The notes under the pieces are model-generated. The model was not told the DNA's origin. It saw only the letters and a list, made by a program, of their open reading frames with translations, and searched no databases. Shown one piece after another: positions 1 to 64,000 of a stretch of 64,000 nucleotides of DNA. This stretch comes from Bolinopsis microptera (lineage: Eukaryota > Ctenophora > Tentaculata > Lobata > Bolinopsidae), in contig NC_087072.1 of the NCBI RefSeq assembly GCF_026151205.1, forward strand, positions 6,496,084-6,560,083, in the 5' to 3' direction. The translations under genes were made by a program, and so were the position numbers. The stretch's first letter is position 1. Each line of letters opens with the position of its first letter.

Positions 1-60
1 ACTAAACTCATCAGTCATCACACCAAACTGTATATTAATTTGAATCACAAATTCAGCCTG

Positions 61-3000
61 ATGGGTCAAGGAACATCAGCTTATGATCAGTCGGAACTGG
101 CCGAGTTTCAAGATCTGACGTATTTCACAAAACGTGAAGTGTTGCAGTAAGTTATTGTTATAGTTTTACGCTAGAACAGTTAAATTTATTTCTCATCTAT
201 TCAGCTTCGTGCGATGAATCTCGACAAAATAGTACTATTAGAATTCTTTTTGACCAACTTATCAAAGTGATATTTGATTTGAAAAGTTATTTCTAGTTTC
301 TAATTTAATTGACAAGGAAAGGCTGCAAATTATCAAGCTTAAGCTTTTCAGTGTTCATAAAAGATTCGGGGAGCTTGCCCCTGAAAAGATGAAGCTACAT
401 GGCAGGAATCCTACCTTAGCTAAAGAAGATATCTTAGCACTTCCTGAACTCGCAGTAAATATTTTGTTTCTTTCAAAATCAACTTGTACGGTATAATCTT
501 ATGATATACTGGAGGACTGATAAGTAAACGCTAGAGCAGGTTATTTGCTGGTTCACCTGGTTGGAATGCTATGACATGAGAGGGGATGGTTCAAATAATA
601 TGACGTCATCATTTTAAGGGGAGGAAGTAATAATATGCTCTCTGTAGTCTGCTACCATGACTTACCTAACAACTTCCTACTTCAGGCTAATCCCTTCAAA
701 GAACGTATACTAGAGGTGTTCTCAGACACAGGTGACGGACACATGAACTTTGAGCAGTTCCTGGACATGATGAGTCAGTTAAGCAGCAAGGTTAGTATTC
801 CTTTACCTCATTGTTTAAAGGTTAGTATTCCTTTACCTCATTGTTTAAAGGTTAGTATTCCTTTACCTCATTGTTTAAAGGTTAGTATTCCTTTACCTCA
901 TTGTTTAAAGGTTAGTATTCCTTTACCTCATTGTTTAAAGTCCTGCTTCTTTGTGTGTAAATCAGATGACAGGCCCGTTATAATCTCGTATCTACAGACG
1001 TAAGATAGACTGTGTGTGTCGTGAGGCTGTTAGTGCTTTAGTGTTGACTATCAACTATCTTACATTTAAATGATAGCTGATATTTCTTACTATCATCATT
1101 CATCAGCAGATAGAACACAGTATTAGTAGTAGTACTGTCTGAAATATAAGTATTATTTAATAAAATCTAGTGTTTTGAGTTTTGTCGTATCAAACCATTG
1201 TTCGGATATAGTAGTCACTCAATATGAGCCGGTAGAAATGGTAGATTTCAAGATAAAGAAAGCTGCACAAATCAACACATATATCAATGTATGAATGTAC
1301 AATGTATATTGTACATTGTCTAGTTTGCTTTATACATTTTGGGTTGCACCACTTGAAATGCGAACTGTTTATTCAGACAAAGCTACTACAGTGAAGTAAT
1401 TATATATTTTAATCCTGATAATATGTCCTTTAGATTACTCTGGTTTGATCTATTTGCATTTATATCTTCGGAATATTGTAGCTTTCAATACTCCAATACG
1501 TCCATTGCACCAACTTACCTTTTTGAGTTTTTGATAGGAATGTGCTCCTTGAGTGTTCTCAATGCACGTGGTCATTATATAATGGCTAGATAATGTGTAC
1601 GAGCATTGTTAACTGTACTACTGTAAAATAGGCTTTATATTGTCTCTCTCTATTGAGGTATGGTGTGTACACGGTTATTGTTGTGGTCAAGTGACGCGTG
1701 AGTCTCATTAATGTGGGGTTAACTCTTGTCACTAATAGTGTAATGTTTCAGGCTCCCTTGGAAACAAAGATAGACTTCGCTTTCAAGATATACGGTAAGT
1801 CTTTGCTAGGGGAATGTACAGAGTACATTACAGTTATACATTTAAAGCAAGCATTCAGGAAATGTAGCAACATGTTGCAGACTGCACATTGTGGAGTCAA
1901 GACAGTGGTTACTGTGTTTACACACATAACAGTTCAACTTATTTTAATATTTTGAAACAGTGTGTGTTTACATCAACCTACATAAAATACAAAAGTAACA
2001 AACTTTTGTGATGTAACCTAACTAATTAAAGTGTAGTGTAGGTATGTAATATATGTATGGATTTTGATACGTTTCCACACAAAGGCTGAATATCTCAAAA
2101 CTAAAAATGATATTCAGATTTCAACGAGGACGGTCAGATCTGTGAGAATGATCTACAGAAAGTGATACTGTTTCTAGTACAACCTGCAGTCACTGGAGCC
2201 ACTTTGAGTGGTGACGAGAGGAATCAAGTCATTAAAAACGTAAGATAGAATTCTTATTTCTTACCTTAGGGAATGTATTGTACAATTTGTAGCATGTTTT
2301 TAGTGGGTAAAAACTTATAACACGTGATCTAATGACATGGTTAATAACCATTTGTGTAGAAATTGAAAAATGAATGAGACATTAAGGTTCCTAAACATGG
2401 AATTCGTTAATTATAGTTTGGTAGATCTGCTGTATAACGATCTGAGTGATCGCCAGACAGTGCTGGCAAATCGAAATTTTGACCTAATTTTCAAATGGGC
2501 GATCCCTATAATCATCATGTGATGATTATACCCCACCAATGGTTATGTAAGATTTACCAAAATCACAACAATCAAATTGTTGATACCTACTACATATTGT
2601 ACAAGGTGGGGACAGGGGAGGGGCATAATCATCACATTTTTCTTGGTAATTATTGGGTTAATGTAATCCGGTTATGTTCATGTGTTAGCATTTTTCTATA
2701 CGTACTCCCTTCTATTTATATTAAGTGCAGTAGTGTACGCTGCAGTGGGTATGGTAATTATTGGTAGCCGTGTAGTGTTTCACTGCAACTTACTGAATAT
2801 GTTCTTGTTGGGTTAATATATTTAGGATGATATATCTAGGATGATAATATATCTAGGATGATAGCACATATTAATTTAACATACATCATATAATAACTGC
2901 TAGCTACTACGTCAGCCACTCGGCTCTACTAAATTATCGTGTAATCTAGTCTTCTAGTTATTTATAATACACCACCTGTTTATTAGATCGTAAGAAAAAA

Positions 3001-6000
3001 CCGGTTAGTTATCAGTGGTCAATGGACAGTGATGATTTGAGGTCCACGAGCACTGAGCTCTAAAAAGCGCCCATAATATAACTTCTTACAAACGATGTAG
3101 GTATCAGATTACTGAATCTTATTTCAAACCAGGCTCTCGGCTACTGTCTTCCCACGAATGATAATTAGAAGCTCGTGGTTGCAGTGAGGTCCATTTGAGG
3201 GATAATATCGTGGGCGAACACAAAGGATTTTACTTGCATTATAATACACAGTACGTTCTGGACCTACGAGGGGGCATGTTACACATGTGTTGTTCTAACC
3301 GACCACTTTTATGAGGGTTATATATATCATATAATATGTCACCGTAAAAGTGGTCGATCATACCAACACATATAGCACCTTTCCTTGGCATGCTCAGAGA
3401 TGTTATATAACATCTCTGAGCATGTCAAGGGAAGGTGTTATTTTTGTAACAGTCGCACCTACTAAATACTTTCAGTACTGTCTTGCGTAATGTTTCGGGT
3501 TTATATGCTTTTTCATTCTAAGTAGTTCAAATTTCCAGCTAGAATATATTCAAACCTAAAACACGTGAACAATTTTGGTTCATTTTCTTCTTTTATCTTG
3601 AACGTTAAAAGATCATAATATTAAGTTGTGAACACGAATAGCACATGAAGATATTTAAAGGAGTCTATATCTCTTAATTTCAATCGTAAAATAAACACAG
3701 TGCAAAGGTGCAAGTTTACACTTCTCACTATTCCCGCGGGAGGAGGGGTTACTGGTGGAATTGACCAGACACAATAACACATCGTACATTGATTCTTATT
3801 ATGTTATTATTATTATCAAGAGCAAATACAGTTGTAGACTGAAATCAACATGAGATATTTTCAACAATCATTTATACGCACCAGAGATTGTGTATCTCTT
3901 TTGTTGTTGACAAATGACAAACATTCTCATTATCCTGTGTTAATAATGTACAATACTGCTAGCAGAAGAGCTGTCGTACTGGTAATAAAAAAGAAGAGAC
4001 GGCTTTAAGTGACTCCCAGATTAATGACATAGTCAGGAATGTACGTAAGGAATGTGTGCTCTTGAATAATCAAAAAATAAAATAAAATCCTTGATCCATT
4101 TTCAAGCTGGTTTTGTTGATCATTTTAACAAAAATAATTGATTTCTAATTTAAATTTTATGATGAAGCTGACCAATTAATTCTGACGAAGAAAGAGTTAA
4201 ATAAATGATTTATCAATTAATTTTTGACTACGCTTAGATGATTCTCACAATTGCATTTTTAAAAGCAAAATATTTTGACATTATCAGTAAATAACAATGC
4301 TGACAATTTTTCGAAGAGCAGTTTTAAACTTCTCTAGCAGAAGCTATGTGATCCTTTTTTACCTCAAAATATTCTTATAAACGAGTCTAGTATGGTAACA
4401 TTCCTCAAATCGAGAGTGTATTATATCACCTCTTTAATATATTCTATTAAATTCAAGTAAGTTAATTCTCTCGCATATTATTTAAATTCAGGTTTGTATT
4501 AAATTTATAATCCACCCTAACACAGAGCGTTATCACGGATGATCAAATTAAAAAATTAGCCGGGAAGGTAAGTTTAATGTTCAGGCAATCCTTGCTTACT
4601 CTTACGTAACTGCTGATTAAAAAGTAAATAAGAAAAAGAAGGCGGTGGTCCGGTTGGAGTACACAATAGAAACTTGTACGGTGATAAATGTCGAATTATG
4701 TTGCAATTTGAGAGAACTATGACAATTAACGAATCATTTCCTGAACAGTTAAGTGTAAAATTGATTGGCATGGTAATGGTTGCATCACTAATTTTGTACC
4801 TTTTAATGGAAAATGTTATTTTATGTAATTGTATCTCAATTAACTAATAGTAATGGTCTATTATAATATAATTAAAATTAATGTTTATCTGATGAGAGTA
4901 TCAGAATGTTATCTAAGGTAAATCAAACTAATTATACATTTCATTTCGAAAAAACCCGATATTATCCTAAGAATGTATATTATGTCCTTTATCTGAAAAA
5001 GGAAACCAAATAAGAGGCGAAATTTAACGTTGAGACGATGTACAAGGCGTTGCCCAAATCATTCGTATTCAGATAGTTCTGTGTCCAGCAAAATGTGCGA
5101 GAGCTGGTTGATTACTGCTAATTGCTGATTGTATCTGATTATATGGCTGGTAAGGAGCTTATCACCTACAACTACTCGTAAGGTTCTATAAAATGAATGC
5201 CTACTTAAGAGCTGGTTTATATGTCGTTAGTAAGACCAAGATAATGACGATGACATAATAATATTACATAGTATTGATTAATAATAATATTAACATAGTG
5301 TTGATTCCCGATGTTGATTATTTTTATTTTTTGTGGTCAAGGAGACAAAATAAATATGAAGGTAATTTAGCAGAAATCTTATAATTAGCGTCTTTTACAT
5401 TTTCCACTACCCAGGTAATAAGCGAGATGGATATGGATGACGATGGCTCAATATCCTACTTGGACTTTAAGCACGGGATGAGCAAACTAAATGGCTTCGA
5501 GGAGTAAGTAATTTACAGATCATCTTCTTAGATGACGTAATGCAGTTTTTCAAAGGGTCTACATTTAATGCGACCTGGAACACGCGCATGTAAAAATGTT
5601 CGACCATTGACGCAAATGTTGCGCGCGCGCATGCATCCATATTATATTATCTAAGTAAACTATAGGTAAAAATATAATATTAATCATAAGCTAAAATGTA
5701 CTAATCTTTGTATTCTAAATGGGGAAAAAGAAGAAACATTGTCAGTCAGTCGAGAAAATTGTCAGTCAGGCTATATGGCAGCTTTGTAGATGTTGTGACT
5801 ATGCTAGTAGTGGTCCCAGGCTTATATATATCATATAATATATATTATATCATGCATCTTACATTAGTTAAGGTTCGTTCGGTTCAATTCGCGTCGTTCA
5901 TGCAGCCCGCGCAGTATGCATATAATTAAAAAACTTAGCTAAGATCCATAACATAAACATAAGCTAAAACAAGCTACAAATTGCTCACAATTAAGACAGA

Positions 6001-6270
6001 TACCTGCGATAATCACCCTTGTTAACTTAATTAGCTTATTATGTTGATGGACGATACCCAGTTTTAGTGTGCACTAACTGACTAAAGAATTATACTTAAG
6101 AACTGCAGCCCTCAACCTTTCAGCCGCTATGATATAGTAGAATGACTTCCAGTTTGGGCTTAATTTGATAATAATGTTGCCATCGTTTTCTTAAAATCGA
6201 TATGATTGAGATCTATATGATGGAAATTAATGAAGCTTTATATTTCAGGAGTTTTAAGGTTACTCTATAA
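61..6270 (+). CDS. Calcium- and integrin-binding (CIB) family EF-hand protein, 7 exons, 189 aa
   Basis: Exons by splice signals and phase: 61-146, 352-454, 686-790, 1752-1794, 2118-2239, 5415-5503 and 6249-6270. Together they give 570 nt with one open frame and a TAA stop. CIB proteins are small Ca2+/Mg2+ sensors that bind integrin tails, TMC channel complexes and kinases. The N-terminus MGQG fits N-myristoylation. FQDLTYFTKREVL, LPELAANPFKERI and FKIYDFNEDG are CIB hallmarks. EF3 loop (about 113-124) is DFNEDGQICEND and EF4 loop (159-170) is DMDDDGSISYLD; both keep Asp at positions 1, 3 (Asn in EF3), 5 and 12, and Asp12 in EF3 matches the Mg2+-tolerant site of vertebrate CIBs. The protein ends SFKVTL, like the hydrophobic CIB tail, and the length matches CIB1-4 (about 187-191). 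Exon 3 runs into a minisatellite that copies its donor site, and intron 5 holds a possible extra exon. Which CIB paralogue it is cannot be said. Confidence 0.93.
791..940 (+). repeat. Five 30-bp tandem copies carrying the CIB exon-3 splice donor
   Basis: Five identical 30-bp units (791-820, 821-850, 851-880, 881-910, 911-940) start GTTAGTATTCCTTTACCTCA and end TTTAAAG. The true exon ends AAG just before unit 1, so every unit recreates AAG|GTTAGT. Read through in the CIB frame, each unit encodes VSIPLPHCLK with no stop. Five equivalent 5' splice sites therefore lie in a row, and use of a later one would add 10, 20, 30 or 40 residues between EF2 and EF3. The copies show no differences, so the expansion looks recent. 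Confidence 0.97.
3300..3439. repeat. Two adjacent inverted repeats in CIB intron 5
   Basis: The first hairpin has 12-bp perfect arms CGACCACTTTTA (3300-3311 and 3345-3356) around an AT-rich loop. The second is a 66-bp near-perfect palindrome (3374-3406 and 3407-3439) with about three mismatches per arm and no loop, centred on GTTATATAAC. No coding potential is seen. They may be small foldback elements. Confidence 0.85.
4526..4567 (+). other. Candidate alternative 42-nt CIB exon
   Basis: Between CACAG at 4521-4525 and the strong donor GTAAGT at 4568 lies a 42-nt stretch that is phase 0 at both ends and reads SVITDDQIKKLAGK. This resembles the helix that leads into EF4 in CIB proteins (family pattern L-x-x-E-x-x-x-L-x-x-x-V), the same role played by the end of exon 5 (LSGDERNQVIKN). 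It can join in frame to exon 6 (VISEMDMDDDG). Included after exon 5 it would insert 14 aa. If exon 5 used an internal donor after VILFL (GTACAA), it would replace that exon's tail and restore CIB2-like spacing. The acceptor pyrimidine tract is weak. Confidence 0.5.
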
Positions 6271-7099
6271 ACTTGATAAAATCAGACAGGCGCTTTTAAT
6301 GACTTCGGGATTCAGAACTGGTGTTACAAGAAACCGGATTGAACAAATTGCATGAAAGAAAAGACATTTCGTATTGGTTGACCAAGTTAGATTTTGTTAG
6401 TGGAATTGGGCATAGATTATGATCAACAGGATCAGCTGCCGATTTCGAGAATGCATTTCTGCACGTTCTAATTTATTTCAGAAATGCGATTTATTTTAAA
6501 TTCTTTAATTCTACTATCTGACGAAATAAAGTTTTTTGACCAAACTGATGCTTATTTGAGAATCAAACTATTTTTGTGATTATTTATAAATAGTATATAC
6601 AAGCAGGGAGTTTCTTTTGATTTTTTGCTAAATTTTTAAATGTTATGTAATTTATGCCTTGTTTGGTAGATGAAAAATTAGAACTATCGAAAAAGTTGTC
6701 TTGATTTGTCTTGCTTAGGCTAATTGGTACAATGGGTTTCAAAAATATCTTTTAGCAAATGAAATGTGAATCTTGCATAATATTACAATTACACAGCAAC
6801 AAATTTACCTATCGCAAACAAAAAATCTCAACACAATTTGTCAATCGCCAACACTAAAACGATGAATATCATAAAATCAATAAAAATAGTCTGATTGTAA
6901 TTTGTAAAAGATGAACTATAATGAGTCTGAATTTTATGCTTCATAACGGGTAACGTCTTTGATCTTTAATCCCATGGGTAATACCTAGCAGTTATTGAGA
7001 TTCTTCTGTGTGTGAGAGGGCGACAAACAATTTCCCACTATATAATTCTGTTTGATCAACTTTTTGGATGATTTGAGGTCGGTTGAACTGTCAGATAAA
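6271..7099. other. Convergent intergenic spacer between CIB and pseudokinase genes
   Basis: About 830 bp of AT-rich DNA separates the two stop codons. It should hold both 3' UTRs. Apart from AATAAA motifs I see no repeat, RNA gene or further exon. Confidence 0.6.
6525..6530 (+). promoter_or_regulatory. Possible polyadenylation signal of the CIB gene
   Basis: AATAAA lies about 255 nt after the CIB stop codon and is followed within 10 nt by a T-rich stretch. The position suits a 3' UTR, but this hexamer is common in AT-rich DNA. Confidence 0.45.
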
Positions 7100-10000
7100 T
7101 CACTCCACAGCGATAGCATCAGCATAATCTATTCTCTCAATAGCACGCATGATGTCTTCTGTCTGCATCTGAAACCGTCTGTTAATCTCCGTGGCAGTGC
7201 TGGTTTGAGCCTCGTTGTTTTCTCTGATGTTCATGTTGTACCTCATTTCTTCATCTCGGTCTGATGTGTTGCGGAGGGCGTTCATCAAGAACCTGTGCTC
7301 GAGATCGTAGTGCTCCCTCGCGTTCTTCAGCTCCTCCTCATGCTGGTCGTTCATGTATTTCAGCATCATTGTCAGCTCATGCTTTTGTAACTTTCCGAGA
7401 AAGTTTACCTTAATTGAATCATTAGAGTTAGAGCCCCCGTTGGCGTTTGAAAGGGCATCCTGTATGGCCTGAAACCTGCTCATAAAATACTGTCGCAGTA
7501 AACTCAGTTCAGCACAGTAATCCATATCTACTTTATCAAGATCTCTTTTCAATTCTTCCTTCTTCTTGTCTTCTTTGATACCACGTTGATCAATACTATT
7601 GCGTCTTGAAATACCTGACTCCGAAACCTCCTCTACAACATCCACAATTATATCAGGTTCCGAGTCTTTGTAAAAGTCCATGTAGGAAGGAGTATAATTT
7701 TCAGCTTCTTTTACTTTTACTGTTTTGTCGTTGTACTGATTTGGACCATTTGATTTGTCACGCTGAGCAGACGGAGAACTCATAGGGTCTGATCTTACGT
7801 TTTCGGAAGATTTAGATAGTCGTGGTACGGGCTGCACCGGTCCTGGGCTTGGCAGATTGGTTTCTTGATCGGGAGGATCGGGCAGTTTTCTACCCTCGCT
7901 AACACTCGGAAGTGGTGGAGATTTGAAAACCTCAAAATCTCCCTTCTTCATGGTATCGCTGTCTACAAAAAGGTCTGAGTCAGTGCTGCTACTTGAGCCT
8001 CGGCTTCGCCTATTCTCTGATTGAGAGGGGGCTGGTTTAGTAGCTGGTTTGTCTTGTTGGGAAACATTATTTCGCCTCTGACCGACAGGACTTGATTTGG
8101 TTCGTTTGATATCAGGTTTTTTGAGCTGTTGGTCCGGTGGTGTGAATGATGAGTTACGCTGCAATGACTGAGGTGGAGAGACGGCTCCTGGATTGGTGAA
8201 CTCCGTTGTTCGCGTGTTTGAGCTGTTGTTTTCCTGGCTCCTAGCGTTTTGTGAGGGACTCCAAACAAGTGTTCCACTTTGAGCCCAGACACCTTCGTCC
8301 AGAGGGACGTCTTCAGTTCTCTGCTCAGCTGAGGATAGACGGTGTAAGTAACGGATATTCAGATATGATTAGTATGCTGTTTTGACTTTTGTGCCTCATC
8401 ATAGATATTAGATATATAATATGTATCTCGAAATCTCACAAATTCAGGTACGTTGATCGAATTGATCAACGCGCGTAACGCATTCGCGCGCGCAACGTGA
8501 TATTTGTTGCAGTAAGGACAGACAAACTTTATTATACCACAAGAATAGTGATGCGCGTTACATCAATATAGACATTAATTCTGCTAGCATATGAATACAG
8601 ATGTTTTCTTTCGACTTGTAAGATTGCCAAGAGCTAATCTTTTCACGTTAAAGATATGTTATGGTCACTGGGTTCAGAATAAAGCTAGCTGATTAATACA
8701 GCTGAAGTATATACATAATTTGAAACCACGGTTGAATGAATGAGGCTGCCATGTTGTACTAACGAGGGAGTGCTATTATTGTTGTGTCTACATGCTAAAA
8801 TTAATTACGGTAATAATCACATCGTTATTAAGGGGAGATCAGATCTTTTCACATTATCTATCGCATATAACGCATGTCTTATTCCATACCTAACATCCAG
8901 CAAATCCTCATGGTACTAAGATATTATGATTCATTTTTGCTTCCTAATCCACAACCCACGCGTGTAACTTAATTTGAGTTATTAGATAGATATCCCCTTG
9001 CCAGTGTACGGTGTACCTATATTTGCATGTCAACTGTCAAGATCTAGTCCAGACAATCTCACTAACTTCTGGATAAATACTGGGCAGGTTTACAAGAATT
9101 TTACCGATTTGCGGGAAACATCACGTCGCCTCTTAGAACACTGATAGTGATTGCCATATTCCATGCGAACTGTAATGTTCATTGCATCGGGCCGCGGGCG
9201 TGCCCGTGGGCTGCAATCATTAGTTCATAGTATGGTGAACTACTAGGAAAGCTATGTTGACATATAAGGTCATAAGGACTATATTAACTGAGAATAGTTT
9301 CTTCTGCATTGAGTTTATGTAATATAATAAAGAAAATAGAGGTTAAAATGTATGAACCAAGCCTGGACCGAGTATAAACAAACCAAGAAGACGATAAAAA
9401 TCTCATCAAATATAATCTTATGTGGATAATTTGATCAAGCCCAGTCATCTAGGCAGGCAAGTTCACCTAATACAACTTTTCAATTCGACTTAGGAGTCAC
9501 ACTCATGATTGCATGGGGATGGTACACGCAAAAGAATAATGGAAATGTGACTTATAAGTTACAATTCATATATTATAAGAATGAAGTCTTTAATGACTTG
9601 GCAGAAATTGATTTGCCACACCGAGAATTATGACGGGAATTTTGTTCTCTTTAGAGTCGCGCTTCCACTGCTATAATGAAGTATGAACCAATTATGATTA
9701 TACAGGTAGTGGTAATAACGTTGGTATTTTTAGCGCTCTTACTTTACCTTTTGGTGGTTCAGATGTTGGTTCAGTGAAAAATCTGCTGTTCTGCTGTTGT
9801 TTCATCTTTATAAACTTCTGCACTATGGTTTGCATCCCCTTATAATCTGTCCTGTGATAAATTTTAATTTAGTCGTGTCACTTTTAAGTGTCCCGTTCCC
9901 AAAAAAAGGATATCGAGTAAAACGCACAATTCTGCTAGTCTCCCTGTTAAAATTGAAGAACTGTTGAGATGACAATATTAATATGGTGACCGTCTTTGTA

Positions 10001-13000
10001 GCACCTTACCAACGCCGGGTGGACTAGTCTTATTTTAAGTAAGTGCATTAATTCGAACGATTAGGAGAATGTTTATTTAAAGCCGCAATGAATATGGCGA
10101 TAATATCTTCTAGTAGCTTTACCGTTGAACGAATAATCCCTAAAGGAATGATGTCGAATATTTGATTTTCCTGCAACAACAGCTTCGTCAGAACCACCGA
10201 AAACGTAAAAATTTCAGGCAAATATTACGAGTGAGACATTACAAGTCAAGGAACAATAATGAAAAAGACTCCACATACAGACAAAGGAGGGCAAAAACTA
10301 TTGCAGGAGAAGAGTGTGGACTGAAATATGATATAGTTGAACTAGTGGTACAAAATTTGAAAATTTGCACAGTTACTTACATACAACAAAAGGTCATATG
10401 TAACTAGAAAGCCCGGGGTCACAGGGAGGAAGTTAATAGTAAAACAAGGAGGAAACTAATAATAAAATGCCATACAATATGTACTGCACGTGCACGCGCA
10501 ACAATCATTGCATGTGCGCATGAGTGTTTCCATTTTCGTCACAATGCAACTTCCTATTTTTCGTCTAATTTATACGTGGGCGGCAATACGTACATAAAAA
10601 TACAAATGTTTCATTTATAAATTGGATAACAAACTGTGAAAATAGTTTGTTTTACTATATCAACTTCATTCCATAATTTTCTTCTGTTTTAGTTTTTGGT
10701 GGAATCTTGTTTGTACACCGTATGTTGACTCTAAGCTTTAGTCAGTCAGCTTTATAGCGGTTTTATAAAGATAACAGCCTTATTCCAATTCCGTAATATC
10801 ACTTTAAATCCAACCGTTAAGCAGCTAGAAAAAAACAACTAAGGTCTGTAATAAAGATAGACTGCTATCTTAATCAAATACACTTTCTTGACATTACTAT
10901 TACTCACTTCTTAATCATCTTCTGTTGTAACAACTGAGTGGCACTTAACCTGTCTCCTGGGTGTTTCTGCAAGCAACACGACAGAAATACCTGAAAAGCA
11001 GGCATTTCAGGTATTTGTTACATCAACACATTGTGACGTACACTGTTAGAGGTGACTAAAATAGAAGAGACAAACGATCAGTTTTACGTAGAATATTAGA
11101 TCTGACAAATTGCATATCCCCCCTGTACTGACGTGTGAGTCTACAAGATAGGGGACCGAGAGGATGAAGTTAGTTTATACCTTAAAAAGCCTAGAAAGCT
11201 GCTCATACCTGCCACAATACCTTAACACGTGACCATGACCAATGATCACGTGATATCGACCAATGACCACTCACAGAGCCATATCTGTCCTATTATTGCA
11301 CATTTGGTGGACCTAAATGCGCTGAAGAAGATGTGCTGTAATATGACACTATTTGACAGTTTCAAAACACTCAGCGTGCTGGCTGTCGACCACTATAATA
11401 TTAAATAAGTTGCCTACCTTAAGATACTTGGACCAGGCGTCAGGGTTGAGGAACTCGGGAGGAGGACGGGCAGGAATGGTGACCATGACACGTGAGGGGT
11501 GGGTTTCTGCGTAGGGAGGCTGACGCTCCGCCAGCTCTATCACTGTGATACCCAGTGACCAGATGTCTGACGCTGATCTGTACCCTTTCTGAAATTTATT
11601 CTGTAGGGGGTTAAATTCAAATTTCATTTACGCAATGAGAATGGTGTAGAGTAAGGAGTTTGGAATTTGAAATAAATGAAACTTACAAAACATTCCATAA
11701 CAATAATATGTTTAAAAACTTTAATTTACATTATGTACATTTTTTAACTGCTGTTTGTTTTGGGATAGGTCAAAGAGACAAGTTGCCATAAAATTCGATA
11801 CATTATGTCATTATTCACAGCATGACATATATCGCAGTGTCTCTTACATCTAAAAAATAGTGCAATTCGTGATCATGACGTAGTTTCCCCCTAAAATATG
11901 GTAATATTTTCCAGTAATCACGGGCACGCGGCGGCTTCTGATACAAGCAGTCAGAACAATGTAATAAATACTTTACGTAGTGCAGTTAACTAGCAGAGAC
12001 ATAAGGATGGGTTAATGGCAGACCATAGCCCGATGATGAGTCATGAATTGTGTGTGTTATTACAGCAATGTACAATGTATTAACGGCTATTCAAGTTCGT
12101 GTATACACGGCCCCCTTAAAGAGGAGTAGCCCCTCCACATTGTTCATGAGTACAGTGTATCTTACCACGGTGGTTCTACGGAATAACGGAATGAATACCG
12201 GACATATTTGCGTTACACCTCCTCCCACCGCAGCCCCCATGGTGATAAACAAATCCACATCTCCAGAGCCCTAAATAAAGTTAATCACATTCTAAACAAG
12301 CCTTTGTCTGGTCCCAGTACTGGCTGAGAAGAAGAGACCACTGTAATGACGGACGCCGGACGCGGCCCTGCTGCTGCTGCTGATGTAATAATAACACAAG
12401 TTACATTGAGCTGCACAGTGGTCTGGCTGTGATCCAGTCTGGTGAGGTGGTCCGGAGACTACAAAGAACTCAAGAACAAGGATCACAACATTCTTCACAT
12501 TCTATGTAACATAATGAGTTTATTATAACATAATTAGCTTAACACACTACACACAAGCTCACACTTTGTACCTTTCGCTTTTACAAATATTACGGTTTAT
12601 GTGTGCCAGTGTGTGGGAGCCCGTATCTTATAGATTGTTATATAAATAGTTTGATCTGAAGGCACAGTCCTGTGTTATGATCAGAGCACAATCCTATGTG
12701 ATACGTACCTCTTGATACCACAACACGGAACACAACGCCATTTATAATGCCCTATTTTAACTTAAAATAGTGTGAGTTGTGACGATATGTGACGTGTTAT
12801 GTTTACCTACGTAGACAACAAAGGAAGGTCCCGTGCAGTACGAGGTGGTGTAGTGAGTAATGGAGCTGCTACACTGACTGCTGGATCCCATTTTGTCAAT
12901 TGTCATAGACTTGGCGGTAACATAATGTCATATCTGACAAATACTGGCCCGCTGCTTTCTAGCGATCAATGTGTCAATTGTTGTGTCCTCGTGTGATTAT

Positions 13001-16000
13001 TATAGTGTAAGTTAACTTAATTAATATAATATAACGCGCACTGCTGTTCCCATACATTAGTATAAGGGCCCTGTCATGATATGTAGCAGAGATTATTAAG
13101 TAAAATTAGCGGGTAATCTGCCCGAGTAATTCCGCGGGAAAGTCAGCAGAATGAGAATGAGTACAATGGGATAACTTTCCATTCTTACATTTAACATTAT
13201 TTCTCTAATCGCCTCATACTGCATAAATTACATCTCGATCTCTCTCATACTCTCATAGTTCACGTCGTCACATACCTGCACTGTATATTCACTATTCATA
13301 AGATAAGGATCCTCATTATTCATTGTTATTCATTGTTATTGATAAGGAGATCTCCTCCTCTCCTCTCAGAGTACATTGTACACACCGCATGCCTTCTAAT
13401 AGAGTGCTATATATACAGGTGTGTATAATATACCACAGAGGTACATTATATATTCAACATACATAATACTCTCTCTACAAAAGCACCGTGTTGTGCTGTA
13501 AGAAGGTATCAGCTAATGACCCCTTACCAATCCAATCTAAGACTGGGTGGCTGGTAACCAATCAGGTGCCACCGGCCATGTCACGTGGGTTATGTAGTGT
13601 AATCCAACCTGCGAAACTGGGCAATATCATGTTTCTGCGCAGGCTCAAGTTGGTAGGTTATACCTGCATATCTCAAGGTAGAAACTAGTACATGGAGGTA
13701 TTTACAGTATGCACAGGAACAAAACTAGAAGTAGGTGGTGACTGGAACTAGAGACACTGTTCACGGTACAGTTTAGTGTACTACTTGATAAACGCCACCT
13801 GATCAATTAAAATTACATCTTCTATCATATTATTATGTCATATTATCATTAAGTACCTGATTTTAAGTCTAATAAACCGTAAACCATTATAATCTCGGGT
13901 CGGTTGTAATTCATCAAGGTAGAAGCTAGTACATCAAGGTATTCAGTTATCGACAAGGTAATTACTATACAGTAAATAGTAGACACAAATCTGTCTATTA
14001 AAATCTAGACTCAAGAACAAGAAAGTAGGTAACTGTAGTGAAACCAGGACTAGAGTTCACATTCCTTAACAGTCCATGTTTGTGCATTACTTAATAAAAA
14101 ACACTTAATTAAAGTAAGGCAGCAACTTCTAGCAGATGACATGATATCATTTGACAGATGATGTCTAATTTAACATAAGGTAATCAATTAAATCTCCTCT
14201 AGTTGTTTCAACACACCCTCATACTCCTCCACACAAGGTTCTCTCTCACATACACAGCAGTGGTTACTATACCACAGTGGTCGCAGTCACTTGAACAGCA
14301 AGTACTGTCGACACGTAATGGTTCAAATATTTCACAAGTACAGTACTCTCACACTCTCTACGTACAATGTGCACGTTTTTACTGTTATTCTAGCTTGTTC
14401 TTAAAGTCCTAACACATCACCTAACACATCTACTATTTTACACTTTTTATCTTTCTCTCTCTCCAGGTGTTAATAATATTCATCGTCCTCCAGTCACCAC
14501 ATTTTATACAGCTACAAAAAGTAAAGCAGGGTGTTTGTGCGATGTGTAGTTACCCAGTCATACTTTATCATTGAATATGGTCGAGAAACGTCAAGAAAGA
14601 TGCTGAAAATTTAAACTTTCCCTGATGTTCATTCACAACTGATACAATATTTGTCAGCATATTAGCTTTGGCTATGACCTATATCAAGATTTTAGCTTGT
14701 ATTGACAGGAATCTTAAAATAATGCCTAGTATATAGTTCAAGTGCGAGCCATGTTTCATAGTCATTGCAATAAAACCGTAGGAGCAGATTGGTTTGAGGA
14801 CGGAAAAAGGGTCATATTCGGGAAATCGCACGAAACACTTTAATCGCGCAAGTATCCTGACTTTCGATCGGTTAGAACTATGCTCAAAAGTATGGAAACT
14901 ATATCACTCTCTTCTTTTAGAAATATTTAATGTACCAGTTCAAAAGTGTAGTGGGTAATTGTGTTACATGTAGTAAGTCCAGTAAGCAAGGTAGTCATAA
15001 GTGTAATATAAGTAACAAAAGTATCCGTAGTAAGTAAAGTAAATTATTTATAGTACTCATTAAGTTATTTACCTGGAGCAGTATCTCAGGAGCGGACCAG
15101 TAAGCGTTACCCACCACTCCATCGACATTGACACCAGTATCTGAGATGTTGACTTGAGGACTGGGTTCAGCTAGCTTACACACACCAAACGTTGTTACCA
15201 GGATGTTACTTGCTCTGATGCGCGTGTGCACGATACTGCACGCGTGCAGTGCTTCCAGACCTGGGGAGGGGGTATTAGTAAGCATCATCATTATCATCTG
15301 TTGTGTAGGAGTGGCTCAGGGTAAAATAGGAGTGGCTCACTGGTTCACTGGCTGTGTACTCTTGGCTGATCTTTAATTTATCTTTAGCATAAAAACCGAT
15401 AATTTGGCGATGTGCGGCTTCAAAAAGTGTGGATTTCAAGCCATTAACATTTAACACGGGTCAATATTGTGTTTGAGTAATATGGATCGGCTCGGTCTAT
15501 TATATATATAGACAAACCATGAACAAGCCTTATCCGCAGTTATTTACCCATTTTGTGAATCTATCTTTAGTCTAAAACCCAGTAATTTAGTGCTGTGTAG
15601 ATTAAGAAAACAGAGATCTATGTGTCACGTTGTTAATATCATAGATTTGAGGTGAGTCAGAATAAGCGTCTACTCCGTAGTCCGTAGCAAGTAAAGCAAT
15701 TTCAACGCAAAAGTTGAACAATGTCTATTTGCTGCTATTTATGTCTAGCAATTCTAATTGGACTCTAATTGTACCGAGTAAATCCTTATCGTTAGTGGTT
15801 AACTCAGACATCACTGCATATCTTAAAACGACACTTTTGAAGGACACCCATTGAACTTTCTCGGCTAGCAGCAAAGCTTGTGCATGGAGGAATGCAGAGT
15901 GCATACCACAAAACATAAGTTAATGTGAGGATAATATACGCTAAATAGTTTTCTTTAAAAACGAACATTCATTGATATTTCATCTAGAGTAAAGATTATA

Positions 16001-17917
16001 CCGTGTCTAGTAAAGCTTTAAAGTAAAAGCTTTAAATAATATTAAACAGTCATTAAAAAATACCAGCCATTATCGCAGATGACCGAAGTTAAATATGTGT
16101 TAAATACATGACGTTCTGAAGTTAAACAAACAAAACATCTTCTCTGAGTGTTTACACATAGAACTATTTGTTGGTGTACACTATACTGTATACATAGTAC
16201 ACCGCATGATAAACACTGACAATTGGCCGGAAATTCCTTTTGTTTTCTACCATGATGACACACGACTGCAGCATAACTTTGCCGCGTACATTTGGGATGG
16301 ATACAAGTAACCGGTTTATGATACTGTTTTTTTTCATACTAAATCACGCTTGGATGGCTTGAATATATACTTCTGTGGTATGTTTTTATTGTCAAAGCGT
16401 GATATGAATACCGGTATTTACTTATTTATTCATTTATGTTCATTGTTTAATGGTATAAGCGACAGTGATAGGGGGGAAGAGGGGGTACTCCTGGATACTG
16501 TGAGACATATTATACAGTGAGACATATTATACATGTTATATATATGAGTTATATATGAGTCCTGATGTTAACTTCTGAGTGATTCTCTAGAGAACACGAA
16601 TTCTATTGAATCATCAGTTAATGAGGTTGTCTCAGTTTGTGATAAATGGAGATTGAAGAAAGTGGATTTCTGCAGTGAAATTTTGTTAATCATAATCTGA
16701 GAACAAGATCGAATTAAATTTAGAGAATGGAGGGTGATAACGTAATAAAATCAATCCCACTCTATGTTATATGTATCTTGGTCAATCTATATTGATACAT
16801 CTAAAAGCTAACTTTCTTTACTAATCTAGATGTACCACCTTAACAGCTTAGTCACCCAACTACATAGCAAGCAGAACTAGCAGGATGAAACTAACTTTAC
16901 AACAAATATTGCAGTAATCTGGTAAATAAATAATTATAAGCCCCCCCCCCCCCCCCCACAATTCTGGTAACCACGGCAACCACCTACCTCTCAGAGTGTG
17001 ACTGACCACAGTCCGAATCTGACTCTCTTTGAGCGGCCGGTTCAGTTGTGCCATGAGATTGTGAACACTGAAACCGTGGCAAAACTCCATGACAACCCAG
17101 AAGTACTTGACAGCCTTGTAGTAGCCATAGAGGGTCACCACGTGGGGTGAACGACACTCCCGGACTTGGTCCAATGTGGCCATAAAACCCTGAAACGTTT
17201 GTTTTTCAGTTTTGTTTTTTTTTTCATTTGAAGATTCTCACCAAAACAAGCATACTTTTATTCAGCAGTAAGATCCGTTTTTTGTATATCATAGCTTAAG
17301 ATAATTTTATCATGCACTACAATTCCGCAATTTTGTTAATATGTTCCACTTGCACTCATAGATTTTACACATCATCTTTCATGGCACGTCAGTTCTGATA
17401 ATTTCATTTAATCTGACGAAAAACACTGGTAAAAGAGATGCAGCAAATCACTGTCCCTTGTCTTAGAAAGCTAAAAGGTGTCATTACCAATTTAAATACA
17501 TGGTCAAAATTAAACATATCATAAAAGTCGATTCTGGTTAAACTGATTATGTTATTGTTAAGTATGAAATACACTTCTTTAACCGTCGCTGGCTTAATTG
17601 TAATGGTACCTTCGACTCCTGTAATTGGCCGATTACAATGTAACCATATGGCTGTTTGGAGAAAACCAAAGTAAAATAAGTATCCAGATAGTAATGTACT
17701 TAATTGAGATTTATTGTTGAAATTCTATAAACATGTTAAACTGATAAAATGTTACCTCATAATCGTTGGTGAGATTAGCTGGATACTTCTTTGCAATAGC
17801 AACTTGACCTAGGGCAGCATTATAGGCTTTAAATATTGTGCTTCCAAACGAGCCATTACAAATCTTTTCTTTGATGTCAAAAACATCTCTGTTGTCAGGT
17901 ACTGTTGAACTGTTCAT
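7100..17917 (-). CDS. MST/Hippo-like Ste20-family pseudokinase with SARAH-type helices, 7 exons, 712 aa
   Basis: Exons in transcription order: 17917-17756, 17189-16988, 15260-15073, 11588-11418, 10990-10908, 9851-9748 and 8328-7100. Phases fit throughout (2139 nt), and an in-frame TGA lies two codons before the ATG. Residues 14-270 follow the MST1/2 kinase fold: PHVVTLYGYY, VVMEFCHGFSV, SDIWSLGITVIELAERQPPY, RLSATQLLQ. Catalytic residues are lost. The glycine loop reads CNGSFG (first Gly gone), VAIK is VAIA (Lys to Ala42), the helix-C Glu aligns with Thr59, HRD is HTR (133-135) and DFG is EPS (153-155). APE (178-180) and Asn140 remain. The linker keeps a DTMKK motif (428-432), like the MST phospho-TM docking motifs, and SYMDFY (518-523), matching MST SFMDYF. 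A SARAH domain follows at 561-598, with a second SARAH-like helix at 620-657 and a weaker third at 664-703. It is probably a scaffold or dimerising regulator in Hippo-type signalling; that role is inferred. Confidence 0.9.
13674..14140. repeat. Diverged tandem duplication in pseudokinase intron 3
   Basis: Two segments of roughly 240 bp share landmarks in the same order: CAAGGTAGAAACTAGTACAT (13676) against CAAGGTAGAAGCTAGTACAT (13915), then similar GACTAGAGTTCAC and GTACTACTTGATAA/GCATTACTTAATAA stretches. The rest has drifted. No open frame is supported. Confidence 0.5.
16941..16957. repeat. Poly-C tract (17 C) in pseudokinase intron 2
   Basis: The run of 17 C on the + strand reads as poly-G in the transcript, about 30 nt after the exon-2 donor. 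Sense-strand G-runs near donors can influence splicing, so the placement is worth noting. Similar homopolymers occur at 33513, 42122 and 59112. Confidence 0.9.
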
Positions 17918-18045
17918 CTGTCATTGCTGAATGAAATTGTTTGATAAAGTCTTAGAATTATAATAAAAATAATCGTTTTATTAATGAGTATATACTTTAT
18001 TATGTTAATATGTTATGCTGTGCCCATTTACCAATCAAAACCCAA

Positions 18046-18143
18046 ATATGCTATCATGTGTCATAGACTATGACACATGATAGCATATAGAGGAGGTAAA
18101 CCATATTTGCTATGACTCATAGCAAATATGGTTTACCTCCTCT
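18046..18143. repeat. Twin abutting perfect hairpins upstream of the pseudokinase start
   Basis: Hairpin 1 has 21-bp perfect arms (18046-18066 and 18068-18088) with a 1-nt loop. Hairpin 2 starts on the next base, with 26-bp perfect arms (18089-18114 and 18118-18143) and a 3-nt loop ACT. Arm cores are TATGCTATCATGTGTCATAG and GAGGTAAACCATATTTGCTA. They sit about 130-230 bp before the pseudokinase ATG, so they may lie in its promoter or 5' UTR. They could equally be foldback insertions or template-switch products. Confidence 0.92.
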
Positions 18144-18900
18144 CCAGTATCCTGAAATATTATAAGTTGGACCTAAAGATATGACATGTATTATAGATAA
18201 TGTACATGGCATGGACATGAATTTTACAAAATTACGACTAGGTTAATCCAGTCAGTTATCTCAAATCACCCATTAAATGAAACAAAAATTACTCAAATAC
18301 ATACAAAAAGATCCCACCTTTTTCTAGTTATTAATGTTTAACCTTCTGACTAAAGTAAGAAAGGTTTACTATATCAGATTGTGAGTACTAATGGTAAGCA
18401 CATGCAGAAGTTTACGTCTACTGAACTATGGAAGGACGGGTCCTCATAATTTCCTCTATAATCAAATAAAATGCAATGAGCATGTTATACTACTCTCTGA
18501 ATTTTCGAAATCTCTGCATAGTTTAGTTTTTATAACAGTTTTAGTTTTATGCCAACAGAATCCATTTTTGGTTTATTTAATCCGTCACAGCATAAGTGGA
18601 TTATTAAATTGTATATTAGATTTCAATTATGTATTGCTCGGTAAAATTTTATTATATTCTATTCTGCCTGAAACTAGGTATTTTTGCAGATCTATTTGGA
18701 CTTTGGTTGTAAAAAATGTTAATCAATAATCAAGCATGTATCATATATCATTCTCTGGTAATAGCTAGAAGAATGTACAGTAGCATAATATAATTATATA
18801 ATTAAATAAGAGATCTCATGATATGAAATCTCAAGTTCGACTCTGCCAACACATCATGACGCTAAATTCGACACCAGGTCGCGCGATACTCTTCCATAAT

Positions 18901-19724
18901 TAGTAGAGGCTCTTACGGGCAAAAAGACGTGTTTTCTGCTACGAGTTTAGAGACCTAACCGCTAATTGGACACAATAGTATGATGTCTAAGGATCGATAA
19001 TATGTTAAGAAGTATAAATTTGGCCTTATTAGTCACATGCTATTCTAATGCGCGTTTTAAACTTTGACAGTCTATTACTCTAAGGCAAATAGAGTAATTA
19101 TATTCATATTTTGTCAGCAATAAGATCACATTATTTTCTATTTGGTGTGAAAATATGAGCTAGAACGGACATAATCTCGCTGAGTTATAGCTGTTTGAAA
19201 TTTATGATGAACGCGCGGGTGCCAATTGATAACAACTAAATGCTTTTGCGGAGTGACAATATTCAAACTTCGATAAAGTATATGAAGTGGGTACTTCTCG
19301 GAAAGGAAAAATTTAGGCAAACACGATGAAACTATTTTTGGGTTGATTTGATACAACTGCAAAAAATTATTCAAACTTCAAGCAAAAAAGTCAAAATTTT
19401 TACCACTTTTTTGGATTTTTACCCCAGAAAAAATAGAGGGATTTGTTTTATTTTTATACTATCTTGTGCGGCTGTCTTTCAGCTATCTCCATGCAAGTTT
19501 TGCCGACATGCCAACAAAATTAACTTGCTCAAAATATCAAAAAACATGGTTTTTTGGCCTATTTTTGGCCCAAAAATCGGTTTTTTGCAATTTTAACCCA
19601 GAAAAATCAGTCCAATCATCTTGAAACTACTTTTAATCGATTCTACGGTCAAAAATACGTCTGGTAAGGTGTATCTGGGGTCCCTGGCGTATCGAGCAGA
19701 CAATGCCCGTAAGAGCCTCTACTA
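18901..19724. mobile_element. Non-autonomous DNA element with 20-bp perfect TIRs
   Basis: TAGTAGAGGCTCTTACGGGC (18901-18920) is repeated exactly inverted at 19705-19724, enclosing 824 bp. AAT lies directly outside both ends, a possible 3-bp target duplication; a TA duplication with shorter ends starting GTAGAGG is the alternative. The interior is AT-rich, with T- and A-runs near 19380-19580, and encodes no transposase that I can see. The superfamily is unresolved. Confidence 0.72.
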
Positions 19725-19904
19725 AATACAGCTTTCGACTGGAAATCCTCGATTTAATGGTGGCAGATTATTATATGGGGGATTGTTTGTTTGGAATGAA
19801 CAGTTCCAGTCTAAATTTGCAGTTTCAGGCAGTAAATATAAGTAGTCGAGAGCACAACTACTAGCTACCTTTTAAATGGGTCTTAGTAGATGTTAGTAAA
19901 TGTT

Positions 19905-20804
19905 AGCTGCCGATTCGAGAAATTAGCTAATGAAGTACTACAGGCCGTAAACAAGTATATGGGAGTTAACCTACTGCACATTAATGTAAAGAAGTGTTGT
20001 TACATGTATTTTTCTCCCTCTAAACGTAATAATAACGAATTAGATGCCGATATAGATAGCCAAAACTTGTCCATTAATAACAAAATAATTAAACGTGTAA
20101 GTCAGACAAAATTTCTTGGAGTAATCATGGATGATAAATTGAGCTGGAAACCACATATATCATCCCTCAACAAGAAACTAAGAAGTGCTTGTGGACGTAT
20201 CTACCGTATTAAGAAATGCTTACCAGAATCACTATATAAGCAAATATATCATTCCCTCTTTGAATCACACCTAGGTTATGCTATTTCTGTCTGGGGAGGT
20301 ATTCCCAATAATCAGTTAAAACCGCTATTTATTACTCAAAAGAAGTGTATCAGGATTCTATTTGGAGACTATGAAGCTTATGTAGACAAGTTCAAGACAT
20401 GTGCTAGAGCAAGACCAATTAATTCTCAACGTCTAGGATCTGAATTCTATGTTAAAGAGTCCACTAAGCCCCTATTCACAAAACATGAATTACTTGTTAC
20501 AGAGAACCTGTACAGATACCGTTGTTTAATGGAACTTTTTAAGATCATTAAGTCACGAGTACCAATTTCGTTATACTACTTATTCAACATATCAAATAGG
20601 AAAGATAATCTGTTCATTACACCCTCTCCAACTAATCAATTTATTTATAAATCTGCATGGCTGTGGAATGAATTCCGTAAAGTTGGCCCGTTAAATTTCA
20701 CCTCCACATGCAGATCTATCAAGAATTTACTTAAACAGTCACTTCTAAGAGCTCAAAACCGGTATGGAACTGAGTGGTGTGACAAAAATGTCACTGAATT
20801 CTGA
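19905..20804 (+). pseudogene. 5'-truncated non-LTR retrotransposon, C-terminal part of reverse transcriptase ORF
   Basis: About 300 codons stay open to TGA at 20804 and align along their length with the C-terminal third of the reverse-transcriptase ORF at 27484-30027 (for example LLHINVKKCCY, TKFLGVIMDDKLSW, SHLGYAISVWGG and QKKCIRILFGD in both). The catalytic FADD region is absent, so the copy is dead on arrival, as expected from 5' truncation during target-primed insertion. The 5' junction is near 19905. The clade looks like the CR1/L2/Jockey group, judged by overall motif style only. Confidence 0.85.
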
Positions 20805-22947
20805 TTAAGAAGTGATATTTATTTGCCTGTTATTCCCACTTAAGCACTTACTGACTGACAAGCTTATCTATGATTACCATGCTTGAATTTAGGTAAACAA
20901 CATACAACTCATTTCCAAGTTACGCTGAGCGCAACCGCCGAATGACACAGCAATATGAAAACGCGCGCGCATAGCATTGCGCGCCGATGCTGTGCGCGCG
21001 CGTTGTCGGCCGAAACTTGGGAAGTTCCCGCTCTAATATTCAGACGACAGTGATGACTCAGTGAGCACTAATTTCGACCACTTTCCCGGTCGAACCATGC
21101 CAAATCAAACTAATTGACCCACGTGTATAGCCAATGTCCTGGCGGTGCTGAGCCGATGTAAAACTCTTCTGTAAACTCTTTTGTCTCTTGTAACTTGTTT
21201 ATATTTTATATTTTAGTTATACTGTGTACTGTGTACAATAGTTATAGCGTATAGTGTGTAGTGTGTAGTGCTTATTTTGTTGTAACGTGTCACTTTATAT
21301 TTTGCTACCAACGTCAGCTTTGACTTACCATTTATTGTAATTGGTACAGCATATATCAAAATTAAAACACTGTTTTCGATCTGACGGGTGATGGGCTCTC
21401 TCTGATGGGACATAGTTCTAGGGGGTACCCGGGGTACGAGTTAACGAATAGTGTTCGTGTCCTTCCACAATCCCCTCTCATTGTGTTTTTGACGGAGGAG
21501 GAGCCTAGTTCATCCGTCTGCATCGCTTAATCGAGTTAAAAATTTAGCCAATAACAAACTAAATTACATGTTATACTGATATCAGATGTAGAGTTTATAA
21601 CATACAAATTCTAAATTTTTGACGGCTGACGATGGTAAGTCGCTACGTTTAACTCGGGACTTTTATAGTCTTAAGTCTTGGAGCTCAAAATGTCTCGTGC
21701 TGTGGGCCGTATAAACGGCGCACACCACCGCCCCGCCTTACTGCTTACATTACTTCATGGTTGCAGGGCGGAGCCGGTGCCGTTTGTCTCGGCCTCGAGT
21801 GGCGAGTGCTTGCCCATCGAATACACTATTGAAACACTAATTATTTACTGGCATTCTACAGTTTCCAAAACGAAGTACGAAGGTATATTAACTTTGAGCT
21901 TTGTTTTGGCGACTGCTTCATCGATGGGCGAGTAGGTATTTGTTGTTTAGCAGTGTTGAATATTGGAGCAATTATATAATGTATATCTCCATCATAATAT
22001 AGGCTAGTGTAAACATATATAACCAATACGAACAAATAGTATTATATTATTGGTAACTAGCTAGATTATAAATTTTTTGCTTTAATATAATTACATGTCA
22101 GATAATTGATTAGTTGAATGAAACGTGTGCTACAAATGTCTACGCCTCACGCAGAACTGCGTACCGCTTAGTACTTCATACTTGAGCGGTACTGCTGTTC
22201 ACAGAGGCGCGCACTCGATTTAATCACAAATAACGAGCGCGCGGTTTTTGGAATTTCTCCATTATTATTATTCGATCTATTAATTAGATCGCAGTGCTCA
22301 CGGCCTGTACTGCGTGAACGACAGAAATATGTTTTAAATTATTTTGCTTCTGAAATTTTGGCTCTAGTAATTAAGAAATGCGACATGTAATTATAAGATA
22401 TAGATAACAATTAAATAGATCCTGTGCGCGGCGCCTACAGCTGACCTACGAATTTCTGAACAATTGAAAATTGTGGCTATGTGCGCGGCATACTGTATAT
22501 GTGTTTGAAATTGAAATTTGAATTTATTTATGAATATAACATTATATATTGATTGTTTTGTGGTAAATAAAAATTTTTCTTTCCTAAAAAAATTTTTCTT
22601 TCCTAGTATATTTAAAAAAAATTTAATGTATACATTTTTGTAAGAATATTTAGGATTACTGGGCGGCGCTGATCAGCCTGTCATTCCGCCAAATCTTTAT
22701 TTGGGCTGAGTGAATTACGACCTCCATCGCTCTGAAAAAGTGCAAATGCTCATTGGATGTAAGAGCGCACGTGACTAGCATTCGCGTAATCGTTGAGAAA
22801 CAATTACAGCCACGCAAAAGATTATGTGAATGCCAACTACCAATTTGAAAGAAGTGACGTTTGCAGGGTGATAATTAATCACTCTACACTCGACTGTCAC
22901 GTGACTTTTTCAACCCGTTCTCTAGCTGGTCCTGAACGACTATTTAA
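20805..22947. other. Gene-free stretch with GC-rich patches
   Basis: No exon chain or RNA gene is supported. Near 20940-21010 there is a CpG-rich imperfect inverted repeat built from GCGCGCGC blocks. Around 21676-21800 and 22140-22450 GC-rich patches alternate with AT-rich DNA. They may be parts of unrecognised dispersed repeats. Confidence 0.4.
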
Positions 22948-23030
22948 AACCCTAACCCTCTTATCTGATCCCAACCCTAACCCTTACCCAATCCTTAACA
23001 AAAGCATATGCTGAAACCCTAACCCTAACA
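22948..23030. repeat. Degenerate interstitial telomere-like repeats (CCCTAA)
   Basis: AACCCTAACCCTC at the start, CCAACCCTAACCCTTACCC in the middle and AAACCCTAACCCTAAC at the end are spaced by drifted sequence. The motif is the complement of TTAGGG, the usual animal telomere repeat. It looks like an old internal telomeric tract or repair scar. Confidence 0.75.
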
Positions 23031-23509
23031 AGAAATTAGACTAACTTCCTTATACGGTCATATCACGTGATCGAGACAGTTTTTCGCCTATATCTCGTCA
23101 GGGGAGCATTTTAACCCTATGTCATGGGGGTGATTCGGAATCAGCGTCCGAAAATACATCAATTGAAGTTGGTTTCAACTGTCAGGGGCCCTTTTAGAAC
23201 AATCTCAAAAATCGACTGTAGCATGTAGAGTGATTTAGTACGCTCGACGTTTGCGCTACAAGAGCCGCGCGCTGAGTAAGATTGTAAAATCTGATTATCA
23301 ATTATTTGATTGTAAATTCGCATAAACGCGCCTACTAGCGCGTTTGAGAGGGTTTAATTACACCAAGCTTTGTTTATTATATGAACATAATATTCGGTAG
23401 GTTTATCTGGTATTGATATTGATTATATATATATTTGATATTGATATTGATATTATTGAACGAGGCTAACTCTACACTCTAGACATAGTTAATACTATTT
23501 CTTTTAAGA

Positions 23510-23703
23510 AAGGGACTTGGAGTATAAACGACCAAGTTTGCATTAATTTCTATCCACCCAAGAACTCAGGAGGCAAAGGTGGGTGCGTAAACTTTTGGTC
23601 TGCACTCTCCGATCCTGTATCACCCTGGATTCTTCTCGACATATCTTTGTAAAAGGTATATTGTATATACCTTCTAGTCAATCTCTTGCTACTCCAAGTC
23701 CCC
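23510..23703. mobile_element. Small TIR element (MITE-like), about 194 bp
   Basis: GGGACTTGGAGTA at 23512-23524 is inverted exactly at 23690-23702. TAAGA occurs just outside on both sides (23505-23509 and 23704-23708), a candidate 5-bp target duplication. The interior has no coding frame. An inner hairpin GGTATATTGTATATACC lies near 23655. Confidence 0.62.
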
Positions 23704-24989
23704 TAAGATATCTGATCTAAAGTTCGTGCTAGTTATATATATATGAAATATATTTTTGTCTGCTTTAATTGATACTAAATAAAATTGTTGTTTTCTTGAA
23801 TAGCCTGGGGTCCCCAGGTAAGACAACGCGCGTTGCTAATCTAATCTTGCTCGCACACGTGCAATCGTTTGATATTGTTACGCAGTTAGGTATTGCATCG
23901 CGTTAAAAGTTGACAGGTGATACTCATAAAATATTTGTTTCAAATATTATTTGATCAAGACCGCGCCACCCCAGCGAACGCCGCGGGCTTCATACCTCGC
24001 ACAAAATGATTGAATTTCACTTTTAAAATCTCCTCAAGCTTCATGTTAAGTTAAATTACGTATGTTTAGTTTTAAAGTAATCTTGTTCTTTAGATAATTG
24101 TCTCAATAATCGAATATCGAAGAGTTTAATTCAATCCAAGGAAAATTGTTCAAACTATGAGTGATCATGAATAAAAAATGGATAATTTACACGTAAAATT
24201 TGCCTCAAAATTTGTTTTGAAAAATAACCATAACTCTGGCTATGATTTAAATTTTGAAAATTTAAAATGCTTGTGCCGCGCACAAAAATGTTCCGCGCAT
24301 TTAAAACGTGTCGATAATGCGCCCAAACCAATGTCGCGTTAGATAATAGTGAATAAGCTGGTTGAATTCACAATTTTCATTTTTGTTACAGTTTGTTGCT
24401 TTGTGTGGCAGCCATATTGGTTTTGTGCGTGCGCAACTATTGCGCGCTATCTACATATCTTACCGTTAAATGTACGTTTACAGATTTAATCGAGATCTTT
24501 GCGAGGCTTTCATAATTATGTAATATGTATGATATAGCTTGATATGCTGTTACTTCAAATTGCTGTAATTTCTATTTATATTGACTTAAGTCGAGTACAA
24601 AATGAAATTATTTGCTCTCTAATTTTAAGGATGTCGACCTGCAACTGAAACTGAGTGATATTCGACTATTTCAATTTAGATTCGCTAGTCAACAAAATGG
24701 TTGCTCACTCCGAAATAACGACTTTCAAGTAATGGTATGTACCCTATTTTTTACAACAAGGCTCCCAGCATTATAGTAAAACATAGAGTTAGACAATATT
24801 TTAATATAAACTATAATTAATTTTTGACCGGGAACATTCAGCAGTTAACTTTGTCGTAAGTTCTTTCATCGTCCCCACTAGTTCACTACATACGCTAACC
24901 AATAAACCTCAATTAGGATGGTTTTTGCAACACATTCTACAAGCTTAGAACTTATAAAGTAACAGCACCATCATAACCCACACATCACC
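23704..24989. other. AT-rich intergenic DNA, nothing recognised
   Basis: No open frame longer than background, RNA gene or clear repeat structure was found. Short CpG-rich words (GCGCGC, CCGCGG) occur singly. Confidence 0.45.
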
Positions 24990-25422
24990 TTTGCACAAAT
25001 CAGCTATTCCCCATTCACTCACGAGCGTCGACATATCTCCCCATGTACATCTGTAAACTGGAGCGGCCCCCCGCGATGCGGAGCAGGTGAGCTACCTGGT
25101 TCGGGCTACTTCACTTATCAGAGTACGCTAGCACCACAATACACTCGCTTCAAGCCCTCAGATTTGCACGCATCCATCACCTTCACAGGGCCGGCTGCCC
25201 ACATTCTGTAAAATCCTGATTCTATATGCTCGCGGGGTCTATTACCTGTTTGAGCTCTATTATTACGCGCACGTGCCCAGTGTACAGCTCACCGGCTTGC
25301 GCTGTCCTCTTGGCATTGTTGTCGCCTTTATGACCTTCAAATCTAAAAGTAGGTTGAGGGCACTACATGGGGTCTAGCGCTGCCCCGTGTCAAAATACAT
25401 ACATACATACATACATACATAC
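24990..25422 (+). mobile_element. Possible 3' end of a retroposon (SINE or non-LTR) with (ATAC)7 tail
   Basis: A stretch richer in GC than its surroundings ends in seven perfect ATAC units (25395-25422). Short microsatellite tails of this kind are typical 3' ends of some non-LTR elements and SINEs. The 5' limit is not visible and no protein frame survives. GGTTCGGGCT near 25099 vaguely resembles a tRNA B-box, which would suit a SINE head, but I do not rely on it. The satellite begins immediately after the tail. Confidence 0.4.
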
Positions 25423-26136
25423 TCGTGCCCAGTTCTCAGAGAAGATAGATTTGCTGTATTTTAAAACAAGTAACTCGTGCCCAGTTCGCAGAGAAGATAG
25501 ATTTGCTGTATTTTAAAACAAGTTACTCGTGCCCAGTTCGCAGAGAAGATAGATATGCTGTATTTTAAAACAAGTTACTCGTGCCCAGTTCGCAGAGAAG
25601 ATAGATTTGCTGTATTTTAAAACAAGTTACCCGTGCCCAGTTCGCAGAGAAGCTAGATATGCTGTATTTTAAAATAAATGACTCGTGCCCAGTTTGCAGA
25701 GAAGATAGATTTGCTGTATTTCAAAACAAGTTACCCGTGCCCAGTTCGCAGAGAAGATAGATATGCTGTATTTTAAAACAAGTGACTCGTGCCCAGATTG
25801 CAGAGAATATAGATTTGCTGTATTTCAAAACAAGTAACTCGGGCCCAGTTCGCAGAGAAGATAGATATGCTGTATTTTAAAACAAGTGACTCGTGCCCAG
25901 TTTGCAGAGAATATAGATTTGCTGTATTTCAAAACAAGTAACTCGGGCCCAGTTCGCTGAGAAGATAGATTTGCTGTATTTTAAAACAAGTTTCTCGTGC
26001 CCAGTTCGCAGAGAAGATAGATTTGCTGTATTTCAAAACAAGTAACTCGGGCCCAGTTCGCTGAGAAGATAGATTTGCTGTATTTTAAAACAAGTTACTC
26101 GTGCCCAGTTCGCAGAGAAGATAGATTTGCTGTATT
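25423..26136. repeat. 52-bp satellite array, left block (about 14 copies)
   Basis: Monomers begin TCGTGCCCAGTTCGCAGAGA and end TGTATTTTAAAACAAGTTAC. They differ at a few recurrent positions (GATTTGC or GATATGC, TCGTG or CCGTG or TCGGG, TTTTAAAAC or TTTCAAAAC), which suggests higher-order mixing of variants. The array stops at TGTATT, where a retrotransposon is inserted; the same satellite resumes at 30282. Confidence 0.96.
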
Positions 26137-29100
26137 AATAAAACAAAAGTTAATAAAACAAAAGTTAAATTTATTACCAATTATTCAATCAATACATATC
26201 ATAAATTCTAATATTGGAAACACAATGCAGAATGGATGTCTTAAACTATAATTTGTTGTCACTAATAATCTATTTACTTTCAAAGTTGAAATTTAGTTAA
26301 GTATGAAATGCCACCACATCATAGTTAGGGTAAAATATAATTCTTAAAAATTTTAAAATTAAGAAGATTGCTCTATGACTTAAAATTTAAAATTTAGCTA
26401 AAGATGTCTAATTTTTAAATAGTTGGTTACAGTTTATGACAGTACTGGCATGACCAATTTTATTGTGGCTGGTAAAAGGACCCAGTTGCCTGTAAGGGCT
26501 TTACCGAACCCCTGGGGACCACAATGTGATAGGATCAGGCCAGATGTTTCTATGTAGAGCAATTTATTTATTTCGGAGCTATGGTTACGTGGTATAGTTG
26601 GTGGTCATGTTTAAAGGTCAGTTTATCCTTGTGTGCTAATTATCCATCCAGATGCTTAGTGATGTGAGTAAATCATGCCCTTCTACATTATATATAACGT
26701 TTAACTATAAATTTGTTTTTACCACAGAAACTGTGGCACTAAGGTCAAGAATTAAAAATGTTTACTCTCATTGATAGTTAAAGCGTTTTTTTTTTTTTTT
26801 TTTTTTTCCCCAGCACTACTACACAACAAAAACCTGTCGGCCCACCGAGGAAACACAGTCGCAGAACAAAGAACCCAATTGTGCTCCTCTATTCTGCGAT
26901 CGTGTGTATTTACTATAAACTAGCTAAATGCAGTTAGTAAAATTTTCTGGAATCATTAAATTCGTTTGATTAGTTTATGTGTCAAAGTAATGTCCATGAT
27001 AATCATATTTTTGGATCCCCGGTGGGCAAACACTCGTCACAAAGGCTAAGGCAAACCTGTCAATGTTTCACCATACGAAGTAAGGAGATTTGAACACATA
27101 CTCAGCCTACAACTCCACCCATGGGACGATACGTCGTGAGCCTCAAAATATATAGCACATACCCAGTTAGCAAACACTATACACAACAAACATACGATAC
27201 CAATCAATGTATAATGCCATTACTTCATTTAAAAGAAAATACATCTGCTATCTAATTTTAAAAAAATTGAAGAATAAACCTGAAGAGAGGAGAAGGAGAG
27301 AGGGGTTTGGGAGAGGTAGAGTAGGAAAACAACAAGATCCTGTGCCGCAGGATTTTAAAATTTGTTGTATGATGATTCGTTTTGTGTCGTCTCTTAGATT
27401 AATATAGGTCTGATACCCTAATTGTCATGGTTTTTTGCAATAACACCGTGGTTTACTCATGTGATTATGTTTACTAAATCAACCTATTTCAATGATAATT
27501 CATTTGCATCAAAGTTGTAACTGCACCAAAGTTGTCGGTCATATTTAGACTGTAGTTCTAACAAAGATTTCTTAAGATTATTCTTGAATATACTGATGGG
27601 AGTGGAGAAGTCTATTTCACTTGTTGACTTACGGCAGTGATTCCAAATACTAGTTGATTGATAGATGAATAGTGAGGATGGAGTGGGTGGGATGAAGTAG
27701 TTGTCTCGTCTTGGTGACCTGTTGAATAAAGAGAACATTGAGATTGGTGATTGGAACTTATTAATTTTGAACATTTCCAGTAAACAGTGCAACTTATGAA
27801 GATTGTGGACAGTCAGGAAGTTATACTCGTTACAGATTGGTTTACTGTGTTCTAGTTCAAAGAAATCTTTGCCTAACATCTGCTTGATAACTTTACCGGT
27901 CTTATCCCTAGTGATAGGCCTTACTCTGGCACATGTTTTGAACTTATTGAAGTATGCATCATTATCACCAAAGAGAATTCTTATGCATTTCTTTTGTGTT
28001 TTAAATATGGCTTCTAGTTTATTATTTGATACACCTCCCCAAACAGATATTCCATAACATAGGTGTGATTCAAAAAGGGTGTGGTACAGGTCCTTATATA
28101 GTTTTTTAGGTACACAGCGTCTAATTCCACATAGTCTACCTATCTCACATTTCAATTTACGGTTTAACGCTCTTAAGTGAGCATCCCAGTTCAGTTTTTG
28201 GTCAATAATGACTCCAAGAAACTTAGTTTCCTCCACCTTTTTAATTACTATATTATTTAGTGTCAGTTCTAATTCATTGGTGTTTGAATCTGGTTCATTT
28301 CTACAGTTCGGCTTAAAGTGGATATAGCAACATTTCTTTATGTTGATATGCAGCAAGTTACTCTTCATATACTGATGAACAAGTTTAAGAATTTTATTAG
28401 CTTTGCAGTAAAGTGTTTTTATACATTTATCTACAACAAATATGTTGGTGTCATCGGCAAAAAGTATAAACTTACCTAGGTCTGATACTCTATATATTTC
28501 ATTGATGTAGATAATGAAAAGCAAGGGACCTAATACTGACCCCTGAGGAACACCAAATATTACAGACAGTTTTTCGGATTCTTCTCCAAGTACTGAAACA
28601 TATTGCTGTCTATTAGAAAGGTAACTGGCTATCAATTTATTTGCAGTCCCTCGAATTCCATAATCATTCAGTTTTTTAAGCAGTTTATCATGACAGATTG
28701 TGTCAAAAGCTTTACTTAAATCAATGAAGATGCCTAGTACGTGATTTTTATCTCTTAAAGATTTTTCAATGTAGTCGACAGAAAAGTTGAGTGCATGGCT
28801 TGTCGAATGATTTTTTCTGAAGCCATATTGATTTTCATATAATAATCCTTGCGACTGAAAGAAACTGTAAAGCCTGGAGAATATGATTTTTTCAAGTATT
28901 TTACCGAATATTGCTAAGGTTGAGATAGGCCTGTAATTTTCAAGAAGCTCAGCATTTTCTTTCTTATATATTGGACTTATTTTACCTACTTTTAGGTCGT
29001 CTGGAAAAAATCCCTGTTGCATACATTCGTTGTACAATACCGATAGTAGTGGGCTAATTTTGCCTGATACTGCCTTTACTATATGTACTGGTATGTCGCT

Positions 29101-30281
29101 AGCCTTGCCATTCTTAAGTTCCGATATGATCTTAGCCACCTCCTCAGGTGAGCAGTCATGTAGATATATATTAGCTGTATTCGATTTAGGTAAGGAGTCA
29201 CAGAAACTTGGAAGCTGATTTATTTGTATCTCTCCTAGTTCTGTGTAGGCTGCATTAAGGTTAGATGCTAGGGATACAAAATACTTATTGAATTCATTAG
29301 CTATAACTCTGCGATCAGTTATCTTTTCATTGTCTATGGTAAATATAGGTCTGATATCACGTTTCTGTTTGCCACGAATTTTATTTATCAGTTCCCAGGT
29401 TTTCTTGGAATTTCCCTGAGTTTCAAGAAACTTGTCAGAATAATATTCAGATACAGCTTTTTTACGAACCTTTTTTAGAGCCTTTCTATATTCTTTGTAG
29501 TCATCATAACGGTTTCTTTTATTACAGCAGATAGAACACACGCATGTGCCCCCTTTTGTGTCAGTTTCGCCTTGTTTACACTTAACTTTCCTGACTTTCG
29601 CCCAGTCATCATACAGCCCATGGCAGTGGTTTACTGAGGCTATAATCCCGCCAGTAATCCATGGGTTGTTCTGCATAGTGCGCTTAGTGGTTTTGGGTAC
29701 AGCTAGTTTGCAGGTTTCGTCAATGCTGTTTTTAAAGATATCATGAAAGTTAGTAAAATCTATAATTGGTTCATTGTCTAGTTTGTTACCCAAGACTTCA
29801 GCAAATTTATCAGTGTTTGATTTACAATAGTCATAGTATTGAGTGTGCTTGTGAATATTTTTGGTCTTTCTAATTTCCCAGTCAAATATTGTAAATATAG
29901 GTAGGTGATGAGATATGTGATCAGTTATGACTCCAGAGGCAGTAACAGAGTCTAGGTCATTTGTAATGATGTTGTCGATGCACGAGGCATTACATCCAGG
30001 CTTTTCATGAGTTGCTAATGATATCAATGGAAGAAGCCTCTACTAAATAGGACATCTTCATACTGTGCAATAATGCTACTGTGGTTACTATGGAGATTAA
30101 TGTTAAAATCACCTGCAATGTGTGTATGTTTTGGTGCTTTATCAAGTATTGACGACAATTCTTGGAGAGCTTGCTCAGCATTGCCACTTGGAAGGCGGTA
30201 TATTACTCCTATAGAAGTAGAGTTTCCTAGACTACCTATAGTTACAAAGAGGGTTTCTAGATTTTCTGTCACTTGGGAAAG
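26137..30281 (-). mobile_element. 5'-truncated non-LTR retrotransposon inserted in the satellite
   Basis: The element reads on the minus strand from about 30281 to 26137. Its limits come from the host satellite: monomer sequence breaks after GTATT at 26132-26136 and resumes with GTATT at 30282-30286, a 5-bp target duplication. The 3' end is two copies of a 15-bp unit (AATAAAACAAAAGTT on the + strand, 26137-26166), a tail style known in CR1-like elements. The 3' UTR is about 1.3 kb and contains an internal A-run (T-run at 26786-26810 on the + strand). A second copy of this 3' UTR lies inverted at 33317-34990. The 5' part is missing, as the endonuclease is incomplete. Confidence 0.88.
27484..30272 (-). 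pseudogene. Endonuclease/reverse-transcriptase ORF of a CR1/L2-type retrotransposon, one frameshift
   Basis: The first frame (30272 to about 30024) has endonuclease motifs TSIGVIYRLPSG and HTHIAGDFNINL. One base is lost near 30024, and the frame continues from 30027 to 27484 with HEKPGCNASCIDNIIT and SDHLPI-like DHISHHLPIF. The reverse-transcriptase domain follows: NYRPISTLAIFGKILEKI, GFRKNHSTSHAL, FIDLSKAFDTICHDKLL, GVPQGSVLGPLLF, then the catalytic FADDT, and a long C-terminal region. The enzyme would nick target DNA and prime reverse transcription there. Apart from the frameshift and the missing N-terminal endonuclease, the frame is open for about 845 codons, so the copy is young. Confidence 0.92.
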
Positions 30282-30798
30282 GTATTTTAAAACAAGTAAC
30301 TCGTGCCCAGTTTGCAGAGAAGATAGATTTGCTGTATTTTAAAACAAGTTACTCGGGCCCCGTTCGTAGAGAAGATAGATTTGCTGTGTTTTAAAACAAG
30401 TTACTCGTGCCCAGTTCGCAGAGAAGATAGATTTGCTGTATTTTAAAACAAGTTACCCGTGCCCAGTTCGCAGAGAAGATAGATTTGCTGTATTTCAAAA
30501 CAAGTAACTCAAGCCCAGTTCGCAGAGAATATAGTTTTGCTGTATTTCAAAACAAGTAACTCGGGCCCAGTTCGCAGAAAAGATAGATTTGCTGTATTTT
30601 AAAACAAGTAACCAGTTTGCAGAGAAGATAGATATGCTGTATTTTAAAACAAGTTACCCGTGCCCAGTTCGCAGAGAAGATAGATATGCTGTATTTTAAA
30701 ACAAGTGACTCGTGCCCAGTTTGCAGAGAAGATAGATTTGCTGTATTTTAAAACAAGTTACTCGTGCCCAGTTCGTAGAGAAAATAGATTTACTGTAG
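30282..30798. repeat. 52-bp satellite array, right block (about 10 copies)
   Basis: Monomers match those at 25423-26136 in sequence and orientation, starting mid-monomer (GTATTTTAAAACAAG), as expected if a single array was split. One monomer near 30610 has lost about 7 bp. The array fades out at ACTGTAGTTGTCAG. Confidence 0.95.
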
Positions 30799-33316
30799 TT
30801 GTCAGTTTACGGACAAATAAAGTCGAAAAGCATTAATCAAAATATGTTTTTGGCTGTCCCAAAATTTCGGATTCTTTTTCTGGAGTTTGGAATTAGCGGG
30901 AATTTTAAAACTCTCGTTGTGGTACCAAACCAATATTTTCAGCGCAGAGTTTTAGCGCGCGCCGAGAGCACACGCGTATTTTTGCATTGAAGTCGCGCGT
31001 TATTTGCACGTGCACTTCTACAGATTAAAATTAGGAGAGGGCCCTTACTGCTTACATTACTAAGTTGTTATGTAGTAATATTGTGAATTTGTCCGAAACT
31101 GGAAACAAATCTTGTAAAATTTTACAAATAGAAGTTATAGTATTACTTGACTGTAAAAATTTACCGAGTTTCACTTCCATATTTCAGGATCCGACCGCTG
31201 ATATTAAAATTGAAGAGTCAGATTTCATTGGAACATGGAATTACTGTAATGGAAAATAAAACAGGTCTTGCTGAGGATGAAGAAATGTTATGTGGGGAGA
31301 AAATGGGCTACTGGAAGTGGACCTTCTTAAACAAAGACGACTTTCACAAAATGTTTAAAAGATCACGGTCGCGGCATCGAACCCTGGACGTTTCCCCTGC
31401 CACGGTCAGACACTCGAGAATAGTACTAGTAGTGTGCGCTACTCGAGCTGTTGACATATGAGTTCTTCGGTGTTATTTATATTTAATTGTAATATGTAAT
31501 GACTGACAGTGCGAGATATCTTTTTTTGTTTCTATTTGATGTGTTTAGTGTTTGTGTTGCATTCTAATATAAACCGCGTATTAGTTTCGTGTCAATTTTA
31601 AATTTGATAAGTTTATCTTTAAACTGTATTTATTAGCAGTAATAGTTACATTTTGGTATTATACCTATATTTATTATTGTAATACTGTTGTATAATGCTG
31701 TTTCTTCCTCATTGTAGCTTACATATAGGATAGCATACTTTGCTCTGATCTTTAATCACAGTTGACAATACTTGATTAGGGTTAATGATTGTACGCGTTT
31801 GAAATCTTGATTTGATATCATTATAACCTTTACTAATGTTCAGACGAATGAATTTGATGTTTTATTTTTCCACGGCACTATTGAAAATCCTTTAAGGGAT
31901 AGAATCGGCACTGTCAAATATCTTTAAAAGGTTCGTAAACGGAATTACAGTCGATCTCCTGACAAATTTATGTCGAAAATTTGTTTTAACACGCGCAGCA
32001 ATATGAAGCCCGCGGCTTTCGCCGGGGTGCGCGCGTCGACGAGTCTAACCCGGCGCGCGTCTTGATAGGTTAAAAGATGTATCAATATGATATCACAATA
32101 TGAGAATCGAGCGCTATGAAAAATTTGCGTTCAAATTTGCTTACCCATATCCTGGGTTTTCTAGCAATTTTATGTAATGTTAAAACACATTTTGCAATAG
32201 TTAAATCGTAAATCTAGTATATTATATGTTGTTTACATTGCTCTCCATGGCCATTGCGAATGCTTGTGAATTGACAACTGGTTTGATATATTCTAGGGTA
32301 CACGTAAGATTTAATTGTTGGCAGGGGTTATCCTTCTGTAACCTTTGACCCTCACCTTTCATCGTTTGGCTGTGTAGACCACAGTCCCCAAACAAACAAA
32401 CGAAACAGGAGCTTGCATGAATTTGATAATGTATGTAACTAAGCCCTGGGATTGATGGCCCAGCTTGGGCTGAACTGGCTAGCAGCTCATTATGTCTGAG
32501 GGAGTGACATGCTATTTTAAATCTCCTACTTTGTATCTTGTTTAATGATATTATGTAACCTGAATTCCTTTTACAAGATATTATGTAACCTGAACTTGTT
32601 TTCATGAGATACCACACAATGACTTTTTGTATGTCCGGTCCTAAATTTTCTCTTGAGCAATTGACTGTGTCCACATTTCTTCTTTAGAACAGAACTATTC
32701 ACATGAGCATCTGGATTTTCAAATATTGTTTCGCTTGTGTAAGGGATTCAAGGGCCTATGTACACTAAATCATACATCTCCGTAAGTTCTCTTGCATGAT
32801 CAATGATCAATCCTCCCATCACTTGGTCTTGCCGATGTTTGTGGGTGATCCTGCACAGGCTACAGCCGATTTGACTCTGAGCAGGGACTCATTAGCCCCA
32901 TGAACATGTCCTCAGATCTGCAAAGTTCACGTTTATAATGATATTTAGCTCCTCCATTCCACTTTTTCCATGTCCAACAGTGAGCCCTTGTTGCTCCTGT
33001 CACCTGTGCCATTCCCCATTCCTATTATCTTCTCATACATCTGCTGTATGAGTAACTGCCATGCTATCTTATTGGGAATATCATTTGGCTATTGTCTTCT
33101 CATACATCTGCTGTATGAGTACCTACAATTTTATTGGGGATATCAATATCTTGATCATTTCTCCAGGGTGCATGATACCAAACGCTTTGTGAAATGTGTG
33201 AACATCTGAACAACTAGTATATTGCAGCCCTTCACACCTTGGTACCAAAATCTATTGGGATTTTGACCTGTCTGGTCTAATTCCAATCTGATTTCTGCCC
33301 AGTATTTTTTGTTTTA
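30799..33316. other. Intergenic stretch, no supported gene
   Basis: The longest open frame here (31147-31461, 104 codons) has no recognisable family and no splice context. GC-rich words cluster near 30950-31010 and 31990-32060. GATATTATGTAACCTGAA is repeated directly near 32547 and 32576, and a 66-bp duplication follows at 33026. Confidence 0.4.
33026..33150. repeat. Imperfect tandem duplication, period about 66 bp
   Basis: TCTTCTCATACATCTGCTGT followed by ATGAGTA occurs at about 33028 and 33094. Both copies run on to a TTATTGGG(A/G)ATATCA motif. The unit contains a short palindrome CATACATCTGCTGTATG. Function is unknown. Confidence 0.75.
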
Positions 33317-33511
33317 ATATTAATCTAAGAGACGACACAAAACGAATCATCTGTACAACAAATTTTAAAATCCTGCGGCACAGGATCCTGTTGTTTTCCT
33401 ACTCTACCTCTCCCAAACCCCTCTCTCCTTCTCCTCTCTTCAGGTTTATTCTTCAATTTTTTAAATTAGATAGCAGATATATTTTCTTTTAAATGAAGTA
33501 ATGGCATTATA

Positions 33512-33555
<44 letters not shown>

Positions 33556-34990
33556 GTAATGACTACTTTTGGGGACTTGGGGAATTACGTCAACGATTTT
33601 ACCCCGAGTCCCCATGATTTTTAGTCCCCATTAGTCCCCAAAAGTCTCCATTAGTCCCCATTTAGATGATTTTTAGTCCCCATTAGTCCCCAAAAGTCTC
33701 CATTAGTCCCCATTTAGATTTATCCTACTCTTATCTTGGACAAAACATCTCGATCGTATCGTTATTAAACTAACTTGAAAACCATAAATAACTGTCAAAA
33801 ATTCTGGGGACTTATGGGGACAAATGGTGAATTACGTCAACGAGTTGACCTCTAGTCCCCACGATTTTTAGTCCCCATTAGTCCCCAAAAGTCTCCATTG
33901 GTAGTCATTACCCCCCCCCCCCCCCATTATACATTGTTTGGTATCGTATGTTTGTTGTGTATAGTGTTTGCTAACTGGGTATGTGCTATATATTTTGAGG
34001 CTCACGTCGTCTCGTCCCATTGGTGGAGTTGTAGGCTGAGTATGTGTTCAAATCTCCTTACTTCGTATGGTGAAACATTGACAGGTTTGCCTTAGCCTTT
34101 GGGACGAGTGTTTGCCCACCGGGGATCCAAAAATATGATTATCATGGACATTACTTTGACACATAAACTAATCAAACGAAATTAATGATTCCAGAAAATT
34201 TTACTAACTGCATTTAGCTAGTTTAAATAGTAAATACACACGATCGCAGAATAAAGGAGCACAATTGGGCTCTTTGTTCTGCGACCGTGTTTCCTCGGTG
34301 GGCCGACAGGTTTTTGTTGTGTAGTAGTGCTGGGGAAAAAACACGCTTTAACTATCAATGAGAGTAAAAATTTTTAATTCTTGACCTTAGTGCCACAGTT
34401 TCTGTGGTAAAAACAAATTTATAGTTAAACGTTATATATCGTAGAAGGGCATGATTTACTCACATCACTAAGCATCTGATGGATAATTAGCACACAAGGA
34501 TAAACTGACCTTTAAACATGACCACCAGCTATACCACGTAACCATACCTCCGAAATAAATAAATTGCTCTACATAGAAACATCTGGCCTGATCCTATCAC
34601 ACTGTGGTCCCCAGGGGTTCGGTAAAGCCCTTACAGGCAACTGGGTCCTTTTACCAGCCACAATAAAATTGGTCATGCCAGTACTGTCATAAACTGTAAC
34701 CAACTATTAAAAAATTAGATATCTTTTGCTAAATTTTAAATTTTAAGTCATAGAGCAATCTTCTTAATTTTAAAATTTTTAAGAATAATATTTTACCCTA
34801 ACTATGATGTGGTGGCATTTCATACTTAACTAAATTTCAACTTTGAAAGTAAATAGATTATTAGTGATAACAAAATTATAGTTTAAGACATCCATTGTGC
34901 ATTGTGTTTCCAATATTAGAATTTATGATATGTATTGATTGAATAATTGGTAATAAATTTAACTTTTGTTTTATTAACTTTTGTTTTATT
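33317..34990 (+). mobile_element. Second, strongly 5'-truncated copy of the retrotransposon 3' UTR
   Basis: This stretch is the reverse complement of 26137-27405 with few changes. It ends in the same two 15-bp units (AACTTTTGTTTTATT, 34961-34990). It starts about 80 bp after where the ORF stop would be, so it holds only 3' UTR. The internal A-run is 6 long here against about 24 in the other copy. It is interrupted by a poly-G-ended insertion at 33513-33925. It ends about 300 bp before the hydrolase ATG and might have supplied promoter sequence. Confidence 0.88.
33513..33925. mobile_element. MITE-like insertion with homopolymer G/C termini
   Basis: The insertion begins with 42 G (33513-33554) and ends with 15 C (33911-33925), so both ends are G-runs read inward. 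Inside these, TAATGACTAC (5') matches its inverse GTAGTCATTA (3'). ATTATAC flanks both sides (33506-33512 and 33926-33932), a 7-bp target duplication. The uninterrupted repeat copy near 27210 shows the empty site with no G or C tract, so the homopolymers belong to the insertion. A block with GAATTACGTCAACGA and repeated TAGTCCCCATTAGTCCCC is present near both ends in direct orientation (about 33581 and 33829). No protein is encoded. Confidence 0.9.
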
Positions 34991-35296
34991 TTAACATGTT
35001 CCGGATCATTCTGTTGGAAGCCTTGGCATTATATCTAAGATGCCAAAAATTACACCCACAATAACTCATTGTTTTGCTCTTCTTTGGAACTGGAGTGATA
35101 CATGAAAATAAATTATGGCAGAAAACTTATCTAAGTTTTTGCATAAGAAATTGAAAGTTTACTAAGAATAGTCCATCATTTTAGTACCATTATGCTATGC
35201 TGTATACCTCAAAATGGATATCCATATAATTTACATTAAAAATATCACAACAGATTTCATTATTTTCCAGTTTTGAATAATATATCATTATCAGCT

Positions 35297-38200
35297 ATGA
35301 GACGACTATGGGTACTGCTAGCTCTCCTGACAATTGCTGTGTGCTACTCTCCCATGATCCTAACCTACGTCTTATCTGCTACTTGTCTTATAGCTGTAGC
35401 GTTAATGCTTTATAAAAAGTTCATCAGAAAAAACAAGGAATCTCTTGCGGCCCTGTTCCTGTCAGTTCTGCTTAATCAGATTGCACTAATCTGCAGGACA
35501 CTTAGATATCTTAACTTTGTTTCTGATGTGGAGTCCTTGAGAGCACCTAATTACATGACCTTGCTGCTGAAGCCCCATCCAGAGGTTACGTATGAGAGGA
35601 TGCAGATTAAAGATGATACTATTAATATGATGATCTATCGACCCAAAGTTATAAAGAACGACGGATTGATTGTTTATGCACACGGTGGTAAGTAGAGTTC
35701 AATTCTTTATTTCTTTACTTGTATTATAAACTGAAGTCGTCTTTTACCATAATAGCTTAATATGACTTGACATAGATACATACTATTTGACATTTTTGTT
35801 AGAAAGACTACAACACACAACACAACATAGACAGCCAAAATGCCTAACATTGTCCTCAAACTTGGTTCCCCGTTTTTAGTGTTTTTGGTGACAGTACAGT
35901 TGATATTGCATTGGATATCCGTCATTTATTAAGTGAATGGAGCTTTTCATTTCATTACAAGGCATTTTATTGCTTTTTGTGCAAACCATGGTTTTCCTTT
36001 CTGTCCGAAAATTTGAATTTTTGTTAGAAATCTCCGTTTTGGACAGAAATAATGCAGTGTTACTCTGCGTCAATAACACATTTTAAACACAATCCAATGC
36101 CCCTGATAACATATTTAACTTTCTTGTATGGCACATAATATATGGCAATCTACTGAAACTATTTAGTCCTATTACTGCATAATCACTTAAATATAAATGT
36201 TGGGGCACGGTGATTTCTTATAATTTCCGGCCTTTTCCATTTAGCTACACCTTAGCTTTAGGTTTAACTCCTCAGTGTTAATGTCGAGGAGGGTAATTAA
36301 TCAAAACACTCAGGATTTCCGCCCCTTTTGTAGGTCTGCTGCAAAGGTAACTAGTCTATTCTTCTATTGTATTGATAGGTTGTACTGAATGGGCGATGAT
36401 CATAGCGAGTAGTATTGAAACGCTATATATATACAGTTGTGAGCAAACGCATCTGTGTCAAAATGTTGGAAATTGTTGAACAGGTTTTAAAGATTTACAG
36501 TTTACGACTTTCTGGGTTATGCGAAGTTTTGATTAGGCTACCTTAATTTGATGTATGAGGGGTATATATATATTATACAGTGATACACTTGTTATAGTTA
36601 TGTTATGTAAACTTAGAATTAGTGATTTTGCAAAGTTCATCCTTTATGCCGACGACGCAAACATATTAATTAGTGGAACCACCCTAGAAGAAATACAATT
36701 AAAAGCTAATCAGCTAATTTCACGTCTTGTAGATTGGGTAGGTGTTAATGGGCTATCTTTAAATGTAAAAAAGACGTGTTACATGATTTTCACTAGAAAA
36801 AGAATCGACTTCAGCGGCTTTAATTTGTCCATTGACAACACTGTAATCGAACGTAAGACTGAAGCAAGATTTTTAGGAGTGATCCTAGACGAAAAGCTCA
36901 CTTGGCAAAAACACATTACGGCCGTTAGAATAAAGATGGGTCGCTACCTCGGAGTTATGTATAAGCTAAAGCACCTTCTACCTATCAAAGCCCGCCTAAA
37001 CATTTTCCAAAGCCTTATCCAATCCCATTTAAATTTCTGTTCTTTAGTGTGGGGCTTTGCCTCAAAATGTCACATTGAATCTCTGTTCACCAAGCAAAAG
37101 CAGGGAATTAGAGCTGTTATGTCAGGATATGTAAATTATAGATATAAAGACGGCAATCCCCCGGAGCACACAAAAAGTGCGTTTAGATTGCATAATATCC
37201 TAACAGTCCATAGCGTCATTGTAAAAAACGCTCTTATTCTACTACACAAAGTAAGGAACATGCCAAGCCTTCTCCCTAAATCCATCAAAGAACTTTTCCC
37301 TCACGATATTCCCACCTATAATTCCACATACGAACATAACCTTTCTTGGTTCACAACTTACAACGGCCCAACATTTAGAAATACTCTTTTCTTCAAAGGA
37401 CCCATGCTCTCTATTACAAAGCAAAGTAAGGATATAACTATTCCAAGTTCTACCTTTTCAATTGAAATCTTTAAAAATTCAGCTAAGCGCGAACTCCTCA
37501 AGCTGCAAAGCTCAGGAGACGATGAAAATTGGCCAAATTTCTTACTTTATAGTATACCTGGGCTAAGAAAGTCTCAAAGAGAAGGGCGCTCGCAAATAGA
37601 CTACAGCACCGAGTTAGTAAGCGACAACGCGTAAAGAAAGATCACTCGCGACAAATGACTATGATCTTTTATCAACAACATATCATTTTAATTTCACTGC
37701 CATTATGCAATGCCGAATTTACATCTGCCGCGCAAAACTTTTTATCTATTATTATTAAATAGTAATTAGCATGTTTACAAATTGCGACTTCAACCAGTTT
37801 TGCAGACCGTTAGTTATATAGTACTTTTAGTAGGGCATTTATTTTAATATATTTATTTTACATTATTATATTTTAGTGTGACTTCTATAATTTCATTTAT
37901 GTAATAACCATTGATCAATAAATTGCGGCACACGCCAACCTCCACCGTGGGGTTTCAAACAAACAGTAGTCCTATCACGTGGCCGATCTTAATTAGCTGC
38001 ATTTGTTTGTTACCCCACATCATAAAAACACCGCGTCCACATGATTAAAACCACACTGCCTTTTATTATGTTGCCTTTTATTATTATATGTTTATTTTAT
38101 TATTATATGTTGTGTCTTAATCAATAGTGATGGTGCACGCTGCACCAAATTTGTCTATGCCGTTAAATTCAGAGATATTGCTCACAGTCGTTGATTCTGA

Positions 38201-41200
38201 AGTTTCTCCATCATTAAAAATGGTTAATCATTAAAAATGATTAATCACAATCATTGTGAGGGTTTTAAAAGATCCGCAAATTTAATTTTTCGCCGTAATA
38301 TTATTTGAGTTTAAAGTTTTTAATCAAATGTGCCACAACATTTTTAGCTTTCATCTCTACAATTATTTGAGCGTAACAACATCTTTTTCCAACAGTGGCT
38401 AACACATCTAACTATTAGTATAAAACCAATATTATTTACTGCTAGTGGTATGTGTGATCCGCTAGTGGTTCAATGTTTACTAGTGATCTACTCTTTCTTA
38501 TCTTCCTCTCCCCTGGCTAAACGTATTCACACCCAAGTGTATACAAAGTGAATTGCCATTCTTACCTTTGCTTATAAAGTGTAAGGTATCCTTTATATGG
38601 TGTGTTCTTTATGTGCTTCAATTGTGCTGAATTACAGTAACCGTGGCCCGGAACCGTTGAGGAATAGTAATTATTTTAGAAACGTTACATTTAATTGTTT
38701 ACTTGTTGCCATAGTGTTTCGTTTGTTGCCATTTTAAACAGCTACCTCAAACATGATTCAAATTTAAATGCGTGGTAATAGCAGATTGGTCAAATCGAAA
38801 TCATGGATATGATGTTAACGTGAACAACCCACATCTTCATTAGATAACTTTGCATTTATCGCACACCCGCTAGTCAAGAATTTTGGCAATCAGTCATCAA
38901 CATTTCATGTTGGTCTAATAATTCAATCGGAGTCTAATTACTCACAATAAATCCCCACGCCTTTCATATTTTTCGTAGCGAATATGTCAATTCTACTGAA
39001 ACTTAAGAACTGGTCACAAGAATTGTCCTTTGTTATAAAAATTTAACACTAGGAGTTAATGACTAACGAAGTTCAAAGTGAGATCAAATAATAACTAAAT
39101 AACAAAGATAATTGTAACAATGATAATTTTATACATTTTAACACCATCTGTTAAGTCGGACCGGAAAATGTTTTAAACCAAGTTATAGATTTCCCCACCT
39201 TGGTCATAAAAACCGTTTCTTAGGTCAACAGTAAAATGTTGTGCGAGGCGTGTTCATATTGTGTTCATAGTCGAGTGTCGACCAAATCTTTCTCCATCGC
39301 GAAAACTTCAGTCGGACATGTTCATTAATCAATACAATTCTAGAAACGTAAAATTGTTGCTACATCATTCAGAGATTAAAACTGATTAAATTGATCAGTA
39401 TTTAAATTTATTCATGGGTAACCTAACCAAGTTTTCCTTAAAGTCACATCGTTTGAGTATTTGCTAACCCAAAAAATATTTATTTTTACAAAAATCAGTC
39501 GGTGGCTATAGAAATATTATGACTAAGAATTAGCCACTGGGGGTACTTCATTCAATGTAAAATTTAATTATTTAATATTTGAATAGGAACATTATTTATT
39601 AGTCTCATCGTTAAATTATCAGAAATTTAGAACTGTCAACATCAAAATTTAATAACATACAATAATTTATCACATCACAAAAATAGGTGTCAGAATAGCA
39701 GAATAGATGTTGTTTAAAAACGTTAGATGAGAGGTCTGACAATGGTTTGACTCATGGAGACTCCATTATGATTTATGAGTGGCAATAACAACTGCTGTTG
39801 TTGCTGTTGTTGCTCATTTCTTGTAATATTCTTTGTTAACCACACGCAGTACACCTCTAATCTCTATGTTGTACACTAAACAGGGTGTCTCGCTTCTTCG
39901 TATCAGCTCAATGAATATTTTTAGAAATTAGACCAACCAATCTTTGATTGATCTCGAAAATCCTTTTTATTTTGTGCCCATAATTCTGAAGTGTGAATGC
40001 GTTTGATATGACGTTTTTGTGACAGTAAAACATGCAACTTGTGTGTTATGAGAACATGTTAAACAAATTGTGTAGTTCCGCATTCCACTGTACATTCCTT
40101 GTTAATACGTCATGTGTCTAGTACATTGTACACTGTACATTCTGATATTACTCACAAGTGCAAATCTTCACGTTATACTTATCTATCATCATTAACAGTA
40201 TTTAATTATCTGCCTTAACGGTATCTTGTAACATTTTACATGTTACTACACAACGTAATTAAGAAAAAACGTGATACAAAACTATGATTGGAACTTGTTT
40301 GTTGACAACAAAATAGTTGATAATTAATCATAAAGAGCTTACACAAGCCGATTTGTCGATTTATGAAGTAGGAAAATATGATCTACACTTATAATCTCAA
40401 GATGTGTGTTTGTGTGTTCGTTCGTTCGCGTAGAATTTCCGAGCGGCTTAATCAAGAAAACGGTTAGAGTTATGGGACTGGTTTTTTCGGTATAGTGCCG
40501 ACAAAACTCTGACTAAGCCAAATGATTAAGGTTTTTTAAATCGGCCGGTGGTAAGTGGTTTAATTGATCATTTTGTGACCCAGATGTGATACTTAAGTGT
40601 CTCAAGTACTCTCTCACTTTCCCACTCTCGCTCTCTCTCCTCCATAACAGATTTGCTATATATTTAGGTAATTTGACGGTAGACCTCAAGATTCCCTATC
40701 AAGAATAAAGTGTGTAAAAAGCTGAAGACTATAATTTACACATGTATTTTGAAAGCTCCTGCCAAAACAAACTTTTCGTATCACTTATATGTTTTAAATA
40801 ATCCCCTCCAAGTATTACTATTAGATACGTGAGGGGCACTCTGAATTAAATTGCGGTCTGTTTGGACTGTTTGGACTTCATACTTTCGCACCGGTTCAAC
40901 TACGAAAATGTAATGCATGTTTTCCAATATAATAGGCGGGTTTATACTTTTGCATTTCAACTGCGATAGTGAAGTCCCGGCTGTAGGCACGGGTTACACT
41001 AGTCATTATATAAAGCATAAACTTATTCTCTAGACTGGGTAGTGGGTATAGTATCCCACACGCTTTCATGATGTGTTATACTACACTGGCCTTTCTCAAC
41101 GTTCTTATTTATGTACATTTGATGGTGTTACATTACAAGTATCTGAAAGTGTAGTTTCTACAGTCTAACTTTCAAGACACACAAAATATAAACCAACTTG

Positions 41201-44200
41201 ATTTCTGCTCCGTGCTCGGATTCTATTTTCCTGGCTTGCCTTGAAATAGTCGGGAAGTTGTATATTGAGGCATCCGGAGACATGAAATGTTACCGAAGCT
41301 GTTGTGGTACTTGTGTATCAAATTCGCTAGCACCTCGCCTCTTTGTTAACGTAAAGTAAAGTTAGTTTTCACATCTCCTATTGTGATGAAAAGGTTTACA
41401 ATGGCTCCATCGGTTTACCGCCTGACGAAATAGCCGATAATTACGTTGCTATGTGCGCTTATATACAACACCAACACGCCAAGTACCTGTTATCTTGTAT
41501 TTTCTCAACTGTACACGTCCTAATTTCATAACATATCTTACTTCTTAAAAGCTCAGTTTCCGAACACATTGTGCATTGTACATAATAACATAGTACCATA
41601 GGGCATAGTATATACTGTATACTTACATAGTGTGCGTACACTTGGAGCAGCTAGATCTGTATTGAATGCGCCCTGTTTGGAGTTGTATTATTAAGGAGTT
41701 TACATAGTGTTATAGTGTGCGTACATTGGGCGACAATATTGCGACAACGTTGCGACAACGTTGCGACAACTGTATGCCCTGTTAGGAGTTGCGACACTGG
41801 TGTTGCTAAGGAGTTGCTGTTACGCTTCGCCAGGATCAACTACTAAATCGTGTCTACTCTGATTACCTGCTCGATATTATTATGAATACTGAAATCTAAC
41901 CATTTGCTATAATAACGGTCTCTATCAGCGTTGTTTAATCCCACCTGCCAGCTACTGTTACATCCTCCGTTCCAGCTCTTTTGTTCGTATCAGATATTTG
42001 GGCATTTTCTTTGTTTAACTTGTGACGTGTTATTGCGTTTTATTATACTCATTTGCAGATATAGAGTTCTCGTTTTTCAGGTGTTCTCAGTCAGTTTCGA
42101 AAAACTATTCATCGTGTCTTACCCCCCCCCCCCCCCCTCCCCCCCCCCCCCGCATTGCACGAAGTTTGAAATATTCAGGAAGTGGGCGGTGCCTTTAAAG
42201 TGTGTGATGTGTCCAGTATAGTTAGTAGTAGTAAAAGAAGATGTGTGACTGGAAAAAGTTCTGTGTATTATGTGGACTGTGTACTGACTCAACTCAGACA
42301 ACTGACTTTGACATAATATTCTACTGACACCTAAGACCTTAACAATACCCACGGTGTAGTACTGTGTACCCCTCTCTAGATATAACAGTGATTGCGCACA
42401 TCTTCCCCCTCAGGCGGCTGGGTCATGTTCACGGCGCGCATGTTCCACAGCGCAGTCAGCTGGATAGCGCACGAGTGCCAGATGGTTACTATATCTGTGG
42501 ACTACAGGAGACCTCCAGAACATCCCTTCCCTACTCCTCTGCTAGATGTTCACTACACAGTGCTGTGGGCTCAACTCAATGCTCAGAAACTTGGTTTGTT
42601 ATTGAATTATTACAGGACTGTAATTTCAGATTATGTTTCATCAAAATTACTGGATCTATGTAATATGTACATAGCAATATGTTATGATTTTATCATAGTA
42701 CAGGGAAATCCGTCTGAAAAAATCGATCTGCTGACACACGAAGCTTTCAGAGGATTTTTGACGTTTTTGAGTCCCATTAGGTGCCCTTTATGGCTGACCA
42801 ACTTTTCCAAACTTTTCCAAACTTTTCCACGTGGCTTAAGGCCACTTTTTGCCACTTTACCACTTTTTACCACCTTTCTTGTTTGTCGAATATCTTTAGT
42901 TGTGAACATCGTAAAAGGTTGCGAATCAATCGAGTGTGTTCATATTATCAGGAAGAAAACTTTTGTCCTAACAATTTTTACGTCAGATAATAAGTTAATT
43001 GGATAATTATCAATTAACCAATTAGCAAAATTCTAAAATTTTTTATTGGCTAAAAATGGTCGGAATAGCTTAAAACACGGAGAAAAGTAGTTTTTAGAAA
43101 ACATTTGAAAATTTTTCACTTACATTTTTTTTTCAAGACTTCAAAAAATTTCGAAAATTCAAAATATTTTTTTCCGCCAAAAGTGATCAAATTGCATGAA
43201 ACGCGGAGAAAAATGATTTTCAAAAAAAACTTAGAGAATTTTTCATTTCAAGAATACTTAAATCACCAATATTTGTAGTTAGAGTTTAGTAAATCTCGGC
43301 AGATTTTAGTAATAATCAGGATTTACTAACTCTAAGTGGAAAGGTCTGAAACTGAAAAACGTTAAGTTTAACCATACGATCGCGATATAAGAGTTTCATA
43401 ACTAATTATAATACAGCCTTATCGATTTTCACAGAAACCGCACCAATGGCACAGTCAAGATCGAAACGATAGCCTGCTGTACTGCCATTTTATTGATTTC
43501 AATGATGAATCAGTGGGGTTAAGATAATCACATTTGTAATAAATAAAACCTCTCTGTACCGTCAATTGTGCTAATCTAAACCGGCCTACCTGTATTACCA
43601 GACCTCTTCTTTTCCTCAACAATCAAACCGAGTTGTTCATATCGCATTTGGTGGGTGATGTAAACTAAGTAGTAATACATATCGAGCTATATTCAATCAC
43701 AATACGACACAGTACGTGTATATTATATGGCTCTTAATGAGGTTTATGAAACGCTTTATACCGTGAGAAACCCGGTATAGAGAGGTTTTACAGTTTATCA
43801 CGAAAACGTCTACTTGGTCTCATGGCCCATTTACAGTTCGAAGAAGGGCAAGAACAGATCAGGGAAACTGAGGAACAGCCAGGTCCAGGAAGCAAGTGTA
43901 AAATATACACCTTCCAACATCTACTGTAACTGTTTTGTATTGTACTGCATACCGCTTCATTTGCGGGATACCTCAAATCACCCTCATATGTCAGGGTCGG
44001 CTAAAAGTAAAATCAACAAGGGTAACATACGGGAAAGGGTAAGATTTAGATACGAGTACAGTGTCGGGCAAGGGGTAGTAAAGAACCGGTAATAATTAAT
44101 TAATTAATTCAGTGACATGTTCCACGAGAGTCAGGATATTTTGGAAATTGCTAATAGAGACAGATCCTGATCAGGAAGGATTGTTAATGTTATTGAGGAT

Positions 44201-47200
44201 GTTGATTTGAAATCCGGACGTCGTGAAGTAAAAATACAGGTTCTTCCCGCAGGATATTCGGGGCCCATGATGATCAGCTCGGGATTAATGTGGGACAGAT
44301 CGAAGACTGACAACTGAACCCAATTGAACCTAGTTCACACTAACCAATCAGCTTAATTGGTTAGGGTTAGGGTTAGGGTTAGGGTTAGGGTTAGAGTTAG
44401 GGTTAATCGAAATGTCTAAATTGGGTTCAGTTGTCCGGTAGCCCGCTCTTGCGAGTTGACATTCTAAGCTTTTTGGTCTTTTCTTGCCTTCTTTGAGCTG
44501 TCAAAGAGCCATGAGACCAAGTAGACATTTTCGTGATAAACTGTAAAACCTCTTCATATCGGGCCTCTCACGGGAGAAACGAGAAGTGTACGGTATAGAA
44601 CATTTCATATACCTCATTAAGGGCCATAATATAATATACACGTGTTGCATTGTGTCGTATTGTGATTGAATATAGCTCGATATGTATTACTACTTAGTTT
44701 ACATCACCCACCAAATGCGATATGAACAACTCGGTTTGATTGTTGAGGAAAAGAAGAGGTCTGGTAATAAAGGTATATATAGTAGGCCGGTTTAGATTAG
44801 CACAATTGACGGTACAGAGAGGTTTTATTTATTACAAATCTTAACCCCACTGATTCATCATTGAAATCAATAAAATGACAGTACAGCAGGCTATCGTTTC
44901 GATCTTGACTGTGCCATTGGTGCAGTTTCTGTGAAAATCGATAAGGCTGTATTGTAATTAGTTATGAAACTCTTATATCACGATCGTATGGTTAAACTTA
45001 ACGTTTTTCAGTTTCAGACCTTTCCACTTAGAGTTAGTAATTCCTGATTATTACTAAAATCTGCCGAGATTTACTAAACTCCAACTACAAATATTGGTGA
45101 TTTAAGTATTCTTGAAACGAAAAATTGACTAAGTTTTTTTTGAAAATCATTTTTCTCCGCGTTTCATGCAATTTGATCACTTTTGGCGGAAAAAAATATT
45201 TTGAATTTTCGAAATTTTTCGAAGTCTCGAAAAAAAAATGTAAGTGAAAAATTTTCAAATTTTTTTCTAAAAACTACTTTTCTCCGTGTTTTAAGCTATT
45301 CCGATCATTTTTAGCCAATAAAAATTTTTTAGAATTTTGCTAATTGGTTAATTGATAATTATCCAATTAACTTATTATCTGACGTAAAAATTGTTAGGAC
45401 AAAAGTTTTCTTCCTGATAATATGAACACACTCGATTGATTCGCAACCTTTTACGATGTTCACAACTAAAGATATTCGACAAACAAGAAAGGTGGTAAAA
45501 AGTGGTAAAGTGGCAAAAAGTGGCCTTAAGCCACGTGGAAAAGTTTGGAAAAGTTGGTCAGCCATAAAGGGCACCTAATGGGACTCAAAAACGTCAAAAA
45601 TCCTCTGAAAGCTTCGTGTGTCAGCAGATCGATTTTTTCAGACGGATTTCCCTGTACTATCATGTTTATGTGGTCCTGTAATTTGTATCGTTTCGTTTGT
45701 GGCTTATCATGAACTGATTACATTTTCTATATTATATATTTTATTCAAATCTTTTCCGGTAGCACTTGCTCGCATAGTAACTCTGACGAATATAAAGATT
45801 AAAGAGTCACAAAAATAGTTATAATTGACTAATATTATATAAGTTTGTAGGAAGAAAAGAAACAATAGGTTTGGCTCCTACAAGTCACTCTTGAATGGTT
45901 TGGATAATTGATATATAATTATTATATTCATATGGGGTTTGGTTTAGTGCCAAAGCGAGTTATACATAGAACTCATTTAATCATGTGTAATACAAGTTTG
46001 TAAACCACCCCTCCCCCAGGTATAGACGCTAGCAAAGTGGTATTAATGGGGGACAGTTCTGGTGGGAATCTAGCTGCAGCAGCTACAACTCTACACAGAG
46101 ACGATAAGGAACTAGATAAGCACTCCTTCCCGGCTATTAGAGCTCAGGTAACATGTCTCTCAAGACATTATATTAGGGTAGATTCAAGACAAAACCTGGA
46201 CTTATACAAGCGGTAAACGGGGCCGGGGGCTGGCCCTTTGCTGTTTTGTCCAGGTTGAAATCTATCTTTAGCTTTCCGTTTTAGGAATGCATGAAGAAAT
46301 GATGGCCCTTAAGAAAGCCATGAAGGTAATCACATCGCTGGAGATTTTTGGAACCGGTCACGAGGGCGGAAATCATGCGAGCGTAGGACACGAGAGTGGA
46401 GGTCACGAGGGCGAAGGACCCAAGGGCGGAAGTTTCTTAAAAGGTTGGACACGAGGGCGAAAAAACGATCTCATGACTAACTTTTTCATGGAACCATACA
46501 CCGTCCTAAATGTTGAACTAGTAATACTACAAAACCTGCAACATCACACACTTACTTGATTAGGTCTCCTCAATCATTCGAGTGGCCTGTACCAATGAAC
46601 TCCCGTTTGTGTCGTAATCTCCCTCCAGCTCGCTCCTTCTAGATCTATATCATTGTTTCCTGAAAACGCTGCAGCATCTTCCAGCAAACATTTCATCCAC
46701 AACATCACACAACTTACTTCTAATTGTATAAATTACATTTCAATTATTTTAGTGATCCTGATTTCGAATTCATTGTAACTTTACTTACAGTTACAAAACA
46801 CACAGGGTTATAGAGAACTTCAAACGCTTAAAGTTAATATAATTTACAATGTAATCAATCAATTTTGGCAATTTACCCGAATAAACTTCCGCCCTTGGCT
46901 TGGGTCCTTCGCCCTCGTGACTTCCGCCAAAGTATCCTATACCAGGAGATTTTATATTGATAAATTGATATGATACTTGCTATCAAAACTTAATTTATCA
47001 TCAGTATGACGTATAGTAGAAATGGAAAACATTATAACTCAGTAATTTGGATATTTTCGCCTAGTGAGTAGTGATGTATCAAAGTTGGCTTCCTAAGAAT
47101 ATTGAAACAAAGGGATTACCTACAATTGAACAAACTCACGGAATATTGCCACAGCAGTACTAATTTAATATATTATATTATTTTATGGCGTAAGAGCAGT

Positions 47201-50200
47201 GTGATATGAAAATGTACAATGTCGTATAAATTAGTCAATTGGTAGCCCTAATTTTGTGTTCGTAATCGAGTACATAAGATATAACAGAGACCTTCTAATT
47301 CCTATGCTAATTGTACAGAAATTATGAAGAGGGTGATTATGGGTAGTACTCTAGTTAATGTTGTACTGCACACCTTCCTATACCGTGCCTTTATATACCG
47401 GGTACAATAAACATTGTACATCGATATACCGGACATCTTCTTTTAACTTGTTTTGTTCAAGAAATACATACATTCCCATGGTATGGGTCATATTGCATTT
47501 GGTGGTGTTTTTAGTGCATATATCGATTCTATCACCACACGACGCAATACGTGCATATAAGGACCCTAATGAGGTTTATAAGAAGTTTGCCATGTTATTT
47601 GAGAGGCTATAGATACTGGAGAACCGGATCATATGAACCTCTCTATACCGGGATTTTTCCCTATGCCGTGCACTTTTCACCCCCCCCCTCCTAGATGGCC
47701 GGTATATAGAAGTTGTACTGTAGTACCATATTTTGTGTAGTGTACGTGTGGTCGTGTGCACTGTGCACACGTTTTGGTGTGACTGCACTATATCTCACGT
47801 TGTTTGTTAACATATTGTAATATTGTGATATTACATCGTAATTGTTGCAAGTTGCAGTTTGGCCTCATATCGTTCTCTTGAGGAGGTGACCCATTCTTGC
47901 TTTGACACATGACATCGATTTAAAATTAGCTTCCAGGACCGATCAATCAAAGTCCAGAATCACTGTCATGTCGTGGTCAAGTGTCCAAACAAACATGTTT
48001 CGCTTCCTCAGTCCTCAGTCCTCACCAGTGTCTAGATAACATGTACGCCATCGGCCATTTCGGTACTTGTTTTAAGTCAGTTCACTAGGAAATACATTAT
48101 CCTGAAGACCAAGTTAAACCTTGGCCTTCTCATAAAGTCTGTTTCTGTACATGATGTTTATCAGATACAGTATATTCAATTCGTTGGTACCTGCAGCCTT
48201 ATAGTTATGTTTGTTTGGTTTAGTTATGCCCCGGTAGTGGTCTGAAACTCAATTTAGAGTGTACCGTTGACGTTGAGTCTTATGATGGTCTTGGTCAGGA
48301 GTAGCCTCGCTAATCTCGTCAGCACTGTGTTGCTCCGGTGTACGCATCAAGCTTGTCTGAATACGTTTCAATATAATGACTGACAGTAGTTTCCGCGGGC
48401 AAGTCACAATTGTCACTGGTCTTACATTCTCAGGAGGTCCTAGCACTTTCTTTGGCTTTTGAATAGGTTTAATATTTCCTTGACCAAAGCATGTCATGAA
48501 CAAGTTGGTCATGAATGAGTTGTTGAGGCAGTCAGCATACCGGGAAAAACTACCTGATTAGAGTATTTGACAAGTTCACCGGGGATGTCATCTGGACCAG
48601 TAGCACGGCCGTTCTTAGCCTTTTAGCAGCAACTTCAACTTGCTGATAGGTGGAAGAAGCTGTAAGGGGCAGCAAAAAAGGCATAATCTTTTTTTCGTTT
48701 TATTAAGGAAAAAATGTAGGTGGGCAGCACATAATTTCGTGTCGTCACTATATAGGCTGTATGAATCATCGCAAACATCTATACCAACTATATAAGACCC
48801 ATTATCTCGTAAAGTCATCAAACCCTCTGCTTTTCTGTATCTTAATAATTCAGCACTATTTATTTGTCTTCTACTGTTGTATGAACTTGTATTGTTGTTG
48901 TGATCCACTGTCATGATTAAATTTAAAGATAATGGATAAAATGATTTCGCAGCATAACCTAGGTCCTCATTGAATTACCGTCAAAGTTGAGGACGACAAG
49001 CTGATACCAACAATAAAACGGCAGCTGGTACGCATAATTGACTTGTGACCTAGAATAAATTGTGTGTTAGATAGTGATAATGAAATAGCTCTGTGAATTA
49101 AATGACCGATGAACCACCTTTGACAAGCAACTGGCTTGACAAAATCGTGTACCATAATCGTTCGACTATTGTCGACTATTTGTTCTGACGCCGCTCATTT
49201 CATTATCTTTACTCTTAAATTAATTTATCACTTAAACAATTATAGTGCCTGGTTCAAATAAAAGGGTTGATAAAATTGCCTGTACCGCTTGTCGCTTGAG
49301 CAGCAGATAGGAATGTAAAAGTGCAAAAAGAGTCTTTCACATATTATGGAGTGCCTGCACAAACAGTCACACTAGAATTTGACTTTAGTGGAAGGCGCGA
49401 TGACAAAAGTTCTGTTAGAACTCATTACAGTCTAAGTTTCTCGGCGCGCGCGCAACTTAGCTTAATTCGATCGATTCACTATATAGCTGGACTGTCATGT
49501 GTATTGTACAGTACATAACAACCTGCTGCCTGCATGACTTTGACTGGATAGCGTTTCCAATAGGACACATTTCTTCAATAGCATATATTTCTATCTCCAC
49601 TGTTAATCATTAATTTATCCATTCATAAGAGTCGTCGGTAAATATAATTAGTATATTGCATAAAATAATATGTGAGTGCATCACGCAAGAGGGCACGCCC
49701 ATTTTCATATACAATTTTTAAACTAACAAGTTATTGGTTGTACGGAAAGTGATGACATTGTATCAAATACGATTATTTACCTGACATTCTTATATTATCA
49801 GCCACCCTGTCCTGTATAGTGTATACAGTGTATCTCCATTTATCTCATTTCCTACGTGACATTGTATGGAGACCTAACATAATTGAATCTCATGAACACG
49901 TACAATATACAGTATATATACTACTCCTTACTCCTTACCCTACTGCACTGAAAAACACCCAGGTGTTAATCTACCCGGTGCTGCAGTCCTACAACTATAG
50001 CTACGGCTCCTACATAGAGAAAGACCTGACTAATCTTAGAAAATACGTGTCGTACTACATCGCTGGGGATCTGTCTCTGAACAATAAAGCTGGGGACCCT
50101 GCCCAATATAAAGGTGTCCCGGCTTACTGGTCCGCAGTCGTTGACACCTCAGTCACTGGTAAAGATCTCGCGGTAAAGAGAAGTCTAGAATCATCGCCAG

Positions 50201-50469
50201 ATAACCTAGATAACGTATACGCTTTCCCGCTGCTAGACGATGACCCAAATGGTCTACCCCCCACCTTTGTGTTAGCCCTAACCAGGGATGCGATACGGGA
50301 CGATGGGGAGCACTACGCTAAGTGGTTGGAGTACAGTGGGGTCCGGGTGAAGTATGTGGAGGAAAGTCAGGCAAATCACGGGTTTATGTTCCTGTATGGT
50401 ACAGACGAGTGTGCTCTCAGCTATCTCAAGAGTCTTGCTAAGTTTGTGTGGCAAAATGTTGAAGAGTGA
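35297..50469 (+). CDS. AADAC/NCEH1-like membrane serine hydrolase, 4 coding exons, 401 aa
   Basis: Exons 35297-35687, 42414-42593, 46020-46147 and 49963-50469 join in phase (1206 nt). The family (arylacetamide deacetylase, neutral cholesterol ester hydrolase, HSL-like alpha/beta hydrolases) cleaves lipid and acetyl esters at the ER membrane with the active site in the lumen. Residues 1-45 are hydrophobic (MRRLWVLLALLTIAV, then a second apolar run), fitting a type II signal anchor. HGGGW (129-133, split by intron 1) forms the oxyanion hole. GDSSGG (201-206) holds nucleophile Ser203. Asp342 in TRDAIRDDGE and His372 in ANHGF complete the triad. YRRPPEHPFP and GLPPTFVL are family-typical, and the length matches AADAC (about 400). 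Introns 1-3 are 6.7, 3.4 and 3.8 kb and loaded with repeats. A 5' UTR exon may exist, since TTTTCCAG precedes the coding exon at 35270. Confidence 0.92.
36612..37634 (+). pseudogene. 5'-truncated non-LTR reverse transcriptase in hydrolase intron 1
   Basis: The copy begins just before the catalytic box (FAKFILYADDANIL) and stays open for about 340 codons to TAA at 37634. It has LSLNVKKTCYMIF, ARFLGVILDEKLTWQKH and SHLNFCSLVWGF, the same C-terminal layout as the element at 27484-30272, but with clearly different sequence, so it is a second family. It lies in sense orientation to the hydrolase. The fingers region of the enzyme is missing, so it cannot be active alone. Confidence 0.87.
37635..42413. 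other. Remainder of hydrolase intron 1
   Basis: AT-rich, with no exon or RNA gene recognised. It holds a GTTGTTGCT run near 39797, a short tandem of TTGCGACAACG near 41745-41770 and a mixed C-tract (16 C, T, 13 C) at 42122-42151, about 260 bp before exon 2. Confidence 0.5.
42697..45658. mobile_element. Foldback (long inverted repeat) element, about 3 kb, in hydrolase intron 2
   Basis: Left arm about 42697-43860 and right arm about 44480-45658 are inverted copies of more than 1.1 kb with scattered changes, around a loop of about 0.6 kb. Ends are AGTACAGGGAAATCCGTCTG and its inverse. ATCAT flanks both sides (42692-42696 and 45659-45663), a candidate 5-bp target duplication. One arm differs by a repeat unit of ACTTTTCCAA. 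No transposase frame is recognised. In the pre-mRNA the arms could form a very long hairpin between exons 2 and 3. Confidence 0.9.
44309..44435. repeat. Telomeric TTAGGG array inside a small inverted repeat
   Basis: About eight TTAGGG units, one of them TTAGAG, occupy 44361-44404. They are bracketed by GACAACTGAACCCAATT (44309-44325) and its exact inverse (44419-44435), so the array sits in the loop of a small hairpin, itself in the loop of the 3-kb foldback element. This could be a telomere-repeat insertion at a break or a tiny TIR element carrying telomeric units. Confidence 0.9.
46356..46932. repeat. Short GC-rich minisatellite with an inverted partner
   Basis: Left block 46356-46436 has imperfect units of about 18-25 bp built on GGTCACGAGGGCGGAAG. 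The inverse (ACTTCCGCCCTTGG, then GGGTCCTTCGCCCTCGTGAC) lies at 46886-46929. The two enclose about 450 bp of AT-rich DNA in hydrolase intron 3, probably the ends of a TIR element. A separate small inverted repeat lies just upstream (46180-46262, ACCTGGAC and GTCCAGGT). Confidence 0.65.
47487..47660 (+). repeat. Solo diverged copy of part of the foldback-element arm
   Basis: TTGCATTTGGTGG, CACGACGCAATACGTG, CTAATGAGGTTTAT and CTCTCTATACCGGG occur here in the order seen in the left arm at about 43640-43790. Spacing differs a little. It shows that the foldback family has at least one other, non-palindromic relative nearby. Confidence 0.6.
48249..48914 (-). pseudogene. Decayed reverse-transcriptase remnant of a third retrotransposon type
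   Basis: Reading the minus strand across frameshifts gives ARATGPDDIPGELVKYSNQ and then IKPIQKPKKVLGPPENVRP. These match the N-terminal reverse-transcriptase motifs (K-A-x-G-x-D-x-I-P-x-E-L-x-K and P-I-x-K-x-G-x-x-x-x-x-x-Y-R-P-I). An open stretch upstream (48914-48615) may be the linker before the domain. The catalytic box is not found. It lies antisense in hydrolase intron 3. Confidence 0.62.
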
Positions 50470-50787
50470 TTTTTTTTTGCGTTCCCTGTTTTGTTTGAAT
50501 ATGTTGACGATAATGTAGTTATCATCAGTTCTTATTCGCTCCACCATTGGCTTTGTGTTCGTTAAGGGCGAGTGAGCTTTTTGTCATGTGCTATTAATAT
50601 TTGTGGAATTTGCGCTTTTCCCTTTTAAGTTGTTACGGTACTAATAATATCTGCGTTTAATGCGACCATTTCTGTTATTTTCTGATAATTAAGCTGTTGT
50701 TGATATCTTAAATTTATATATTCTGATTATTGTGGTATCAGACTCTTCTAGGAAGGCGAGTCCTAGGAGAACATAAATGTTAAATTA

Positions 50788-50793
50788 AATAAA
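50788..50793 (+). promoter_or_regulatory. Probable polyadenylation signal of the hydrolase gene
   Basis: AATAAA about 320 nt after the hydrolase stop is followed by a T-rich run and GT-rich sequence (TTTTTTGTGTATATTGTGTAATGTG), a good arrangement for cleavage. Confidence 0.6.
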
Positions 50794-51042
50794 AATTTTT
50801 TGTGTATATTGTGTAATGTGTAATGTGTATACGCCCAGAGCTTGAGAGCTTTATTATATAGTTAAATGTTCCTGTTCAGGTAGTTGTAGTTACTGTGGAA
50901 TGTTGAAGTATATTCTAACTGAAATGATCGTTCGACGACAAAATTGCCAGTTCTTGTAAATAAATCTTTTAAATAAATCCGTCGCTTCAGATGATGGCTT
51001 TTGGAGGAAATAAAGGATGAACCTAACCCATCCTCCATCTCC

Positions 51043-63984
<12,942 letters not shown>

Positions 63985-64000
63985 GTTTGTGTCTCTGCCG

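Follow-up and report, generated by a model that had tools for sequence, protein, structure and literature searches.

Gene structure

The window analysed here, a stretch of 64,000 nucleotides of Bolinopsis microptera DNA (contig NC_087072.1, positions 6,496,084 to 6,560,083), carries an MST-like locus at 17917-7100 on the minus strand. It represents a spliced Ste20/MST kinase gene with six coding exons and a predicted product of 674 amino acids (aa). The initial annotation had also read a Ste20/MST kinase from this exon chain, which was confirmed, but had counted seven exons rather than six. The following exons and active-site positions were defined:

17756..17917, minus strand: coding exon 1 (aa 1-54), with the start, the glycine loop CNGSFG and beta-3 Lys43; splice donor GTAACA, phase 0
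16988..17189, minus strand: coding exon 2 (aa 55-121), 202 bases, helix C to helix E; AG/GT borders, ends in phase 1
15073..15260, minus strand: coding exon 3 (aa 122-184), 188 bases, spans the catalytic loop and the activation segment, with substituted HRD and DFG and a retained APE
15220..15228, minus strand: HRD position, His133-Thr134-Arg135 (alignment and sequence)
15160..15168, minus strand: DFG position, Glu153-Pro154-Ser155 (alignment and sequence)
11418..11588, minus strand: coding exon 4 (aa 185-241), 171 bases, SASDIWSLGIT and following C-lobe (tblastn with MST1)
10908..10990, minus strand: coding exon 5 (aa 242-268), 83 bases, end of the kinase domain with alpha-I Arg255 kept; ends in phase 2
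7100..8318, minus strand: coding exon 6 (aa 269-674 plus stop), linker and C-terminal helices; single open frame

An in-frame TGA lies two codons 5' of the ATG in exon 1. Exons 2 and 4 matched MST1 in tblastn searches with E-values of 8e-12 and 5e-18, respectively, the latter with 58% over 52 aa. The acceptor of exon 6 was placed from phase only; this exon contains 406 stop-free codons, a run with a chance probability of 5e-13 at the composition of the window. The intron at 10907-8319 offers 103 open candidate small exons and may hold a small extra exon besides the six modelled; it displayed no kinase similarity with E < 0.2. Exons that would restore HRD or DFG by alternative splicing were sought within positions 6000-20000 of the window, and none was seen.

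The kinase domain and its probable descent from MST1/2

The kinase domain matches the Pfam Pkinase model (E 4.5e-40). Four of the replacements listed in the initial annotation were borne out by alignment: Cys20 takes the place of the first glycine-loop Gly, the helix-C Glu is Thr59, HRD reads HTR with Arg135 in place of the catalytic Asp, and DFG reads EPS with Glu153 standing where the DFG Asp would. The activation-loop threonines are also gone, with Asn173 at one and Gly at the T183 position of the alignment. APE and SDIWSLG are present as described, and the structural residues Glu of APE, Asp of DIWSLG, and Arg255 are retained, as is the Asn of HRDxxxxN (Asn140). The loss of the VAIK Lys, read earlier from the string VAIA, is probably wrong: the phmmer and MAFFT alignments both pair Lys43 (GQVAIAKKYP) with the catalytic Lys in the MST1 segment GQIVAIKQVP.

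Five active Ste20 kinases share 60 invariant residues, a set that excludes the beta-3 Lys column because the PAK1 row is a Lys-to-Arg mutant chain; 40 of these residues are kept here. Losses in the active site comprise the first Gly, the helix-C Glu, Arg and Asp of HRD, the HRDxK Lys, all of DFG, and the activation-loop Thr. They amount to 9 of 13 active-site or activation positions versus 11 of 47 others (Fisher p 0.006, with the 13 positions picked after the list had been seen). Of the residues marking an active MST, only the beta-3 Lys is present; the Asp residues of HRD and DFG, the helix-C Glu, and the activation-loop Thr are absent. With a kinase fold and the loss of at least one essential catalytic residue, the product is a predicted pseudokinase. 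We predict from the sequence that it is catalytically dead. With Lys43 and the Asn of HRDxxxxN retained, nucleotide binding is possible.

The ten best PDB matches of the kinase domain, among 2285 PDB sequences matched, were all MST1 or MST2 (214.7-216.5 bits), followed by MST3 at 167.5 bits. In a nine-row tree, the pseudokinase joined the intact MST of its own genome (support 90/89) and then human MST1 (86/96), in agreement with the proposed MST affinity. These supports are moderate and below the tool's strong mark (95/80), and no starred set contains the pseudokinase row. The pseudokinase branch is long (1.78 versus 0.13), so its placement could be disturbed. The tree omits this genome's SLK, OSR1, and TAO homologues as too fragmentary, the long insert of STRADA was cut out, and the MST3 homologue fills 43% of the columns; the tool also warned that two long branches, SLK and PAK1, meet. 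Identity of the pseudokinase to the canonical MST is 41%, and that between canonical MST and human MST1 is 71%.

The exon structure points in the same direction. All five kinase introns share both alignment column and phase with those of the canonical MST, and the four internal exons, exon 2 included, are identical in length in the two genes (202, 188, 171, and 83 bases). In the MST3, PAK, and TAO homologues, the GLEYLH stretch lies within an uninterrupted exon. The gene is very probably a pseudokinase paralogue of MST1/2 (Hippo), derived by duplication of a gene with introns.

Linker motifs and C-terminal helices

The tail encoded by exon 6 contains the following features:

7943..7957, minus strand: DTMKK (aa 390-394), candidate phospho-TM motif
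7670..7690, minus strand: PSYMDFY (aa 479-485), resembling PSFMDYF of human MST2
7442..7558, minus strand: helix 1 (aa 523-561), SARAH-like, without the SARAH N-terminal h1 segment (MST SARAH profile)
7265..7411, minus strand: helix 2 (aa 572-620), SARAH-like, with an N-terminal FL..L..EL segment (MST SARAH profile, PDB)
7106..7258, minus strand: helix 3 (aa 623-673), predicted helix without SARAH support (AlphaFold2 model)

Both MST-style linker motifs reported earlier, DTMKK and SYMDFY, are thus present. The pattern PS[FY]MD[FY][FY], written after the match had been seen, occurred in none of 200,000 tail shuffles. TM dipeptides are near chance in the tail (two found versus 0.64 expected), and one of them lies inside helix 2.

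Helix 1 scored 15.6 bits against a three-sequence MST SARAH profile, a value reached by none of 5000 shuffles and none of 5000 pattern-keeping shuffles; helix 2 scored 13.8 bits (0 and 12 of 5000, respectively). With a two-sequence profile, the corresponding counts were 1 and 3 of 5000 for helix 1 and 0 and 14 of 5000 for helix 2. Helix 3, examined as a third SARAH helix, was rejected: its score of 0.6 bits was attained by 1578 of 5000 shuffles and that of 2.6 bits by 369. The suggestion that SARAH-type helices were multiplied here has support from our own small profile for helices 1 and 2, but not for helix 3. The SARAH assignment fails with the curated model, as Pfam Mst1_SARAH matched none of the three helices. 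The only PDB matches with E up to 10 were two MST2 SARAH sequences, both weak (E 0.37 and 0.56), and the MST2 SARAH aligned with helix 2, including its N-terminal FL..L segment, rather than with helix 1.

Of 49 residues, helix 1 shares 13, 12, and 12 with the SARAH of MST2, canonical MST, and MST1, respectively, and helix 2 shares 13, 12, and 9; ten of 49 are common to helices 1 and 2. Helical heptads can produce chance similarity of this kind. Twelve interface hot spots of the MST1 SARAH are listed in PMC4089488. Four of these are identical in helix 1 (L444, L448, E458, and I473) and four in helix 2 (L444, L448, E458, and Y466), with, in our own judgement, five and four more being conservative.

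A single-sequence AlphaFold2 model of the C-terminus shows three helices of about 50 residues, with block pLDDT values of 82-92 for aa 582-661, a stretch covering the greater part of helices 2 and 3 and the turn between them. The pTM was 0.53, and 0.37 for helices 1 and 2 alone. According to this model, helices 2 and 3 may form a hairpin. For the most part, the structural matches extend over model residues 52-163. They are generic helical bundles, none of the 465 reaching an E-value of 0.001 or better, and no SARAH entry was among the matches listed (best 50 per search).

Canonical MST and possible function

A second, intact MST, which the initial annotation had proposed to look for, was found in the same genome. 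This canonical MST keeps the GEGSYG, VAIK, HEIS, HRD, DFG, and TM motifs and carries the only Pfam Mst1_SARAH match of the genome. A search with the pseudokinase tail returned this locus only. The kinase search returned 70 places, the pseudokinase's own exons included; canonical MST and five other loci were looked at, and a third MST1/2-like gene may be among the remaining places. MOB exons occur at two loci. Eight RA-domain matches were obtained. A RASSF SARAH model, a SAV1 SARAH query, and the zf-C4 model gave no genome match in searches run without a positive control. COX1 was likewise sought, and no match appeared. The occurrence of Salvador in ctenophores is taken from PMC4761220, which also gives true Yorkie as absent from this group.

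The most likely role of the pseudokinase is that of a non-catalytic SARAH partner restraining or re-scaffolding canonical MST. Its SARAH-like helices would pair with the SARAH of canonical MST and/or Salvador. Such a mixed dimer would offer no second active kinase for trans phosphorylation of the activation loop, and pairing would therefore lower or gate MST activation. Active MST could also phosphorylate the DTMKK site, which would then dock MOB1 or SLMAP. Precedents exist for several of these steps. Passages of PMC5663475 describe activation of MST2 by trans-autophosphorylation in SARAH dimers, its block in vitro by the SAV1 SARAH alone, and phosphorylation of linker T378 of kinase-dead MST2 by active MST2. 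Raf-1, kinase-dead forms included, binds the MST2 SARAH, hinders dimerisation, and inhibits MST2, according to passages of a review (PMC3215182).

The idea of a dead MST-like SARAH scaffold gains from the predicted-dead MST1/2-type kinase, the SARAH-like helices, and the intact MST in the genome, but loses the VAIK Lys replacement and the third SARAH helix. By analogy with these precedents, a decoy-dimeriser function appears reasonable. We give about an even chance to the overall explanation, an MST1/2 pseudokinase paralogue acting as a SARAH partner, and a slightly lower one to the restraining mechanism itself. That ctenophores evolved a dead MST with two SARAH-type helices per chain, which would titrate or self-cap SARAH pairing and so gate the canonical Hippo kinase, is a bolder proposal that we regard as rather unlikely.

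The partner might also act without any brake, its pseudokinase domain or phosphorylated DTMKK linker aiding active MST allosterically or bringing MOB1. Many core residues of the C-lobe (alpha-F, APE) are kept, and passages of PMC10322840 and PMC3804511 describe activation of a true kinase through dimerisation with the pseudokinase paralogue KSR3 and engagement of LKB1 by STRAD with MO25. A dead partner, however, cannot give the trans-autophosphorylation in dimers on which MST activation depends in passages of PMC5663475, and the TM count is near chance; we consider this reading fairly unlikely. In a self-capped protein, helix 2 would fold onto helix 1 or 3 of the same chain, mimic a SARAH pair, and dimerise only if opened. 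The three-helix model with its high pLDDT block, the span of the structural matches, and the antiparallel arrangement of SARAH pairs (PMC4089488) agree with such folding, but both pTM values argue against it and long helices in single-sequence models may form hairpins anyway, which makes it improbable.

A decaying duplicate, that is, a functionless pseudogene in the making, would explain the very long branch and the low identity to the sister copy compared with that between canonical MST and human MST1. Nevertheless, all six exons are open, the kinase part has GT/AG borders, the last exon has its long open frame, internal exon lengths are unchanged, and many fold residues are kept, so decay is quite improbable. 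Even less credit is due to a kinase still active by an unusual route. Lys43, Asn140 of the catalytic loop, and Glu153 at the DFG Asp position would serve it, but Arg135, Thr59, and the loss of both activation-loop threonines speak against it.

The nearest known counterparts of the pseudokinase are MST1/STK4, MST2/STK3, and Drosophila Hippo. The comparison, which covered MST1, MST2, and the MST of the same genome, shows likeness in kinase class (best PDB matches), in the places and phases of five introns (MST of the same genome), in the PSYMDFY-type linker motif, and in SARAH-like C-terminal helices. The pseudokinase differs in the lost catalytic residues, in having two SARAH-like helices with another helix behind them, and in the unmatched Pfam SARAH model. 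Like STRADA and STRADB, it is a Ste20-group pseudokinase; STRADA keeps 38 of the 60 invariant residues. Neither STRAD is known to carry a SARAH domain. STRAD as the nearest relative was rejected, since identity to STRADA is 24% versus 41% to MST, and STRADA stands far away in the tree. PMC6445471 counts both STRADs as pseudokinases within the STE20 family of humans, and passages of PMC3804511 suggest their origin from an inactivated GCK-type kinase.

Other cascades are regulated by pseudokinase paralogues, namely STRAD for LKB1 and KSR for RAF; for MST/Hippo, none was found in the literature among the matches listed. KSR3, a non-chordate KSR paralogue, is similar in being a pseudokinase paralogue that acts on its active cousin via dimerisation, but belongs to the RAF and not the Hippo pathway; it was not detected in ctenophores, as far as the relevant passages of PMC10322840 report. 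Since true Yorkie is reported to be missing from this lineage, a dead MST accompanying an active one would make it testable whether SARAH pairing alone can carry Hippo regulation, and how this regulation was wired near the animal root. Like SAV1, RASSF5, and Raf-1, the pseudokinase would act, without kinase activity, on MST via the SARAH domain of the latter, although those proteins have no MST-type kinase fold. Neither of the two SARAH prolines is present in helix 1 or helix 2, which are in this respect like the RASSF5 helix, described as straight in PMC4089488, and the first of these prolines is also missing from the canonical MST of the same genome.

Gene model and family placement

The window, which lies on contig C1, has a GC content of 37.5%; the Bolinopsis microptera genome comprises 13 chromosomes with a GC content of 38.5% (PMC11797021, Table 1). 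The gene for the predicted-inactive MST1/2 (Hippo) paralogue, here termed the pseudokinase, is spliced as initially annotated, but splice borders gave six coding exons instead of seven. They encode 674 amino acids, with an in-frame stop two codons upstream of the ATG.

Coding exons of the pseudokinase gene
17917-17756, minus strand, exon 1 (splice borders)
17189-16988, minus strand, exon 2 (splice borders)
15260-15073, minus strand, exon 3 (splice borders)
11588-11418, minus strand, exon 4 (splice borders)
10990-10908, minus strand, exon 5 (splice borders)
8318-7100, minus strand, exon 6 (acceptor picked by reading frame)

The exon 6 acceptor was chosen because it was the only one among five tried that preserved the frame after exon 5. 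It is the weak point of the model, and a small additional exon is possible there; this would leave the kinase domain and tail unchanged.

The translated model matched Pfam Pkinase (E 4.5e-40). The top ten among 2285 matching PDB sequences were all MST1 or MST2 (214.7-216.5 bits), followed by MST3 (167.5 bits), with SLK/LOK close to MST3. Sequence identity was 41% to both the canonical Bolinopsis MST and human MST1; 37% to MST3; 36% to SLK; 32% to PAK1; and 24% to STRADA. In a maximum-likelihood tree of nine rows including other Ste20 kinases, the pseudokinase, on a long branch, grouped with the canonical Bolinopsis MST (support 90/89) and then with human MST1 (86/96), in line with the initial annotation, both values being below the tool's strong mark.

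Active-site losses and probable origin by duplication

Of sixty alignment columns invariant across five active kinases, the pseudokinase retains 40; STRADA, a known pseudokinase used as yardstick, retains 38.

Invariant residues in the pseudokinase (alignment)
Glycine-loop first Gly: lost, Cys20
Helix-C Glu: lost, Thr59
HRD Arg and Asp: lost, Thr134 and Arg135
HRDxK Lys: lost, Arg137
DFG: lost, Glu153-Pro154-Ser155
Thr of GTP: lost, Asn173
Kept: Gly22, Gly25, His133, Asn140, Glu180 of APE, Asp192 and Arg255

Eleven further invariant columns are also lost, and the activation-loop T183 position is occupied by Gly. Losses affected 9 of 13 active-site or activation columns, classed after the fact, versus 11 of 47 others (p 0.006). 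The replacements of the first glycine-loop Gly, helix-C Glu, HRD Asp and DFG Asp reported in the initial annotation were thus all recovered, but not that of the VAIK Lys, since Lys43 is aligned opposite the catalytic Lys. No alternative exon carrying HRD or DFG was seen across 6000-20000.

The genome searched (264.65 Mb, 232 contigs) contains kinase matches on contigs C1 to C13 and on one small contig, C68. Matches at C3:15521590-15522351 and C68:533-1294 have equal scores and perhaps represent alternative haplotypes. A second, intact MST, sought in the same genome, is present: its kinase exons retain GEGSYG, VAIK, HEIS, HRD and DFG, and the only genome-wide match to Pfam Mst1_SARAH (C1:1376800-1376943) is located 5.1 Mb from the window. 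This canonical protein terminates a few residues past SARAH.

The two genes agree in the alignment column and phase (0, 1, 0, 0, 2) of all five kinase-domain introns and in the lengths of their four internal exons (202, 188, 171 and 83 bases). In MST3, PAK and TAO homologues, the exons covering the GLEYLH stretch are uninterrupted at that place; the pieces of the SLK homologue end short of it. The pattern favours an MST gene copied together with its introns over retroposition.

The tail and its possible role

The tail open frame of 406 codons has a chance probability of 5e-13. Of the MST-style linker motifs initially annotated, SYMDFY, read here as PSYMDFY, fits a pattern derived from the human MST2 motif PSFMDYF and set after the match had been noticed; 0 of 200,000 shuffles matched it. 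DTMKK is present but is no evidence alone, because the tail contains two TM motifs, one within helix 2, versus 0.64 expected. The canonical last-exon frame has four versus 0.57 expected.

Three C-terminal helices had been annotated as SARAH-type; in the present model, helices 1, 2 and 3 span residues 523-561, 572-620 and 623-673. A Pfam scan of the pseudokinase gave no SARAH match. With phmmer, the last 158 residues gave two matches with E up to 10 among 177,635 PDB sequences, both MST2 SARAH (E 0.37 and 0.56), covering helix 2 including its N-terminal FL..L..EL segment. Scores were also obtained with profiles of MST2 and canonical MST SARAH, with or without MST1 SARAH, against 5000 plain and 5000 hydrophobic-pattern-keeping shuffles (hmmsearch reported 4901-4997 per 5000).

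SARAH profile scores, with shuffles per 5000 reaching them (plain; pattern-keeping)
Helix 1: three-sequence 15.6 bits (0; 0), two-sequence 13.6 bits (1; 3)
Helix 2: three-sequence 13.8 bits (0; 12), two-sequence 16.2 bits (0; 14)
Helix 3: three-sequence 2.6 bits (369; 689), two-sequence 0.6 bits (1578; 2118)

With other borders, helices 1, 2 and 3 scored 12.9, 16.2 and 0.6 bits versus maxima of 9.6, 16.0 and 10.8 in 3000 shuffles each. On these profile scores, the tail has two SARAH-like helices, not three; helix 3 is rejected, being within the shuffle range. Either of the two may descend from the ancestral SARAH: helix 1 has the better interface, and helix 2 the SARAH N-terminal segment.

MST1/2 dimerize via SARAH and are activated by trans-autophosphorylation; the SARAH domain of SAV1 is by itself enough to prevent MST2 activation in vitro; T378 of kinase-dead MST2 is a substrate of active MST2; and pT378 is a docking site for MOB1 or SLMAP (PMC5663475). 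SARAH domains pair antiparallel, with defined interface hot spots (PMC4089488), and Raf-1 restrains MST2 via the MST2 SARAH domain independently of Raf-1 kinase activity (reviewed in PMC3215182). A catalytically dead protein pairing through SARAH-like helices would remove active MST or Salvador from productive dimers, and could display a phospho-TM site.

Single-sequence AlphaFold2 modelling of residues 512-674 gave helices at 513-561, 568-618 and 623-673 (mean pLDDT 77, pTM 0.53). PDB structural matches were generic helical bundles, in a second look mostly over model residues 52-163 (helices 2 and 3). Helices 1 and 2 alone gave pLDDT 80 and pTM 0.37. At most, these models hint at helix 2 packing within its own chain. 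Instead of withdrawing partners, the pseudokinase may cap itself via its own helices, may be an activating scaffold or may have residual activity; its gene may also be decaying.

In two other ctenophores, Hippo, Salvador, Warts and Mats are each reported as one clear orthologue, and a true Yorkie as absent; the part of that paper covered here makes no mention of a second Hippo (PMC4761220). No description of an MST/Hippo pseudokinase with SARAH was found in the part of the open literature covered.

Repeats and other features

In the stretch with the canonical MST kinase exons (L002), a 54-base unit is repeated in 27 tandem copies at the intron after exon 5 (5650-7116). The array starts within the end of exon 5 and includes the splice donor of that exon; the string formed by exon end and donor is present in 12 exact copies. 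The live MST gene thereby has a repeated splice donor. Near the canonical tail (L001, 2268-3134), a long array has CDANIRRRDIT / YIGITCNVASP units readable on both strands.

Other features in the window
27484-30039, minus strand, reverse transcriptase frame, 851 aa, non-LTR-like by eye (RVT_1 E 3.7e-36)
36552-37634, plus strand, shorter reverse transcriptase piece, non-LTR-like by eye (RVT_1 E 1.7e-05, below the curated cut-off)
19890-20804, plus strand, frame resembling the same element, by eye only
42392-43006 and 49756-50469, plus strand, fragments of at least one alpha/beta hydrolase gene (Abhydrolase_3, E about 1e-12), perhaps arylacetamide-deacetylase-like
56091-56528 and 57504-57914, plus strand, P-type cation ATPase exons (PF00122 below, PF13246 above cut-off); the former frame ends in CNVYATS repeats, perhaps because the frame runs on into a repeat at the exon border
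59426-60349, minus strand, SLC35F-type solute carrier in one long, possibly intronless frame (E 2.4e-44)
599-1003, plus strand, EF-hand-like piece (VFSDTGDGHMNFEQF) with no Pfam match; behind it, KVSIPLPHCL recurs in frame about five times as a short tandem repeat
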